Shown: positions 1-64,000 of the stretch, piece after piece | How positions within the stretch are numbered: position 1 is the stretch's first letter | Layout: every line of letters begins with the position of its first letter | Assembly: GCF_900170025.1 (NCBI RefSeq) | Contig: NZ_FWEX01000006.1 | Location: 100,668 to 164,667, forward strand | Direction: 5' to 3' | Length of the DNA stretch: 64,000 nt | Source: Nitrospira sp. ND1 | GTDB lineage: Bacteria > Nitrospirota > Nitrospiria > Nitrospirales > Nitrospiraceae | Position numbers and translations under genes: made by a program | Notes under the pieces: model-generated | Databases searched by the model: none | What the model was told of the DNA's origin: nothing | The model's input: only the letters and a program-made list of their open reading frames with translations

Positions 1-135
1 CTCCACACCCATCATCTGACCAGCGGGGACTACCGGTTGACCCATACCTACTGCCCTTCCTGCTCGGTTCGTTTTTCGAAACTGAGCGGTGGCCATGCGG
101 TCACGCCGGAGGTTGCGGCAAGCCGTTCGCTGTGA
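1..135 (+). CDS. C-terminal fragment of an unknown protein
   Basis: Frame 1 is open from the left edge to a TGA at 133-135 and gives the last 44 residues of a protein whose start lies outside the window. The tail contains a CPSC motif in the context TYCPSC, reminiscent of the short Cys-pair tails found on some sensory proteins, but this is too little for a family call. An inverted repeat begins at its stop codon, which fits a genuine gene end. It is convergent with the exonuclease-family gene that follows. Confidence 0.5.
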   Translation, partial: LHTHHLTSGDYRLTHTYCPSCSVRFSKLSGGHAVTPEVAASRSL

Positions 136-277
136 AACGTGAACGGGCAGACGTAAAACGTATCCAGGAGCACTTCCTCCGACGGATTATGACGCCACCT
201 GCGCGGGAACAGCCCGGGAAAAGTGGCGACGTGTCACGTTTTGCGCCCCACATTTTACGCCTCACGGTTCACGTCTC
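133..277. repeat. Imperfect inverted repeat between convergent genes
   Basis: The left arm at about 133-160 (TGAAACGTGAAC...CGTAAAACG) is matched in reverse complement by the right arm at about 252-276 (ATTTTACGCCTCACGGTTCACGTCTCA), separated by roughly 90 bases. The arms overlap the stop codons of the two convergent genes. A bidirectional terminator or a dispersed intergenic repeat is the likely role. Confidence 0.5.
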
Positions 278-980
278 AAGGAAGGTAAATATCGGCCTTG
301 ACCGGCAGATGGTCCGAGGCCAGTCGGCTCCGGGGAGTATCGTGCGCTTCCACTGTGAGTAGCGCCTGAGCGGGAAAGATCCAGATCCGGTCCAGCGCCA
401 ACACCGGCCATCGAGCGGGAAAGGTGACCGGAGCAGCCGGGGAACCGAACACCCGACGCAACCCGCGCAAGGATTTTCCCCATCCGTGCCACTCATTCAG
501 GTCTCCCATCAAAATAGTGAGATCACGCCGGCTGAGTGCCAGGAGTTCCAACAATCGATCCGCTTGTTGCGGCCGTTCGCGAGGCCACAGTCCCAGGTGG
601 GTATTGAGCACGTGAACCGTTCGGCCGCAGATTGTGAGCTCGACATCCAGCGCGCCCCTCGGTTCGTGCCGACCCACTGAGAGATCCCATCGCCGTACCC
701 GATCCACCGGGTACCGGCTCAGCAGCGCGTTGCCATACCCCACACCTTCCCGTGACCACACAGGTCCGCCGATGGCTATCATCCCGGTTTTCTGCGCCAG
801 CCACGGCGCAATAGGAGCGTGGTCCTGCCTTGGAAAATCAACTTCCTGCAACGCAATGATGTCCGCGTTGAGTTCTTGCGCGACACGCAGGATGCGACCG
901 GGCTCATATCGCCCGTCCCGTCCGATAGCGCGATGGATATTGTAGGAGGCTACCCGCAGACGCATCGTGCTCCTATTCAC
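276..980 (-). CDS. Endonuclease/exonuclease/phosphatase family protein
   Basis: This 234-residue protein belongs to the metal-dependent EEP hydrolase fold. Visible motifs are LRVASYNIHRAIG near the N-terminus, ALQEVD (metal-binding Glu), LMGDLNEW (Asp/Asn pair) and the terminal catalytic SDHLPV. No signal peptide is evident, so it is probably cytoplasmic. It starts 6 bases after the phospholipase D/VTT gene ends, so the two are probably co-transcribed. EEP and PLD/VTT proteins frequently occur together, which suggests action on a phosphodiester or lipid substrate, but the substrate cannot be told from sequence. Length is normal for a single-domain EEP protein. Confidence 0.85.
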   Translation of the reverse strand: MNRSTMRLRVASYNIHRAIGRDGRYEPGRILRVAQELNADIIALQEVDFPRQDHAPIAPWLAQKTGMIAIGGPVWSREGVGYGNALLSRYPVDRVRRWDLSVGRHEPRGALDVELTICGRTVHVLNTHLGLWPRERPQQADRLLELLALSRRDLTILMGDLNEWHGWGKSLRGLRRVFGSPAAPVTFPARWPVLALDRIWIFPAQALLTVEAHDTPRSRLASDHLPVKADIYLP

Positions 981-986
981 ACGGCC

Positions 987-3194
987 TCAGGCGGCCGGCG
1001 CCACCTGCTGAACGTTGCCGACATCCGGTGGGGTGTCCCTGACCTGTAACCGCCGCGACACGTACCAGGCGACACTCCATGCCGCAGCCATGAGCAGGCC
1101 CAGCACGCCAAAGGCGACGGGACTCGGATTGCGCAGGGCTTCCGCCAAACGGTCGACGAACGCCGACATCAGCACAATTCCGGGGCTCATGCCGAGCGCC
1201 GTCCCCAGCAGAAAATCGCGGAGCGACAGCGAGGTCGCCCCGGCAACCAGATTGACCATGGAAAAGGGCGCGATAGGCAGGAGCCTGACGATCAGAATCG
1301 CCCAGAATCCTCTTTGGGCAATCCGGCGGCTCAAATGCGCCACTCGACGGCCGGCAAAACGCTGCACTCGATATCTACCCAAGGCCCGACCCAGGCCAAA
1401 AATGGTCACCGCGCTTAGGAGCGCGCCGGCCAGGGCGGATGGCGCACCGACCAGCGGGCCGAACGCCAGAATCGTCACCACAATCAACACCGTGATAGGA
1501 ACCGCGAGAAAACCACCCACCAGGAAACCGCCCAGCATGACGAGCGAACCGGTAGGTCCCTGGCCGAGGGCCCGCACGGCATCGACCAGGTCGTTCACAT
1601 TCATCCACTCACTCAGAGGGCTCCAACGCCACGCAGCCGCCAAGAGGCCCAGCAGGAGCAGCACCGTATATCCAAGGAACACCCGGCGCCCCACATGTGC
1701 CCGCTCCCGATGTTGAACCACGGCCCCCAACACCTCATCCGCGGCCATGGGACGTTCGGGGTCGATCAGGAGTTGTTCCGGGATTGAAATGGCTTCGGCG
1801 GGGCTCTTGTCGAAGCATCCATCTTCCAGGCTTCGATCGCCGCCCCGCAGGTGATCGATCGCAGGCCCCAGGGAATCCAGCCGCTGGACATGCTCAGCCA
1901 CCAGCTCAGGCTCGACGCCGAGATGTTCCCCGATCAATCCATTGCGCAATCTCGCAATCACCGCCTGGAGCCGGGAGGTCCCGCCGGATTCGATCGCGAG
2001 ATTACACTCCGTATCGAATCCCATCGAACGATTCGACACATTGGCCGACCCCAGGCAAACAAAATCTTCGTCAACGATGAGCAACTTGCTGTGCACCGCC
2101 ACCATGTCCCTGCCCTGCGTGCCCGGCACGGTAGGCGCGTAGATGCGCAGACGTCCATAATGGTCGGCAAGTTCCAGCTCATGCAGGATACGGGAACGGA
2201 GCGCATCCATCGTCTGGCGTTCCAACCATCCGTCGCAACTGTGACGAAGAACCAACACGACTTCCGGACCATCCTGCTCCATGAGCCGGGCCGCCAGGGC
2301 CCGACTGATCGCATTGGACGTAAAATACTGCGACTCGATATAAATAGAGCGGCGAGCGCGCTTGATTCCTTCCAGATAGGCCAGTTCGATCTCCCGGACC
2401 TCAGGTTGCCCCGCATAGGCAGGCTGGGTGCGCATGATACCGACGCCGCACGGTTCCACGTCCGGCACGAGGGCGACCGGCCAGAGCTCCTCCACTGGTC
2501 GTTGAATGGCAAGGGGAAGTCGCCGTCCCGTCGCGTTAAACCATCGGTCACGAGCCAACTCACCCAAGGCAGCGGCCGCCTCACCCGACACCATCATCTG
2601 AACATCGTGAAACGGCGCATAGGGTTGCCCGTCCGCGTCGACCCGAAGGGGATCCTGGCAAGCATGCGCAGGGGTATCCCATCGGGATTTCGTCAAATCC
2701 AGCCCTCCGACAAAAGCAATCGTGTCGTCGATGACCACAAGCTTCTGGTGATGCGAGGCGCCGATAGGATGCTGCCCATCCACCTGATAGGAGAGCCGAC
2801 GGTGGCCGCTCCAGCCCGTCTGGGCCGTCGGCATCCATTCACGCTCCAGAGCGTAGATCATGGCGAAGTCCCAATTGAGCACATGGACTCTCAGCTTCCG
2901 CTTACGCCGTAGGAGCGCCGACACAAACTCCCCGAGTTTCGACGGAAATTCGGACGGCTCTGCCGGACCCCTGACTAATTCGATCTGCGTATCGAGATCC
3001 CATCCGACAATCATGATGGAATGTTTGGCGTGCAATGCCACATCCCGAAACGTCTTGAAATACGCTTCCCCATCGATCAAGAATCCGCATCGATCGCTTC
3101 GTTCCACACGCCAACAAGTGCGGCCTCGCACTAAAAACGGCTGCGGTGTCTGTTCCTGCGCCTGACATGCCTTCAAAACTTCGGCTCGCTCCAT
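987..3194 (-). CDS. Phospholipase D-like protein fused to a VTT (SNARE-associated/DedA-like) membrane domain
   Basis: This 735-residue protein has two HxKx4D phospholipase D motifs (H149/K151/D156 in SHHQKLVVIDD and H368/K370/D375 in VHSKLLIVDED). These normally combine into one active site that hydrolyses or transfers phosphatidyl groups. About residues 500-725 form a multi-helix membrane region with a VTT/DedA-type domain, so the enzyme is probably anchored in the inner membrane, possibly as a cardiolipin-synthase-like or lipid-remodelling enzyme. The ATG at 3194 is preferred because GGGAGGG lies just upstream; an in-frame start 18 codons further out lacks such a site. It leads a two-gene unit with the EEP protein. 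Confidence 0.88.
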   Translation of the reverse strand: MERAEVLKACQAQEQTPQPFLVRGRTCWRVERSDRCGFLIDGEAYFKTFRDVALHAKHSIMIVGWDLDTQIELVRGPAEPSEFPSKLGEFVSALLRRKRKLRVHVLNWDFAMIYALEREWMPTAQTGWSGHRRLSYQVDGQHPIGASHHQKLVVIDDTIAFVGGLDLTKSRWDTPAHACQDPLRVDADGQPYAPFHDVQMMVSGEAAAALGELARDRWFNATGRRLPLAIQRPVEELWPVALVPDVEPCGVGIMRTQPAYAGQPEVREIELAYLEGIKRARRSIYIESQYFTSNAISRALAARLMEQDGPEVVLVLRHSCDGWLERQTMDALRSRILHELELADHYGRLRIYAPTVPGTQGRDMVAVHSKLLIVDEDFVCLGSANVSNRSMGFDTECNLAIESGGTSRLQAVIARLRNGLIGEHLGVEPELVAEHVQRLDSLGPAIDHLRGGDRSLEDGCFDKSPAEAISIPEQLLIDPERPMAADEVLGAVVQHRERAHVGRRVFLGYTVLLLLGLLAAAWRWSPLSEWMNVNDLVDAVRALGQGPTGSLVMLGGFLVGGFLAVPITVLIVVTILAFGPLVGAPSALAGALLSAVTIFGLGRALGRYRVQRFAGRRVAHLSRRIAQRGFWAILIVRLLPIAPFSMVNLVAGATSLSLRDFLLGTALGMSPGIVLMSAFVDRLAEALRNPSPVAFGVLGLLMAAAWSVAWYVSRRLQVRDTPPDVGNVQQVAPAA

Positions 3195-3295
3195 GCAACA
3201 CCCTCCCGCATCCACGGTCACAGTCGTTCCACGCGCAGTCGGTCTCACAGGCGATGCGCGCAGTCACTTTAACTCAGACCACGCAGGATGCCCAG

Positions 3296-3312
3296 CTGGT
3301 CATACCCCTAGC
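3296..3312 (-). promoter_or_regulatory. Degenerate CTAG-box copy
   Basis: The forward sequence is CTGGTC-ATACC-CCTAGC. It is nearly the same as the variant at 25914-25930. It matches the CCTAG half of the repeated 17-bp element, but its other half diverges from CCAGGG. Role inferred only from similarity. Confidence 0.25.
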
Positions 3313-3351
3313 TGTTCGATCGGCTTCATTCGAGCGGCTATCGGGATGTGT

Positions 3352-3368
3352 CGAGAGGTTTCCCTAGT
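3352..3368 (-). promoter_or_regulatory. CTAG-box upstream of the copper-storage gene
   Basis: Read on the plus strand it is CGAGAG-GTTTC-CCTAGT and ends 58 bases before the ATG at 3427. The CCTAGT half is exact and the outer half is weak. Orientation relative to the gene agrees with the strong copies elsewhere. Confidence 0.35.
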
Positions 3369-3426
3369 ACCTCTTGAATCGTGGAACGTTAGAATGAACT
3401 TGTCAATCTGAACTGGAGGACGGCCT

Positions 3427-3831
3427 ATGACGATCGCGGCATCAAACCATTCCATCGCGCAGCACCGGTTCGAATGTATTCAAGCCTGTTTGGATTGCGC
3501 TCGCATGTGCAACACCTGCGGGGACGATATGATCGGCATGTCTCATGAAGGGGGAGAGGCAGATGTGATGACACGATGCATCAGGCTCTGCCGGGATTGT
3601 TCCGATATCTGCCTCCTTGCAGCCCAGTGGATGGGCCGCACTTCGGCCTTTGCTGTCCAGCTTTGCGCGTTGTGCGCCGAAATTTGTGAGGTCTGTGCGG
3701 GAGTCTGTGAGCAACATGCGCCGCATCATGCCCTGTGTGGAGAATGCGCGACAGCCTGCCGCCGTTGCGCTGTAGAATGCCATAAGATGGTGATGGAAAC
3801 AGTCCCGAGTTCCTCCGGTGGTACGGCCTAG
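3427..3831 (+). CDS. Four-helix-bundle copper-binding protein (DUF326 / Csp-like)
   Basis: The 134 residues include 19 cysteines, mostly in CxxC and CxxxC spacing along predicted helices (for example CIQACLDCARMCNTC), with additional Met and His residues. This is the hallmark of bacterial copper-storage proteins, where cysteines line the core of a four-helix bundle and bind many Cu(I) ions. No signal peptide is visible, so it resembles the cytosolic Csp3 type rather than exported Csp1. GGAGG lies about 6 bases before the ATG. A CTAG-box candidate lies 58 bases upstream. A role in copper buffering is inferred from the family; copper-containing respiratory enzymes would create such a need. Confidence 0.88.
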   Translation: MTIAASNHSIAQHRFECIQACLDCARMCNTCGDDMIGMSHEGGEADVMTRCIRLCRDCSDICLLAAQWMGRTSAFAVQLCALCAEICEVCAGVCEQHAPHHALCGECATACRRCAVECHKMVMETVPSSSGGTA

Positions 3832-3882
3832 CCGCCCCGCATTTGATCGTCAGTCGCCAGTAACCGGGGAAAGGAGGTCATC

Positions 3883-4341
3883 ATGTTACGCACCATCATC
3901 GGAGTCGGCCTGGTAAGTGGAGCCTTGCTGACGGGGTGGAGTCCTTCATGGAACGAGGCGCCGGCTCCGATTCCGCATCCCGGTCCCGGGCCGACCGTTC
4001 CACCGAAACCGTCCGACCCCGTTCCGCTTCCACCCGATCCGAAACCGGTGCTGCCGCCCCATCCAGCAAATACTCCGCATGCTTATCTCATGGCGGATCC
4101 GGCGACAGATCCACAGAACACCGTGTCCGGGGTGTTGGAAAAAGTGGATTTGATCGCGAAACAGGGACTGCTCAAGACCGATCTTGGTCGGGAAGTGGCT
4201 TTTCAAATCCCAAAACCGGAACTCTTTCTCAATTTGTCCGTGGGTCAACGTGTCACCCTCAAACTCGATGATCGCCAACAGGCTGTCCGGGTGATGGACA
4301 CCACGGCGCCTGAGATTCCCCCCCCTTTCCCCGCAAAATAA
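3883..4341 (+). CDS. Exported proline-rich protein with one beta repeat
   Basis: This 152-residue protein has an N-terminal signal-like segment (MLRTIIGVGLVSGALL), a proline-rich stretch at about residues 25-70 made of PxP/PxPP units, and a C-terminal unit of about 60 residues (SGVLEKVDL...VTLKLDD). That unit resembles the three repeats in the protein at 49239-50045. An excellent AAAGGAGG site precedes the ATG. It follows the copper-storage gene by 51 bases and may share its transcript. Function is unknown; a periplasmic or cell-wall location is inferred from the signal peptide and proline spacer. Confidence 0.7.
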   Translation: MLRTIIGVGLVSGALLTGWSPSWNEAPAPIPHPGPGPTVPPKPSDPVPLPPDPKPVLPPHPANTPHAYLMADPATDPQNTVSGVLEKVDLIAKQGLLKTDLGREVAFQIPKPELFLNLSVGQRVTLKLDDRQQAVRVMDTTAPEIPPPFPAK

Positions 4342-4460
4342 GGTACGGTGTCATACACGCCGGTGTCGAACTAGGGGTTTCACTAGTGGGGCGACCTGGC
4401 TCAAGGTGCTACTACCCATGCGCATTGTGCATGTTGCGTCTTGGCCCCTAGAGTCCGTCC

Positions 4461-7400
4461 ATGACCTGGCACACAGAGTCATCATTCACCCCCGATGCGA
4501 TTGACCGGCAGATGAATGCGAGCGAAACCTTCAGTTGGTTGACCGGCAGTGAGATGGGTGGCCGGATCCGGGCATTCGATTGGCGCCGGACCCCGCTTGG
4601 GCCGATCGAGAATTGGCCCGCCGCACTCGTGTCCACCCTCGGTGTCTGTCTGACGGCGCAATATCCCATGGCCATCTACTGGGGGTCGGAAGGCTGGCTC
4701 CTCTATAACGACGCCTGGCGGCCTATCCTTGGCGATAAGCACCCTTGGGCGCTCGGTCGCGCGGCCCACGAGGTGTGGCCTGAGTTGTGGGACACCATCA
4801 GTCCCCTTCTCCATAGCGTCCAGACTACCGGTCAAGCCGTCTGGCGAGGCGACGAACTCTTGCCCATGCAACGGTTCGGCTATACCGAGGAATGTTATTT
4901 CGACTATAGCTTCAACCCCATTCGCGGACAAAACGGCGCAGTCGAGGGCATCCTGAATATCGTCCAGGAAACCACCTATCGGGTCTTAAACGACCGGCGC
5001 ATGCGCCTCCTGCGTGAACTGGCCTCCCGGTCAGGGTTCGCCCATAGCCAGGAAGATGCCTGCAATCTGGCCATGGAAGCGCTCGCTACCGATCAAACCG
5101 ACGTTCCCTTTGCGCTCCTCTACCATATCGACCGGGATCGTCGGCACGCACACTTAATCGCTTCCACGGGACTGCCTCCGGAAAATCCGGCTCGGCAACA
5201 GACCGTGAGCCTCACGCCGGAGGAGCCTGATTCCGGGTGGCCGCTGTCAGCCCCTCTCCAAGAAGGCGTTCCGGTTATCGTCGACGACGTAGGCGACCGC
5301 TTCGGGCCACTGCCCGGCGGGTCCTGGTCGGAACCGACCGGGCAAGCCCTCCTCCTGCCGCTCAGCACGGTACGCTGGGATGGCCGTGCCGTCATACTGG
5401 TGGCAGGGATCAACCCCCGCCGGCCGCTGGACGACGACTACCGCTCGTTCTTCACCATGGTCGAGTCTCACATCGCAGGAGCCCTTACTAATGCGGAGGC
5501 CTACTCTTCCGAAAAACGCCGGGCGGAAGCCCTGACCGAACTCGATCGCGCCAAGACCGCGTTCTTCAGCAATGTCAGTCACGAATTTCGAACACCGCTC
5601 ACCCTCATGCTCGGGCCGCTGGAGGAGGAACTGCGTGAGCGTCCCCATGCGCCCCGCCTCGAAGTGGCGCATCGCAACAGTCTGCGGCTGTTGAAACTGG
5701 TCAACACGCTGTTGGAATTCTCGCGACTGGAAGCAGGCCGCGTTGAGGCGCGCTATGAACCGACCGATCTGGCAGCCTATAGCACCGATCTCGCAAGCCA
5801 GTTCAGATCGGCCGTGGAACAGGCAGGATTGGTATTCCGTATCGACTGCCCGCCATTGCCTGATCCGGTGTATGTCGATCGTGACATGTGGGAGAAGATC
5901 GTTCTGAACCTGCTCAGCAACGCCTTCAAATTCACCTTCCAGGGTGACATCACGCTCTCACTGCATGCGCAGACGGGCGGGGTGGAACTACGCGTCCAGG
6001 ATACCGGCGTCGGCATTCCACCGGAGGCCCTCCCGAGGCTCTTCGAACGTTTTTATCGCGTGCAGGATATGCGCAGCCGGACTTATGAAGGAAGCGGTAT
6101 CGGCTTGGCGCTGGTTCAGGAGTTGGTCCAACTTCACGGAGGAACCGTCCGGGTCAACAGCCAGGTGGACCAAGGCAGCACCTTTGTCGTTACGCTGCCG
6201 TTCGGAAACGCCCATCTCCCGCCGGATAAGGTCGTCCCGCACGGCCGACCAACCACACCCACGACGGGAGTCGGGCCCTATCTGGAGGAAGCGCTCCACT
6301 GGCTGCCCGAACCGCAACACGCGACGAAGCCGGCGGACGGGAGGCCTGATCCTGCCGAAGCCCCTCTCTCCACAACGAGCGCGGAGACGGCCCGACCCAG
6401 GGTTCTCGTGGTCGATGACAATGCGGATATGCGGCAATACATCGCCCGTCTCTTGGCGGATCGGTATCACGTCATTGCCATGCCGGAAGGCATGTCCGCC
6501 CTGATCGAGGCCCGCCGGCAACCGCCGGATTTGATTCTCAGCGATATCATGATGCCGCAACTGGACGGCTTCGGACTGCTTCAAGCCCTGCGCGACGACC
6601 CCGCCCTCAAGACCATTCCCGTCATTTTGCTCTCCGCGCGCGCAGGCGAAGAGTCCAGAATCGAAGGGCTGGGGCGTGGCGCGGACGACTATCTCGTCAA
6701 ACCTTTCGGCGCCCGTGAATTACTCGCGCGAGTCGCCACCCATCTCGACATGGCGCGCGTCCGACGTGAGGCGCAAAGGGAGATTGCACACAGCGAGGCA
6801 AGGTTTGAGGCCATCGTCAGCCAAGCGACGGCTGCCGTCGCGCAGACCGATCTCAACGGGCGATTCCTGTTCGTGAATCAACGCTTCTGCGAGTTGCTCG
6901 GATACAGTGCAGCTGAACTGCTCGGGATGAACATGCAGCAGGTCACCGATCCGGATGACCTGCCGGCCAACCTCGTGCTCTTTCATCGGTTGACCGCCGG
7001 CGGTCCGGACTTCGTGATTGAGAAGCGATACCGGCGAAAGGACGGCTCCGCGGTCTGGACCAGAGTCAGTGTGGGCGGGGTTCGGGAAGACGGCGAACTG
7101 CGCCATATCCTGGCCGTGGGGCTCGACATCACCGACCGCAAACGTCAGGAAGCGGAACTCCTGGCCCTCACCCACCGACAATCCCTCTTGTACGACCTGG
7201 CCGATGTCGTGAACCGGGCGGAGGCCTTGACCGGCCTCTACGAGAAAGCCATCGACACGATCATCGAGGCCCTGCATGCGGACCGCGCCTCGATTCTTCT
7301 GTTCGACGACGAGGGCGTGATGCGCTTCGAAGCCTGGCGCGGCCTGTCGCAAGCCTATCGAGAGGCAGTCGAGGGCCATTCCCCCTGGATTCCCGACCAG

Positions 7401-9266
7401 CAGGATCCCCCGGCCATCTTCATTCCCGATGTCGCCGCATCCGACCTCCACACGTCTTTGCGATCCGTTATTCAGAGCGAAGGTGTCTCCGCGCTGGGAT
7501 TTATCCCGCTGACGTATGGCGGCCGGTTACTCGGCAAGTTCATGATGTATTTCGACCGGCCCCACGTGATGGACGAGCAGGAGATAGGCTTGGCCCAGAC
7601 GATAGCCAGGACACTGGCCGTCGGGATCGAACGGGCTCGGGCCGGCGAGTTATTGCGGTCCAATGAGGAACGACTTCGTTTGGCCATGGCAGCCGGCTCG
7701 ATGGGTGCGTGGGACGCGGACCTCTCGACCGGAGCAACCGATTGGGACGCCAAACAATACGAGTTGTTCGATAGACCGAAAGACAAGCCCCTCACCCATG
7801 CGGAGCAGTTCTACGAATCCATCCACCCCGACGATGTGCCCCGCGTGAGGGAAGCGGCCGCGCAAGCCGAGCTGACGGGTTCATTCTCTCAAGAATTTCG
7901 AGTGATCGCGCAGGACGGCTCGATCCGCTGGCTCTCCGGGCACGGGACGGCGGTGAAGAACGACCAGGGACAGGCCGTCCGGATGGTCGGGATCAATTAC
8001 GACATTACGCGACGAAAGCACGTGGAGGAAGCCCTCCAGCGGTCCGCCTCCGACCTGGAGCAGCGGGTCGTGGAACGCACCCTCGAACTGTCTCAGTCCC
8101 GGGAACAGCTGCGGGCGCTCGCCACCGAATTGAATCTCGCCGGACAGCGGGAACGGCAACATCTGGCAACTGAACTGCACGATTATCTGGCGCAACTTCT
8201 GGCCCTGAGCCGAATCCGTCTGGCCCAGGCCAAACAGCAACCCATGACGACGGCCCTGGGAAAGATCCTGAGCGAGTTGCAGGACGTGATGGATCAGGCC
8301 CTGACCTATACCCGCACCCTTGTGGCCCAACTCAGCCCGCCGATTCTGAAAGAATTCGGATTGCCGATGGCCCTAAAGTGGTTGGCGGAACAAATGATGC
8401 AACGGGACCTGCAGGTATCCCTGGAGCTCGGAACAGATCATCTCGCCCTGCCTGAGGACCAGGCCATGTTGCTGTTCCAATCCGTACGCGAACTGCTCAT
8501 GAACATCGTGAAGCATGCCTCTGCCAAACAGGCCCGGATCACGGTCAGGGAAGAGGAGGGATGGCTGCATATCACCGTCGCAGACCAGGGCCGAGGCTTC
8601 TCCCCTCCCGATTCCATTCCTGCGACGAGATCCTCGGGCATCTCCGGCTTTGGACTTTTCAGCATACGGGAGCGTATGCTCGCGCTTGGCGGCCGTTTTG
8701 AATTGCAATCCCATCCCGGTCAAGGCACCGAAGCCACATTGACCGCACCGCTTGCACCGAGACAGCCTCGCGCGAAACCACAGGCAGGAGCCGACGCGAG
8801 CGTACCGGGCGCTCTGTCTCACAAGACGGCACACGCGGCGACTGTGCGGGAAGGCCTCGCCGACGAACGTGAACCTGTCGATCGCCCCATCCGCGTCTTG
8901 ATCGCCGACGACCATGCCATGGTGCGACAGGGCTTGTGCGGACTTCTGGCCGCCTATGGGAATATCCAGGTCGTGGGAGAGGCAGCCGATGGTGAAGAGG
9001 CCGTCACCCTGACGATACAGCTACAGCCCGACGTCGTCCTCATGGACGTCAACATGCCGCAAATGGACGGAATCGAAGCCACCAGGCGGATCAAGCAAGT
9101 CCTTCCGGCGACGATCGTCATCGGGCTCTCCGTCCAAAACGCTGCCCATGTGGGACGCGTGATGAGAGAAGCAGGGGCTGCGGCCTTTCTCAATAAAGAG
9201 GCCGCCGTGGAAGACTTGTACCAGACCATCCAGGTCGCCCGGAAGGAACTGCTGCAGGTCCCATGA
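4461..9266 (+). CDS. Giant hybrid histidine kinase with two kinase cores and two receivers
   Basis: The 1601-residue soluble sensor reads, in order: PAS-like N-terminus (1-180), GAF (190-345), HisKA with SHEFRTPL (H374), HATPase (475-590), receiver (D695), PAS (780-900), GAF (915-1065), PAS (1070-1200), HisKA_3 core with ELHDYLAQ (H1240), second HATPase (1330-1430) and a NarL-like receiver (D1529). It thus fuses an ordinary hybrid kinase to a NarX-type kinase. The last receiver has no LuxR-type DNA-binding domain after it. No transmembrane segment is seen, so the input is probably cytoplasmic. The stop overlaps the next start as ATGA, indicating translational coupling. The start lacks a clear ribosome site; a Met 17 codons in is an alternative. 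Confidence 0.9.
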   Translation: MTWHTESSFTPDAIDRQMNASETFSWLTGSEMGGRIRAFDWRRTPLGPIENWPAALVSTLGVCLTAQYPMAIYWGSEGWLLYNDAWRPILGDKHPWALGRAAHEVWPELWDTISPLLHSVQTTGQAVWRGDELLPMQRFGYTEECYFDYSFNPIRGQNGAVEGILNIVQETTYRVLNDRRMRLLRELASRSGFAHSQEDACNLAMEALATDQTDVPFALLYHIDRDRRHAHLIASTGLPPENPARQQTVSLTPEEPDSGWPLSAPLQEGVPVIVDDVGDRFGPLPGGSWSEPTGQALLLPLSTVRWDGRAVILVAGINPRRPLDDDYRSFFTMVESHIAGALTNAEAYSSEKRRAEALTELDRAKTAFFSNVSHEFRTPLTLMLGPLEEELRERPHAPRLEVAHRNSLRLLKLVNTLLEFSRLEAGRVEARYEPTDLAAYSTDLASQFRSAVEQAGLVFRIDCPPLPDPVYVDRDMWEKIVLNLLSNAFKFTFQGDITLSLHAQTGGVELRVQDTGVGIPPEALPRLFERFYRVQDMRSRTYEGSGIGLALVQELVQLHGGTVRVNSQVDQGSTFVVTLPFGNAHLPPDKVVPHGRPTTPTTGVGPYLEEALHWLPEPQHATKPADGRPDPAEAPLSTTSAETARPRVLVVDDNADMRQYIARLLADRYHVIAMPEGMSALIEARRQPPDLILSDIMMPQLDGFGLLQALRDDPALKTIPVILLSARAGEESRIEGLGRGADDYLVKPFGARELLARVATHLDMARVRREAQREIAHSEARFEAIVSQATAAVAQTDLNGRFLFVNQRFCELLGYSAAELLGMNMQQVTDPDDLPANLVLFHRLTAGGPDFVIEKRYRRKDGSAVWTRVSVGGVREDGELRHILAVGLDITDRKRQEAELLALTHRQSLLYDLADVVNRAEALTGLYEKAIDTIIEALHADRASILLFDDEGVMRFEAWRGLSQAYREAVEGHSPWIPDQQDPPAIFIPDVAASDLHTSLRSVIQSEGVSALGFIPLTYGGRLLGKFMMYFDRPHVMDEQEIGLAQTIARTLAVGIERARAGELLRSNEERLRLAMAAGSMGAWDADLSTGATDWDAKQYELFDRPKDKPLTHAEQFYESIHPDDVPRVREAAAQAELTGSFSQEFRVIAQDGSIRWLSGHGTAVKNDQGQAVRMVGINYDITRRKHVEEALQRSASDLEQRVVERTLELSQSREQLRALATELNLAGQRERQHLATELHDYLAQLLALSRIRLAQAKQQPMTTALGKILSELQDVMDQALTYTRTLVAQLSPPILKEFGLPMALKWLAEQMMQRDLQVSLELGTDHLALPEDQAMLLFQSVRELLMNIVKHASAKQARITVREEEGWLHITVADQGRGFSPPDSIPATRSSGISGFGLFSIRERMLALGGRFELQSHPGQGTEATLTAPLAPRQPRAKPQAGADASVPGALSHKTAHAATVREGLADEREPVDRPIRVLIADDHAMVRQGLCGLLAAYGNIQVVGEAADGEEAVTLTIQLQPDVVLMDVNMPQMDGIEATRRIKQVLPATIVIGLSVQNAAHVGRVMREAGAAAFLNKEAAVEDLYQTIQVARKELLQVP

Positions 9267-12200
9267 GACGATTCCAACAATCCCCCAATCCCCTGCTGTC
9301 CGGAGCAATCGTCTTCTCTCTGGCAACCGTCTTCGTGCTGGATTTTTACACGCCGCTCGGCATCACCGTGTGGGTGCTCTACCTGATCCCGGTCGTGCTC
9401 GCCTATCTCTTCTGGTTTCCTGTCACGCCGGTGGCCGTGGCAGGAGCGGTGACAATCCTCACTCTAGCGGGCCTCTTGCTCAGCGCCCCTGGCATCGACC
9501 CCTCCGTTTCACGCATCAATCGCCTGGTTGGAATCATTACCTCCTGGGCGCTGGCGGCCTTCGGCGCGCATTTCATCCGCAACCGGATCGCCGTGCGCAA
9601 AGAAGAATGGATACGGGCAGGCCAGACGCTCCTCAGCGAACGGATGATGGGAGAGTTGGCGCTGAACAGCCTGGGCGAAAACCTGTTGCATTGCCTCGCA
9701 AAATACCTGGGAGCTGAGGCCGGCGCCATTTTCATCGACGACGGGCGCGGCTTTCACCGCACGGCGACCTATGGCGTCCCGGAAGGCACTGCCATGCCGG
9801 AACGGTTCGCAGCGGGCGACGGACTCCTGGGCCAGGCGCTACAGCACAAACACACGGTCGTGGTGCATGACTTGCCGGAAGGGTATTTCACCATCGGCTC
9901 CGCTTTGGGACGGAGTGCCCCACGCCACCTGATGATCGCGCCGTTGACCGTCGATGGACGCGTCAACAGCGTTTTGGAACTCGGATTCTTTACTCGCGTG
10001 ACGGAATCCGACCGGGAGTTTGTCGATCGCGTGGCGGAATCGATCGCCGTCGCCGTCCGGTCGGCCCGATACCGGACTCGCCTTCAGGATCTCCTGGAGG
10101 AGACCCAGCGGCAAGCCGAAGAGTTGCAAGTGCAAAGTGAGGAACTCCGCGTCGCCAACGAAGAACTCGAGGAACAGAGCCGGGCGCTGAAGGAATCGCA
10201 CAGCCGCCTCGAACAGCAACAGGCGGAACTGGAACAGACCAACTCCCAATTGGAAGAGCAGGCTCAAATCCTTGAAATTCAGAAGGAAGATCTCAATCAA
10301 TCGACGGCGATTCTCGAATCGCAAACCAGACAGTTAGAGCGGGCCAGTCGCTATAAGTCCGAGTTTTTGGCCAACATGTCGCACGAAATGCGGACCCCCC
10401 TGAACTCGACGCTGATCCTGACGAAACTGTTGGCCGACAATCCACAGGGCAACCTCACCGCCGACCAGATCAAGTCCCTCACAACGATCGAATCCTCCGG
10501 CCACGACCTGCTGGCGCTGATCGACGACGTCCTGGACCTGGCCAAGGTGGAGGCCGGACGTATCGACCTCACCCCGCAACCAGTGCCGATCCCGCGGCTG
10601 CTCGACAGCTTGAGATCGATATTCAAACCACTCGCGGAACAACGGGGGCTCCGGCTCACCATGCAACAGCGGCCGGGCACGCCCGACTCGTTCGAAACCG
10701 ACTCGCAACGGCTCGAACAGGTGTTGAAGAATCTCCTGTCGAACGCCATCAAATTCACCGAGGTCGGCGAAGTGTCGCTGGAAGTATCCCGCCTCTCGGA
10801 CGGGCGTCTGGCGTTCACGGTTCAAGACAGCGGCATCGGCATTCCGCAAGACCAGCATGAGTTGATTTTCGAACCCTTCTGCCAGGCCGACGGCACCACC
10901 AGTCGAAAATACGGGGGAACCGGACTCGGACTCTCCATTTCGCGCGAATTCGTTCGATTGCTGGGGGGAGACATTCATCTGACGAGTACCCCGGGCCAGG
11001 GCAGCAGCTTCACCGTGCTCCTCCCCCAACGCTTATCGTCCGCGCCATTTCCTACGCCTGCCCGTTCCCTCCATCCACAATCGCCGCCCAAACCGATGAG
11101 GCCCGGCGACATTCCCCCCATCCCTGCAATCCCGTCTGAGAGCCGGGTGGCGACGACACACATCGAGGATGATCGGGAACAGCTGGCCGCCAACAGGCGG
11201 GTGATTTTGATCGTCGAGGATGACGAACCCTTTTCGAAGATTCTTGCGGACCTGGCCCATGAACTGAATTTTCAGGTCCTGGTCGCCACGACAGCGGCCG
11301 ATGCCCTGGCGCTGGCCTCGCGCTACCTGCCGAGCGCGATCATCCTCGATATCGGACTTCCCGACCACTCCGGGCTCTCCGTCATCGATCGCCTGAAAGC
11401 CGATCCCCGGACGCGACATATTCCGATTCACGTCGTCTCGGGTCACGATTATGAGAGGACCGCGCTCTCGTTAGGCGCCGTCGGCTACATGCTCAAACCG
11501 GTGAAACGGGAGCAGCTGGTGGAGGCCTTCCGGCAATTCGAGACCAGGCTGACGGATAAACCGCGGCGAGTGCTGATCGTGGAGGACGACCCCGCCCAGC
11601 GGGAGAGCCTGCGTCTACTGCTCGGTTCGGACGAAGTCGAAACGATCGGCGCGGACAGCGCGGCGGAATGTCTCGCCCATCTCGCCGAGCGAACCTTCGA
11701 TTGCATGGTGCTCGACCTCACGCTGCCCGATGCGTCGGGCTTTTCGTTGCTCGAAACCCTCAGCCGGGAGGAGCACCTCGCGTTTCCACCGGTGATCGTC
11801 TATACGGGCCGGGAGCTTTCTCCCGATGAGGAGCAGCGGCTGCGCAAATATTCGAGTTCGATCATCATCAAGGGCGCGAAATCTCCGGAACGGTTGTTGG
11901 ACGAAGTGACCCTGTTTCTGCACCAGGTCGTGACGGCGCTTCCACCGGAGCAACAGCGGATGTTGGAGAAGGCGCGCAGCCGGAACGCCGTGCTGGAAAG
12001 CCGGCGCATTCTCATCGTCGAAGACGACGTACGGAACATTTTTGCCTTGAGCGCGGTCCTGGAACCGCATGGGGCGAAGATCGAGATCGCGCGGAACGGC
12101 CGCGAGTCGCTGCGCATCCTGGAGGAATCGCTTCAACACGACGACCGGCTGATCGATCTGGTGCTGATGGATATCATGATGCCTGAAATGGACGGCCTCA

Positions 12201-12382
12201 CGGCCATGCGCGCCATCCGCGAACGGCCCGAATGGGACACACTTCCCATCATCGCCCTGACGGCCAAGGCGATGAAAAACGACCAGGAGCAGGCGCTGGC
12301 CGCCGGGGCGAACGACTACATGGCCAAACCGCTCGATGTCGATCAATTGCTGTCGCTCGTGCGCGTATGGATGCCCCGATGA
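9263..12382 (+). CDS. Membrane-bound hybrid histidine kinase with three receivers
   Basis: This is a 1039-residue kinase. Residues 10-105 hold three or four hydrophobic segments; a GAF domain follows (about 130-270), then a long Gln/Glu-rich coiled coil (275-360), HisKA with SHEMRTPLNS (H374), HATPase (475-590) and three receivers with phosphoacceptors at about D696, D818 and D970. The layout resembles phosphorelay kinases in which several receivers act as intermediate or sink domains; no Hpt domain is seen. It overlaps the preceding kinase by four bases and the following cheR by four bases, so it sits in the middle of a coupled operon. Confidence 0.9.
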   Translation: MRRFQQSPNPLLSGAIVFSLATVFVLDFYTPLGITVWVLYLIPVVLAYLFWFPVTPVAVAGAVTILTLAGLLLSAPGIDPSVSRINRLVGIITSWALAAFGAHFIRNRIAVRKEEWIRAGQTLLSERMMGELALNSLGENLLHCLAKYLGAEAGAIFIDDGRGFHRTATYGVPEGTAMPERFAAGDGLLGQALQHKHTVVVHDLPEGYFTIGSALGRSAPRHLMIAPLTVDGRVNSVLELGFFTRVTESDREFVDRVAESIAVAVRSARYRTRLQDLLEETQRQAEELQVQSEELRVANEELEEQSRALKESHSRLEQQQAELEQTNSQLEEQAQILEIQKEDLNQSTAILESQTRQLERASRYKSEFLANMSHEMRTPLNSTLILTKLLADNPQGNLTADQIKSLTTIESSGHDLLALIDDVLDLAKVEAGRIDLTPQPVPIPRLLDSLRSIFKPLAEQRGLRLTMQQRPGTPDSFETDSQRLEQVLKNLLSNAIKFTEVGEVSLEVSRLSDGRLAFTVQDSGIGIPQDQHELIFEPFCQADGTTSRKYGGTGLGLSISREFVRLLGGDIHLTSTPGQGSSFTVLLPQRLSSAPFPTPARSLHPQSPPKPMRPGDIPPIPAIPSESRVATTHIEDDREQLAANRRVILIVEDDEPFSKILADLAHELNFQVLVATTAADALALASRYLPSAIILDIGLPDHSGLSVIDRLKADPRTRHIPIHVVSGHDYERTALSLGAVGYMLKPVKREQLVEAFRQFETRLTDKPRRVLIVEDDPAQRESLRLLLGSDEVETIGADSAAECLAHLAERTFDCMVLDLTLPDASGFSLLETLSREEHLAFPPVIVYTGRELSPDEEQRLRKYSSSIIIKGAKSPERLLDEVTLFLHQVVTALPPEQQRMLEKARSRNAVLESRRILIVEDDVRNIFALSAVLEPHGAKIEIARNGRESLRILEESLQHDDRLIDLVLMDIMMPEMDGLTAMRAIRERPEWDTLPIIALTAKAMKNDQEQALAAGANDYMAKPLDVDQLLSLVRVWMPR

Positions 12383-13218
12383 CCTCCGACACGGCGATGA
12401 AGACAGAAAATATCGAACTGCAGCTGTTCCTTGAGGCCGTGTATCAACGGTATCACTATGATTTTCGAGGCTACTCCAAGGCCTCGATCAAACGGCGGCT
12501 CCTGCTGGCACGCGAACGCATCGGGTGCACCACCTTTTCCGGGCTACAAGATAGGATGCTGCACGATCATGCGGTGCTTCCTCAGTTGCTGGACTACCTG
12601 ACCGTGCAGGTCAGCGATATGTTCCGCGATCCCGGCTATTTTCGCGCGCTACGGGAACAGATCCTTCCCCACCTCAAGACCTATCCCTCGTTGAAGGTCT
12701 GGGTGGCCGGCTGCAGTTCGGGTGAAGAATTGTACTCCCTCGCCATTCTGTTCCGTGAGGAAGGGCTGGAGAGTAAGACCATGTTTTATGCCACCGACAT
12801 CAATGCCGGCGCGCTCGCCAAGGCAGAGGCCGGGGTTTACGATCTCCAGCGGATCGCTCTCTTTACGAGGAACCACCGTCTGGCCGGCGGGAGGGGTTCG
12901 CTATCAGACTACTACACGGCCGCGTACGGGGCGGCCAGGTTCGATAAAACGCTCCGGCGGCGGACGGTCTTTTCCGACCATAGTCTGGTCTCGGATTCGG
13001 TCTTTGCCGAGGTGCATCTGGTGTCCTGCCGGAACGTGCTGATTTATTTCGACCGGCCGATGCAAGACCGCGCGATCGGCCTGTTCAAGGAGGCCCTCGT
13101 CCGAAAAGGATTTCTCGGTATCGGCGCCAGAGAGAGCCTCCGTTTCAACGCCCACGTCAAGGCGTTCACGGAGTTACTTCCCGGCGAGCGGATTTATCAG
13201 AAACGAGGCGATGAGTGA
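12379..13218 (+). CDS. cheR: CheR-type protein-glutamate methyltransferase
   Basis: This 279-residue protein has the CheR fold: an N-terminal helical domain and a SAM-binding domain with AGCSSGEELYSLA, YATDINAGAL and SCRNVLIYFD. CheR proteins methylate glutamates of chemoreceptors. The ATG at 12379 overlaps the upstream kinase stop (ATGA) and gives a product of normal family length. No chemoreceptor, CheA or CheW gene lies in this window. The methylation target may therefore be encoded elsewhere or may be a non-canonical partner such as the neighbouring kinases; that is inference. It overlaps cheB by four bases (GTGA). Confidence 0.9.
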   Translation: MTSDTAMKTENIELQLFLEAVYQRYHYDFRGYSKASIKRRLLLARERIGCTTFSGLQDRMLHDHAVLPQLLDYLTVQVSDMFRDPGYFRALREQILPHLKTYPSLKVWVAGCSSGEELYSLAILFREEGLESKTMFYATDINAGALAKAEAGVYDLQRIALFTRNHRLAGGRGSLSDYYTAAYGAARFDKTLRRRTVFSDHSLVSDSVFAEVHLVSCRNVLIYFDRPMQDRAIGLFKEALVRKGFLGIGARESLRFNAHVKAFTELLPGERIYQKRGDE

Positions 13219-13820
13219 CGGCTCTCCCCCTGCATGGATGCCTGCGAGAACCACGCGCCATCGTCATCGGCGCGTCCGCCGGCGCGGTCACCGCGCTGTC
13301 GTGCCTCCTGCCCCCGCTGGCGGCAGACTTTCCGCTGGCAATTCTGGTGACGGTACACGTGCCGGCCGACAAGCCCAACAGTATTCCGGCCTTGTTGCGG
13401 ACCAAGTGCCGGATTGCGATCAAGGAAGCAGAGGATAAGGAGCCCATCGTGCCCGGAACCGTCTACTTCGCTCCGCCCGACTATCATCTTCTCGTGGAGC
13501 GGGATCGACGCCTGTCGCTGTCCAATGAGGAACCGGTGAACTTCTCCCGCCCGTCGGTCGATGTGCTCTTCGAATCGGCTGCGGACGCGTACGGCAAGGA
13601 CTTACTGGCGATCATTCTCAGCGGCGCGAACGAGGACGGCGCCAAGGGGGCTCGCGCAGTCCGCGAAGCCGGCGGGATCGTCGTGGTGCAAAGCCCGGAT
13701 TCTGCCGAAGCCCGCATGATGCCGGAATCCGCCTTGACGGCCTGTCCGAAGGCGCGAGCGATGAACCTGCATACACTCGCGGAGCTGTTGTGCGCCTGTG
13801 GAGGCACCGTCCAGTGCTGA
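13215..13820 (+). CDS. cheB: CheB-type methylesterase, catalytic domain only
   Basis: The 201 residues cover only the CheB esterase domain, without the usual N-terminal receiver. The catalytic triad is visible as Ser in GASAGA, His in VTVHVPAD and Asp in SGANEDGAKG. CheB removes methyl groups placed by CheR and can deamidate receptor glutamines. The GTG start overlaps the cheR stop. Without its own receiver, its activity would have to be controlled by a partner; receivers are abundant in the adjacent kinases, including one at the very start of the next protein. Its end overlaps the next gene. Confidence 0.88.
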   Translation: MTALPLHGCLREPRAIVIGASAGAVTALSCLLPPLAADFPLAILVTVHVPADKPNSIPALLRTKCRIAIKEAEDKEPIVPGTVYFAPPDYHLLVERDRRLSLSNEEPVNFSRPSVDVLFESAADAYGKDLLAIILSGANEDGAKGARAVREAGGIVVVQSPDSAEARMMPESALTACPKARAMNLHTLAELLCACGGTVQC

Positions 13821-15895
13821 CCGATTCACCGGCCAAATTCCTTTTAGTCGACGACCATGAGTCCAACCTCGTGGCCCTGAGCGCCGTCCTGTCCCGTGAC
13901 GACGTCGAAATGTTACGCGCCAGGTCCGGGAGGGAAGCGCTCGAGCTGTTGCTCCAACACGACATCGCCCTGGCTGTCATCGATGTCCAGATGCCGATCA
14001 TGGACGGCTTTGAACTGGCGGAACTCATGCGTGGCTCCCGGCGCACCCAGCATGTGCCGATTATTTTTCTGACGGCAGGGCCTCAAGACAACCTGCGCCG
14101 CTTTCGCGGCTACCAGGCCGGCGCGGTGGATTTTCTCTACAAGCCCATTGAGCCGGACGTGTTGCGCAGCAAGACCGGGATTTTCCTGGACCTGTACCGG
14201 CAGCGGGAGGAGCTGGCCCGGCAGCGTGACACATTCATCACGCTCGCTGAAGAAAAGGCCCGCCTCCTGCGGGAACGCGACGAGGCCGATCGTCGGCTGC
14301 GCGAAAGCGAAATGCGCTTCAGGACATTGGCCGACAGCGCGCCGGTGATCATCTGGATGAACGGACCAGCCGGCTGCGAATTCGTCAACCAGACCTGCCT
14401 CGATTTCCTGGGCATCGACCACCTGGGCCAGATCGACATATTCGACTGGGCTCGCCACGTCCATCCGGACGATCGCGACCAGGCGGCCGCGGTCTACCGG
14501 CAGGCGGTCGAGGGCCGAACCCGTTTCGAGGCCTCTTTGCGCTGTCGTCGACGGGACGGCACCTATCGATGGATTCGTTCTGTCGGCATGCCGAATCTCT
14601 CTGCCGACGGAGGCGTCCTGGGTTATATCGGGGCGAGTTTCGACGTCACCGAAAGCAAGGAAGCCGAAAAACGCCTGCAACGATGGAGCGTGGACCTTGA
14701 ACGGGCCGTCAGCCAAAAAACATCGGAGTTGCTGCAATCGCAGGAGCAGCTTCGTGCGTTGGCGACGGAGTTGAACCTGACCGAGCAACGGGAACGCAAA
14801 CGACTGGCCACGGAGCTCCACGACTACCTGGCCCAACTGCTTGTGGTCGTGCGGATGAAATTACGGCAGACCATTCCTCTGGTCACGGGGGAACGGATCC
14901 CCGAACTGTTGAAAGACGCCGACCATGCCCTGACTCAATCCCTGGACTACACCCGGTCGCTCGTCGCAGAGTTGACGCCCCCCACCCTCAAGGAATTCGG
15001 CCTGCTCCAGGCGCTGACCTGGCTGGCCACACAGATGCATCGCCACGGGCTCACCGTCACCGTACGACAGGACGCAGCGCCTCTGCCGCTGCCGGAAGAC
15101 CAGGCGGTGCTCCTGTTTCAATCCGTGCGCGAACTGCTTTTTAACGTGCTCAAACATGCCAAGGCTACAGAGGCGACCATCGTGCTCACGGTGAGAGCCG
15201 ACGGCCAGTTGGAGGTGGTGGTCGCCGATGACGGCTGCGGGTTTGTCACTGCGCCGAAGAATCGACCCGGAACCACCGCCAACCGCTTCGGGTTGTTCAG
15301 CATTCAAGAGCGCATGGCCGCGATGGGTGGGCAATTGGTCATCGAATCCGTCCTGGGCGGCGGGACACGCGCCACACTCACGACGCCCTATTGGAACAGC
15401 CGGGAGAAACCGGAGGACGACGACACCCTGACCCCGGCGGAATCACGGGCACCCTCGCTGCGGACCCGGTCCACAGACGTGGAGCACCTTTCCCATTCTC
15501 ATCATCCCACGTCGAAAATCGGCATTCTGCTGGTAGACAACCACGCCATGGTCCGCCAGGGATTGCGGAGCGTGCTGGAACATTATGACGACGTCGCGGT
15601 GGTGGGCGAAGCTTCAACCGGCCGCGAAGCCATCGAGTTCGTGGAACGGCTGCGGCCTGCGGTGATCGTCATGGATATCAATATGCCGGAGACCAACGGG
15701 ATCGACGCGACGGTCGAAATCAAGGCACGGCATCCGGACGTGGCCGTCATCGGACTCTCTGTCCACAACACTGCCGAGGCACGGAAGGCCATGCTGCAGG
15801 CCGGCGCCACCACCTTGCTCTCGAAAGAGTCGGCCGTCGACGAACTCTACGCCGCGATCCGACAGGCGCTGGCAGACGAGGGAGTGCCACGGTGA
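13814..15895 (+). CDS. Receiver-PAS-HisKA_3 kinase with C-terminal receiver
   Basis: This is a 693-residue protein when the GTG at 13814 is used; GGAGG lies nine bases before it. An in-frame GTG at 13790 is the alternative. Order: receiver (8-130, D57), coiled segment, PAS/PAC (165-290), NarX-type dimerisation core with ELHDYLAQ (H336), HATPase (425-520) and NarL-like receiver (560-690, D621). An N-terminal receiver next to CheB suggests it could stand in for the receiver that CheB lacks. No membrane segment and no DNA-binding domain are seen. It is the last gene of the five-gene coupled operon. Confidence 0.88.
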   Translation: MLTDSPAKFLLVDDHESNLVALSAVLSRDDVEMLRARSGREALELLLQHDIALAVIDVQMPIMDGFELAELMRGSRRTQHVPIIFLTAGPQDNLRRFRGYQAGAVDFLYKPIEPDVLRSKTGIFLDLYRQREELARQRDTFITLAEEKARLLRERDEADRRLRESEMRFRTLADSAPVIIWMNGPAGCEFVNQTCLDFLGIDHLGQIDIFDWARHVHPDDRDQAAAVYRQAVEGRTRFEASLRCRRRDGTYRWIRSVGMPNLSADGGVLGYIGASFDVTESKEAEKRLQRWSVDLERAVSQKTSELLQSQEQLRALATELNLTEQRERKRLATELHDYLAQLLVVVRMKLRQTIPLVTGERIPELLKDADHALTQSLDYTRSLVAELTPPTLKEFGLLQALTWLATQMHRHGLTVTVRQDAAPLPLPEDQAVLLFQSVRELLFNVLKHAKATEATIVLTVRADGQLEVVVADDGCGFVTAPKNRPGTTANRFGLFSIQERMAAMGGQLVIESVLGGGTRATLTTPYWNSREKPEDDDTLTPAESRAPSLRTRSTDVEHLSHSHHPTSKIGILLVDNHAMVRQGLRSVLEHYDDVAVVGEASTGREAIEFVERLRPAVIVMDINMPETNGIDATVEIKARHPDVAVIGLSVHNTAEARKAMLQAGATTLLSKESAVDELYAAIRQALADEGVPR

Positions 15896-15903
15896 GTCGC
15901 CGG

Positions 15904-16287
15904 TCACCACATGACGATGGAGCGCCAGCGATGCCCCAAATCCGCGGTCGGGACGGACATTCGTACGATGCCTGCGTCGATGGTCACCCTGGCATGTTCG
16001 ATTTGGGCATCCGTCGGGATCGGCACGTATCGTTGATGCGACCCGCTGCTGAGAATGATGCCCTGCCGGGCGAACTCAACGGCAATCTCCTCGGCACTGG
16101 CCATCTCCGGCATCGCTCGAAAGTCTGCATAGACATTGAACGTGCCATCGGACTCGGACACCTCAATCAAGGGGCCTTGCTGAACAGCGCGAGAGGAACC
16201 GAGTGAACCGGCAGTTGTCTGTGCGGATGCTTGCCGGGAGTCATTCAATCGCATTCCATCGATCTCGCCACCCAATGTCTGCTTCAT
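15904..16287 (-). CDS. Hsp20/alpha-crystallin-like small protein
   Basis: This 127-residue protein has a disordered N-terminus and a beta-rich C-terminal half (LIEVSESDGTFNVYADF through VTIDAGIVRMSVPTAD) resembling the alpha-crystallin/CS fold of small heat-shock proteins. A holdase role is likely from the fold, but the match is weak and the terminal IxI motif is not evident. It converges on the preceding kinase operon with an 8-base gap. GGAG precedes the ATG. A CTAG-box sits 83 bases upstream, as for other stress genes here. Confidence 0.6.
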   Translation of the reverse strand: MKQTLGGEIDGMRLNDSRQASAQTTAGSLGSSRAVQQGPLIEVSESDGTFNVYADFRAMPEMASAEEIAVEFARQGIILSSGSHQRYVPIPTDAQIEHARVTIDAGIVRMSVPTADLGHRWRSIVMW

Positions 16288-16370
16288 ACTTGCTCCAATC
16301 GTTTTGCCATCATGTTGAAGGAGTCTCGCTGTGTCCTGCCGGTACCTTACGGCATACTGTCGGGCAAACC

Positions 16371-16387
16371 ACTAGGATTTTCCCGCG
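16371..16387 (+). promoter_or_regulatory. CTAG-box upstream of the Hsp20-like gene
   Basis: The sequence is ACTAGG-ATTTT-CCCGCG, 83 bases upstream of the minus-strand start at 16287. It has the full ACTAGG half and a CCCnnG partner half. Confidence 0.5.
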
Positions 16388-16431
16388 GTCCAGACCTGGA
16401 AGACGCTAGCGGTTTGCCTAGTTGTTCACCC

Positions 16432-16448
16432 GGGCCCGACATCCTAGT
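16432..16448 (-). promoter_or_regulatory. Weak CTAG-box upstream of the 16488 kinase
   Basis: Plus-strand sequence GGGCCC-GACAT-CCTAGT ends 39 bases before the kinase start. With the copy at 16371 it forms an inverted pair in a divergent intergenic region. The outer half is poor. Confidence 0.35.
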
Positions 16449-16487
16449 ATCAGGTCCGCCGCTTGAGTCGGTCTCTGTTCTCGCACA

Positions 16488-18482
16488 ATGAGGCACACTG
16501 AGATGCATTCGACAGACGGAGACAACCCCACTGCTTCCGAGATTCCGCTTCAGATTGATCTCCTCCTGTCGCGTCTGGCTGCGATCGTGGAGTCGTCCGA
16601 TGACGCCATCATCTCCAAAGACCTCAATGGCTGCATCATGAGTTGGAATCAGGGGGCGCAACGCCTCTTCGGATACACAGCACAGGAAATGATCGGACAG
16701 CCGGTGCATCGCCTGATCCCCCAAGACCGACTCGATGAAGAACCCAGAATTCTGGAACGCCTCCGCCTGGGGCAACGGATCGACCATTACGAAACGGTGC
16801 GGCAGCGCAAAGATGGAACGATGATCGACGTTTCGCTTTCGGTGTCGCCGATCAAGGATCGGGGAGGCCGAATTGTCGGCGCCTCAAAAGTCGCCCGGGA
16901 GATTTCGGAACGAAAACAGGGTGAGCGTGACCTGGCAAATCTGGTCGAAGCCCTTCCGGTCGCGGTCTACACGACCGATGCCGAGGGACGAATCACGCGC
17001 TACAATCAGGCGGCTGTGGATCTCTGGGGATCCAGACCCGTGCTCGGCACCACCAGATGGTGCGGCTCATGGCGGGTCTACTGGCCAGACGGTCGCCCCA
17101 TGCCGCTTGCAGCCTGTCCGCTCGCCCAGTGCCTCAGGCTCAATCGCCCGATACGCGGACTTGAAACGATCATTGAACGCCCGGACGGAACCCGGGTCCC
17201 GGTCGCACCCCACCCCACCCCCCTTCGCAACGCGGCCGGAGAATTGGTCGGCGGGGTGGACGTGCTCATGGACCTCACGGAACGGAAACGCGCGGAACGC
17301 CAACTGCAGGAGTCCGCGGCTGAGCTCGAACGTCGCATCAAGGAACGCACGCATGAACTCGTCCTGTCTCAGGAACGGCTGCGGGCACTGGCCTCGGAAC
17401 TGACGTTGACTGAACAACGCGAGCGCCGACGGCTCGCCGTTGAATTGCACGACTATCTTGCGCAGCTCGTCGTGGCCAGCCGGCTCAGGCTTTCGCAAGC
17501 CATCTCCAAGGTTCAGGATGAAACCGCATCCGCCGCGCTGACGAACGTGGACGGGATGCTGGATCAGGCCTTGACCTACACCCGATCGCTCGTGGCCGAA
17601 TTGAGCCCTCACATCCTCTACCAATTCGGCCTCTCCAAATCGCTGGTCTGGCTGGGAGAGCGGATGAAGCAACACGCGCTTGAAGTCACGGTCAAAACGG
17701 GTCCGACGTCGTTTACCCTGCCCGACGACCAGGCCGTTCTCTTGTTTCAATCGGTCCGCGAATTGCTGTTTAACATCGTCAAACATGCCAAGACAGATCG
17801 CGCTGTCATCACGATCAACGTCGATGAGCAACGGGAGCTGTGGATCTGCGTCGAGGATGAAGGCGTCGGATTCGACGTGACGGAACTGACCGACGGCGAG
17901 GACAGCCGGGGAAAATTCGGCCTGCTCAGCATCCGGGAACGGATGGAAACGCTGGGAGGAGAATGCGAACTCTCCGCCGCGCCCGGCGCCGGCACCGTCG
18001 CGATCCTCCGCCTGCCGCTCTCCGGGAGCGCCACCGCCTCGCCTTCCACGCCACCCACCACGGTTCCTTCGCATACGCCGGCCGCCGCGTCCAAAGACCC
18101 TGCCCGACGGATCAGAATCGTGCTTGTCGACGACCACGCCATGGTCCGGCAAGGACTGCGCAGCATACTGGATGGCTATGCGAACCTGATCGTTGTCGGC
18201 GAGGGAGCCGACGGCCAGGACGCCGTCGTGATGGTCCGTTCGCTTCGCCCGGATGTCGTGATTATGGACGTGAACCTGCCGCTCATCGACGGCATCGAAG
18301 CCACCCGCATCGTGTCGCGCGAATATCCCTCTATCGCCGTCATCGGCATCTCGGTGAGGAACGACCCCCAGGTGCATGTCGCCATGACTGAAGCCGGAGC
18401 GGTGGCATTCCTCCCGAAAGAATCCGCAGCCAGCCAACTCTACGAAATTATCCTCCGCCATTGCCCTGCGATCGCTATATGA
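16488..18482 (+). CDS. PAS-PAS-HisKA_3 histidine kinase with C-terminal receiver
   Basis: The 664 residues comprise two PAS domains (about 30-145 and 150-265), a NarX-type core with ELHDYLAQ (H321), HATPase (410-510) and a NarL-like receiver (540-660, D594) without a helix-turn-helix. It is soluble by inspection. The kinase core and terminal receiver are strikingly similar to those at 4461, 13814 and 18700, pointing to local duplication. Two Met codons (16488 and 16503) are possible starts; the second has GAGG nine bases upstream. A divergent Hsp20-like gene shares the upstream region. Confidence 0.88.
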   Translation: MRHTEMHSTDGDNPTASEIPLQIDLLLSRLAAIVESSDDAIISKDLNGCIMSWNQGAQRLFGYTAQEMIGQPVHRLIPQDRLDEEPRILERLRLGQRIDHYETVRQRKDGTMIDVSLSVSPIKDRGGRIVGASKVAREISERKQGERDLANLVEALPVAVYTTDAEGRITRYNQAAVDLWGSRPVLGTTRWCGSWRVYWPDGRPMPLAACPLAQCLRLNRPIRGLETIIERPDGTRVPVAPHPTPLRNAAGELVGGVDVLMDLTERKRAERQLQESAAELERRIKERTHELVLSQERLRALASELTLTEQRERRRLAVELHDYLAQLVVASRLRLSQAISKVQDETASAALTNVDGMLDQALTYTRSLVAELSPHILYQFGLSKSLVWLGERMKQHALEVTVKTGPTSFTLPDDQAVLLFQSVRELLFNIVKHAKTDRAVITINVDEQRELWICVEDEGVGFDVTELTDGEDSRGKFGLLSIRERMETLGGECELSAAPGAGTVAILRLPLSGSATASPSTPPTTVPSHTPAAASKDPARRIRIVLVDDHAMVRQGLRSILDGYANLIVVGEGADGQDAVVMVRSLRPDVVIMDVNLPLIDGIEATRIVSREYPSIAVIGISVRNDPQVHVAMTEAGAVAFLPKESAASQLYEIILRHCPAIAI

Positions 18483-18505
18483 GATTTCGCCCCTGACGGA
18501 GGAGG

Positions 18506-18522
18506 ACTAGGGTATCCCCCAG
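18506..18522 (+). promoter_or_regulatory. CTAG-box between two kinase genes
   Basis: The sequence is ACTAGG-GTATC-CCCCAG. Both flanking genes are on the plus strand, so this copy has the opposite orientation to most others. It lies 24 bases after one stop and 178 bases before the next start. Confidence 0.4.
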
Positions 18523-18699
18523 TTCTCAATCGTCTTCCAACGCGGTATGCTGTTTGTACCCGTGTGTACCGCCGCTTGCCTTGCTGTTCCGACCTGACCG
18601 ACTCTCGTGCCTGCACTGGGTATGTCCTTCGATGAAGAGCCTGCGAAAGGCCTTCATCGCACGATGTGACGGCATCAACCGAAGGTATGTTGTTCTCGC

Positions 18700-21600
18700 A
18701 TGACCTCGATGCTCCTCACATTGCAGCGTGTGGTCCTATCGGCCGCCGGACTGGCTATCGCGTTCCCAGCCCTCACATTGCTCTGCTGGGCCTACGACCA
18801 TTCGATCCTGTACCATCTGCATACGTCTTTCCGCACACTGAAACCCACGACCATGTTGGCGGTCCTCTTCTGCGGCCTATCCCTCTGGTTGCAAGCTGAA
18901 GAGGGCGCCGTCACGACCGCACGGCGGTATGTTGCACAGGGCTCCGCGATCGTCGCCTGCCTGCTTGCCAGCCTGATCCTGTCGGAACACCTCCTTGCTC
19001 TCGACCTGGGAATCGACCTCTGGCGCATTGCCCTCCCGGAAATCTCCAGCGATGCACATCCTGGGCGCACGGCTCCTGCCACAGCCGTCGCCATTCTGAT
19101 GCTGGGACTGACACTGTTGTGGCTTGATACCAAACCGTTCGCGACATACTTCTTCGATCAGTCTGCCGCACTCATAGGAGGAACGATCGGCTGCATCGGG
19201 CTGGTCGGGTATTTGTACGGGGTTCAGAGCCTTTACAAAGTGGGGACCTTCTCATCCACCTCCGTCTATAGCGCCCTCCTGTTGGTGACATTGGGCCTGG
19301 GAATTCTCTGCGCGCGACCGGCGAGGGGCCTGATGGCCACCCTCACCAGCGAGAAGCTCGGGGGGGTGATGTTGCGACGTCTCCTGCCCTTCGCCGTCAT
19401 GCTGCCGATACTCGCCGGATGGATTCGCATTGCAGCCCAGCGGTCGGGGAAGTACGACTTCAATTTCGGCGTGGCACTGGCTGTGGCCGCTGTGATGCTG
19501 ATCATGCTGGCGTTCCTCTGGCTTCTGGCAGGAAGCCTGAACCACACCGACGGCCAGAAGAAACACATCATGCAAATTCTCCAACAGCGTGAAGCCCGGC
19601 ATCGCCTGGCGTTGAGAGCCGGCCGCATGGGCACATTTCACCAGGACCTCGACGACGAGTCGCTGGTGTTCTCCCCTGAACTTGAGGCCATTTTCGGCCT
19701 CCCTCCCATGAGCTTCGCCAGCACCTTCGCGGCCTTTCAACAACTGATTCATCCCGATGATCGACAACGGGTGCAGCAGACCGTTGCCGAGGCGGTTGAA
19801 AACAGGACCGCCTACGACCTTGAGTGCCGGATCCTTCGCACGAGCCCTCCCGGTGAGAGTTGGATTGCGGTGACCGGGCAGGTGCTCCCCGACTCGACCG
19901 GGCATCCGCGACAAATCACCGGCGTCATGTTCGACATTACCGAACGGAAACGATCGGAAACCGCGCTTCGACAGAGCGAAGAACAACTGCGGGTCGTCAC
20001 CGATGCGTTGCCCGGCCTCATCGCCTATGTGGACCGCGATGAACGATACCGTTTTGTGAACGCCGGATATGAACGGCATTTTGGACGGTCTCGTGAGCAG
20101 ATCGTCGGAAGCTCTGTCAAAGAACTCCTGCAACAGGATTATCCGCAAGTACAACGTTTCATCGAGCGGGTACTGGAGGGCGAGCAGATCTCATTCGAAA
20201 CTACCAGTCTTGGTGAGACCGACGAACAGACGCTCCTGGCGACCTATGTCCCGGAACGGACAGCCGGGGGAACAGTCGAAGGCTTCTATGTCCTCATCAC
20301 CAACATCACAGACCGGAAACGGACAGAGCAGGCCCTGAGGGAAAGCGAAGAACGGTTTCGACATCTTTTTGAGCAGGCTTCCGACGGTATCGTCATGGCG
20401 GATATGTCGGGCCATTACCTGGATGTGAATAGTCGGGCTTGTCACATGCTGGGATATTCTCGCGAAGAACTGCTCGGCATGGGCGTGACCGACCTGCTCG
20501 ATCCGCATGACTACAAACGCCTGCGGGAGATCAAGGCCGAGTTGCTGGAAGGACACCGTCATTCCGGTGAATGGAAGTTGCGCAGGAGGGACGGAGCGAC
20601 ACTGTCCGTGGAGATCAGTGCCAAACTCCAGCCCGACAGACGCTGGCATGCCATCGTCCGCGACATCACCGAACGCAAACGGGCCGAGGCCGGGCTGCGG
20701 GAGAGCGAAGCCCATTTCCGCATGTTGGCGGATGCCACTCCGGTGCTCGTTTGGATGGCGGGCACCGACACCCGCTGCACCTGGCTGAATCGATCGTGGC
20801 TTGAGTACACAGGCCGTCCCCTGGAAGACGAGCTCGGCAGCGGATGGACATCCGGCATTCATCCGGACGATCAGGCCGAGTACCTGCGAGTCTACAAAGC
20901 GCACTTCTCGCGGCACGAGCCGTTTGAAATGGAATACCGCCTCCGCCGTCAAGACGGGACCTATGGGTGGATTCTCGACCGGGGGGTGCCGCTCCTGACG
21001 CAGAACGGAGAATTCAGCGGGTACCTCGGCTCAGCCATCGACATCACCGACCGAAAGCATGCCGAAGAGCAGTTGCAGCAATGGACGGGCGAGTTGGAGA
21101 AGCGGGTGGATGAACGAACACAAGCGTTGGTGCGTTCACAGGAACGTCTTCGTGCCCTCGCCTCCGACCTCAGTGCGACCGAACAACAAGAACGCCGGCG
21201 GCTGGCGACGGAACTTCACGATTATCTGGCGCAATTGCTCGTGGTCGGGCGCATGAAACTGGGCCAGGCGAAACCGCACGTGCAAGATTCCAAGACCCTG
21301 CAACTCCTGAGCGAGGCGGATGACGTCCTCACGCAATCACTCAACTATACTCGTTTTCTCGTGGCGGAACTGAGCCCCCAGGTGCTCTATCAATTCGGCT
21401 TACCTGCGGCGCTCAAATGGCTAGGCGGCCAAATGAAAACCCATGGGCTGACCGTCATCGTCCATTGTGACCGCGATCATCTCCCCATGGACGAGGAAAG
21501 CGCGGTCATTCTCTACCAAAGTGTTCGGGAATTGCTGTTCAATGTCGTCAAGCATGCACGGACTACGGAGGCCGCCATTTCCCTCTCGTGCCGCACCCAT

Positions 21601-22245
21601 GACATCGTCACCATCACCGTCTCCGACCAGGGATGCGGATTCAATCTGTCGACAATGACGGAAACCGATCGGGCTCTCCCCGGCCGGTTCGGCCTGTTCA
21701 ATGTGCAAGAGCGCGTTGAGGCGATCGGCGGGCGTCTTAATTTGGATTCCACGGAAGGCAAGGGCACGACCGTCACGCTGACAGCCCCGATTGACGGCAA
21801 CTCCCAATCCGAGCCGGGGTCAGCGTCCTCCCGCGCGAAACAACGTGTCGCCGCGCCCGTTCCTCCTTCCGAACGGCTTCGCATCCTCCTCGTCGATGAC
21901 CACGAAATGGTTCGACAAGGCCTACGGAGCGTGCTGGACAACTACGAGGACCTGGAGGTTATCGGCGAAGCGGGTGACGGCGAGTCGGCGATCAGTATCG
22001 CCGCGGCGCTCAAGCCGGATGTCGTGGTGATGGATGTGAATATGCCGAGGATCGACGGGATTGAAGCGACCCGCCGCATCGTCTCAGCGCAACCCGACAT
22101 CGTCGTGATCGGATTGTCGGTTCAGAACGAACACCATGTAGAAGAGGCCATGACCAGAGCCGGGGCGGCGGTCTTTGTGACAAAAGAACGCGCCGCCGGC
22201 CAGCTCTATGAAGCAATCGTGCGCACAGTTCGCACGAGAAAGTAG
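18700..22245 (+). CDS. Membrane-anchored multi-PAS histidine kinase with C-terminal receiver
   Basis: This 1181-residue protein begins with about seven or eight hydrophobic segments (residues 5-280) forming a membrane sensor region. Four PAS/PAC units follow between about 300 and 800, each ending in an ITERKR/ITDRKH-type signature. Then come a NarX-type core with ELHDYLAQ (H840), HATPase (930-1030) and a NarL-like receiver (1060-1181, D1112) with no DNA-binding domain. It is the fourth kinase of this subtype in the island and the only one of the four with a membrane domain. Its end is convergent with the small DUF1328 gene. Confidence 0.9.
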   Translation: MTSMLLTLQRVVLSAAGLAIAFPALTLLCWAYDHSILYHLHTSFRTLKPTTMLAVLFCGLSLWLQAEEGAVTTARRYVAQGSAIVACLLASLILSEHLLALDLGIDLWRIALPEISSDAHPGRTAPATAVAILMLGLTLLWLDTKPFATYFFDQSAALIGGTIGCIGLVGYLYGVQSLYKVGTFSSTSVYSALLLVTLGLGILCARPARGLMATLTSEKLGGVMLRRLLPFAVMLPILAGWIRIAAQRSGKYDFNFGVALAVAAVMLIMLAFLWLLAGSLNHTDGQKKHIMQILQQREARHRLALRAGRMGTFHQDLDDESLVFSPELEAIFGLPPMSFASTFAAFQQLIHPDDRQRVQQTVAEAVENRTAYDLECRILRTSPPGESWIAVTGQVLPDSTGHPRQITGVMFDITERKRSETALRQSEEQLRVVTDALPGLIAYVDRDERYRFVNAGYERHFGRSREQIVGSSVKELLQQDYPQVQRFIERVLEGEQISFETTSLGETDEQTLLATYVPERTAGGTVEGFYVLITNITDRKRTEQALRESEERFRHLFEQASDGIVMADMSGHYLDVNSRACHMLGYSREELLGMGVTDLLDPHDYKRLREIKAELLEGHRHSGEWKLRRRDGATLSVEISAKLQPDRRWHAIVRDITERKRAEAGLRESEAHFRMLADATPVLVWMAGTDTRCTWLNRSWLEYTGRPLEDELGSGWTSGIHPDDQAEYLRVYKAHFSRHEPFEMEYRLRRQDGTYGWILDRGVPLLTQNGEFSGYLGSAIDITDRKHAEEQLQQWTGELEKRVDERTQALVRSQERLRALASDLSATEQQERRRLATELHDYLAQLLVVGRMKLGQAKPHVQDSKTLQLLSEADDVLTQSLNYTRFLVAELSPQVLYQFGLPAALKWLGGQMKTHGLTVIVHCDRDHLPMDEESAVILYQSVRELLFNVVKHARTTEAAISLSCRTHDIVTITVSDQGCGFNLSTMTETDRALPGRFGLFNVQERVEAIGGRLNLDSTEGKGTTVTLTAPIDGNSQSEPGSASSRAKQRVAAPVPPSERLRILLVDDHEMVRQGLRSVLDNYEDLEVIGEAGDGESAISIAAALKPDVVVMDVNMPRIDGIEATRRIVSAQPDIVVIGLSVQNEHHVEEAMTRAGAAVFVTKERAAGQLYEAIVRTVRTRK

Positions 22246-22254
22246 GAGCGGCCT

Positions 22255-22422
22255 TTAGACGGCGGGAGGGCGCTTGCCCATCACCATGCCGATCACCGCC
22301 AGAATCAGAAATACGACAAACAGCACATAGGCGATATGGGTCGCGGTCCCCGCCACACCGCTCACTCCCAACACCCCCGCGATCAGCCCGATGACTAAAA
22401 ATGTCACAGCCCAGCTCAACAT
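22255..22422 (-). CDS. DUF1328 small membrane protein
   Basis: A 55-residue protein (start MLSWAVTFLV, end GKRPPAV) with two transmembrane helices matching the DUF1328 family of tiny inner-membrane proteins. GAGGTG lies about 6 bases before the ATG. The family often appears among stress-induced envelope genes; its molecular function is unknown. It converges on the 18700 kinase gene, whose stop lies 9 bases away. Confidence 0.8.
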   Translation of the reverse strand: MLSWAVTFLVIGLIAGVLGVSGVAGTATHIAYVLFVVFLILAVIGMVMGKRPPAV

Positions 22423-22474
22423 GATGGCACCTCATCTGAAATGGTGGACGATACGCTTGCACCGCATGGAACCT

Positions 22475-22645
22475 CTATGAATGCAATGGATGCTTCGTGG
22501 CGCAGCCCTTGTGCCCGCAGGCACAGGCTCCGCTGGGAGCCGACGAACTGCGACAGGCGTCGGAACAAAACTCCCGCCCCTTCTCAGCAGGGCAGGAACA
22601 TCCGGGATGCGCACAGGATTTCTGTCCACTGGCGGGATCTGGCAT
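22475..22645 (-). CDS. Bacterial metallothionein-like protein
   Basis: This 56-residue reading frame has eight cysteines and several histidines: CAHPGCSCP, then FCSDAC, then GACACGHKGCATKH. The order CxHxxCxC, (Y/F)CSxxC, CxCGHxxC resembles the SmtA-type bacterial metallothioneins, which bind zinc, cadmium or copper through Cys and His. A strong AAGGAGG site lies upstream; of two adjacent ATGs (22648 and 22645) the second has the better spacing. It lies between DUF1328 and an outer-membrane protein gene, all on the minus strand. A metal-buffering role fits the copper-storage protein at 3427. Confidence 0.8.
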   Translation of the reverse strand: MPDPASGQKSCAHPGCSCPAEKGREFCSDACRSSSAPSGACACGHKGCATKHPLHS

Positions 22646-22814
22646 CATGACCTCCTTCCAGACGACCGAGGCCGTCTTTCATGACGGAGTTGCGGAACCG
22701 AACGAACACCCATAAGCACCACGGGTCCCACCGAGAAGGCGAGCGGCACAGCTCGATACGTTTCTACCGCCGGTCCTCTCATCAGAAAAACGGGCCGCTC
22801 ATCGCAGGCTTGGA

Positions 22815-23897
22815 TCAGAACCAGAGATGGACTCCCATTCCGATCCATTCGACTTTTTGTGTGAACAGTTGTCCGTCCGGACTGGGGCCGGAAAAGTATT
22901 CGGCTAAGACCTGGAGCTTTCTATCGCCGATCCGGGCATTCTCAAACTGCAACCCTCCCATGATCGATTGGGCGACATTCCAATTCGTGCGAGCGTTGGC
23001 TTGAAAATCCGCATAGACGACCGGCCGCACCTTGCCGCCGAAGAACAACCAGGGACTCTTGAACTCGACTCCTCCCTGGCTCGTTTCCCGGCCGAGGGTG
23101 CTGGGATCCTTTCTGACGATGGTACCGACCCCACCGTAGACTCTCAGCCATGTCGTCAGGTCATACGACACCTTGAGATCGATCTCTTCATAACTCAGAT
23201 TGATTCTGGCGACCTGGGCATTGTTGAGGAGAAACTCATCGCCTAAATGCGAACTCTGGTGACGAACCCGGAAGAACCCGGAGAGTTTATCCGCGCGATA
23301 ACTGGCCAATAACCCGACCATATAGTCGGCATTGATCAAATCGATGGACCGTTTCTCCGTATCGAAGACGCCGAACACCCCCGCCTGCATCCCCAATTCC
23401 CATTGTCCGTCGAACGGAGCGGCGTTCCGGTAGAAGGCAAACGATTCACCGAACGCGCTGGCAAATTCCTTCCCGGATGAAAGATTGTGATAGGCCGCGC
23501 CGAAGTGTGGCCACCTCAGGTCCGCGTGCAGGGGATCCACGAGCAATCCCCGCGGCAGGAACTTTGATTCTGCTTCCGGCGTCACCGCCCGCGCTGCGGT
23601 GCCCCCCGACGACGGCACCGGCTCTTTCCCCGCCTGAACATCGGCCCTCACCACGCCGGGTATCTGCTCTAACGCTCTGACGATCTTGGAAGGGTCTTCT
23701 CCTCCCAATCGTTTGACCTGTACGGTGACGGCGCCACTGTCTACTTCTATCACCGCTCCAGAAAGGTGAAACTCGTGCTCCAGGGTAGCGGCCGCATAGC
23801 CCGCGATATACTCATCGGAGCCGGCGGCCGCCGCCCCCGCCGCAACGAACGCGCAGGTCACACACGCGAGGAGCACCACCTTCCATGGAGGGATCAT
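22815..23897 (-). CDS. DUF1207-type exported protein with N-terminal BON-like segment
   Basis: The 360 residues start with a signal peptide (KVVLLACVTCAFVAAGAAAAG). Residues 30-95 resemble a BON/secretin-like alpha-beta unit (VTVQVKRLGGEDPSKIVRALEQIPGV, given here only as its two halves' span). The rest is rich in amphipathic beta strands, ends in WF and resembles DUF1207 outer-membrane proteins. AGGAG precedes the ATG. It is probably an outer-membrane beta-barrel or periplasmic envelope protein of unknown role. Confidence 0.65.
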   Translation of the reverse strand: MIPPWKVVLLACVTCAFVAAGAAAAGSDEYIAGYAAATLEHEFHLSGAVIEVDSGAVTVQVKRLGGEDPSKIVRALEQIPGVVRADVQAGKEPVPSSGGTAARAVTPEAESKFLPRGLLVDPLHADLRWPHFGAAYHNLSSGKEFASAFGESFAFYRNAAPFDGQWELGMQAGVFGVFDTEKRSIDLINADYMVGLLASYRADKLSGFFRVRHQSSHLGDEFLLNNAQVARINLSYEEIDLKVSYDLTTWLRVYGGVGTIVRKDPSTLGRETSQGGVEFKSPWLFFGGKVRPVVYADFQANARTNWNVAQSIMGGLQFENARIGDRKLQVLAEYFSGPSPDGQLFTQKVEWIGMGVHLWF

Positions 23898-23983
23898 TCC
23901 CTTCGGACTCCTCTCAGAGTCATGCCCGATCCAGACCGTCTCCGCCTGTTATCCAGAATCACAGATCGAACCATAGCCACACC

Positions 23984-24583
23984 CTAGAAATGGAAGTTGA
24001 GGCCGACCGTGACCATGTGACCATTGTCCTGGAACTTCTTGTCCACGATGTTCTGGTCTCGAGACTCAATCTTTTCCAGCCAGATGTAGCGATAGGTGCT
24101 ATCGATCGAGACGTGCTTATTGAAGAAGAATTGCAGACCGCCACCGGCATGCGCGCCGAACCGGTTCTGCGTGTCGTCGAACCCGCCCGGTCCTTTCACC
24201 GTCGTGTAGTGCCAGCCGCCACCGCCCAACAGAAACGGAGCCAGCCTTGTGGTACCCAGGGGATAGATCAACGCCGACACCATCACCGGATAGCTGTGCA
24301 CCCGTGTGTCGCCGATATCATTCCTGCGATAATCCACCGAACCTTCAAATGCGAAGTACCGGGACGGGTGGAGCCGCACCTGCCCGCCTCCGAACCAGCG
24401 GCTCGACCCGTCTTTAGGATCGACATAGGTGGCGCGACCACCGATGGAGAGCAGCCCGATATCGATTTGCTCAAACAGCCCTTTATCGTCCGCAGCCTGC
24501 GCACCCGTGGGGGCGGCCATGCTGCCGACTGCGAGTGTCAACCCCAATACAACCATAAGTATCGAAGGGGAAACTGTTTTCAT
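23984..24583 (-). CDS. Outer-membrane beta-barrel protein (OmpW/OmpA-barrel-like)
   Basis: A 199-residue protein with a signal peptide ending near AQA/AD, alternating amphipathic strands and a terminal LNFHF typical of small eight-stranded barrels assembled by the BAM complex. AGAGGAG lies upstream of the ATG. Its ligand is unknown. It precedes the DUF1207-like gene by 86 bases on the same strand, so the two may be co-expressed. Confidence 0.72.
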   Translation of the reverse strand: MKTVSPSILMVVLGLTLAVGSMAAPTGAQAADDKGLFEQIDIGLLSIGGRATYVDPKDGSSRWFGGGQVRLHPSRYFAFEGSVDYRRNDIGDTRVHSYPVMVSALIYPLGTTRLAPFLLGGGGWHYTTVKGPGGFDDTQNRFGAHAGGGLQFFFNKHVSIDSTYRYIWLEKIESRDQNIVDKKFQDNGHMVTVGLNFHF

Positions 24584-24617
24584 TGTTCACTCCTCTCTGA
24601 ATGTGTCGTGTAGGGCA

Positions 24618-24977
24618 TCATGAGGACGTTTGCTCTCGTTGAGTGCCGTGGGTGTCGAACCATTCATCGACCCAGCGCTTGACATCCTCGCGCCGGTCGC
24701 CGTATCGCTCCTGGATCTTACCTTCCAGTTTATCGACGCTTCCTTCGATCGCCAGGAGATCGTCGTCGGTAAAGTCACCCCACTTCTGCTTCAATTCCCC
24801 CTTGAACTGTTTCCATTTTCCTTGTAACTGGTCCTGGTTGACTGCCACCGTGACAGTGCCCGGGTGTTCGTCAGCCCCATGTGTGCTGCCGAAGGATCGG
24901 TCGCCGGCCTGGCTCAGACCCGATGTCAGGACCATGCCTGTCAGAGTCATCGAAAGCAGCCTCATCCTGAGTTTCAT
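24618..24977 (-). CDS. CsbD-family protein with signal peptide
   Basis: The 119 residues carry an N-terminal signal (MKLRMRLLSMTLTGMVL) and a C-terminal CsbD domain (QLQGKWKQFKGELKQKWG...ERYGDRRE). CsbD proteins are small, abundant stress proteins of unknown mechanism, usually cytoplasmic; an exported version is less usual. GGAGGAGAGAGG precedes the ATG. A cytoplasmic paralogue lies at 25390-25629. Confidence 0.82.
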   Translation of the reverse strand: MKLRMRLLSMTLTGMVLTSGLSQAGDRSFGSTHGADEHPGTVTVAVNQDQLQGKWKQFKGELKQKWGDFTDDDLLAIEGSVDKLEGKIQERYGDRREDVKRWVDEWFDTHGTQREQTSS

Positions 24978-25043
24978 GGCCTCTCTCCTCCGCTACATCG
25001 CGTGGCGCGCGCCGGCCTGCGCGGCCGGCACGCCCGTCTCCAT

Positions 25044-25322
25044 CTAGTGATCGATTTTCGTTTGACCACTCTGCGCATCGACATACACCTTCTGCGTCTT
25101 GTTGTTGGCGTCGACGATCTCCACTTCGTAGACGGTTCGGCCGTCCTCCTTTCCGATCTCCGCTTCGACAGCCTTACCCGGCACCGCCTTCAACGCGTGC
25201 CGGACGGCGTCTTCAAGCGTGACCGTCGCAGTGGAGGCCAACTGCTTGTTGGTTTCGAACAATGCCCAGGCGGGACTCGCCAGGACTCCGGACATCAACG
25301 CCATCGCAATAATTTTTTTCAT
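25044..25322 (-). CDS. PepSY-domain exported protein
   Basis: A 92-residue protein with a signal peptide (MKKIIAMALMSGVLASPAWA) and one PepSY domain (VTLEDAVRHALKAVPG..VEAEI...YEVEIVDANNKTQKVYVD), a fold thought to bind or inhibit peptidases or sense envelope ligands. AAGGAG precedes the ATG. It lies between the two CsbD genes on the same strand. Confidence 0.8.
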   Translation of the reverse strand: MKKIIAMALMSGVLASPAWALFETNKQLASTATVTLEDAVRHALKAVPGKAVEAEIGKEDGRTVYEVEIVDANNKTQKVYVDAQSGQTKIDH

Positions 25323-25389
25323 CTCGAGTGCTCCTTGTTATGCTTGTTATGTATGATTGATCTGATATTCAATGAAGACAGGCCCACCG

Positions 25390-25629
25390 TCAACGCTGGG
25401 GTTGAGCCTGGCGTCCTTCGGTGCGCGGCTTGCCCTGTTGCGCGTACCAGTCGTCGGCCCATTTCACCACTTCTTCCTTCTTGTCGCCGTAGCGTTCCTG
25501 GACCCGCCCGACAAATTTGTCGTAATCGCCTTCGACCTGCATCAGGTCGTCGTCAGTGAGCGTGCCCCACTGTTTTTTCACTTCGCCTTTGAACTGCACC
25601 CACTTTCCTTTGAATTGATCGGTATTCAT
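25390..25629 (-). CDS. CsbD-family stress protein
   Basis: A 79-residue cytoplasmic CsbD protein (FKGKWVQFKGEVKKQWG, ERYGDKKEEV). AAGGAGG precedes the ATG, which overlaps the stop of the upstream small gene as ATGA, so translation is probably coupled. The domain is clearly paralogous to that of the exported CsbD at 24618. Confidence 0.85.
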   Translation of the reverse strand: MNTDQFKGKWVQFKGEVKKQWGTLTDDDLMQVEGDYDKFVGRVQERYGDKKEEVVKWADDWYAQQGKPRTEGRQAQPQR

Positions 25630-25859
25630 CGTGATCCTCCTTGTTGTGATGTCATCGCTGCGGAAGCAGGCGACGCTGATATCGCCGCATCTCCGCCTCG
25701 CCTTTGCTGGGCGGCCTCTCGAAACACCCGATGATCCGGGGTCCGGAAAGCCAAGCCGGTCCTGCCGCCACGGTAAAGCACGACGGTGTTCCTGCCGTCA
25801 TCTTCACCGGTCCTGACGACGACCGTCTGCTTGACTCCTTTGAATTTCAGATGTTTCAT
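25626..25859 (-). CDS. Small conserved-looking protein upstream of csbD
   Basis: Using the ATG at 25859 (GGAGG 8 bases upstream) gives 77 residues beginning MKHLKFKGVKQTVVVRTGED. The first half looks like a compact beta unit; the last 25 residues are Ala/Ser/Gln-rich and probably disordered. Family not recognised. Its stop overlaps the csbD start, supporting a real gene in a stress-gene cluster. Confidence 0.6.
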   Translation of the reverse strand: MKHLKFKGVKQTVVVRTGEDDGRNTVVLYRGGRTGLAFRTPDHRVFREAAQQRRGGDAAISASPASAAMTSQQGGSR

Positions 25860-25913
25860 CGGCGCCTCCATGCTGTACATGCTTGTTATATCTCTCAGGG
25901 CTTCCGGCCAGGA

Positions 25914-25930
25914 CTGGACATACCCCTAGT
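25914..25930 (-). promoter_or_regulatory. Degenerate CTAG-box copy
   Basis: Forward sequence CTGGAC-ATACC-CCTAGT, almost identical to the copy at 3296. It lies 54 bases before the minus-strand start at 25859, but its orientation relative to that gene is opposite to the strong sites. Confidence 0.3.
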
Positions 25931-26098
25931 TTTTACAGCGGCTTACCCCGGACGATCGCATCCGCATATACGTACTTCATCTATTCCTTCGCACGATGAT
26001 GAGGTCGAGCACACTCGGCTCGGCCGATCAGCCGGCCGGCACAAACATAGACATGACGTTGTTCGTGAATAAGGGCAGTCGGCCCGGGTGCGGAAGGA

Positions 26099-28240
26099 TC
26101 ACGCGCCGTGTACAGACTCCCGGCAAAGGATCGCCATGGAGCGGGCTTCGATGGTGTATGGCTCGCCGCCCTTGAATACAGCGCTCGATCGACGAGGTGT
26201 AGGATCGCAGGTATCCAACATCAGGACCCAGGAGGTGCGCTCATCGCATGCCGGCAGGACAAATGGAATAGATTCATGATGGGCGTTGAAGAGTAAGACA
26301 ACCGTATCGTCGACGATGGCGTTGCCTCGTGCATCCTTTTCTTCGATGGCGTCGCCGGCGAGGACGAGGCCGATGGCTCTCAAGTGCCCCTGATTCCAAT
26401 CGGCCTCATCCATTTCTTTGCCGTCCGAGTGCAACCAGACAATGTCTGTGATGTCGGACCCGTGGATCCGCCGCCCTTGAAAGAAACGCCGGCGACGAAA
26501 CACCGGATGGTCCTGCCGCAAGGCAATGAGCCGGCGGACGAACGTCAGCAAGGTCCGGTTCTCCCGGCTGAGGTCCCAGTTGTGCCAACTGATTTCATTG
26601 TCCTGACAGTAGGCATTATTGTTCCCGAGCTGCGTCCGGCCGATCTCATCACCGCCGCACAACATCGGCACCCCCTGCGAGAGGAGCAGAGTGGCCAACA
26701 TGTTGCGTTTCTGGCGACGACGGAGTTCCAGCACGTCCCGATCCTCAGTCGGTCCTTCCGCCCCGCAGTTCCAGCTCAAATTGTCGTTATGGCCGTCCTG
26801 GTTATTCTCGCCGTTGGCCTCATTATGTTTTTCGTTGTAGGACACAAGATCCTGCAAGCTGAATCCGTCATGCGCTGTGATGAAGTTGATGCTGGCAAAC
26901 GGGCGTCGCCCGCTCATCTCGTAGAGATCGCTGCTGCCGGAAAGCCGATATGCCAGCTCGGCAACCTGCCCTCCGTCTCCCTTCCAATACCGGCGGATCG
27001 CATCACGGTACTTTCCGTTCCATTCAGCCCAGCCGACAGGGAAATTACCGACCTGGTATCCGCCCGCCCCGAGATCCCAGGGTTCGGCAATCAGCTTCAC
27101 CTGCGACAGCACCGGGTCCTGGTGAATGATATCGAAGAAGGCGCTGAGGCGATCCACCTCATGCAGTTCACGGGCAAGCGTGGAGGCCAGATCGAACCGG
27201 AACCCGTCTACATGCATGTCCAGCACCCAATACCGCAAACTGTCCATAATCAACTGCAGCGTTCTCGGATGACGCACATTCAGGCTGTTTCCACAGCCGG
27301 TGTAATCCATGTAGTAACGCGGATCGTCGCCCATCAGCCTGTAATAGGCGGCATTGTCGATTCCGCGAAACGACAGCGTCGGCCCGAGATGGTTGCCCTC
27401 AGCGGTGTGGTTATAGACCACGTCAAGAATCACCTCGATACCGGCGCTGTGTAACGTCTTGACCATCGTCTTAAATTCACGCACATGCCGGCCTCGAACC
27501 GGAGACAGGGCATACCGCATGTCCGGCGCGAAGAACCCGATGGTGTTATACCCCCAATAGTTCGTGAGTCCCTGGTCGGTCAAATGTTTGTCCTGCACCG
27601 CATGGTGTACCGGGAGAAGCTCGACGGCTGTCACACCCAGCCCCTGCAAATATTCGATGACGGGCGGGGTCGAGAGTCCGGCGTAGGTACCGCGCAAATG
27701 CTCCGGCACATCCGGATGACGAGCGGTAAATCCTTTGACATGCACTTCGTAGATGACCGTCTTCGACCAGGGTGTACGGAGCAGATGGTCGCCTCCCCAG
27801 CTGAATGCTTGATCGATCACCACACACTTCGGACTCTCGTCGGCATTGTCGCGATCGTCCCTCGCCAGATCTCCCTCCGGGTCGCCGATGCGATATCCGA
27901 ACATGCGATCGGACAATCGGATCGTGTCGGCGATGGATTTGGCATAGGGATCGATCAGCAGCTTAGAGGGGTTGAATCGATGCCCGGCGCCGGGCTCATA
28001 GGGCCCATCCACACGATAACCGTAATGGAGGCCGGGGCGACCCTCCGGCAGGTAGGCGTGCCAGGTTTGATTGGTCCGTTCCTCCAGCCGAATCCGGTGG
28101 GATTCTTTCGAAGCATCCGGCCCATCGAACAGGCACAACTCCACCGACGTGGCATTCTCCGAAAAGAGAGCGAAATTGACCCCCTCCCCGTCCCACGTGG
28201 CTCCCAGCGGATAGGGTCGGCCCGGCCATACCTTCATCAT
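26099..28240 (-). CDS. glgX: Glycogen debranching enzyme GlgX/TreX
   Basis: This 713-residue GH13 isoamylase-type enzyme hydrolyses alpha-1,6 branches in glycogen or limit dextrins. It has an N-terminal CBM48-like domain ([20 protein letters not shown]), then the catalytic barrel with nucleophile Asp in [10 protein letters not shown], acid Glu in LIAEPWDLG and the conserved HD pair in ITAHDGFSL. Length is normal. GGAG precedes the ATG pair. It lies apart from treY-glgC (39494-43672) but belongs to the same alpha-glucan/trehalose metabolism; TreX/TreY/TreZ normally act together on glycogen. Confidence 0.95.
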
Positions 28241-28292
28241 GTCTCCGTTTCAATCACAGGGTGAACCGAGGCAACCGTCGTGGGAAACCGGG

Positions 28293-28832
28293 TCATTTCA
28301 GGAGACTGACCAGATCTTCGGCATGCTCTTCTTCTTTCATCAGAATTTCTTCCAGCAACCTGCGCGTGGTCGGATCATCGCTGCCGACGAAGGCGATCAT
28401 GTCCCGATAACTCTCGATCGCGATTCGCTCCGCCACCAGATCCTCCTTGATCATGTCTTCTAGATTCTCACCCTCGATATATTCGGAATGGCTGCGGTCG
28501 GCCAAGCCCTCCGGTGAAAGGTTCGGTTCACCGCCCAGTTGGACGATACGTTCGGCCAGCTGATCCGCATGCGCCTGCTCCTCGCCTGCGTGGGCCAGAA
28601 ATTCAGACTTCACGCTTTCCGCGTTCATGCCCTCTGCCATGAAATAGTGCCGTCTATACCGCAGCACGCAGACGATTTCGGTGGCCAGCGCTTCATTCAA
28701 TAATTTGATGACGGTTTCCCGATCGGCTTTGTAGTCGAACGTCATCGCTCCCTCTTCGATATGTTGACGCGCGCGTTCTCTGATTGTTTGCACATCCTTG
28801 ATGATCGACACCTGGGGCTTGGCCGGTTTCAT
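28293..28832 (-). CDS. Ferritin-like (bacterioferritin/Dps-type) protein
   Basis: The 179-residue protein (start MKPAKPQVSI, AAAGGAG upstream) forms a ferritin-like four-helix bundle. Glu/His ligand patterns are visible: LNEALATEIVCVLRYRRHY, HAGEEQAHADQLAERI, AERIAIESYRDMI and MKEEEHAEDL. Members store iron or detoxify peroxide with a di-iron centre. It lies upstream of glgX on the same strand, 52 bases from its start. It fits the oxidative-stress theme of the region (SOD at 30322). Confidence 0.85.
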   Translation of the reverse strand: MKPAKPQVSIIKDVQTIRERARQHIEEGAMTFDYKADRETVIKLLNEALATEIVCVLRYRRHYFMAEGMNAESVKSEFLAHAGEEQAHADQLAERIVQLGGEPNLSPEGLADRSHSEYIEGENLEDMIKEDLVAERIAIESYRDMIAFVGSDDPTTRRLLEEILMKEEEHAEDLVSLLK

Positions 28833-28881
28833 AACGACTCCTTTCACGGGCTAACAATGATGTTCGCGAACCATCGGGTTG

Positions 28882-29073
28882 TTATGGGGCCGCAAGATCT
28901 ACACGCAGATGGGGCAAAGCGGACTCTAACCCCAGCCCGGCGGCCGGCTCGACGCCCGGACCACGGTCGGTGGCCGGTTGAAGCAGGCCCTTCGACTGGG
29001 TACCGACCACCAATGCGCAAGCGGCCAGCGAGAGAAACAGACCGACTTGTTTTCCGGTTGTATCAAACGGCAT
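28882..29073 (-). CDS. Small single-span exported or membrane protein
   Basis: A 63-residue frame with a hydrophobic N-terminal segment (VGLFLSLAACALVVGTQ) followed by a Pro/Gly-rich tail. GAGGAG lies upstream of the ATG, and a perfect-core CTAG-box lies 71 bases upstream, which supports a real gene. No family is recognised. Confidence 0.55.
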   Translation of the reverse strand: MPFDTTGKQVGLFLSLAACALVVGTQSKGLLQPATDRGPGVEPAAGLGLESALPHLRVDLAAP

Positions 29074-29144
29074 GACCTGTTCTCCTCTCTCATGGATCTC
29101 AATTTGCCTGTGCGTAGAGTAGAGGCAGATGGCCCCGGAGACGT

Positions 29145-29161
29145 ACTAGGAGGAACCCTGG
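29145..29161 (+). promoter_or_regulatory. CTAG-box (strong copy)
   Basis: The sequence is ACTAGG-AGGAA-CCCTGG, a consensus copy. It lies 71 bases upstream of the minus-strand start at 29073, downstream of the CBS gene. Confidence 0.6.
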
Positions 29162-29209
29162 ACAGGCAATTCAACTGCCCTGGAAACCGAAGCGTTTTTT
29201 TGATTCACA

Positions 29210-29677
29210 CTAGGAGGCGTGGACGGAAAGCACTCCGACCAGCTGTTCGTGGCGATTCATCACCGGTAACCAGTCCGACTGCGACCCGTGCATGACCGAA
29301 ATCGCGTCCGCCAGCAAATCATCTTCCAGACAGCAGGGCACAGACGTTCTCATGAATCCAGAAATGGGGGCATCTTGAGGGGCTTCCTGCACTCGGCGGT
29401 TCAAGCCGATGTCTCGATCAGTGAGCATTCCGACCAGCCGTCTGCCGTCATACACCACGACGACCGGCACGTTAAGCGAGGTCATCATCGACATCGCCTC
29501 CTTCAGACTTGTCTTAGGAGAGGCCACCGTAACCGCGGAGCTCATCGCGCTCTTCACCTTCCGAGCCTCGCCCGGGAGCAACCCCAACTGCTCATCCAGC
29601 GTGGACTCCAGGTATAAACTGGACCGGTCTCGTCTCGCCCTGGCCTCCTCCATTGTTCTAGGACCTTCGTGTTTCAT
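29210..29677 (-). CDS. CBS-domain protein
   Basis: The 155 residues (start MKHEGPRTM, GGGAGG upstream) hold a tandem CBS pair: KSAMSSAVTVASPKTSLKEA...LVGMLTDRDIG and ISGFMRTSVPCCLEDDLLADA...LVGVLSVHAS. CBS pairs bind adenine nucleotides and sense energy charge or redox state. No enzymatic domain is attached, so it is probably a stand-alone regulator. It follows the 29707 gene on the same strand. Confidence 0.88.
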   Translation of the reverse strand: MKHEGPRTMEEARARRDRSSLYLESTLDEQLGLLPGEARKVKSAMSSAVTVASPKTSLKEAMSMMTSLNVPVVVVYDGRRLVGMLTDRDIGLNRRVQEAPQDAPISGFMRTSVPCCLEDDLLADAISVMHGSQSDWLPVMNRHEQLVGVLSVHAS

Positions 29678-29706
29678 TCCAGACCTCCCTCTTTCACTCA
29701 CACACA

Positions 29707-30003
29707 CTAAACCGCCTGCGGACGAACTTCATGCACCGTGAGTCGAAGTCTGCCATACTCAACCGGCTTATCCGGATTTCTGGTGTATTTCGTTTTGTCT
29801 TCACCGATCGAGACTATGCTTAAAGGAAGCGTGAGGTGCTGTTTGTAATGCGGGAATGCGGTTTCGAGCAGGAGCGTGACGGTTTGGCTTTCACACTCGA
29901 TCACTTCGGCATTCAAGTCACGCTCATCCTCAAAATCCACCGTGATCCGCTCCTCGGGATGGATCCACCGACGGATCGTCATGACCTTCTCATGGGAATC
30001 CAT
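29707..30003 (-). CDS. Unknown small beta-rich protein
   Basis: A 98-residue protein with GAGGAGG upstream of its ATG. Predicted mostly beta strands; no signal peptide, membrane segment or recognisable motif. It lies 29 bases upstream of the CBS gene and may share its transcript. A CTAG-box-like sequence lies 91 bases upstream. Confidence 0.6.
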   Translation of the reverse strand: MDSHEKVMTIRRWIHPEERITVDFEDERDLNAEVIECESQTVTLLLETAFPHYKQHLTLPLSIVSIGEDKTKYTRNPDKPVEYGRLRLTVHEVRPQAV

Positions 30004-30094
30004 GCGGTGCCTCCTCGTGGCGGTTTGTTCGAGCGCATGCTGCCGTTCAGCACAGTGACAAGTGGTATCATCTCACGCACAGTGCTTCCCGCCC

Positions 30095-30111
30095 ACTAGC
30101 GATGTCTCTAG
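30095..30111 (+). promoter_or_regulatory. CTAG-box variant
   Basis: The sequence is ACTAGC-GATGT-CTCTAG, 91 bases upstream of the minus-strand start at 30003. It overlaps the stop codon of the proline-rich gene at 30108. Half-sites are degenerate. Confidence 0.35.
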
Positions 30112-30311
30112 GCCATCTCCGAAACCACAGGGACGGGGTCCCGGCACATGAACTCCGGTTCCAGGAGCTGTGGAATGGGCGGCCTGGTCGGCAGAGGCGG
30201 AATCGGAGGGGGAAAGGGTTGCGGAGGAAACGGGCCTGGGTCCGGCCCGGGGAAAGGAGCCGGATCGGGCGGTTGCGGATCTGGATCGGGTCTGATGACG
30301 AGCAGTTTCAT
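30108..30311 (-). CDS. Proline-rich microprotein
   Basis: A 67-residue frame (start MKLLVIRPDPDPQPP) with about 40% proline in PDP/PGP/PPxP units. GAGGAGG lies before the ATG, giving better spacing than a start two codons upstream. No clear signal peptide. It lies 10 bases downstream of the SOD gene, same strand. Similar proline-rich short proteins occur at 3883, 35594, 46642 and 51591. Confidence 0.55.
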   Translation of the reverse strand: MKLLVIRPDPDPQPPDPAPFPGPDPGPFPPQPFPPPIPPLPTRPPIPQLLEPEFMCRDPVPVVSEMA

Positions 30312-30321
30312 AGTCACCTCC

Positions 30322-30957
30322 TCATCGCGGGACGACCGGGGCCGAACAGGCGGCCTGCAGTCGCTCCTCTACCGCGCTCCAAGAGATGTTGCTGAAGAAT
30401 GCCTCGATATACTGCTTCCGCTCCTGCGGTTGATAATCCAGCAAGTACGCATGTTCCCACACATCCATGACGAGGATCGGCAGGAAGCCGGCAACATTTC
30501 CATGCTCATGCAGCGAGACCCAATGGTTGGAGACAAGGCCGGTGGAGGGATCGATATTGCAGATCGCCCAGCCCACACCTCGCAACATGCCCACACTGCA
30601 AAAGTCCGTCTTCCAACGATCATAACTCCCGAAGGTCCGCTCGACTGCCTGGCCGAACGGCGACCCGTCCGCCGGACGATCCATTCCTCCTCGTCTGAGA
30701 TTGCCGAAGTAATATTCGTGCAGGATCATTCCGTTATATTCAAACCCCAGGCGCCTCGTCAGTTCGGAGTAGGCCGGCATTTCTTCTTGATCCACCGTCC
30801 CGTCGCTGAGTATCTCATGTAAGCGGGCTCGCAACGAATTCGCCGCCTTGACATACCCTTCGTACAGCCCGAAATGAACCGCGAGACTGTGATCTGAAAT
30901 GCCTGACAATCCGAACAGATCGTAGGATTTTGCTGTATACGGGTCGATCTTCCTCAT
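30322..30957 (-). CDS. Fe/Mn-type superoxide dismutase
   Basis: This 211-residue protein converts superoxide to peroxide and oxygen. Family motifs: first His in LAVHFGLYEGYV, second His in MILHEYYFGNL, and the DVWEHAYLLDYQ signature with the last Asp and His ligands. The N-terminal helix lacks the usual extra His residues, so it is a divergent member. GGAGGG precedes the ATG at 30957; an ATG four codons upstream has no such site. No signal peptide is seen. The upstream region shares an inverted pair of CTAG-boxes with the divergent LuxR-type regulator. Confidence 0.88.
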   Translation of the reverse strand: MRKIDPYTAKSYDLFGLSGISDHSLAVHFGLYEGYVKAANSLRARLHEILSDGTVDQEEMPAYSELTRRLGFEYNGMILHEYYFGNLRRGGMDRPADGSPFGQAVERTFGSYDRWKTDFCSVGMLRGVGWAICNIDPSTGLVSNHWVSLHEHGNVAGFLPILVMDVWEHAYLLDYQPQERKQYIEAFFSNISWSAVEERLQAACSAPVVPR

Positions 30958-31041
30958 GTGTCCCTCCATTACATCACGTATGCATCACCTGACGTCGTCC
31001 GACGATGAAGGACACCCTATCACCGAGCCGGTTCCTCCCCC

Positions 31042-31058
31042 ACTAGGTGATGCCCTGG
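31042..31058 (+). promoter_or_regulatory. CTAG-box facing the SOD gene (strong copy)
   Basis: The sequence is ACTAGG-TGATG-CCCTGG, a consensus copy 84 bases upstream of the SOD start. Its inverted partner starts 12 bases away. Confidence 0.65.
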
Positions 31059-31070
31059 CGTGGACCGATG

Positions 31071-31087
31071 CCGGGGAGTTTCCTAGG
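31071..31087 (-). promoter_or_regulatory. CTAG-box facing the LuxR-type regulator
   Basis: The minus-strand reading is CCTAGG-AAACT-CCCCGG. It is inverted relative to the copy at 31042 and lies 182 bases before the GTG at 31270. Confidence 0.55.
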
Positions 31088-31269
31088 AGCGCGACCAGAG
31101 GTCTCGTGGTATGAGAGAATGAATATCGGGGGAGCCGTGGGGGGTCGTTAAGACTTATCCGGCAGCTATAGGTGTAAAGACGAAGAGAGCCTGCTATTCT
31201 GAGACCGTTCAGGAGTGTATGTTCCTGAATCGCCTATCGGAACGCAGCAGGTACGGAGGTAGGAATCCT

Positions 31270-31926
31270 GTGTCAAAAGCACGTCTCGTCATCGCCGATG
31301 ACCACAGCATCGTGTTGGAGGCCTATCGCCAACTTCTCGAGCCGGAATTCGAAGTCGTCGGCACGGCCGAAAACGGTCAAGAGCTTCTGAACATCGCGCC
31401 GGGGCTGGCTCCCGATATCATCATGCTCGATATCTCCATGCCGACCATGAACGGCCTGGATGTCACGAAACAGCTGCGTGCCGCAGTACCCCGGGCGAAA
31501 CTGATTTTTGTCACGATGATGAGCGAACCGTTTTACATTTCGCAGGCATTCGAACTGGGCGCCTCCGGCTATGTGCTCAAACAGTCGGCTTCCACCGAGC
31601 TCCTGTCGGCGCTGAATGCCGCCCTCAAGAATCAGCGCTATATCTCCCCGCAGCTCTCCCTGGAGGTGCAGGATGCCATTGAAACGCCGTGGGTGAAGCC
31701 GGAAGGATTCTCCTCCAAACTGACGCCGCGCCAACAGGAGGTGTTGCAACTTCTCACGAAGGGGTTTTCCACGAAGGAGATTGCGGCCACGATGCAGGTG
31801 TCGACCAAGGCGGTGGAATTCCACAAGGGCAATATCACGAGGCGCCTGGGCATCCGCACCACCGCGGAATTGACGAGGTTCGCCCTGTCACAGGGCCTCA
31901 CCAAGCTGGACGACCAACATCCCTGA
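31270..31926 (+). CDS. NarL/LuxR-family response regulator
   Basis: A 218-residue regulator with a receiver (D54 in IIMLDISMP) and a C-terminal LuxR/GerE helix-turn-helix (LTPRQQEVLQLLTKGFSTKE, then VSTKAVEFHKGNI). The GTG at 31270 is chosen because GGAGGT lies nine bases upstream and the receiver begins at once. Such regulators are normally phosphorylated by HisKA_3 kinases, four of which lie in this window. It is tail to tail with a paralogue (4-base gap). The paired CTAG-boxes upstream suggest possible autoregulation. Confidence 0.93.
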   Translation: MSKARLVIADDHSIVLEAYRQLLEPEFEVVGTAENGQELLNIAPGLAPDIIMLDISMPTMNGLDVTKQLRAAVPRAKLIFVTMMSEPFYISQAFELGASGYVLKQSASTELLSALNAALKNQRYISPQLSLEVQDAIETPWVKPEGFSSKLTPRQQEVLQLLTKGFSTKEIAATMQVSTKAVEFHKGNITRRLGIRTTAELTRFALSQGLTKLDDQHP

Positions 31927-31930
31927 ACCC

Positions 31931-32614
31931 TCAGACGTGAGGCCCGGGGACAGTCGGCTGCTGCGGCATCGCGATCAAGCCGATCGTGATGGCATGTTTG
32001 GTGAGTTCGGCAGTGCTGTGGACGCCGAGTTGTTTCATGATGCGGGTCTTGTGAAACTCGACGGTCTTGATCGACACGTTCAGAGTCGATGCAATCTCCT
32101 TGGTGGATTGGCCTTCCGCGATCAATTGAAGCACTTCCCTCTGGCGCGCACTCAACTTGTCGTTCGACGTTGCGGAACGTGCCGGGCCCGGTTCAGCAGG
32201 ATTCAGCGCCTGCTCGACCAGATTTTCCGCCACACTCGGGGAGACGTACAGTCGCCCCTTCAGCACTTCCTTGATCGCAAACACCAACTCTTCCGCGACA
32301 GACTGCTTCAGCACATAACCGGACACGCCGGCGCGAAACGCCTCCGTGACAAAATACTGCTCGCCATGCATGGTGAGCACCAGCAGCTTGACTTCCGGGG
32401 TGGATTTCTTGATCTGGCGGCAGGCATCGAGCCCATTGAGCAGGGGAAGCGCGATGTCTACCAGCGCAATGTCCGGCTTCTCTTTCTCGACGGCTCGCAC
32501 GAGGGCCCGGCCGTCCGCAACCCGGCCGCATAACTGGAAGTCATGCTCCAGGAGTTTTTCGACACCTTCAGCAACGAGCGTATGATCGTCGGCGATGAGA
32601 ACTCTTGGTTTCAT
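31931..32614 (-). CDS. NarL/LuxR-family response regulator
   Basis: A 227-residue regulator: receiver (D53 in IALVDIALPLLNG) and LuxR-type helix-turn-helix (LSARQREVLQLIAEGQSTKE, VSIKTVEFHKTRI). It is a paralogue of the convergent regulator at 31270. No kinase is adjacent, so the partner is unknown; the HisKA_3 kinases at 4461-22245 are natural candidates by family pairing. Confidence 0.93.
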   Translation of the reverse strand: MKPRVLIADDHTLVAEGVEKLLEHDFQLCGRVADGRALVRAVEKEKPDIALVDIALPLLNGLDACRQIKKSTPEVKLLVLTMHGEQYFVTEAFRAGVSGYVLKQSVAEELVFAIKEVLKGRLYVSPSVAENLVEQALNPAEPGPARSATSNDKLSARQREVLQLIAEGQSTKEIASTLNVSIKTVEFHKTRIMKQLGVHSTAELTKHAITIGLIAMPQQPTVPGPHV

Positions 32615-32705
32615 GGGTGTGCTCCGGGCTGAGATGAGAAGGTGGCCAGGAATGGATGGAAAATCCTACCACCCTCACGCGACGATAGCGAGGGGCTTTC
32701 TCCGG

Positions 32706-34064
32706 TTAGAGCTCTTTCGACCAGAAAAAAATGATTCCATGGCCGCCCTTGGTCGGCGGCGCTCCTCCTGGATCGCGATAAATGCCGAAATTATACGTGT
32801 AATTCAGCTCGACTTGCGATTTCCAAGGGGCACCGGTGACCAGCCCGCCCCCAAGGGCCGGCATGGAATCCGTAATATTTTTGACCGCGCCGTTGCTCGT
32901 GAAGACCGGACGCTCGACCAGCCCCCATGTGGCTTCAAGGTATGGATACAGGAAGAACAAGGCTTCATATCGATACTGCAGATTGGCGACGGCATAACGT
33001 GTCGGGAACAGCTCGTTGAAGGCGACACCGTGGATCATGGGGAGCGAGATGGCTTCCCATTCATATCCCGTCGGCCTTCCCGGCAACCGAAAAGCTGAAA
33101 ACCGATCCAAATCCTTGCCGATACCTCCATGTACACTGGTCACGAGCCGGTGCTTCTCGCTCTCAATGAACGGAAGCCCGGTGGCCACCAATGCATAGGC
33201 GCTGGCTTGAAGGTACGTCTGCTCTTTCGTGAAATCGGGCGTGTCGAACGGCGCCCCACCCCATCGATCCCACTTCGCCCGGTGGCCGTGAATCAGATCT
33301 CCCCCCATGGTGAACCCTTCGTGGGGCAGTTCCATCAAGTTTCGCTTTAACGCATCGGCGCGGATTCGAAAATGGATACGTCCCTCATACGTGTCTTTGG
33401 GCACACCATACTGGGCAGAGGTATGGCCGGTTCCTTTGAACCACCGATAGCCCGCTTCATACGTAAGGGACATGTTGACGGCGCTGTCCTGTCGAAACGG
33501 ATGCACGGGCAATCGATACCCTAACCCTGCCCCGGCAAAAGCATAACTCCATTCCAATTCCGTTCCCCGTTGGCGCTGACCCTGGACATATTCCGAACGT
33601 CCCATGGGAAGAATGAAATTGTCCCAGGTGAAGATCAGCGACCAGTTGGGATACTCCCGCAGGCCGATCGTGTAATCCACGTCATTGACCACTCCGGAGA
33701 ACGTGCCGCGGAGCCGTCGGTTGTCGTCGTCCCAATTACGCCACACATAGAGGGCGCCGAACGGCAGCATCTCCATTTGACTCGGCCCGTTCGGAATCGC
33801 CTGAACCCCGAAACTTGCCGCCGTGACACTCCTCCGATCGCGGGGCGGCACATAGATCTCTTCCCCGAACAGAGTCGTCCGAAACTCTTCCCCGGCAATG
33901 GGAGTCGGGTCCTCTCCCTGCGCAATATTCCCTCCAAGGCCACAGAGAACGAGGCCCAAGCCACATGCGAGCACTCGGGCCACCTTACGGACTCCTCTTC
34001 GATGCATAACGGCCATATCGCGTCTCTCTGCTCTTTCACAACACCGCCTCAGCCAATCACTCAT
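32706..34064 (-). CDS. Predicted outer-membrane barrel protein
   Basis: This 452-residue protein has a long basic N-region and a hydrophobic signal core (VARVLACGLGLVLCGLGG), then a succession of Tyr/Trp-rich amphipathic strands, consistent with a large beta-barrel. AAGGAG precedes the ATG. The family is not recognised. A CTAG-box lies 36 bases upstream of the start. The internal Met residues at positions 17 and 20 would give a more ordinary signal peptide and are possible alternative starts. Confidence 0.65.
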   Translation of the reverse strand: MSDWLRRCCERAERRDMAVMHRRGVRKVARVLACGLGLVLCGLGGNIAQGEDPTPIAGEEFRTTLFGEEIYVPPRDRRSVTAASFGVQAIPNGPSQMEMLPFGALYVWRNWDDDNRRLRGTFSGVVNDVDYTIGLREYPNWSLIFTWDNFILPMGRSEYVQGQRQRGTELEWSYAFAGAGLGYRLPVHPFRQDSAVNMSLTYEAGYRWFKGTGHTSAQYGVPKDTYEGRIHFRIRADALKRNLMELPHEGFTMGGDLIHGHRAKWDRWGGAPFDTPDFTKEQTYLQASAYALVATGLPFIESEKHRLVTSVHGGIGKDLDRFSAFRLPGRPTGYEWEAISLPMIHGVAFNELFPTRYAVANLQYRYEALFFLYPYLEATWGLVERPVFTSNGAVKNITDSMPALGGGLVTGAPWKSQVELNYTYNFGIYRDPGGAPPTKGGHGIIFFWSKEL

Positions 34065-34100
34065 GGTGTCTCCTTATAAGACAGTGGTGATATGACTCGT

Positions 34101-34117
34101 CCTAGTAAAATCCCTGG
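34101..34117 (+). promoter_or_regulatory. CTAG-box upstream of the 32706 outer-membrane gene
   Basis: The sequence is CCTAGT-AAAAT-CCCTGG, 36 bases upstream of the minus-strand start at 34064. Confidence 0.5.
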
Positions 34118-34232
34118 ATGTGCTGTCCGGAACGGCGAGTATTTACCCGGCCATTGCTTACCGATCCTCAAAGACTGCCGGCTAAGAGTGAATGTATCGC
34201 CGGAAGGGCATGCCATTTCACGCCCGCAGCCG

Positions 34233-34249
34233 GTGGGACTAAGACTAGG
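34233..34249 (-). promoter_or_regulatory. Weak CTAG-box facing the 34302 gene
   Basis: Minus-strand reading CCTAGT-CTTAG-TCCCAC. It is inverted relative to the copy at 34101 in a divergent intergenic region and lies about 50 bases before the plus-strand start. Confidence 0.35.
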
Positions 34250-34301
34250 TAGATCTCCAGTATCGCAATCTGCTGAGGTTCGATAGGCTCGGCGTGTGGC
34301 A

Positions 34302-35150
34302 ATGCGGCTTTGGCAACCTCAGCAAGATCAGTCGACTTCCTCATCGTTCGGCCGAAGGCTTGCTCTGTTAACACTGGCCCGCGCCGGAATGTGCCTCATT
34401 GCCACGAACGAGCTCCTTGCCGCACCGATTGAAGTCATCTACCCCGAGGGTGTCAGCGAGGGATTCGTCACGCTGAAAAGCATGGATGGCAAGAAGCTCG
34501 CCGATGGGGAATTGAGCCAGTTGACGACAGGGGCCGATCGGTTGGCCAGTCGTCTCACGTTTCGCTTCACCGACGGATCCCTCTATGACGAAACGGTCAC
34601 CTTTTCGCAAAAGAAGCATCTGGCCATGTTGAGCTATCAATTGAACCAGCGAGGACCGGCGTTCCCTGAACCCCTGACGATTTCGCTCAACGGAGAGACG
34701 GGGCAGTACCAGGTGCGCCGGCACGAGCAGGCGAAAACCGAACAGACGATTTCCGGTCGCATAGATCTGCCGGCGGATATCTATAACGGCATGACCATTA
34801 CAGCGTTAAAGAACCTGCGCGGCAGAAGCGGTGCCTCCATCCACATGGTGGTCTTCAACCCGGAGCCGAAAATTTATGAACTCGATTTGAAGCTGGTCGA
34901 GCATGAAGAAACGCGGAACACCAACCGGAAGGAAGTGAAGGCCACGGCCGCGCATTACCTCTTAACACCGAAGCTGGGATGGTTTATGAGCGCGCTTGCC
35001 TCCTTAGTCAGAAGAACGCTTCCTGAATATCATTTTTGGCTGATTAAGAAGGACGCGCCGGCGTTTGTCCGCTTTGAAGGTAGTTTGTACCCCGACGGTC
35101 CGACCTGGATCATCGAGCAGATATCACCCAGGGTCAAGGATGGGCACTAG
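34302..35150 (+). CDS. Exported protein of unknown function
   Basis: The 282 residues have an N-terminal hydrophobic segment (LALLTLARAGMCLIATNELLAA) likely to act as a signal peptide, followed by a beta-rich body with many charged residues and no recognised motif. A GTG two codons upstream is an equally possible start; neither has a convincing ribosome site. It shares a divergent upstream region with the outer-membrane gene and is followed closely by a basic protein gene. Confidence 0.65.
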   Translation: MRLWQPQQDQSTSSSFGRRLALLTLARAGMCLIATNELLAAPIEVIYPEGVSEGFVTLKSMDGKKLADGELSQLTTGADRLASRLTFRFTDGSLYDETVTFSQKKHLAMLSYQLNQRGPAFPEPLTISLNGETGQYQVRRHEQAKTEQTISGRIDLPADIYNGMTITALKNLRGRSGASIHMVVFNPEPKIYELDLKLVEHEETRNTNRKEVKATAAHYLLTPKLGWFMSALASLVRRTLPEYHFWLIKKDAPAFVRFEGSLYPDGPTWIIEQISPRVKDGH

Positions 35151-35166
35151 ATCATAGGGAGGGAAC

Positions 35167-35520
35167 ATGAAGAGAATCGTTGAGAAAAAAATGCAGGCCC
35201 GCAAAAAGAGCAGTTCGAAGGTGCGACGCGCCAAACAGCGCGAGATCGAGCCCTCCACTCATGTCATCGAACGGAAGCCACGACGAGCCTCCGGCGTGGC
35301 CACAGAACTCAAGAAGCAGAGGGCCAAGAAAACCGTTGCGCTGACCAAAAAGGCTTCGACCTCACGCGGACAGGCCAAAAAGGTGGGCCGCGCCGTCGGA
35401 AAGATTCTGGGCAGAGTGATCGGCACAGTCGAACAAACAGTGGCGAAGGTGATGCCAGGGTCGAAGCCAACAGCGGCACGCCAGACCCCATCAAGCGGTC
35501 GGCGCAAACGGCGTTCATGA
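35167..35520 (+). CDS. Highly basic lysine/arginine-rich protein
   Basis: A 117-residue protein with roughly one third Lys or Arg, rich in Ala, Ser and Thr, for example KKMQARKKSSSKVRRAKQ. A short hydrophobic helix (VGRAVGKILGRVIGTVEQTV) lies near residue 80. GGGAGG precedes the ATG. Composition suggests a nucleic-acid-binding, histone-H1-like protein, but no family motif is identifiable. It follows the 34302 gene by 16 bases. Confidence 0.65.
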   Translation: MKRIVEKKMQARKKSSSKVRRAKQREIEPSTHVIERKPRRASGVATELKKQRAKKTVALTKKASTSRGQAKKVGRAVGKILGRVIGTVEQTVAKVMPGSKPTAARQTPSSGRRKRRS

Positions 35521-35593
35521 GAGTCCCGGGCTGTCAGGATGAGCGGACCACTAGCCTCACAGCGATCGGCTTGAATTATGGGGAGAATCAGCC

Positions 35594-35923
35594 ATGAGAA
35601 AAACATCGGCACAGCTTCTTATCGCGGCGCTTCTCCTTTATCTGCCGGCTGCAGGTGTGGCCACTGCCGACCCCGGGCCCGCGTTGCCGCCTGCTGAGTC
35701 CGCTCCCCCTTTGCCCAAGCCTGGCCTGGCGCCCCCGGCGCCGCCATCCCAAACTGACCCTGGGATCCTCAAACAACCGGAGCATCTGCCTCCGCCGGCG
35801 CCCGAAGCCGTCGTGCCTCCACCGGTCGTCGACCCCAAGATGGCGATCGACCCCGAGAAGCCTCCACGTCCGGGTCCCCCGCCACCACCGTCATCTGGAA
35901 ATCCTCCAGCTAGGACCAGGTAG
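35594..35923 (+). CDS. Exported proline-rich protein
   Basis: A 109-residue protein with a clear signal peptide (MRKTSAQLLIAALLLYLPAA) followed by about 80 residues that are over 40% proline in PxPP, PAPP and PPPP runs. GGGGAG lies before the ATG. It is probably an extended periplasmic spacer or wall-associated polypeptide; function unknown. It belongs to the set of five short proline-rich proteins in the window. Confidence 0.65.
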   Translation: MRKTSAQLLIAALLLYLPAAGVATADPGPALPPAESAPPLPKPGLAPPAPPSQTDPGILKQPEHLPPPAPEAVVPPPVVDPKMAIDPEKPPRPGPPPPPSSGNPPARTR

Positions 35924-35953
35924 GCTATCTTCCATGACGAAAGAGAGCATGCT

Positions 35954-36802
35954 ATGTTGAACCCTTCACTCCGGGACTCGACGCCTCTTACTGAATCACC
36001 ACGTCGCCGAGGTGTGCCCATGAGTGCACGCGGAACCTTCGTGTCGATCCTCGCATGGCCGTTGAAGGGACTCGTCAGGACGATCCTGGGCCCTTCCCTC
36101 TATCAGCAAGTGCGAGTCACGTTCCTCGGTGAACAGTCAGGATTGGGACTCGACTGGCGGTGGGCAAATTCTCTGCGCCGCCCGCATCCTATCCGTCGGG
36201 ACTTCGGTTGGCAGGCGGGACAACCGATCGATCGGTATTATACCGAGCAGCACTTTCTACCGGCCTGTCGCGCGGATATTCGCGGCAGGGTGTTGGAAAT
36301 CGGAGACGATCGATATACCCGGCAATTCGGTGCGGAGAAGGTCACGGTGTCGGAGGTCCTCCATCTTCACCCCGACACTCCCGGCGCCACGATCTGCGCG
36401 GATCTGACCAAAGCGGATCACATCCCCTCCGACAGTTTCGATTGCATTATTCTCACCTTCACCCTGCAATTTATCTTCGATGTGCGGGCGGCGATCAGGA
36501 CTGTGGCACGCATTCTCAACCCCGGGGGCGTCGCCCTGCTGGTGTTTCCCGGTATCACCCAGATCTCCCGCTATGACATGGACAATTGGGGGGAGTTCTG
36601 GCGCTTCACCTCCTTGTCGGCACGAAGGCTGTTCGAAGAAGTTTTTCGGCCCGACGATGTGACGGTCACCACCTATGGCAATGTCTTAGCCGCGACAGCA
36701 AGCTTGCAAGGACTGATCTCCTCGGAATTGCGTCGCGAGGAATTGGACCATTGGGACCGGGATTATGAATTGGTGATCGGCCTGCGTGCAGTGAAGCGAT
36801 AG
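35954..36802 (+). CDS. Class I SAM-dependent methyltransferase
   Basis: This 282-residue protein carries a Methyltransf_11-type domain: SAM motif I in GRVLEIGDD, acidic and post-motifs around DLTKADHIP, motif IV in FDCIILTFTLQFIFD and motif VI in LNPGGVALLVF. The N-terminal 90 residues contain a conserved-looking DWRWANSLRRPHPIRRDFGW segment. The substrate is unknown; glycan or small-molecule methylation is typical for this group. It converges on the NDH-2 gene with a 10-base gap. Confidence 0.8.
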   Translation: MLNPSLRDSTPLTESPRRRGVPMSARGTFVSILAWPLKGLVRTILGPSLYQQVRVTFLGEQSGLGLDWRWANSLRRPHPIRRDFGWQAGQPIDRYYTEQHFLPACRADIRGRVLEIGDDRYTRQFGAEKVTVSEVLHLHPDTPGATICADLTKADHIPSDSFDCIILTFTLQFIFDVRAAIRTVARILNPGGVALLVFPGITQISRYDMDNWGEFWRFTSLSARRLFEEVFRPDDVTVTTYGNVLAATASLQGLISSELRREELDHWDRDYELVIGLRAVKR

Positions 36803-36812
36803 GACTCCTGGC

Positions 36813-38096
36813 TCAGGGCAGCCCATTCGCCTCCCCGGCTCCCTCTTCGCGCAATCCCCGCGGCTTCCCATAGATCAATCGTGCACCGGGCTTGAACGTG
36901 ATGTAGTACCAGATCCATTCCACCATCACCCGAAACCGGTTCCGGAAGCCGATCAAAAAAAATATATGGATGAAAGACCAGGCCAGCCAGGCGACCAGGC
37001 CCGAAGACGACACAGGTCCGAATCGGGCCACGGCCTTGGCTCTGCCGATGGTGGCTAACATGCCACGATCCCTGTAGCGAAAGAACCGGCGATGCTCCTT
37101 CCGGATGTCGTGGGCAATCAACCCGGCTACATAGCAACCTTCCTGCATCGCGACCGGCGCCACGCCCGGCAGAGCGCGCCCTTCGGGAGACTCGCAATGC
37201 GCGGCATCGCCGATGACAAACGTCCACGGATCACCCGGCAGACTGAGATCTCGCTCGACGCGGACGCGCCCGGTCTGATCCAACGGCACATCCAACGATC
37301 GCAATATCGGCGACGCGATGTTCCCTGCTGCCCAGAGCACATTGGCGGTTCGAATGAATTGCGCGCCGGCCAAGACCCCGTGCCCGGTTACGTCATGGAC
37401 CCGGCAGTTCACCATGACGGTGACCCCGAGCGCCTCCAATGCCATCTGCGCCTTCCCGGACAAATCAGGCGGGAAAGCCTCGAGTATGCGGCCTCCACCC
37501 TCGATTAAGATCACCCGAAACTCCGCCCGATGCAACACCGGAAAATCCGGCGCCATCGCCCTCCGTCCGATCTCCATAAGCGCGCCGGCCAGCTCGACTC
37601 CGGTTGGCCCGCCTCCGACAATGACGAAGGTGAGATAGTCGCTCGCACGCTGCGCGTCACCCGCCTGTTGGGCCTGCTCAAAGGCCATCAACATCCGCTC
37701 GCGAAGCTCCAAGGCATCGGGAATGGTTTTCAGCCCCGGGGCATGCATCTCCCAATCTTCATGGCCAAAGTAGGCATGTCGCGCACCAGGCGCCAGGATC
37801 AGTCGGTCATAGGGAATCGGCGCGGTCTCGGAGAGCAGGACGCAACGCGCCGCTCGATCGATCTTGGTGACCTCCCCCAGCGTAATCCGGATGTTCTGCT
37901 GTCCTCGAAACAGCGTCCGGAGCGGCCAGGCGATATCAGCCGGTGACAACGCCGCAGTCGCGACCTGGTAGAGCAGCGGCTGAAAGAGATGGTGATTAAC
38001 GCGATCCACGAGTACAACTTGAGCCGCCGCCCCTTCGAGCGCTCTGGCAGCAGCCAAGCCCCCGAACCCTCCCCCGACGATCACCACACGCTGCAT
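36813..38096 (-). CDS. ndh: Type II NADH dehydrogenase (NDH-2)
   Basis: This 427-residue flavoprotein transfers electrons from NADH to quinone without proton pumping. It has an FAD Rossmann motif at the N-terminus (VVIVGGGFGGLAAARAL), a second dinucleotide motif near residue 165 (FVIVGGGPTGVELAGAL), a third conserved region with VIGDAAHCE, and a C-terminal amphipathic/hydrophobic stretch (SFIHIFFLIGFRNRF) that anchors it to the inner membrane. AAGGAGGG precedes the ATG. It is monocistronic by context, separated from the upstream gene by a terminator. Confidence 0.92.
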   Translation of the reverse strand: MQRVVIVGGGFGGLAAARALEGAAAQVVLVDRVNHHLFQPLLYQVATAALSPADIAWPLRTLFRGQQNIRITLGEVTKIDRAARCVLLSETAPIPYDRLILAPGARHAYFGHEDWEMHAPGLKTIPDALELRERMLMAFEQAQQAGDAQRASDYLTFVIVGGGPTGVELAGALMEIGRRAMAPDFPVLHRAEFRVILIEGGGRILEAFPPDLSGKAQMALEALGVTVMVNCRVHDVTGHGVLAGAQFIRTANVLWAAGNIASPILRSLDVPLDQTGRVRVERDLSLPGDPWTFVIGDAAHCESPEGRALPGVAPVAMQEGCYVAGLIAHDIRKEHRRFFRYRDRGMLATIGRAKAVARFGPVSSSGLVAWLAWSFIHIFFLIGFRNRFRVMVEWIWYYITFKPGARLIYGKPRGLREEGAGEANGLP

Positions 38097-38183
38097 CGCG
38101 CGTTCCCTCCTTGCCGGGCTGGCATATCCGCATATCAGCTGCCCGGAACCATGTGTATCATGCCACTCTATCCCAAAAAGGAA

Positions 38184-38213
38184 AGGGCAGGCTCTCTCAC
38201 AAGAGCCTGCCCT
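38184..38213 (-). terminator. Rho-independent terminator
   Basis: The arms AGGGCAGGCTCT and AGAGCCTGCCCT form a perfect 12-bp stem with a 6-base loop. On the minus strand the stem is followed by TTTCCTTTTT. It lies just after the PRC-barrel gene at 38239 and insulates ndh. Confidence 0.88.
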
Positions 38214-38238
38214 GTATCACTTCACACAAGGTGTCGAA

Positions 38239-38946
38239 CTAGCGCTTGCTGCTCGGATGGCCGCCTTCGAATCCAGGGGCCTGTCCGGGAGGTAATCCAC
38301 TGGTTCCACTCGGGCCACCACCGCCCACGCTTTCTTCACCCATCGGCCCGGTTGCACCCGGCCCCTTCTGCCCTGGAATGCCGGGATTACCGGGAGCGGA
38401 GGGCGCTTCGCGAACCTGTTCCATCTTATCCATATAGTGCTTGATATCCGGCGACATGTCCTTGCTGCTGTTCATGGACACCGGATTTTGAATGTCTTCT
38501 TTCTTGAGATTCAACTGAAGTTTGTCGCCCTTCGTCACAAACTGACTCCAGCGAATGGGAATCGGCCGCTTCGATTCGTTGGGCACGAACACGACGTATT
38601 CGATGTCACCGGTCTTCGTGTCCTTCAAGACTTGATGAATCTTGCCGATCTCGGCGCCCTGTGTATTGTACACAGAAGCATTGGCGTATTTGCTCCCTTT
38701 CTCCTCTTCGAGTTTTCCCTGTCGAACCGGTGTATCCGCATATTCTTCAGGCACTCCCTGTTTTCCACCGGTCAGATCTGTTTTCTTGTCGGGATTGATC
38801 GTTTCTCTCGGGGTGGACGTTCCTGCACCCTTCCCCATGGTGGAATCGGATGTCCCGCCTTCCCTGGATCCTTGCGTGAATCCCGGTGAACTCGTAGCGA
38901 GTAAGAGAGCAATCGTTCCGGCGTAAATGGCTATTTGTCGCATCAT
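38239..38946 (-). CDS. PRC-barrel protein with a collagen-like Gly/Pro tail
   Basis: The 235 residues have a signal peptide (MMRQIAIYAGTIALLLATSS), a disordered Gly/Thr-rich section, a PRC-barrel domain at about 90-155 (NASVYNTQGAEIGKIHQVL through IPIRWSQF) and a C-terminal tail of about 50 residues rich in Gly-Pro triplets such as GNPGIPGQKGPGATG. AAGGAG precedes the ATG. PRC barrels mediate protein assembly; exported copies are common among envelope stress proteins. A terminator follows directly. Confidence 0.82.
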   Translation of the reverse strand: MMRQIAIYAGTIALLLATSSPGFTQGSREGGTSDSTMGKGAGTSTPRETINPDKKTDLTGGKQGVPEEYADTPVRQGKLEEEKGSKYANASVYNTQGAEIGKIHQVLKDTKTGDIEYVVFVPNESKRPIPIRWSQFVTKGDKLQLNLKKEDIQNPVSMNSSKDMSPDIKHYMDKMEQVREAPSAPGNPGIPGQKGPGATGPMGEESVGGGGPSGTSGLPPGQAPGFEGGHPSSKR

Positions 38947-39002
38947 TAGATTCTCCTTCTTGCAGGTGTGCTACCGTTGCCTGAGAAACTCAGATGAACG
39001 TC

Positions 39003-39362
39003 TCACCAGTAGGGCTTGTAGCCATAATAGGTGTGGAGGCGCTCACCCCAGGCGGTATCCGCCATATCCGGCCAACGATCCTTATCAAACCCTTCGGCCT
39101 GTTCCAGCCGTTCCCTGGACACGTTCAAAATGAAGAAATCTCCCCCCGCGGACATCGTCAGGGCCTCCCAGGGAAGTGCGAACAGTTTGTCGCCCAACCC
39201 AAGAAAGCCGCCGAACGAGAGCACCGCATAAGCAATGCGTCCCTTTTCGAGATCGATCATCAGTTCATTGATCTCTCCCAGATCTTCTCCCGCCTGATTC
39301 TGTACGGGTGTGCCCTCTATCGTAGAAGCCGCCAGCAATCGTCGCCCTGTATGTAACGCCAT
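39003..39362 (-). CDS. PRC-barrel domain protein
   Basis: A 119-residue cytoplasmic protein (start MALHTGRRLL, AAGGAGGG upstream) with one PRC barrel (GTPVQNQAGEDLGEINELMI...AYAVLSFGG, then KLFALPWEAL). Unlike the paralogue at 38239 it has no signal peptide. A CTAG-box lies 91 bases upstream. It belongs to the general stress-protein set of this region. Confidence 0.85.
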   Translation of the reverse strand: MALHTGRRLLAASTIEGTPVQNQAGEDLGEINELMIDLEKGRIAYAVLSFGGFLGLGDKLFALPWEALTMSAGGDFFILNVSRERLEQAEGFDKDRWPDMADTAWGERLHTYYGYKPYW

Positions 39363-39453
39363 GAGAAACCCTCCTTGTGTTGATATGCGATGCTCTGAGG
39401 CAGACACGTTGACCTCGTACTCTTAGTCATAACGCCCGAGGTCGAGAGGAACA

Positions 39454-39470
39454 GCTAGGAAGGCCCCTAG
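39454..39470 (+). promoter_or_regulatory. CTAG-box upstream of the PRC-barrel gene
   Basis: The sequence is GCTAGG-AAGGC-CCCTAG, a nearly palindromic copy 91 bases upstream of the minus-strand start at 39362 and 23 bases after the end of treY. Confidence 0.55.
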
Positions 39471-39493
39471 AAATTCTGTCGGCGGGAGAAGAA

Positions 39494-42388
39494 TCAGTCT
39501 GAGCGAATCAGCAGGGCCACAGGACAATGTTTCAGGACTTGCCCGACAGGCAGTACCTGGCGCTCGCCCCGGTTGACCGTCTCGAACCGTTCTCCGGTGA
39601 ACAGGTGCTCATAGGCTGATCCGGCTTTCCAGGACGGAACCGTCAACCACGTGTCCCGCCAGGTGTCATCAGGTCTGCCCTCGTCTCTCGTCGCGGCCGA
39701 TCCGGCCATGAAACGCGGAGCGACGGCTACCACCGCTTGATCCTGGTGCAATCGCGCGAATGCGCAGAGGTGGAACTGGTGAGGGCCCTCGCAGTTTAGC
39801 GGAACGTAGTCACCATCCAGATACAGATCCGGATACGCTCGCCTGTGGCGCAGTGCCGCCTGCAGGATAAATAGTTTCAGTCGCCCGTCTTGCCATGATT
39901 CCGCGAGACAACGGAGAAACTCGATACGATCGCCCGCCTCGTTTGTTGCGGCTCGATCGAACTCCTTCAACATCCTGGCGCGAAGCGCGTACTCCACCGG
40001 ACGGCGGTTGTCCGGATCGACAAGATTCAATTCCCATAATTCTGCGCCCTGGTAACAGTCCGGAACACCGGGTGCGGCCACCTTCACCAACAACTGCGAC
40101 AAGCCGTTGTACATGCCATATCGAGCGACCATCGCCTGAAACGGCAGAAAGTCGTTCAGAAACGGATTGGCTTCCCGCGATGACAAGATGGCACGAATGA
40201 ACCGGCACAGCGCAGCTTCGTAATCCGGGTGGGGATTGATCCAACTGGTGTGCGTCTTCGCTTCTCGAGCAGCCTTGATCATGTACCGCTCAATGCGCGT
40301 CACAAACTCTTCGTACCGGACCTCATCCATCGTCATCAGCGGCCAGGCCCCCACCAATGTCTGGTACAAGAGATATTCGTCATTGCGATCGGGAGCAGGC
40401 GCCTCTTCGACCTCCGACCTGTAGCGCCTATTGAGCCTGGCCCAGCGGGCGATGGCCTTGCTCCAACGCTCTCGAAGTTCCGGGAGCACATTGATTCGAG
40501 CGCGCACATCTTCGCCACGTTTCGTGTCATGGGTTGAGGTTGCCGACATTGAGTAGGGCCAGCCGGCACGGCGTTCGCGAATGGCCTCGTGAAACGCCTC
40601 CACGGAGGAGCCGAAATGAGCCGGATCTCCCCCCACCTCATTGAGCGAGATCAGTCGGTTGTAGACATAGAAGGCCGTGTCCTCGACTCCCTTGGCCATC
40701 ACCGGACCTGTCGTCTGTTGAAACTTCGTGACGAACCGGATCTGCTCCTCCTTCGTCAATCCTGTGGACGGGTCCAGCTTTCCCACGAGCAGGTCGCGGA
40801 CGAAATCGAATATCTGACCGTTCAGCGTTGGATTGCGCCGTTTGGCCCTGGCGACAGCCAGCACGATATAGGCCTGATCGCGGTCGAGCGGAGCCTCGCG
40901 GTGGGTCGTCAGATACGAGCGGTAGACCGGAAAACAGGCAATGATTTCACGGACGGCATGGGTCAGGCTGTTGAGGGTAAAGTCCCGGTAGTGCCGGTCC
41001 CGCTCGGAAAGTCGATTCAATTGGTGACCGAGCACATTGAGTTCGCTGGACATGGAGGCCCGCATGATCAGTTTCTTGGACTGGTACACCAAGTCACGAT
41101 AGGGTCGCCGCTCTCCGGTAAAGCGCGCATACAACGCCTCCATCGCCTGTTCTTGGTCCGCCCGGACAAACAATCCATTCACCAGATTGAGAAAGTCATA
41201 GCCGGTGGTACCGGCGACGGGCCAGCTGCGGGGAAGCTGTTCGCCTTCACCCAGGATCTTCTCGACCAGGACGAATAGCGAGGGCGTGTCTTTGTCGCGC
41301 TCCCGAGGCAATTCTGCAGCCGCCCAGGCTTGCAGCTGCTGCAGATAATGCTCCGGATCGTACAACCCATCGACATGGTCGATCCGCAGGCCGGTCGCTA
41401 TCCCTCGCTTAAGCAAACGGAAGATCAGCCGGTGAGACTCAGTGAAGACAGATTCCTCTTCGGTCCTGATGGCGGCCAATTCATTGACGTCGAAAAATCG
41501 CCGATAATTGATCTCCTCCGACGCCACACGCCAGGACGCGAGCCTGTAACTTTGTTCGTTCAGCAGAGCGTCGAGTTTGTCGAAGCTTGCCGACAGACCT
41601 TTCGTGCCGTTATAGGCCGCCACGTTGGCCAGGACATGCGCATGCACTTCCCGGCAATCCATGATCACCGCAGCCAACCGTCTCCTGACAATTTCTGTTT
41701 CCCGATAGCGCTCGGCGACTTTTTCCGGAACACGTTCCCGGCCCGGCGGCAAATGAGACAGCGCGGTCAGAATGCTTTGCAGTTCGAGGACGGCTGCATG
41801 CCCTGATCCCAGGAGTTCGATAAGCTCGGTGAGCCGGAAGGACAGGATCGACGCCCAGGACGTGGGAGCAAGAGGAAGCCGCTGCCGGTAATAGGACACC
41901 AGGAACCCTCCCTCCTCATACTGCAGGCGGATCTCCTGGTTCTCGAGCACCGTTCCATACTGCTCGCCGAGAATGGGGAGCAGCACCTTATCTTCGAGTT
42001 CCCGTTTCAACGGAGTCCAATCGACGTCGAAGGCCGCGGCGTAGCGAGCGCCAGGACCGTTTTCGAGCACATCCCACCACCAACGGTTGTCCGGGGTCCC
42101 GATGCCCATGTGATTGGGGACGACATCGACCAATAACCCCATGTCGTGTTGTTTCAGCGCGTCAGCGAAGAGGGCAAAATCCTCGTCGCTTCCCAACTCA
42201 GGATTCAAGGTACCGGGGTCCACCAGATCGTATCCGTGCATACTTTCCGGTGCCGCCTTGAGCAATGAAGAGGCATAACAATCGGTAATACCCAAGGCGT
42301 GCAGATAGGGCACCAGGGCGGCGGCGTCCTTGAACGTGAAGGTGTGGTTGAACTGGAGACGATAGGTCGAAACAGGAATCCTCGGCAT
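39494..42388 (-). CDS. treY: Maltooligosyl trehalose synthase (TreY)
   Basis: This 964-residue GH13 enzyme turns the reducing end of maltooligosaccharides into a trehalosyl unit by intramolecular transglycosylation. Motifs: N-terminal RIPVSTYRLQFN, nucleophile Asp in GLRIDHVDGLYDP, acid Glu in LVEKILGEGEQLP and the HD-containing STHDTKRGEDVRARI. Length is normal. The ATG at 42388 has GAGGTG nine bases upstream; a GTG four codons earlier is an alternative. It lies 24 bases after glgC. TreZ, needed to release trehalose, is not in this window. Confidence 0.96.
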   Translation of the reverse strand: MPRIPVSTYRLQFNHTFTFKDAAALVPYLHALGITDCYASSLLKAAPESMHGYDLVDPGTLNPELGSDEDFALFADALKQHDMGLLVDVVPNHMGIGTPDNRWWWDVLENGPGARYAAAFDVDWTPLKRELEDKVLLPILGEQYGTVLENQEIRLQYEEGGFLVSYYRQRLPLAPTSWASILSFRLTELIELLGSGHAAVLELQSILTALSHLPPGRERVPEKVAERYRETEIVRRRLAAVIMDCREVHAHVLANVAAYNGTKGLSASFDKLDALLNEQSYRLASWRVASEEINYRRFFDVNELAAIRTEEESVFTESHRLIFRLLKRGIATGLRIDHVDGLYDPEHYLQQLQAWAAAELPRERDKDTPSLFVLVEKILGEGEQLPRSWPVAGTTGYDFLNLVNGLFVRADQEQAMEALYARFTGERRPYRDLVYQSKKLIMRASMSSELNVLGHQLNRLSERDRHYRDFTLNSLTHAVREIIACFPVYRSYLTTHREAPLDRDQAYIVLAVARAKRRNPTLNGQIFDFVRDLLVGKLDPSTGLTKEEQIRFVTKFQQTTGPVMAKGVEDTAFYVYNRLISLNEVGGDPAHFGSSVEAFHEAIRERRAGWPYSMSATSTHDTKRGEDVRARINVLPELRERWSKAIARWARLNRRYRSEVEEAPAPDRNDEYLLYQTLVGAWPLMTMDEVRYEEFVTRIERYMIKAAREAKTHTSWINPHPDYEAALCRFIRAILSSREANPFLNDFLPFQAMVARYGMYNGLSQLLVKVAAPGVPDCYQGAELWELNLVDPDNRRPVEYALRARMLKEFDRAATNEAGDRIEFLRCLAESWQDGRLKLFILQAALRHRRAYPDLYLDGDYVPLNCEGPHQFHLCAFARLHQDQAVVAVAPRFMAGSAATRDEGRPDDTWRDTWLTVPSWKAGSAYEHLFTGERFETVNRGERQVLPVGQVLKHCPVALLIRSD

Positions 42389-42412
42389 GACCTGTTGCAC
42401 CTCGGCCGGCTC

Positions 42413-43672
42413 TCAGTGGGACGACAATCGGCGCTTGAACAGCTCCGTCCGTACGTCCGGCTTGGGAAACACCATGACATCGGAGGCCATCCAGGGAGCG
42501 TTCGGTCCGGCCTCACGATCCCCATGCCCCAATTCGACCCCGGCAGGAATTTCATTGTTCCGGTCGATCACAACTCGACGCAGATGCGCCTTCGCGCCGA
42601 TCCTGGCGTGATCGAGAATGACCGAATCTTCTATGTGGGCACCGGCTTCGATCCGCACATGGCGACCGATGATGCAGCGACGAATGTCCGCTTCGATCAA
42701 ACGGCTCCCCTCTCCGACCACCGCATGATCCAGATAGCAGTTCACTACACTGGCGGGAGGGCCGAATGACGGCTCACTCCGGATGGGCCACTCCGGATTG
42801 CGCAAATCGTTGAGCGGCGCGTCCCCGAGCAGGTCCATGTTGGCTTGCCAATAGGCGGGAATGGTCCCGACATCCCGCCAATACCCCGGCTCCTCGTAGT
42901 ACGCCAGTCCGGGAATTTCGTTCTCCTGAAAGTTGTACGCCATCACTCGTTCCTGACAGATGAGGCGTGGAAGAATATCTTTCCCGAAGTCATGCGATCC
43001 TTCTCTCTCCGCGTTCTCCTCCAAGGCTCTGATCAACACGTCCGTATTGAACAGATAGTTGCCCATGGACGAGAGGGCGCGATCCGGTTGTCCCGGGAGG
43101 CCTTTGGGATCAGAGGGTTTCTCCTCAAATCCGACGATCCTGCTGTTCCGATCGACCTCGACGATACCGAACCCCTGCGCCGATGCCAGGGGAACCGGCA
43201 GGGTCGCGACCGACACCTCGGCCTCCCGCTCCTGATGAGCACGGACCATCTGGCGGATGTCCATACGGTAAATGTGGTCGGCTCCGAACACCGCGACGAT
43301 GTCGGGATTGAAGTCGTGAATCAGGGTGAGGTTTTGGTACACGGCATCCGCGGTGCCTTCATACCAGCCGCGATGCAAATTCATTTGCGGCGGCACCACC
43401 GTGACGAACTGCCGGTCACCGTCGCCGATGCGCCAGGCTCGTCGGAGATGCTCGATCAACGATTGCGAGCGGTATTGGACCATCACATGCATGGCGGTGA
43501 TCCCGGAGTTGTAGAAATTACTCAGGACAAAATCGATGAGACGGTACGTGCCTCCGAAGGGCACGGCGGGTTTACTGCGTACCTGCGTCAAGGGCATCAA
43601 TCGTTCACCCTTGCCGCCGGCAAGAATCAAGGCCAGGACACGAGGTTGGTTGAGACGCGCATGAGTTCCCAT
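42413..43672 (-). CDS. glgC: Glucose-1-phosphate adenylyltransferase (ADP-glucose pyrophosphorylase)
   Basis: A 419-residue enzyme making ADP-glucose for glycogen synthesis. It has the nucleotidyltransferase signature LILAGGKGERLMPLT, the SKPAVPFGGTYRLIDF motif, an ADP-glucose-binding GTADAVYQN region and a C-terminal left-handed beta-helix. AAGGAG precedes the ATG. Pairing with treY points to a glycogen-to-trehalose route for storage or osmoprotection. Confidence 0.95.
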   Translation of the reverse strand: MGTHARLNQPRVLALILAGGKGERLMPLTQVRSKPAVPFGGTYRLIDFVLSNFYNSGITAMHVMVQYRSQSLIEHLRRAWRIGDGDRQFVTVVPPQMNLHRGWYEGTADAVYQNLTLIHDFNPDIVAVFGADHIYRMDIRQMVRAHQEREAEVSVATLPVPLASAQGFGIVEVDRNSRIVGFEEKPSDPKGLPGQPDRALSSMGNYLFNTDVLIRALEENAEREGSHDFGKDILPRLICQERVMAYNFQENEIPGLAYYEEPGYWRDVGTIPAYWQANMDLLGDAPLNDLRNPEWPIRSEPSFGPPASVVNCYLDHAVVGEGSRLIEADIRRCIIGRHVRIEAGAHIEDSVILDHARIGAKAHLRRVVIDRNNEIPAGVELGHGDREAGPNAPWMASDVMVFPKPDVRTELFKRRLSSH

Positions 43673-43715
43673 ATGACTCCTTGGCTACTATCAGCCTGCT
43701 GCGGACGGACGTGGA

Positions 43716-45173
43716 CTACAGCGCGCGCATAAACGCCACCAGCGCAGACTTTTCGTCGCGATTGAGTTGGAGGCCTGCCACGAGGTTAAAAAATTCAACC
43801 GTATCCTCCAACGTCAACAATCGCCCATCGTGGAGATAGGGCGGCGAATCCTTGATTCCCCGTAACGCGAACGATTTGATCGGACCATCGGCCTCGGCAC
43901 CGAATCGTTCCAGAAACAGATCGTGGAGCATGTGATCGGTATAGGACGGCGGCTGATGGCAGGTGACACAGTGCGCCTTCCCGAAGAACAGGTCCTCGCC
44001 TGCGATCTCTCGCTGACTCGCCCGTGCACGATCCAACCGCCCGGTCATGGGATCCAGTTTCGGCGCCGGAGGAAAATCGATCATGTTCTGGATTTGCGCC
44101 ATATGTGCCACCTGCAGACGATCGATGACGTTCATTCCTTTCTTCATCGCGCGGATCGGATCGCCGTTAAAATAGGCTGTCCGTTGTTCGAATTCGGTGA
44201 AGTCCTCGATCGATCTCAAGCTTCGCTTTGAACCGTGAACCTGTTGATTGAACATCCCCCTGAGACTGACCGTATCCAGCCGTAACCGGTCGCGTTGAGG
44301 GCGGGTGTCCGGATTGAGATGAAATTGACCGGTGGTGTGAAAATTGACATGGCAATCCAGGCAGGCCACGCCCAGACTCGGCTTGGGAGATTTCCGATCC
44401 GGTGTCAGGTTGAATTCTTCCTGCGGGAACTGGGTCACCAACATTCTCAAACCATCCAACTGAACGGGCGTGATGAGTCCGCGAAAAAGGCGATCAAAAT
44501 TATCCGCGCTCAGCACCTCTCCCTGCGAGACGTCGCCCAATTCTGGATGGGTGGTCAGGAAAATGGGCGGGGGAAATTCAGGAAGAAAACAATCCGGGAG
44601 GTCGAAGTCTACATCGAAACGCTCAAGCCGTGGAAATTGCTCCACCTGCTTTTGAGGAAACACCTGGCCGCCGACCTCATGTTTGACGTGCGGTAAACGC
44701 ATGAATCCGGATGGGAATAATTTCTGCCGGCGAATATCCTCCGGGCTTATGTGCGAGAGCTTGTCCCAGGTCATGCCTTCCTTGAGCTGTACCGTAGGTC
44801 CGATTGGCTGCGGCTTCCCCTTTGTCATGATGGCCCCTGTTTGCGTCTTACATTCGAACGTATAGCGCGACTGCAATAACGCAGCGTGATTGGCCATCAC
44901 CCTGGGTTTATCGCCCATGTCTTTCCTCATCACTTCTTCCGCTATGTGAGCCGTCGATTGACCGGATGGCGCCCCGAACAGATCGTAAGAAAAGTCCACA
45001 CCGTCGAACCCCTTTTCCTTTGCTTTTTCGATCGCGGATTGTGGCTGGTTCCGCTTCTCCTCGCCATGCCCTTGAGCCCCGACAAATACCAGCCCGGACA
45101 CGATGGCGATGCCGAAAACAGACGCTCCCAGAAGCCCCGCTGTGGCAATTCGCCTTCTTCGTGACGTACGCAT
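43716..45173 (-). CDS. Exported di-haem cytochrome c (peroxidase/MauG-like)
   Basis: A 485-residue exported protein: a basic N-region and hydrophobic signal (RRRRIATAGLLGASVFGIAI), then two haem-binding motifs, CLDCH at C271 and CVTCH at C402. The C-terminal part (FFGKAHCVTCHQPPSY, then LRGIKDSPPYLHDGRLLTLE) resembles bacterial cytochrome c peroxidase/MauG proteins. Periplasmic electron transfer or peroxide removal is likely; which one is not determined. The ATG at 45173 has GAGG upstream, in preference to an ATG four codons before. A strong CTAG-box lies 80 bases upstream. Confidence 0.82.
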   Translation of the reverse strand: MRTSRRRRIATAGLLGASVFGIAIVSGLVFVGAQGHGEEKRNQPQSAIEKAKEKGFDGVDFSYDLFGAPSGQSTAHIAEEVMRKDMGDKPRVMANHAALLQSRYTFECKTQTGAIMTKGKPQPIGPTVQLKEGMTWDKLSHISPEDIRRQKLFPSGFMRLPHVKHEVGGQVFPQKQVEQFPRLERFDVDFDLPDCFLPEFPPPIFLTTHPELGDVSQGEVLSADNFDRLFRGLITPVQLDGLRMLVTQFPQEEFNLTPDRKSPKPSLGVACLDCHVNFHTTGQFHLNPDTRPQRDRLRLDTVSLRGMFNQQVHGSKRSLRSIEDFTEFEQRTAYFNGDPIRAMKKGMNVIDRLQVAHMAQIQNMIDFPPAPKLDPMTGRLDRARASQREIAGEDLFFGKAHCVTCHQPPSYTDHMLHDLFLERFGAEADGPIKSFALRGIKDSPPYLHDGRLLTLEDTVEFFNLVAGLQLNRDEKSALVAFMRAL

Positions 45174-45252
45174 GTGAGACCTCATGTGGTTGAGAGAAGC
45201 GTTCGCGGATGGTTCGTGAGTGTGAATTTACCGGCGTATGGCCTATTGCACT

Positions 45253-45269
45253 ACTAGGTAGTTCCCTGG
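45253..45269 (+). promoter_or_regulatory. CTAG-box facing the di-haem cytochrome gene (strong copy)
   Basis: The sequence is ACTAGG-TAGTT-CCCTGG, 80 bases upstream of the minus-strand start at 45173. It forms an inverted pair with the copy at 45295. Confidence 0.65.
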
Positions 45270-45294
45270 CGATGAAGACCAGTATTGTCAATAA

Positions 45295-45311
45295 CCAGGG
45301 TTGCCCCTAGT
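45295..45311 (-). promoter_or_regulatory. CTAG-box facing the zinc-ribbon gene (strong copy)
   Basis: The minus-strand reading is ACTAGG-GGCAA-CCCTGG, identical to its partner outside the spacer. It ends 67 bases before the plus-strand start at 45379. Confidence 0.65.
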
Positions 45312-45378
45312 GATGTCTCTGAGCGCTATTCCTTACGATCACAAGTGTCATTGATGCCACCGAACGGGAGGACGCACC

Positions 45379-45600
45379 ATGCACTGTCATCGTTGCAATA
45401 ATTTGATGTTCCCGATTGCCTTACAGGACTGGGGCGGCGGATTAATGAGGAAAGACTCGCCCGCCTGGCGATGCTTCGCCTGCGGGGAGATCATGGATCA
45501 GCAAATCCGGAACAACCGGAACAAGGACCATGAGAGCGAGGAGGCGCGTCACAACAGAGGAGCGCGACATCGTATCAACGCCATAGCGGTACAGCGATAG
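45379..45600 (+). CDS. Small zinc-ribbon protein
   Basis: A 73-residue protein with two CxxC pairs, CHRC at the N-terminus and CFAC in the middle, forming a likely zinc ribbon, followed by a basic tail rich in Arg and Asn. GGGAGG precedes the ATG. It is divergent from the di-haem cytochrome gene and shares its paired CTAG-boxes. Role unknown; regulatory or nucleic-acid binding is plausible for such ribbons. Confidence 0.72.
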   Translation: MHCHRCNNLMFPIALQDWGGGLMRKDSPAWRCFACGEIMDQQIRNNRNKDHESEEARHNRGARHRINAIAVQR

Positions 45601-45622
45601 CCCGGCCGACTAGGACGGCGTG

Positions 45623-46167
45623 TCAGTCGTCCTGGTCGGATTCCTCATCGGACACCGATGCCACGAATGTACCGCCTGCGTTTACGATCAGACAGGCTGT
45701 TTCCCAGATGTCACGTACAATGAAATGGGGCCAGCGCATGGCGGTCATATCCCAGTCAGTCTCACTCCCGTTCAAACAGAGTATGGTGTTGCACCCCAAC
45801 AAGCAGCCGACTTCAATGTTGTCCAGCCGGTCGCCGACGAGCCATGAGCAGGCCAGATCAATGTGCAATGCCGCCGTCGCATCAAGGAGGGGCATGATCT
45901 GTTTGCTGAGCGGGGTCGGCCTGGTGCTATAGCGGACAGCATCGCATGTGCTGCTTCCCTCATGGCTTCGGCGCAGACGGCAAGGGCGTCCGATGTGAAT
46001 AGGACGATCGTGAATCCCGCCAGGGTCAAGAGGCGATAAGCTCTCCGTTCCGCTTCGCCGGCCGTAGCTGAAGCGGGCCGAGAATACATTCCCTGACGCC
46101 CGACCATTTCCCTCGCTACTACGAACACTGCCTTCTCCCGCATCCCGGCCGACATGTGGTTTCTCAC
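45623..46167 (-). pseudogene. Frameshifted HAD-family phosphatase remnant
   Basis: Two overlapping frames together give a HAD hydrolase of the histidinol-phosphatase/GmhB type. The N-terminal part from a GTG at 46167 (REKAVFVVAREMVG, AGFTIVLFTSDA, AAHAML) is in one frame. The C-terminal part (LSKQIMPLLDATAALHIDLA, SWLVGDRLDNIEVG) is in another; the shift falls near 45925-45945. Motif I, normally LDRDG, reads VAREM, so the nucleophilic Asp is gone. The GTG overlaps the upstream gene stop (GTGA). It is probably decayed; a sequencing error could explain the shift but not the lost motif. Confidence 0.6.
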
Positions 46168-46421
46168 GTCTTTGCTGAACTCCTCGACTTCCGGCGAGAC
46201 CTTGTGGACCTCGAATTCGAAGCGCGTTGAGGAACTTTGATTCCGGACTTCCGCGCCTTCGAGAGCCCAATGGCCACAGCCTGCTTACGAGACTTCACCG
46301 GATGTTTGCCGGTTTTCATGTGCTCAATCTCTTCTTTCACGAAAGCACCGGCTTGCGTCGTCGCAGCCTTTCCCTCTCGTTTCGTCTTGCGCGTCTCTTC
46401 GAAAGTCTTTTTTTTCGGCAT
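46164..46421 (-). CDS. DUF6496-like basic stress-associated protein
   Basis: An 85-residue basic protein with the conserved core GKHPVKSRKQAVAIGLSKAR, found in short proteins common in bacterial stress-gene clusters, and a Ser/Arg-rich tail. GAGGAG precedes the ATG. It overlaps the HAD remnant downstream and lies 15 bases from the membrane gene upstream. Function unknown; nucleic-acid binding is suggested by charge only. Confidence 0.72.
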   Translation of the reverse strand: MPKKKTFEETRKTKREGKAATTQAGAFVKEEIEHMKTGKHPVKSRKQAVAIGLSKARKSGIKVPQRASNSRSTRSRRKSRSSAKT

Positions 46422-46436
46422 GCTGAATCTCCTCGG

Positions 46437-46637
46437 TTATGGCGTGGCCGGCGTGTGGCCGTAGCCCTCGATTGGATGCCGCCCGATCGTCAGCACGACC
46501 GCCACGAGCCCTAGAAGTATGATCAGGTAAAATCTAATCCTGAAGGCGTCTGTGTAGGGTGTGTTGAACACTCCGAACGCATACAATGCAGTGATGATCA
46601 TTCCTATCAGCACAGTGGCGACGAGCAACGTGACCAT
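46437..46637 (-). CDS. Small two-span membrane protein
   Basis: A 66-residue protein with two hydrophobic helices (TLLVATVLIGMIITALYAFG and FYLIILLGLVAVVLTIG) and a short polar tail. It starts 4 bases after the stop of the proline-rich gene, so the two are probably co-translated. No family is recognised. Confidence 0.65.
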   Translation of the reverse strand: MVTLLVATVLIGMIITALYAFGVFNTPYTDAFRIRFYLIILLGLVAVVLTIGRHPIEGYGHTPATP

Positions 46638-46641
46638 GACG

Positions 46642-46794
46642 TCACCTCACTTTCATCGGTGGGTTCCCATCGATCGGGTCCTTTTGTGGGGGCTCATCGG
46701 TAGGTGGGTCTTGCCGCGGAGGAGGATCCTCCGGCGGTTCCTGCTTTGGCGATTTTTTACGACCCGGTTCTCTTACTGGTGCCGGAGCGCCCAT
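46642..46794 (-). CDS. Proline-rich 50-residue microprotein
   Basis: A 50-residue frame (start MGAPAPVREPGRKK) rich in Pro, Glu, Asp and Lys, with repeated EPP/DPP units and no hydrophobic segment. An ideal AAGGAGG site lies just before the ATG. Tight coupling with the membrane gene at 46437 supports it. It is the smallest of five proline-rich short proteins here. Confidence 0.62.
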   Translation of the reverse strand: MGAPAPVREPGRKKSPKQEPPEDPPPRQDPPTDEPPQKDPIDGNPPMKVR

Positions 46795-46821
46795 AGGTAT
46801 ACCTCCTTGGTCTTATCGAGT

Positions 46822-47169
46822 TCACCGTTCAGCCTGTCTCCACAATGACGTCCAGCCTCCGCCGAAGCGTTCTCTTAGAGGCGCTCGAACCAAGGCCAGC
46901 GATATTGCCGCAATCCCGACGACGATGCTGCCGCAGGCTCGTTCGTCCGGATACTCCAGAATAAACGGCGCAGCGACGAGCCAGACACCCAGCGCGAGAT
47001 TGGCCCATTGCACCGCTCGCAGGCACTCCGAGATCGCGATCGCCCCGAAGGTGGCCATCCACACCCCGACGAACTGGTTGCTGAGGCGGGCATGGCCGCC
47101 ATACCCCATCACATCCGGGGCCGCCGCCAACCAGACTCCGAGCATGCCGGTCACTGCCGGGGGCCACAC
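46822..47169 (-). CDS. SPW-repeat membrane protein
   Basis: A 115-residue membrane protein with four predicted helices and two copies of the SPW-like motif (GVWLAAAPDVMGY and GVWLVAAPFILEY). The GTG start at 47169 lies downstream of the VKOR gene by 25 bases. The SPW family is of unknown function; genes of this type often accompany VKOR-like and epimerase genes, as here. Confidence 0.75.
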   Translation of the reverse strand: MWPPAVTGMLGVWLAAAPDVMGYGGHARLSNQFVGVWMATFGAIAISECLRAVQWANLALGVWLVAAPFILEYPDERACGSIVVGIAAISLALVRAPLRERFGGGWTSLWRQAER

Positions 47170-47194
47170 GATTGGGCCGCCTTTCTTTGGATGA

Positions 47195-47758
47195 TTATCC
47201 GCTCCATACCGCCTTGCCCTCGCCTTTCCAAAAGGTCGTCCACACCGCTTTCCTCTGCTCTTTAGCCCGTTTCAGGACCTGCAGACTGGCCAACACTTCG
47301 TCCATCGCCGGTCCGATCATCACAACGGAAATCACGGCCGACAAGAGACACAATGTGCACCACGCGTGCAAGAGAAGCGGCTGGGCTGTCACCAGCAAAA
47401 CACTGACCAACCCCAACGGCCCCACCGCCAACCCGAACAGGATCACCATCCAGGGCATGGTTCTCCAACGCATGGTTCCACCGATTGCACCGGCCACCGC
47501 GTCGATCGCATAGGCCATCGCCCCGAGAATCGCATCCGGCACCGGAAACACTCGTGACAGCGGCGAATGCAGCACGGTCTCGCTGCCCCGCTCAAACCAC
47601 GGTTCCCAGACAGATTCGATGATCCCCCATTGATACAATCCGAGATACCCCGAAATGAGAAACCCGAGAATCGCCACTCCGATCAGCCACAGACGTTCGG
47701 ACCAACTCGACGGGTTATACGTCCATCCGGGGGGTCGAAGAGAGTCGGTTCCCGTCAT
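47195..47758 (-). CDS. Vitamin K epoxide reductase (VKOR)-family membrane protein
   Basis: A 187-residue protein with four or five hydrophobic helices and a CTLC active-site motif typical of VKOR, which in bacteria reoxidises thiol oxidases using quinone. The periplasmic loop Cys pair of classical VKOR is absent: the corresponding stretch reads RGSETVLHSPLSRVFPVP. This may be a subfamily with a different function. The ATG at 47758 overlaps the epimerase stop (ATGA), showing translational coupling. Confidence 0.75.
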   Translation of the reverse strand: MTGTDSLRPPGWTYNPSSWSERLWLIGVAILGFLISGYLGLYQWGIIESVWEPWFERGSETVLHSPLSRVFPVPDAILGAMAYAIDAVAGAIGGTMRWRTMPWMVILFGLAVGPLGLVSVLLVTAQPLLLHAWCTLCLLSAVISVVMIGPAMDEVLASLQVLKRAKEQRKAVWTTFWKGEGKAVWSG

Positions 47759-48840
47759 CGTTTTTCCTCCAGTTCGGCGGGGAGGCTCAAGTGATGAGCG
47801 CGATACCAAGCCACCGGGTCTCGTCTAAGCGCGTCGATCATCTTCGGCAGCGTGTCCCGGAGTGAATGCCGGGGCTCCCAATGGAGCCACTCCTTGGCGC
47901 GGCTCACGTCCAAAGCATAATGATCGTCGGCAAAATCGATCATCCAAGGTTTAATAAACGGATCCTCCAGCAGCGGCGTCACGCCCTGCAGCCAGGCGCC
48001 AGTCTTCGCCATCATCTTCGGAATTCGTACGGTGTCCCAGTCTTCGCCATGCAGCAATCGTCCTAATCGATGCTGTAATTCGTCGTAGGTCAGCGGCTCC
48101 GGTTCGCCCAACAACATCACTGCCGTCTCAGGCAAAGTTCGGCGACGTTCGAGCACGCGCACAATCGCGTCGACCAGGTCTTCGAGATGCAGAAACGATT
48201 GGCCATGGGAAATATGACCGGGAAACATCTTGCTCGTGATGTGGCGTTCGTAGATCCGCTCGATTTGATGTGCCAGCGGAATGGATTGACAGTCATCGTC
48301 ATACACCCCGGCGATTCGCAAGACGGCCGTCGGATAGTTCCCCCGTTCCTTCTCAAGCATCCGCTCCGTCTCCACTTTCGATTGCGGATAGGGCCAACGG
48401 GGATCGAGCGGCCATTCCTCAGTGATCGCTTCTCCTGGTTCGCAGGGTTTATGCACGAGCATCGTGCTGGAGAAGATGAATCGCGCCACCCGGAACCCGA
48501 GGGCATGCAGGGCGCGAAGCAGGCGTCGAGTCCCCTCGACCGTGACTTCACTGTACTTGGAACTGGGCTCACCCGAGAAATCGAAATACGCGGCCAGATG
48601 AACAACCGCGGCGATATCCGAGCCAAAGCGCCCTTTAACCATGGTGAGGGCCTGGACGACGCTGTCATCCGAGGTGAGATCACAAGGGATATTGTCCGCT
48701 GAGGACGGCGGATGCGGTTCACCGGGCCGATCCAATCCTGCCACTCGAAACTGAGCAGATAGTCGATCGGCAGTTCGAGCGCCAATGAGCCCACTGCTTC
48801 CTGTTACTAACACTAACTCCTTGGGTGTTGTTGTTTGCAT
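47755..48840 (-). CDS. NAD-dependent epimerase/dehydratase (extended SDR)
   Basis: The 361 residues form an extended short-chain dehydrogenase: NAD-binding VLVTGSSGLIGARTAD at the N-terminus, AAVVHLAAYFDF, and a YPQSKVETER catalytic Tyr/Lys pair. Substrate is a nucleotide sugar or related compound by family. The start is taken at the ATG 48840 just before the Rossmann strand; an ATG 17 codons upstream is possible. It is the first gene of a coupled set with VKOR and SPW. Confidence 0.85.
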   Translation of the reverse strand: MQTTTPKELVLVTGSSGLIGARTADRLSAQFRVAGLDRPGEPHPPSSADNIPCDLTSDDSVVQALTMVKGRFGSDIAAVVHLAAYFDFSGEPSSKYSEVTVEGTRRLLRALHALGFRVARFIFSSTMLVHKPCEPGEAITEEWPLDPRWPYPQSKVETERMLEKERGNYPTAVLRIAGVYDDDCQSIPLAHQIERIYERHITSKMFPGHISHGQSFLHLEDLVDAIVRVLERRRTLPETAVMLLGEPEPLTYDELQHRLGRLLHGEDWDTVRIPKMMAKTGAWLQGVTPLLEDPFIKPWMIDFADDHYALDVSRAKEWLHWEPRHSLRDTLPKMIDALRRDPVAWYRAHHLSLPAELEEKR

Positions 48841-49205
48841 GAGACCTGTGCTCAGCAAGAGCAATGCCGAAGCGCATTCAGATAGCCCCATTCAGACATT
48901 ACAGCCCTATCATTGCCATGAACGGGCGAGTTGGCCCCTTAGAGCCACCGTTTTATATCCGGGGACTTTCTCTCGCGAGGACGAGGCCTGAATCATGTCT
49001 CGCGAAGGCTCTCAGTTCGGATGGATTGTCCCATGAGAGACATTTTGTCCCCGAGATCCGGGAAGCAGGCCCATCATGACAACCGGGTCATGCTCGTACG
49101 AGCCGCCCTCTGGTGGAACGGAACAGGCCTATTATGTTTGGGAGGGAAAGGCGCGGCTCTTGCTAGGAGAGTAGGCCTGACCACATTCAACATGAGGGAG
49201 TCATC
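48841..49205. other. Divergent intergenic region, no gene seen
   Basis: About 365 bases separate the epimerase gene from the plus-strand gene starting near 49206-49239. Two copies of TCTCGCGA (48971-48978 and 48998-49005) lie 27 bases apart. No convincing gene, terminator or strong CTAG-box was found. The promoters of both divergent genes must lie here. Confidence 0.5.
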
Positions 49206-49238
49206 ATTAAATATATTACTCGCAGCATCGGCATTCGG

Positions 49239-50045
49239 ATGATGATCTGCTTCGGTCTCATCGGAATGTGGGGTTCCGTGCTACCGATGGCGGAATCAGC
49301 GGAAGCCGGACAGCGTATCAATCCCGGCGAAGGAGCTCAATTGCGAGACGATGCGGAAAAACTCCTGAAAGGGAATCGCTCTGTATTAGGAAAGGTGTTG
49401 GCAATCACATCGGATCAGATCAAAGTCGACATCGGGGAAGTGCAGCCCCGCTTCCTCCCCCTCAAACAGGCCCAGCAGAAAGGGTTCCTCGGTATCACGG
49501 AAGGGGATGATTTGATCGTCGTGCTGAATGCGCAAAATCTGTTGGTGGACTATCACCCGCTGGACGGGCAAGCCAGCGCCCATACGATTATTCGAGGAGA
49601 GATCGCCCAAAACCTCCCGGTGGGTCAGGAACGGGTCGTGATTAAGTCCGCCGGGAAAGAAATGTCCTTCACCATCCGTTCACAGGCACGCAGCAAAGTT
49701 GCCGCGATACCCGTCGGCGTGGCCGCTGTGTTCTTGATCGATGAGACGAATCAGATTGCGGATGTAGGACTGTCCGGTCAACAGACCAGCAAACAGGCCG
49801 ATCGACTCACAGACTCCATGCCGCCCATCAAGGGCGCCCATAAGCAGATAGACGGTACCGTTACCAGCCCGCTCCGGGCCAATCACATTACCGTTCGAAC
49901 GGCCAATGGGTCTGAGAAACCTTTTGAAGTACGGGAGCTCCTTCACAAAAAACTCGCCGCCCTTCGTAAAGGGGATGCCGTCATTCTGCTCGTAGATACA
50001 GATGATAAAGTGATCGATGTTGCGGTGCCACCGCCGGGACGGTGA
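49239..50045 (+). CDS. Exported protein with three copies of a beta repeat
   Basis: At least 268 residues. After a signal-like N-terminus, three units of about 60 residues follow: GKVLAITSDQIKVDIGE..., GEIAQNLPVGQERVVIKSAG... and GTVTSPLRANHITVRTANGS..., each ending in a short hydrophobic strand and a D/N-rich turn. One copy of the unit also occurs in the protein at 3883. The listed ATG lacks a ribosome site. Reading on upstream, GAGGGAG (49194-49200) is spaced for a start at an ATT (49206), which would add basic residues and improve the signal peptide. Function unknown. Confidence 0.65.
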   Translation: MMICFGLIGMWGSVLPMAESAEAGQRINPGEGAQLRDDAEKLLKGNRSVLGKVLAITSDQIKVDIGEVQPRFLPLKQAQQKGFLGITEGDDLIVVLNAQNLLVDYHPLDGQASAHTIIRGEIAQNLPVGQERVVIKSAGKEMSFTIRSQARSKVAAIPVGVAAVFLIDETNQIADVGLSGQQTSKQADRLTDSMPPIKGAHKQIDGTVTSPLRANHITVRTANGSEKPFEVRELLHKKLAALRKGDAVILLVDTDDKVIDVAVPPPGR

Positions 50046-50065
50046 GCACAAATGCTCCCGCGCAT

Positions 50066-51451
50066 TCATAGGCTGCCATGCGCGGGAGCGGCAGTCGCCA
50101 TGCCGTATTGACGGAGCTTTCGAAGCAGCGTCTTCCGATGGATGCCGAGAATGACGGCCGATCGACCCACATCATGCCGGTGTGAATCGAGCACCCGCAA
50201 GATGTGGTCTCGTTCAAGATTCTCCAGCGTCACCCATCCCTGAGCGCGCGCGAGGGACTCCGGCGCAGCGTTCTTGACGACCGGAGGAAGATCCTCCGGA
50301 TAGATCACGGCATGCGGACTCAAAGCGACGGCTCTCTCAATCGCATGTTCGAGTTCCCGAACGTTGCCCGGCCACCAGTATCGACTCAACAATTCCATGG
50401 CTTCGGAGGAGATCTCCTTCACCGGCGGAATTTTTATCGCCCCGTACAGGTTGAGGAACCGTTGCGCCAGGGCTGGAATGTCCTCCGGGCGCTCTCTCAA
50501 GGGCGGTATGTCGATCGTGACGACATTCATTCGATAATAGAGATCTTCGCGGAATGTCCCTGCGCGGACGAGAGGTTCGAGGGGCAGCTTGGAAGCCGCA
50601 ATAATCCGCACGTCCAGCGACGTCGAAGCGCTGCTCCCGACACGCCGGATCTCCTTCTCCTGGATGACTCGTAATAGCTTGGCTTGCAGAGCCGGAGACA
50701 AGTCAGCGACCTCGTCCAGAAAACAGGTCCCGGAATGTGCCTTTTCAAGGAGACCTTTGCGCGATGACACCGCCCCGGTAAAAGATCCACGTTCATGTCC
50801 GAACAATTCGGATTCGAGCAGACTGTCTGCAAGTGCCCCCCCATCGACGGTGACGAAGGGGCCGCTGCTTCGAGGGCCGCTGACGTGAATGGCGCGAGCG
50901 ATGAGTTCCTTTCCGGTACCGCTCTCGCCTTGTAATAAAACGGTGCTGTCGGTTTGTGCCACCCGGGCGATCGCTTTGTACACATGCACCATGCGTGGAC
51001 TACTGCCGACGAGACTACCGAACGGCGAAGCGTCTTCCGGCTGCAGGTCTGAGGCGGTGGGACTCTCTGAAGGCGGAGAGGTATGTTCTAGTGCCCGTCT
51101 GGCGACGCATCGCACTTCATCGACAATAAATGGTTTAGTCAAATAATCGAAGGCACCGGCTTTAAGACCCTCTACGGCAGTCCTGAGAGAACCGTGGGCC
51201 GTCATCAACACCACGGGCATATTCGGGAAGCGGGTACGCATTTCAGTGAGAAACGTCAGGCCATCGAGCTGAGGCAGTTGCAAATCCGTTAAAATCAGAT
51301 CCGCTGATCCCTGCTCGAAATATCGCCGCGCGCTTTTCGGATCACGCGCGGATGACACCTCATAACCCTCATGGGACAAAATGTTGCGCAATTCCTGAGC
51401 AGCCTCAGCGTTGCTATCGACGAGAAGAATTCGGGCATGTGAAATAGTCAT
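50066..51451 (-). CDS. Sigma-54-dependent response regulator (NtrC family)
   Basis: A 461-residue activator: receiver (D56 in ILTDLQLPQLDG), AAA+ domain with Walker A GESGTGKE, the sigma-54-contacting GSFTGA loop (a natural GAFTGA variant) and Walker B CFLDEVADL, then a Fis-type helix-turn-helix (LERDHILRVLDSH...GIHRKTLLRKLRQYG). The start at 51451 places the receiver at the N-terminus. No kinase is adjacent. It ends 20 bases past the convergent 49239 gene. Confidence 0.93.
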   Translation of the reverse strand: MTISHARILLVDSNAEAAQELRNILSHEGYEVSSARDPKSARRYFEQGSADLILTDLQLPQLDGLTFLTEMRTRFPNMPVVLMTAHGSLRTAVEGLKAGAFDYLTKPFIVDEVRCVARRALEHTSPPSESPTASDLQPEDASPFGSLVGSSPRMVHVYKAIARVAQTDSTVLLQGESGTGKELIARAIHVSGPRSSGPFVTVDGGALADSLLESELFGHERGSFTGAVSSRKGLLEKAHSGTCFLDEVADLSPALQAKLLRVIQEKEIRRVGSSASTSLDVRIIAASKLPLEPLVRAGTFREDLYYRMNVVTIDIPPLRERPEDIPALAQRFLNLYGAIKIPPVKEISSEAMELLSRYWWPGNVRELEHAIERAVALSPHAVIYPEDLPPVVKNAAPESLARAQGWVTLENLERDHILRVLDSHRHDVGRSAVILGIHRKTLLRKLRQYGMATAAPAHGSL

Positions 51452-51590
51452 CTGTACAGGTCCATGAAGGCCATCAATTAGGCCCGGTATAGAAATTGTA
51501 GAGTACGCCCCAGGGGCAACATCGTAACCTGGAAGAAACCCTGGCCACGAGACAATCGAGAACCATGAGTCGGCCTCAGCGTGGTACAGC

Positions 51591-51839
51591 ATGGAATGGC
51601 TGGGACATGACGTGAGTAATCCTCCTCCTCTGCCTGGCGTTGGTCATCATTGCCGCATCATCACATGCTTCCTGGCGCTCCTGAGCGCGCTCATTCCTCC
51701 TGTCACCAGCGCTCAGATTCTTCAAAAACCAGAGCCTATTCCACCTGCGCCCATTCCAGGGCCGATTCCAAAACCGATTCCTCCGTCACCGATCCCGGCT
51801 CCTGCTCCAAAGCCGATCCCCCCTGCCCCTCCCCATTAA
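51591..51839 (+). CDS. Exported proline-rich protein
   Basis: An 82-residue protein: a hydrophobic signal (RIITCFLALLSALIPPVTSA) followed by a tail built of PEPIPPAPIPGPIPKPIPPS-like units, nearly half proline. The GTG at 51612 is an alternative start. It is divergent from the NtrC-type gene. It resembles the proline-rich parts of the proteins at 3883 and 35594. Confidence 0.62.
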   Translation: MEWLGHDVSNPPPLPGVGHHCRIITCFLALLSALIPPVTSAQILQKPEPIPPAPIPGPIPKPIPPSPIPAPAPKPIPPAPPH

Positions 51840-51890
51840 CCCGGTTGCTCCTGATGTTCAGTTGTGAAGAAAATTGTGGTCTCATACGGA

Positions 51891-51903
51891 GGACAAGTTG
51901 TCC
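51891..51903. repeat. Short perfect palindrome
   Basis: The sequence GGACAA-G-TTGTCC is a perfect 6-bp inverted repeat around one base, in the intergenic DNA between the proline-rich gene and the 52114 gene. An operator is possible; there is no other support. Confidence 0.3.
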
Positions 51904-52113
51904 CGTGCGGGATACTTCGCTCCCTTCACGACCACGCCGTTGCCCCAATCGCACTCCATCGCGCGCATTTTAGAGAGTGCGCCCTCCGGCATGCCGTTTG
52001 CTCATATGTCCGATTGAGTCAGGTCGAAACACTCAGAGCACTCCGGTGCAACGCTCTGGGCGAGAGTCACCTCACGGCAGGTTTGGTCTCGCCCTCCACA
52101 GAATGGGGCAGGT

Positions 52114-52668
52114 ATGAAACACCTGAGCCTATATGCGCTGATGGTAGTGGTCGCGGCAGGAATCTCGCTTCCATGCGAGGCGTTGGAATTTACCGCAGAG
52201 CGACTATCCCGTAGCGGTCAGGAAGTTCACCATGCCCGGATCTTCTACCGCGACCACATGTGGCGGTTGGAATACAACGAGCCTGGAGCCGTCAGCGCGA
52301 CAATCGTCAGGGCCGACCGTAACCAGGTCTGGCACCTGATCCCCTCGATCCATCACTTCAGGACGGAGTCATACGGCAGCGACTATGCGCTGCACCTCAC
52401 GATCCGATTGGATAACGAGACATCACGAGAATTCATCGGCACGCAGACCTTAGACGGGCATCCGACCACGCTGTACGAAGTGATTGCGACCGGTCCCGGA
52501 GGACAACAGGAAACCTATTATCAATGGGTCGCTACCGATATGAATTTTCCACTCAAGCTCGTCAAAAAGGACGGTGACTGGATGGTGGAATATCGTGACG
52601 TCAAGCTGGGCCGGCTCGCCGACTCGTTTTTCCAGCTTCCGCACCGGTATGTGCCGATGGAGCCATAA
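52114..52668 (+). CDS. Exported LolA/DUF4412-like protein
   Basis: A 184-residue protein with a signal peptide (MKHLSLYALMVVVAAGISLP) and a beta-rich body. Segments such as RIFYRDHMWRLEY, HLIPSIHHFR and FPLKLVKKDGDWMVEYRDVK resemble the LolA/DUF4412 half-barrel that carries lipids or lipoproteins across the periplasm. GGGGCAGG precedes the ATG. It is followed closely by the stress-protein pseudogene. Confidence 0.65.
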   Translation: MKHLSLYALMVVVAAGISLPCEALEFTAERLSRSGQEVHHARIFYRDHMWRLEYNEPGAVSATIVRADRNQVWHLIPSIHHFRTESYGSDYALHLTIRLDNETSREFIGTQTLDGHPTTLYEVIATGPGGQQETYYQWVATDMNFPLKLVKKDGDWMVEYRDVKLGRLADSFFQLPHRYVPMEP

Positions 52669-52679
52669 GGGGATCCTTT

Positions 52680-53250
52680 ATGACCAATTCAACGTCCCTG
52701 CATCAGGCCCCCGGAGCAGGCGGTCATGTCATCGTCGGCCTCCTGCCGAGCGTGGATGCCGCCAGACTGGCTCTTGAATCTCTCCGTTCGCAGGGTGTTT
52801 CAGACGAGCAGATCGGACTGGCCATGCGGCAAGCGGACAACCCCTCTCAACGACCGAGGAGGACCGGCCCTCACCCACAGCGGAGGAGGCCACCAAGGGG
52901 GTTGTAGGAGGCGGTATCATCGGAAGGCTTGCCGGGTTGCTGACAGCGGCAGGCTTCGCGACCATCCCCGGTCTGGCTCCCCTGCTGGCAGGTGGATCGC
53001 TCATTTCTTTATTGGGAGCAACCGGTGCCTCCATCGTGGCGGCAAGTGGACTCGGCCTGTCACTAGTGGCCTCGTCGGCGCGTTGATCAGTATCAATCTA
53101 CCTGAAACCGCGCTCCATCATTAGGAGCAGGCGGTACACCGGAGCAATGTACTCATCACCGTCAGAACCGACAGGGATTCCCAGAAGATTCTGCATGTAC
53201 TGACCTCCGCAGGAGCCGACACGCACGTGCAATCGCAACGCCCACGATGA
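52680..53250 (+). pseudogene. Degraded YflT/general-stress-type gene
   Basis: The first frame starts GGHVIVGLLPSVDAARLALE, typical of the YflT domain of general stress proteins. Around 52845-52851 the reading frame shifts and continues as TTEEDRPSPTAEEATKGVV and a Gly/Leu-rich segment. A second shift occurs near 53057-53062 and leads to GLVGALISINLPETALHH, which meets a TAG at 53122-53124. After it the same frame resumes (EQAVHRSNVLITVRTDRD) to a TGA at 53248-53250. Three separate lesions make this a pseudogene of a protein of about 190 residues. Confidence 0.75.
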
Positions 53251-53338
53251 TCGCCGATTACATGGGTTCGTCGACAAACCTGATAAGGGATGAGCGCTGG
53301 GGAATGGAAGGAACCGCCGGGAAACTTCCCGGGCACGT

Positions 53339-53689
53339 TCAGAATCTGATCGCGATACGGCTTTGCCCCGAGAGGGGGTCGAGGGTGGTCACCATTTCTC
53401 GTACTTTTCGCTCCACTACGGGTTCGATACATTCCCTGAGAATGTCCTCACAGGATACAAACATGGCTTCATGCACTTGGCGAAGCAATGCGCACCCCTC
53501 CTCGGATCGGGCCAATCTCATTTCAGCGGGGACGGATCCCTGTCTCGTAAGGGTCACATCAATTTCAGCCGGGGACATTTGAACCCGGACATGCGCATAG
53601 TTAGACTTCATGAACTCGGTGTGAAAGTTCAAGATCGCCAACATCACGGCATATTCAACATCGACTTTGTTCGGATTCATGCTTGCCAT
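53339..53689 (-). CDS. DUF2294-family protein
   Basis: A 116-residue cytoplasmic protein resembling DUF2294: an alpha-beta unit with VRVQMSPAEIDVTLTRQGS and a C-terminal VVERKVREMVTTLDPLSGQS. The family occurs near stress and transport genes in many bacteria; its function is unknown. The ATG at 53689 has no strong ribosome site; a Met three codons in is possible. It converges on the pseudogene. Confidence 0.68.
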   Translation of the reverse strand: MASMNPNKVDVEYAVMLAILNFHTEFMKSNYAHVRVQMSPAEIDVTLTRQGSVPAEMRLARSEEGCALLRQVHEAMFVSCEDILRECIEPVVERKVREMVTTLDPLSGQSRIAIRF

Positions 53690-53986
53690 GGTCTACTACT
53701 CGTCACTCATGCGGCGTCTACCGGCGAGAGGATGATCGATCTTGGCTCGGACGGGCATCAAGACGGGCCACCCGTCCGGGGAAACTCCCTGCGGGTGGCG
53801 TCATAGCGGTCGTCCCGGTGAGATCGTTCGACACTGTATCTACGATATCGATTTCTCGGTCAACGTACCAATAGAGCGGCTCGCCAATGCAACACTTCTG
53901 GCGTGTCACCTCGGCCCCTGGGACGCCGCAGACCCATGATCGCCTCGGGGTGCGCATGACGGCGCACCCCGAGACATCCAGCCTAT
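53690..53986. other. Intergenic region with a hairpin, no gene seen
   Basis: About 300 bases between two minus-strand genes. Short frames on both strands lack ribosome sites and one starts inside the hairpin at 53944-53973, so none is accepted. The DUF2294 promoter should lie here. Confidence 0.5.
53944..53973 (-). terminator. Strong hairpin after the 53987 gene
   Basis: CTCGGGGTGCGC pairs perfectly with GCGCACCCCGAG (12 bp, 6-base loop). It begins 14 bases past the stop of the 53987 gene. There is no U-tract, so termination may need other factors. Confidence 0.6.
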
Positions 53987-54346
53987 TCAGTACGCTTTGC
54001 TATATGCGGCCTCTCCGTCGTGAGTCCACAGCTTTTGTGCCGCCGACCACCACCACCCTTTTTTGGTCAAGGTCACCAGGAACGTATCAATATCCGCATC
54101 CTGGACATCTTGAGTGGCCATAAACCGGCAGCGATACCAGTTCACCATCATCAGGTCTGGACTGACGAAGCCTGGCCAGACTTTTGTTCCGCGATTCGAA
54201 ATGAATTCGCATTTAAATGGTCCGAACTCCCCGTCCGGGAAGTTTGGAATACCCTTCTCGGTGATGATGTACATATCTACACCCACGAGCCGAATCTCTT
54301 TTTTCTTCTTTGTCGATTTCGCTGCTTCCGAAAACGTCGTTGCCAT
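53987..54346 (-). CDS. Unknown protein downstream of icd
   Basis: A 119-residue protein (start MATTFSEAAKSTKKKKEIRL) with GGGGAG upstream. It has a basic N-terminus and a mixed alpha-beta body with many aromatics (MVNWYRCRFMATQD, KKGWWWSAAQKLW). No family is recognised. It follows icd by 35 bases and probably shares its transcript, which might indicate a link to the TCA/reverse TCA cycle. Confidence 0.65.
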   Translation of the reverse strand: MATTFSEAAKSTKKKKEIRLVGVDMYIITEKGIPNFPDGEFGPFKCEFISNRGTKVWPGFVSPDLMMVNWYRCRFMATQDVQDADIDTFLVTLTKKGWWWSAAQKLWTHDGEAAYSKAY

Positions 54347-54381
54347 GAGCGACTCCCCCTTCGCGATTTGGTTGTGGGATC

Positions 54382-55395
54382 TCAGTTCTGTGCATGCATT
54401 TTGTCGACGATGGCCCGGGCATATTCGTCGGTCGTCGCAGTGCCTCCGACGTCGTAGGTGACATGTTTCCGTTCGTCCAGGACAGCGAACATGGCCTTTT
54501 CGATACGGTCTGCCGCCGCCGTCTCTTTCAACCATCGCAACATCATGATTCCTGACACCAACACCGCCGAAGGATTCACCTTCTTCATGCCAGCATACTT
54601 CGGCGCGGACCCGTGAACCGCCTCGAAGATCGAACAGTTGTCGCCGATATTGGCGCCGGGAGCGAATCCCAGCCCCCCCACGAGTCCCGCGCACAGATCC
54701 GTCAGGATATCGCCATACAAGTTCGGCAGGACCAGGCAGTCGAATTGGGCCGGGTTTCTCACCAGCTGCATGCAGCAATTGTCCACAATGACATCCCCGA
54801 TCTCGATCTCAGGATATTTCTTCGCCGCTTCCCTGAATGCATCGAGAAACAGGCCGTCCGTCATCTTCATGATGTTGGCCTTATGCACGCAGTAGACCTT
54901 CTTCCGGCCATTGGCCCTCGCCCACTGGAATGCAAAATCGGCGATCCGGTAGGACCCCGGCCAGGTGATGACTTTCAAACACTGCGCCACCTCATCGGAC
55001 ACCATATGCTCGATGGCCGCATAGCAGTCTTCCGTGTTCTCACGGAAATTGATGATATCAATCTTGTCCCACGGGCGTTTCAACACCGGAATCAACTTCG
55101 CCGGTCGAACGTTGGCGAACAAATCGAACACCTTGCGGAGCGTCACGTTCGCGCTTTTGTGCCCCGTTCCGATCGGCGTGGTCGTGGGCCCCTTGAGCGC
55201 GACCTTGTTCTTGGCGATGTTCTCGATGGTCTTGTCCGGGAGCAAGGTGCCGTACTTCTCCAAACAGCCTAATCCGATCTCTTCGTATTCCCATTTGATA
55301 TCGACGCCGCTTGCGTCGATGACCAGCCGCACCGCTTCGCAAATCTCAGGACCCGTACCTTCTCCCGGAAGCATCGTGACCACATGTTGTGCCAT
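54382..55395 (-). CDS. icd: Isocitrate dehydrogenase (isocitrate/isopropylmalate DH family)
   Basis: A 337-residue NAD(P)-dependent decarboxylating dehydrogenase. Motifs: MLPGEGTGPEI at the N-terminus, substrate loop LKGPTTTPIGTGHKSANVTL, FRENTEDCYAAIEH, the catalytic Lys in VHKANIMKMTDG and the metal-binding VDNCCMQLVRNP. Length and the FRENTED motif fit short NAD-type isocitrate dehydrogenases. GGGAGG precedes the ATG. In reductive TCA organisms the enzyme runs as a carboxylase. It heads a two-gene unit with 53987. Confidence 0.88.
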   Translation of the reverse strand: MAQHVVTMLPGEGTGPEICEAVRLVIDASGVDIKWEYEEIGLGCLEKYGTLLPDKTIENIAKNKVALKGPTTTPIGTGHKSANVTLRKVFDLFANVRPAKLIPVLKRPWDKIDIINFRENTEDCYAAIEHMVSDEVAQCLKVITWPGSYRIADFAFQWARANGRKKVYCVHKANIMKMTDGLFLDAFREAAKKYPEIEIGDVIVDNCCMQLVRNPAQFDCLVLPNLYGDILTDLCAGLVGGLGFAPGANIGDNCSIFEAVHGSAPKYAGMKKVNPSAVLVSGIMMLRWLKETAAADRIEKAMFAVLDERKHVTYDVGGTATTDEYARAIVDKMHAQN

Positions 55396-55655
55396 CAAAG
55401 AACCTCCCTTAAGCAGCAAGGGTATCGGACCATCCGCTCCCCTCTATACGAGCGAAGTGAATGCAAATTGAATTCCAGAATGAACTGCGTGGTGCTGGCA
55501 CACGATCGCTGAAAATCGACCGTAGAATCGCGGTTCCTGCGATACAGGCTCCTTGTGCAATGCAGCACAGCCATTCGGGATGGTGCAACCGCACACATTC
55601 GGCGGATCTCCGTGCACCGACGCTCACCACGAACAATGTCGAATCGACTGTGCAC

Positions 55656-57047
55656 CTAGGAGCGTGTAGGGAGTTCGGTCACAAACGTTTTGGCCAGCGG
55701 TCGGCAATAGCCTCCCAGCTGAGGCGATCCGGTCACGACCACGAGTCCCTGTGGACCGGCCGCCTGCAGAGCGCGTCTGAATGCGACATCAGGGTTCTCG
55801 ACGATTTCCGCTGCCGCGGAAGAGTAGTTCCGCCATCGCTCCGTAATTGTCTGCGCATCGACGGCCAGCTCAAGTGGGTAACTGGTAACGATTATTCGGT
55901 CCGCTCCCGAACCGGAAAAGAAGCGAAGCATGTGCTCCCACTGTTGCTCGCGGGAAAGGGAGACGACCCATACGCTGCGACGCCCCTCGAATGCACAGCG
56001 GAGGTTTGCAACCAGCTGCGCCGCCGCCGGGGGATTGTGAGCGCTGTCAAGCACGACGGTCGGGGCGCCTGGAAAGACTTCACAGCAGGATGCAAGCTCC
56101 ATCTCACTGAACAACCTTCCGATCTCTCGCGCGCCGATTTCAGGCACCAGTCCCCGGCGCCGCAGAACGTCGTAGGCCGTCAGCGCCTGTGACGCGTTGA
56201 CCGCCGTAAAAGAGGCCGGCGACGGGATCGAGACCGTGGGAAAAATGGACGAACCGACCGTCAGCGTGCAGGTCCCTGTAGAACCGGTCCGGACGAAGTC
56301 CGTCATATCGTAGTCTTGTCCGCTCCACAACACCGGTGCTTTGAGCTCTGCGGCTCGGGATTCGATCACGGCGCGAGAACCCTTGGTCATGGGCCCGCAC
56401 AGGACCGGGGTAAGCGGTTTGATGATTCCCGCCTTCTCGACCGCAATCTGCTCCAATGTCTCCCCGAACAGATCCGTATGGTCATACTCAACGTTCGTAA
56501 TGACCGACAGCTCCGGCGTAATGACATTCGTCGCGTCCTGTCGCCCGCCGATCCCCACTTCAATTACCGCTAGATCCACCTTGGCAGCGCGAAACGCGAA
56601 GAAAGCCGCCGCGGTAAGAAACTCGAATGGGGCGAGCTGGAGGCCATACAGATCCAAAAACGATTTGATATGGTTGCAGGCATCGACCAGCTCTTCCTCG
56701 CCGATCGGCTGTCCGTTGATCGCAATGCGTTCCCGAAAGTGCAGCACGTGAGGACTGGTGTAGACGCCCACCTGCAAGCCGCTGGCTCGAGTCAGCGCCC
56801 CGAGCATCCGGCTCACCGTGGTTTTTCCGTTGGTGCCGGTTACGTGAACGGAACGGAATGCTCGATCCGGCCGCTTCAGCTCATGCAGGCAGCGCGACAC
56901 GGCTTCCAGGCTGATGGTGCCGTCCGAAGGCCGCCCGCGGAGAATACAAGCCGTTTCGACTTGCCTGAGGAAATCCGTGACTTCCGTATAGTTACGAAAG
57001 GGCACGGTCCAGGAAGGCGGAAATGTGCGTGATCGCCGCTCAAGCAT
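55656..57047 (-). CDS. folC: Folylpolyglutamate synthase/dihydrofolate synthase
   Basis: A 463-residue Mur-ligase-type enzyme adding glutamate to folates. It shows the P-loop VHVTGTNGKTTVSRMLG, AVIEVGIGGRQDATNVI, TNVEYDHTDLFG and the C-terminal domain VVLDSAHNPPAAAQL. The ATG at 57047 is preceded by GAGG. It follows the DabA-like gene by 32 bases, so the two may be co-transcribed without obvious functional relation. Confidence 0.92.
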   Translation of the reverse strand: MLERRSRTFPPSWTVPFRNYTEVTDFLRQVETACILRGRPSDGTISLEAVSRCLHELKRPDRAFRSVHVTGTNGKTTVSRMLGALTRASGLQVGVYTSPHVLHFRERIAINGQPIGEEELVDACNHIKSFLDLYGLQLAPFEFLTAAAFFAFRAAKVDLAVIEVGIGGRQDATNVITPELSVITNVEYDHTDLFGETLEQIAVEKAGIIKPLTPVLCGPMTKGSRAVIESRAAELKAPVLWSGQDYDMTDFVRTGSTGTCTLTVGSSIFPTVSIPSPASFTAVNASQALTAYDVLRRRGLVPEIGAREIGRLFSEMELASCCEVFPGAPTVVLDSAHNPPAAAQLVANLRCAFEGRRSVWVVSLSREQQWEHMLRFFSGSGADRIIVTSYPLELAVDAQTITERWRNYSSAAAEIVENPDVAFRRALQAAGPQGLVVVTGSPQLGGYCRPLAKTFVTELPTRS

Positions 57048-57079
57048 ATTGACCTCGGAAGACGCACCCCGTACGGGGG

Positions 57080-60000
57080 CTACGCCAGTGAAATCGTCTC
57101 TTTCTCGAACTGATCGCCGGGCTCGACGACCTGACGCCAACCGTTGATGCCGTGATATCGATAATAGCGTTGCTCGGATGGCTCATAGGCGATCAGTAAC
57201 AGCCACTGGTTATGAAAGAGTTTCTCGAGTAATGGCTGTCGGTTGATGATAGCCGTAATCCGGTCGCATGGAGCCTCGATAATTGCCGTCAACCGCATCG
57301 GCTCGTGATAGGCAACCCCGTCCTTCAGAACGGTTTGCGCCGGAAGACCCATCCGAAGATCGCTGTGACCGCCTGTCATCACCCCAATCCGACCCGTAAC
57401 ATTGTGATAAATTTTGCTTCCGCTTCCATAAACTTCAGGAGCCACCGTGGAGAAGTAATATTCCATGTTGATCCATTGCGCGACGATCAACGGCGCCGTC
57501 ATGATGACCTCCAGGAGCCTTCCGTCTTTATCAGCGACATGATCGTAGGAGTGGAGAAACGAGCGGCCGCACAGATCGGCCGCCTCGGTCATCCGGCGGC
57601 GCCCGACTATAAATACGCTGTTTCTGGCCAGGCCCCACTCGGGACGCACTTGCCCCCAATCCACGCTGCGCCGCTCTATTTCACGCAAACATTCCCGCTG
57701 GTCGGCAGGAAAAGGGGTTGCGGACAAGGCTGCCCACCGCTCCGCGGCAGCCGCAGCCCCAGCCGCATGGACGTCCGCCTGAATTTGAGCGAATTCCTTC
57801 CGATGAGTGGACGGAATGTCTTCAAGATCGGCGATCCTGACCTGATCCGTAGTCGTGTCGTGGAGCGCCGCCACGAAATGAGTATCCGAAGGAATGGTCA
57901 GTCCTCGACCGGCAAGAAGATCTCGAACCTGCGGACGATTCGCAATCATCGCGAACACCCGCGCATTGGGAAGTCCCTGCCCCCCTCCACATGCTCCGCA
58001 ATCCAATGACGACTCATAGGGATTATTTTCCGATGTGCTGCCGTGCCCGCAAAGAACGATCAATCTGGCGAACGGCCCGGTTAAACCCATGAGTCGTAAA
58101 GCCGTTTCAACGTAGTACGCCTGTTCGTTGACCGTAAAGCCCGTCCTCGTAATGCGGTCCAGTCGCGACCGAAACCCTCGGGACGTGAGACGGCAATCTC
58201 GGCGGAGTGCTTCGATTGCGATCGTTTCCTCCTCCCGGGGAAGGGACAATAGACGCCCGAGTGGCCCGGAACCCGCTCCAGTTTGTTGATCTGGTTCGAG
58301 CGCCTGCCGGCGGATATCTTCCAGGGCCTCTGCGGTCACTCGGCCTCTCAAGGCCTGCATGCGTGTTCGCAGCCAGGCTGCGATCTGCAGACGTTGTTCT
58401 GCGGCAAGCATGTTCTCGGCATCGGCGGTGGAGAATTTATCCACGGTCAACGTGGTGGACACGGCCGGCATGAGTACCGACTTCAAGAACGCGCTAAGAC
58501 GATGGTACCAACGCGGGCATAGCGTCTTTCCGATGAAGGGAACCAGAAAGAACCATCCGATCGCTTCGACCATTACATACGGCGTAATCACATTATGCTT
58601 GAGGTCGTGCAGCAGTTCATGACTGGCGTGGACAAAGTGCGTCGTTTTCCGGCGACGCTGCGCCCGCTCTTTTTGGTAAGTCCTCGGGACCTCCCGGATC
58701 AGGTGTTTCGACTTCAAGAGCACAGGGCAGAGGGTCGTTTCGCCCTGCTCGTCCAATGATTGATATGAAAACGGCAACCCGAAGAAACCGGCGAATCCGA
58801 AAGTTTCATACGGGCCGCACTGCTCAAGATGCCGCCTGAACACCTCGGATCGCACATCGATGCAGAACGCAAACTGCGCCAGCGGGCGAGCAGAGTTCCC
58901 CTGTCGCACGGAGACAGAACCGTTCTCCTCACCGGAGGGGGCAAGCTGCCGCAACACCTCATGTTGGTGTGCCAATTCGAAGGCCTCCAGCCATTTAAGT
59001 TCCTGCTGTCGTACCGTAAACCGGTCAAGCCAGTTCACTAGAACTGACAGGTCGCTGGACGGGGTTGAGATCAGGGCGCTCGCAGGAAGCCCCAGAGCCT
59101 CCGCGATCTTCATGCAGGCATGAACGTGCAGGGCAACAGCGACATGATGCTGCCTGTCTCGCTCGTCCTGAAACCAGCGCGCGCAATGACGCTCCCACTC
59201 AGTCGCATCGCACCGCGTCCACCGACCCTGAAGGCGCGCGGCTTCCGACAAGGTTTTCTCGGACAGGCACCCGGAAACGGAGGCTCGCTTGAGCCACACC
59301 GAATGGGGGAATTGCCTGGCATACTCTTCGATCGCCCCAATCGTTCCGGCGCACCCCATGGCCTTCCGACAGGTGCTCTCGACGAGTTCCTGTTCATAGA
59401 ACAGACGAACGGCTAAATACTTGACCAGATCGATGCGATAGGCTATCTGCCAAGGCCGCGAGGTCTGTTCCTCACGCCACTTGATGAATCCTGCCCAACC
59501 CGGCAAGGCGGCCAGGTGCAGCGACAGATATTCCTGCCAGGACTGATTGGGAACTTGAAGCCTGTCCAACGATTGCAACAGAGCATCCTCCGGACGGTCA
59601 GCCAACGCTCGGATTTTAGAAGCCGCCCGTTCAATACCTGACAATCTAAGGCTTACGTCATACTGGGCCGCCGCTTTCCAAGCTCTGAAGAACGTCTCTT
59701 CCCGTTTGGGCATCGGCCATACCGCTTCCCCCTCGTCGCAGAACGCCGCGCACCATTTGATCATGTGACGATTGATCTCGCTCGTCATCTCAGTCCCAAG
59801 CGTGCGATCACACCAGGCGGCCAGGGTTTCCAGGCGCCCGGCTTCCCCGGGCACGCACGCAAGTCCTTGGTCGGACAGATTCGTGTCCCCCTCGCCGATT
59901 CTCCTCGTACATGCCGCGATCTTGTCGAAAAGGGCCGACTGTTCCTGGCTCCAAGGCGGAGAGGAATTCTCCCGACCAAGGCGTTGAATCCCTTCAGTCA

Positions 60001-60355
60001 TCGAGAGGCGCAGCACGTCGAGATGAGAGAGCACTCGATCACCAAAGGCCACATGCGTCTCCGTGGCGATCGGCTTCAAGACTGCCTCGAGGTGCGTGGC
60101 CTTGATACGGCCCGTTCGAAAGGCTTCACGAAAAGCAGGGCCCGGGAGGGTGCTTCGCCCTCCGAACAAGTGCTCTCCCCGCTCAACCGCGTCCTCGAAT
60201 TTCTGGTCTTCCAACCCCTGCAAAGGATTTCGCGCGATGATCGTTTGCATCGGCCAGACCCTGGGGATAACCTCGCCGGCCAAACTGACATATGACCGCA
60301 AGGCCATCCGCTGCGCGTCGGTATAGTGCGATTGCATGCGATCTGCTGTGTGCAT
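57080..60355 (-). CDS. dabA: DabA-like inorganic carbon transporter subunit (DUF2309/UPF0753)
   Basis: A 1091-residue protein of the DabA family, which in DAB complexes couples a cation-gradient partner (DabB) to energised CO2-to-bicarbonate conversion. Zinc ligands of the beta-carbonic-anhydrase-like site are present: C498 and D500 (FCIDVRSEVF) and H771 and C786 (LCGHGSTSEN...DCGACGG), with the same 2- and 15-residue spacings expected for the family. The ATG at 60355 has GAGGTG upstream. No DabB gene lies next to it, which is unusual. The hairpin at 60512 separates it from cysD. Confidence 0.88.
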   Translation of the reverse strand: MHTADRMQSHYTDAQRMALRSYVSLAGEVIPRVWPMQTIIARNPLQGLEDQKFEDAVERGEHLFGGRSTLPGPAFREAFRTGRIKATHLEAVLKPIATETHVAFGDRVLSHLDVLRLSMTEGIQRLGRENSSPPWSQEQSALFDKIAACTRRIGEGDTNLSDQGLACVPGEAGRLETLAAWCDRTLGTEMTSEINRHMIKWCAAFCDEGEAVWPMPKREETFFRAWKAAAQYDVSLRLSGIERAASKIRALADRPEDALLQSLDRLQVPNQSWQEYLSLHLAALPGWAGFIKWREEQTSRPWQIAYRIDLVKYLAVRLFYEQELVESTCRKAMGCAGTIGAIEEYARQFPHSVWLKRASVSGCLSEKTLSEAARLQGRWTRCDATEWERHCARWFQDERDRQHHVAVALHVHACMKIAEALGLPASALISTPSSDLSVLVNWLDRFTVRQQELKWLEAFELAHQHEVLRQLAPSGEENGSVSVRQGNSARPLAQFAFCIDVRSEVFRRHLEQCGPYETFGFAGFFGLPFSYQSLDEQGETTLCPVLLKSKHLIREVPRTYQKERAQRRRKTTHFVHASHELLHDLKHNVITPYVMVEAIGWFFLVPFIGKTLCPRWYHRLSAFLKSVLMPAVSTTLTVDKFSTADAENMLAAEQRLQIAAWLRTRMQALRGRVTAEALEDIRRQALEPDQQTGAGSGPLGRLLSLPREEETIAIEALRRDCRLTSRGFRSRLDRITRTGFTVNEQAYYVETALRLMGLTGPFARLIVLCGHGSTSENNPYESSLDCGACGGGQGLPNARVFAMIANRPQVRDLLAGRGLTIPSDTHFVAALHDTTTDQVRIADLEDIPSTHRKEFAQIQADVHAAGAAAAAERWAALSATPFPADQRECLREIERRSVDWGQVRPEWGLARNSVFIVGRRRMTEAADLCGRSFLHSYDHVADKDGRLLEVIMTAPLIVAQWINMEYYFSTVAPEVYGSGSKIYHNVTGRIGVMTGGHSDLRMGLPAQTVLKDGVAYHEPMRLTAIIEAPCDRITAIINRQPLLEKLFHNQWLLLIAYEPSEQRYYRYHGINGWRQVVEPGDQFEKETISLA

Positions 60356-60491
60356 ACGGTTCACCTCACATTGCCTGAGCTGCACGAAGCAAAACCGGGG
60401 CCACCATTTCATTTGACTGCACCAGTGCCGGCGAACCTTGAAAAATAGAGGGAAACACTGGCCGCTGCGTTATTCCAATATGACAAGGCTT

Positions 60492-60508
60492 CCTAGGAGC
60501 TTCCGCAC
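60492..60508 (+). promoter_or_regulatory. Weak CTAG-box upstream of the DabA-like gene
   Basis: The sequence is CCTAGG-AGCTT-CCGCAC, 136 bases before the minus-strand start at 60355. Only the CTAG half is good. Confidence 0.25.
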
Positions 60509-60511
60509 TCA

Positions 60512-60544
60512 GTGCAAGGACACACCTACAGTGTGCCCTTGCAC
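60512..60544 (-). terminator. Long hairpin between cysD and the DabA-like gene
   Basis: GTGCAAGGACACAC pairs with GTGTGCCCTTGCAC (13 of 14 positions) around a 5-base loop. No clear U-tract follows on the minus strand. It may terminate, attenuate or process a cysD-dabA transcript. Confidence 0.5.
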
Positions 60545-60618
60545 GCAAGGGGCAACTCACCCGCTCGATGAGGCGCCGCGTCGATACAGCTCAGATGGGA
60601 TGCGCATAGGCGCCGACG

Positions 60619-61416
60619 TCACATGTGACCAAGCTTGCGTAGGGTCTCCATCCCACGACCCTCATCCTGTGCACGGCCGGCTCGTTCGGCGGTCGCAGTC
60701 GTGCGCAGCTCCGTGATGATCTGGGGAATGGTCGTCGCACAGGAGGCGATCGTGCCCGTACAAGGGACACACCCCAAGCTGCGGTACCGAGTGCCGGCTC
60801 CTTGGTCGAAATATGGCGTCGGCAATTGGACTCGCTCAAGCTCCAGGTATTCCCAAATATTCAGTTCCGTCCAATCGAGCAAGGGATGGACTCGAACATG
60901 CGACCCAGGGGCAAATGTGGTCTTGTATTGATCCCACAACTCGGGCGGTTGATCGCGGAAATTCCATTCCCCGTCTTTGCCTCGTAACGAGAAATAGCGT
61001 TCCTTCGCCCTCGTGCCTTCCTCATCCGCACGAATACCGAGAATCACGGCAGTCCAGCCATGCTGCGCGATCGTCTGCTTGAGTGCCTCGACTTTCATCG
61101 CGGTGCAACACACGACACGTCCTTGCTCCGGCCCCATTCCGGAGACGAGCGCCTCTTTGTTCTGGCCGACCACGACGTTGAGCTTCCACTCCCGGGACAG
61201 CCGATCTCGATACTCGATCAATTCAGGCATTTCGTAGCCGGTATCGATGTGGACCAATGGAAACGGCACGTGCCCGAAAAATGCCTTACGCGCCAGCCAG
61301 AGAAGAACCGTCGAGTCCTTGCCCATCGACCATAGCATCGCCAAGTCACGGAAATGTTTGTACGCTTCGCGCAAGATATAAACACTCTGGTCTTCTAATG
61401 CTCGCAGATGCTGCAT
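60619..61416 (-). CDS. cysD: Sulfate adenylyltransferase subunit 2 (CysD)
   Basis: A 265-residue PP-loop enzyme, the adenylylating subunit of ATP sulfurylase. The PP-loop reads [14 protein letters not shown]; also present are [47 protein letters not shown] and the LGCVPCTG region. AAGGAGG precedes the ATG at 61416. It normally works with the GTPase CysN, which is not adjacent. A near-consensus sigma-54 promoter lies about 150 bases upstream. Confidence 0.92.
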
Positions 61417-61569
61417 ACAACCTCCTTGGCTTCCTGAGCGTGCAATCCGCATTCGCCCCGAATGAGGGACGACAACAGACCGCGTTCGGTGCGTCCGTGT
61501 CTTCCATTTGGAACGTGCTTGAATGGCGAGTTGAGCCCACGTTCTTTTAAAGGTATGAGGCAACAGATG

Positions 61570-61586
61570 AGCAAATCGAGTGCCGA
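61570..61586 (-). promoter_or_regulatory. Sigma-54 promoter of cysD
   Basis: On the minus strand the sequence is TCGGCACTCGATTTGCT. The invariant GG (-24) and GC (-12) are exactly 10 bases apart, and the GGCAC and TTGCT blocks match the sigma-54 consensus. It points at cysD, and an NtrC-type activator is encoded just upstream. Confidence 0.7.
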
Positions 61587-61701
61587 CGAAGACAAGATGA
61601 GAATCCATCTCTGACTCGAACGGGGAACACGAAGTCGGAGCCCTGTCTCGGGGAATGAAAGGGGGTAGTCCGATGGGTGGGTATATGAAAGGGAGCAGCG
61701 A

Positions 61702-61721
61702 CCGGGTGCGAGACCACCCGG
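61702..61721. promoter_or_regulatory. Candidate upstream activator site
   Basis: CCGGGTG pairs with CACCCGG across 6 bases. It lies about 120-150 bases upstream of the sigma-54 promoter, the usual distance for an enhancer of an NtrC-type activator. Confidence 0.4.
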
Positions 61722-61873
61722 CGCGTGCGTCCGCAGACGCTGCGCGTGCAGCCAGAGTGCCTGCGCACATCTATTCAACATGAAGACTGGTCTTCTCAGG
61801 GAGCCCTGACCTGGTACAGGCGGCAGCTACAGATCAGTAAGGAAGGAAGAGATGGAGGCCACCCGGAGTGCTC

Positions 61874-63274
61874 TCACATTTTACGGCGTCGGTCGAGCAT
61901 CCACCGCGTGATTTTCAGGTGTTTGGCGGCAAGCGTTTTATTTCCGTCGGCTCGTTCCAGCACGGCACGGATAATGTCGTCCTCGAGATCACTTAACGAA
62001 CGGTCTCCGACCTTGAATGAGAGATGGATCATCTGATGATCGTCGAAGGAAGCGGACGCTGGAACGTACGCCGACGTCTCATGCGGCACCGGCGCCGCCG
62101 ACACTGCGACATCGGCGGGAAAATGCGCGGCATCCAGCGAGGAGGCGTTGCAGAAAATCACCGCCCGCTCGATGAGGTTACTCAATTCTCGAATATTGCC
62201 CGGAAAGTGATACGCTTGCAGTAAATGCTTGGCTGAATCGCTAAGGCCCCGAACAGGTCTCTTGAGCGCGAGGGCTGAACGCAACAAACAATGCTCGGCA
62301 AGCGGAATAATGTCCTCAGTCCGCGCGCGCAACGGTGGCACCGTGAGGGTCACGACATTCAGACGAAAATAGAGGTCTTCCCGAAACTCCCCCTTCGCCA
62401 CGGCCTCTCTCAAATTGCGGTTGGTCGCCGCCATAAATCGCACGTCCACAGGCACGGTGGTCATCCCGCCCACTCTGCGCAACGACCGTTCTTCGATGAC
62501 GCGCAGCAACTTGGCCTGTAAGACCAACGGGAGATCGCCGATTTCATCGAAGAGCACCGTCCCGCCTTCAGCCATCTCAATCAAGCCGCACTTTCGACCC
62601 GTCGCACCGGTAAAGGATCCCTTTTCATGCCCGAACAGCTCACTCTCGAACAAATCACGCGGAATCGACGGACAGTCCACTTCAATACAGGGTCTCGCGG
62701 CGCGAGCGCTGTTATAGTGAAGCACCCGCGCCATATATTGTTTTCCGGTTCCTGTTTCGCCCTGCAGCAGCACCGTCACACGGTCGTTCTTGATGAGTTC
62801 CCGCACCTGAGCTAGAAACATCCTCGTGACGGGACTCTTGGCGATCACCCGATCCAGCGCATACCGCGCGGCATCCTGCCCGCTGTGCAGCTGCACCTGG
62901 CGCTGCAGCGTCAACAACTCCGTCGCCCGGCGCAGCGTGTGGAGCAAATCGTCCATATCGATGCTCTTGGCGACGAAATCAAACGCCCCGAGCCGCATGG
63001 CCTCCACCGCGTCCTTCACCGTGCCTCTCGCCGTCAACACAATAATCGGGAGAGCGGGGGACATCTGCTTGACGCGGCTCAACACATCCAGACCGGAGAG
63101 ATTCGGCATGACAAGATCCACCACCAGCACGTCCGGTTCGAACGACCGCAGGAGCCCCAAGGCTTCCTCCCCGGACTCCGCCGTCTGCACCACATACCCC
63201 TGATCGCGCAGACGCAACGCGAACGCCTCGCGAACCGACGCTTCGTCTTCCAACAATAGGAGATGCCACGTCAT
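61874..63274 (-). CDS. Sigma-54-dependent response regulator (NtrC family)
   Basis: A 466-residue activator: receiver (D53 in VVDLVMPNLSG; the conserved Lys is followed by Ser rather than Pro in FVAKSIDMDD), AAA+ domain with Walker A GETGTGKQ, GSFTGA loop and Walker B LFDEIGDL, then a Fis-type helix-turn-helix (DIIRAVLERADGNKTLAAKH). It starts one base after the stop of the kinase gene at 63276, so they form a two-component pair. Its likely target is the sigma-54 promoter downstream. Confidence 0.94.
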   Translation of the reverse strand: MTWHLLLLEDEASVREAFALRLRDQGYVVQTAESGEEALGLLRSFEPDVLVVDLVMPNLSGLDVLSRVKQMSPALPIIVLTARGTVKDAVEAMRLGAFDFVAKSIDMDDLLHTLRRATELLTLQRQVQLHSGQDAARYALDRVIAKSPVTRMFLAQVRELIKNDRVTVLLQGETGTGKQYMARVLHYNSARAARPCIEVDCPSIPRDLFESELFGHEKGSFTGATGRKCGLIEMAEGGTVLFDEIGDLPLVLQAKLLRVIEERSLRRVGGMTTVPVDVRFMAATNRNLREAVAKGEFREDLYFRLNVVTLTVPPLRARTEDIIPLAEHCLLRSALALKRPVRGLSDSAKHLLQAYHFPGNIRELSNLIERAVIFCNASSLDAAHFPADVAVSAAPVPHETSAYVPASASFDDHQMIHLSFKVGDRSLSDLEDDIIRAVLERADGNKTLAAKHLKITRWMLDRRRKM

Positions 63275-63275
63275 G

Positions 63276-64000
63276 TTATGCCTCGTGTTTCACGGGCAGC
63301 CACACATCCACGACGGCTCCGCTCCCAGGGGGGCTCTGAATCACGAGCTGTCCGTGATGCCGCTCCACGATGTCGCGCGTGATGGTCAATCCAAGCCCCA
63401 CCCCCTTTGCCTTCCCGTTCGTGAAAAACGGCTCGTAAATGCGTTTGAGGTCCTTTTCTGAAATCCCTTTTCCCGAATCCGCAAATCGCATCAACACACC
63501 GGGAATGCGCCGGGTATCCGGCGCGATCGTAACAGTCAGGTTACCGCCGCCCGGCATCGCATCGATCGCATTCATCGCGATATTCAGGCAGACCTGCAGG
63601 ATATGGGCTCGCGATGCGTCAACCGCGGGCAGATCCGGCGCCAGCGACGACGTGACCAGAATGTGATTCTTCATCAGGTTCGGTCGAAGGAGCGTCAACG
63701 TATCGTCGAGCACCAGGGGAAGGTCGCACGCGGCGATGTCGAAGGGGCGAGGCCGCAATTGACCCAAATGAGATTCCAGAAGCTCATCGATCCGCGCGGC
63801 CTCGTGTGCAATCAACCGGCAACGATCGCGGGCCTCCTGCGGGAGCGAGGCCTGATCGGCCAAATGCGTGGCCAGGCTGCCCAAGCCGATGAGCGGATTG
63901 CGAATCTCGTGCAAGATACCGCCGGCAAGTTGGCCCACCAATTTGACTTGCTCCGTGTGGCGCAACGCCTCCAGCATCTGCTCCCTTTCACTGAGATCGG
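63276..64000 (-). CDS. Sensor histidine kinase, partial at the right edge
   Basis: At least 241 residues, open through the right edge. The visible part is the HisKA domain with LAGGILHEIRNPLIGLG (phosphoacceptor His), an N-box region (HILQVCLNIAMNAIDAM) and the ATP lid (GKGISEKDLKRIYEPFF, GLGLTI). The residues before it (DLSEREQML) look like the end of a PAS/PAC domain. It belongs to the NtrB/ZraS-like kinases that pair with NtrC-type regulators. Confidence 0.9.
   Translation of the reverse strand, partial: DLSEREQMLEALRHTEQVKLVGQLAGGILHEIRNPLIGLGSLATHLADQASLPQEARDRCRLIAHEAARIDELLESHLGQLRPRPFDIAACDLPLVLDDTLTLLRPNLMKNHILVTSSLAPDLPAVDASRAHILQVCLNIAMNAIDAMPGGGNLTVTIAPDTRRIPGVLMRFADSGKGISEKDLKRIYEPFFTNGKAKGVGLGLTITRDIVERHHGQLVIQSPPGSGAVVDVWLPVKHEA

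Follow-up and report, generated by a model that had tools for sequence, protein, structure and literature searches.

Inverted CTAGG boxes between divergent genes as candidate activator-type promoters of a putative stress regulon in Nitrospira

Described systems closest to the CTAGG box

At class-II-type activator promoters of the LuxR/Crp kind, the activator site overlaps the -35 position, there is no -35 element, and a -10 hexamer lies downstream. General stress regulons (sigma-B, EcfG/PhyR) have target genes of the CsbD, YtxH, superoxide dismutase (SOD), hemerythrin, and PRC-barrel types. Nitrospira are key nitrite oxidizers and comammox bacteria and are hard to grow. Among the operators of NarL/FixJ-type response regulators, the GacA/UvrY box has the sequence TGTAAG-N6-CTTACA (PMC3171408). 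The ACTU motif of CrbR in Pseudomonas is an imperfect inverted repeat that a LuxR-family response regulator requires for activation (PMC5715377).

The window analyzed here, a stretch of 64,000 nucleotides from Nitrospira sp. ND1, contains boxes that resemble each of these systems in part. Like the GacA/UvrY box, which is bound by a regulator with REC and GerE domains, the CTAGG box is an 18-bp inverted repeat of the form 6-N6-6. In contrast with that box, its half-site is ACTAGG rather than TGTAAG, and its distance to the -10 hexamer is constant at 23 bases. Two NarL/FixJ-type regulators encoded in the window, P0001 and P0002, scored 105.5 and 140.8 bits against the UvrY/SirA/GacA family cut-off of 280, far below it; neither the half-sites nor the family membership expected of a GacA/UvrY regulon was found. 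As for the ACTU motif, the site recurs at the same genes in different species, but ACTU half-sites resemble ACC...GGT and belong to an acetate-utilization regulon with no stress island (PMC5715377). The class-II layout is also shared, here with a predicted center near -43.5, the motif CTAGG, and a phosphorylated response regulator as the presumed activator. The target types match those of the sigma-B and EcfG/PhyR regulons, while control here appears to act through a NarL-type operator and not an alternative sigma factor. No description of a CTAGG box in Nitrospira, or of a Nitrospira general stress regulon, was found in the open-license literature. A response regulator-controlled promoter is a known kind of element; the motif and the regulon appear to be new.

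The box pair, its promoters, and related boxes

The region between the divergent genes for a di-heme cytochrome and a small zinc-ribbon protein contains two inverted boxes, CTAGGTAGTTCCCTGG (45254-45269, +) and CTAGGGGCAACCCTGG (45295-45310, -) (Table 1). Counting the flanking A and T (45253 and 45311), the 12 nonspacer bases ACTAGG...CCCTGG are the same in both, exactly as claimed in an earlier, sequence-only reading of this DNA. That reading also held a chance origin of the pair to be very unlikely, and the counts bear this out: CTAGGN5CCCTGG occurred exactly at 4 sites in the window, whereas 100 dinucleotide shuffles had 0.02 on average and at most 1. Read toward the genes, both boxes are CCAGGG-N5-CCTAG(T), with a -10-like TAnnnT 23 bases on. 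The gene-ward box in general is the near-palindrome CYAGG-N6-CCTAG, in most cases with a T after it. The strict CCTAG half is proximal to the gene, and the whole box is an inverted repeat within the length range of about 16 to 20 bp that characterizes operators of NarL/FixJ-type promoters.

Table 1. Boxes, promoter elements, and genes in the window
Feature	Position	Strand	Basis
Di-heme c-type cytochrome, 489 aa (CLDCH at 275, CVTCH at 406)	43716..45185	-	two CXXCH motifs
Small zinc-ribbon protein, 73 aa (CHRC, CFAC)	45379..45600	+	sequence
Box A, for the cytochrome gene; gene strand CCAGGGAACTACCTAG	45254..45269	-	exact match; kept in relatives
-10-like hexamer TAAATT, 23 nt after box A	45225..45230	-	phasing
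Box B, for the zinc-ribbon gene; gene strand CCAGGGTTGCCCCTAG	45295..45310	+	exact match; kept in relatives
-10-like hexamer TACGAT, 23 nt after box B	45334..45339	+	phasing
Canonical box facing SOD (CCAGGGCATCACCTAG-N23-TAGGGT)	31043..31058	-	motif, phasing
Weaker box facing P0001 (CCGGGGAGTTTCCTAG-N23-TATGAG)	31071..31086	+	motif
P0001, NarL/FixJ-type response regulator (REC + GerE), first candidate for box-binding activator	31219..31926	+	domains, co-occurrence
P0002, second NarL/FixJ-type response regulator, convergent with P0001, recognition-helix signature shared	31931..32614	-	sequence
Box before multidomain histidine kinase 4461-9266	4371..4386	+	motif
Box before hybrid histidine kinase 16488-18482 (HisKA_3 + REC)	16406..16421	+	motif, phasing
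Box before histidine kinase 18700-22245 (HisKA_3 + REC)	18507..18522	+	motif
Box (2 mismatches) upstream of CsbD gene 25390-25629, TATAAC at N23	25914..25929	-	motif, phasing
Box before small ORF 28882-29073	29146..29161	-	motif
Box before 32706-34064, -10-like TATAAG at N23	34102..34117	-	motif, phasing
Box before PRC-barrel gene 39003-39407, -10-like TATGAC at N23	39455..39470	-	motif

Neither flanking protein was assigned to a known family. The cytochrome, which may start at Met5 (45173), had no Pfam match at 0.001, and its C-terminal part alone has remote similarity to MauG/di-heme peroxidases; no named family was found for the zinc-ribbon protein. Overlapping ORFs in two frames at 45623-46270 (-) resemble, by eye, a frameshifted gene for a HAD-type phosphatase.

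The distance between box and -10 hexamer was scanned in both directions for all 44 intergenic box readings, and orientation was assigned without gene calls. TAnnnT was present at offsets 22 to 24 in 17 readings, compared with 0.85 expected (binomial P about 3e-17), and was rare at other offsets. The phased boxes are spread through a region of ~180 kb. No TTGACA/TATAAT promoter (-35/-10 pair) was found in 45150-45700, and the operator stands at a fixed 22 to 24 nt from TAnnnT without a -35 element. A box that replaces the -35 element and keeps a fixed phase to the -10 hexamer is the layout expected of an activator-dependent promoter. The activator would be centered near -43.5 if transcription started ~7 bases past the -10 hexamer, a start position predicted from these motifs.

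The region between SOD and P0001 (31043-31099) had been read as a repeat of this arrangement. This held for the SOD side, where the box is canonical, but not fully for the regulator side, where a weaker box, with 1 mismatch and TATGAG at N23, was found in some relatives only. Tandem overlapping half-sites ~11 to 12 bases apart were observed in this region and at C6:93898-93925 and C6:100476-100515, both outside the window, which is C6:100668-164667 in this numbering. These tandem sites suggest that more than one dimer may bind side by side.

Boxes of this kind are concentrated around the window. Exact CTAGGN5CCCTGG occurs at 10 sites in the whole 4.45-Mb genome, 7 of them inside C6:95-254 kb. 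We scanned C6:1-400000 and background stretches using genes called by a simple coding-score script, for which gene starts are approximate. All 28 CTAG-containing matches to CTAGGN6CCTRG (0 to 1 mismatches; perfect palindromes counted on both strands) in C6:1-400000 were intergenic, although intergenic DNA makes up 15.6% of that sequence, and 27 of the 28 fell inside C6:60-260 kb. Exact CYAGGN6CCTAG was present at 11 places in these 200 kb and at 1 in 420 kb of unselected sequence. A sequence profile built from 16 promoters had 21 matches in the genome, 17 of them in C6:75-254 kb; since the profile was trained on sites of that region, it indicates only that strong sites elsewhere are few. A BLAST search against plasmids gave no match.

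Genes that carry a box encode SOD, PRC-barrel, CsbD, YtxH, hemerythrin, Rieske/FAD oxidoreductase, HAD/ATPase, MFS transporter, and PLD/VTT proteins, as well as three large HisKA_3-domain histidine kinases. Box-adjoining genes at 28882-29073, 32706-34064, 34296-35150, and 15904-16287 had no Pfam or NCBIfam match and are candidates for new stress proteins. The picture that emerges from these sequences is of a general stress regulon, apparently undescribed. LigD-like, Ku-like, and trehalose/glycogen genes were recognized by eye in the island (C6:82-92 kb), and a perfect box lies at C6:92166, before a Rieske/FAD oxidoreductase gene.

Candidate regulators of the boxes

The P0001 gene adjoins SOD; the closest relatives of its product with solved structures are VraR and NarL, and the closest loci are in Nitrospira, including N. 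defluvii NOB1. A REC-GerE regulator is thus linked to the operator, and it also co-occurs with it. Within the genus, 20 genomes with P0001 had 21 to 43 box matches (counted on both strands), compared with 6 to 18 in 9 genomes without it (Mann-Whitney P=1e-5). Across the family (73 genomes), box number correlated with P0001 at a Spearman rho of 0.87, and at 0.69 outside the genus; the Mann-Whitney and rho values ignore shared ancestry. The contrast recurred inside genus g2 (21, 23, and 25 boxes with P0001 versus 0, 1, and 1 without) and partly in g6 (35 and 12 versus 1, 6, and 8), and 3 genomes without a P0001 orthologue still had 16 to 18 box matches. Because regulator and targets lie in one island, co-occurrence could also mirror the island being gained or lost as one unit. 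In 7 genomes with a P0001-like protein at 49 to 56% identity, a box lay 5′ of that gene, P0002-like genes (60 to 69%) lay alongside, and the recognition-helix core VEFHK was kept in the P0001-like proteins.

P0001 and P0002 are the best candidates for the regulator of the boxes. The two co-occur, so that co-occurrence does not separate them, and both share K[AT]VEFHK in the recognition helix with paralogues, so that sequence fits either one as the binder. The convergent pair was also observed to be conserved in several genera of the family. A core NarL-type paralogue at C6:3012914-3013576, also present in genus members without the island, has a box before its next gene and a kinase-like gene upstream; it, or other NarL-type paralogues beside a box, could likewise bind. 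The box itself is asymmetric, with a loose CYAGG far half and a strict CCTAGT near half, and might be read by a P0001/P0002 heterodimer, a possibility that we regard as doubtful.

Crp/Fnr-type sites are 16-bp 5-N6-5 palindromes that act near -41.5. Crp/Fnr regulators have been predicted in Nitrospira (PMC8510549), and the operator length is equal and the position class-II-like, so another transcription factor family such as this one might bind the box. We consider Crp/Fnr control unlikely, as the box is centered near -43.5 rather than -41.5, box count tracks the NarL-type pair across genera, and HTH_Crp_2 matches are few (three in the genome) and all outside the island, which contains 2 of the 26 GerE domains. 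Further, no island-linked Crp/Fnr regulator was found, and the half-site is CCTAG, not of the TGTGA or TTGAT type.

Conservation of both promoters and the proposed regulation

Phylogenetic footprinting, which the sequence-only reading had proposed as a check, revealed genus-wide retention of the boxes at both promoters. Of the two genes, the cytochrome was detected in 16 genomes of the genus and the zinc ribbon in about 20. Nearly all divergent pairs keep both boxes with unchanged polarity, usually with the -10 hexamer at 23 bases; TAnnnT was present at 23 to 24 nt in 14 of 16 cytochrome promoters, and each of the 17 anchored zinc-ribbon promoters had it at 23 nt. Column information was high over the half-sites (mostly 1.5 to 2 bits), clearly raised at the -10 hexamer, and low between and outside these elements. 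The zinc-ribbon box of G027 and G005 is CCAGGG-N5-CCCAG. G006, one of the 3 genomes that had 16 to 18 box matches although no P0001 orthologue was found, retains both boxes; its contig stops before the expected regulator site, leaving that absence unsure.

The inverted placement between divergent genes, together with palindromic sites at some other promoters, could instead reflect repressor operators or a single shared operator coupling both genes. There is little chance that this is so. The distance between the boxes is 41, 47 to 49, 58 to 59, or 130 bases across the genus, and helical phase is not kept. In G001 and G004, where the two genes are apart, each has one facing box, and in G012 the separation is wider, and neither gene has lost its own box. 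These results indicate that boxes A and B are separable units, and with such variable spacing the shared-operator reading was rejected. A repressor operator fits poorly with a box that occupies the -35 place and keeps the phase to the -10 hexamer expected of an activator; no further -35 element was found. The claim of one box per promoter, facing cytochrome and zinc ribbon, is supported by the hexamer on the gene side of each box. Conserved box/-10 phasing and the own box kept by each separated gene argue for two promoters rather than one shared operator, and the pair is predicted to form two independent divergent activator-type promoters without a recognizable -35 element.

Conserved two-part elements before many stress genes are also typical of ECF or sigma-B-like regulons, but promoters of an alternative sigma factor are a very improbable source of these elements: a 16-bp near-palindrome that ends 23 bases before a -10-like hexamer differs from -35/-10 elements spaced by 16 to 18, tandem half-sites occur at some places, and a sigma-54-type element was not found downstream. 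Sigma-54/NtrC control was rejected, with TGGC-N7-TGC absent downstream in 14 of 14 box promoters checked. A functionless chance repeat, for which nothing speaks beyond the shortness of the sites, can be dismissed given the shuffles, the intergenic restriction, the phasing, the footprinting, and the genus-wide conservation that was found.

The boxes are thus most probably activator-type promoters bound by a NarL/FixJ-type response regulator, P0001 and/or P0002, that drive the stress island, a reading in which we have fairly good confidence. Each box would be a 16- to 18-bp operator (CYAGG-N6-CCTAG) centered near -43.5, standing in for the -35 element ahead of the -10 hexamer. A phosphorylated dimer, most likely of P0001 and/or P0002, would bind each box and recruit RNA polymerase, and the cytochrome and zinc-ribbon genes would be switched on with some 20 other promoters of the island. 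The box-bearing HisKA_3 kinases and the box before P0001 suggest that positive feedback may be added. We infer the identity of the regulator, its binding, activation, the signal, and the transcription starts from the arrangement of these elements.

Little is known about gene regulation in Nitrospira, as far as the literature was searched. If the heterodimer reading were true, the Nitrospira general stress response would operate via a paired-response-regulator switch, not an alternative sigma factor, and the box-controlled kinases would close a feedback loop. With a code CYAGG-N6-CCTAG-N23-TAnnnT tied to one regulator pair, sequence alone would be enough to delimit a stress regulon across the genus. 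Such a code would name the members of the regulon, including the uncharacterized cytochrome and zinc ribbon, and would provide testable targets.
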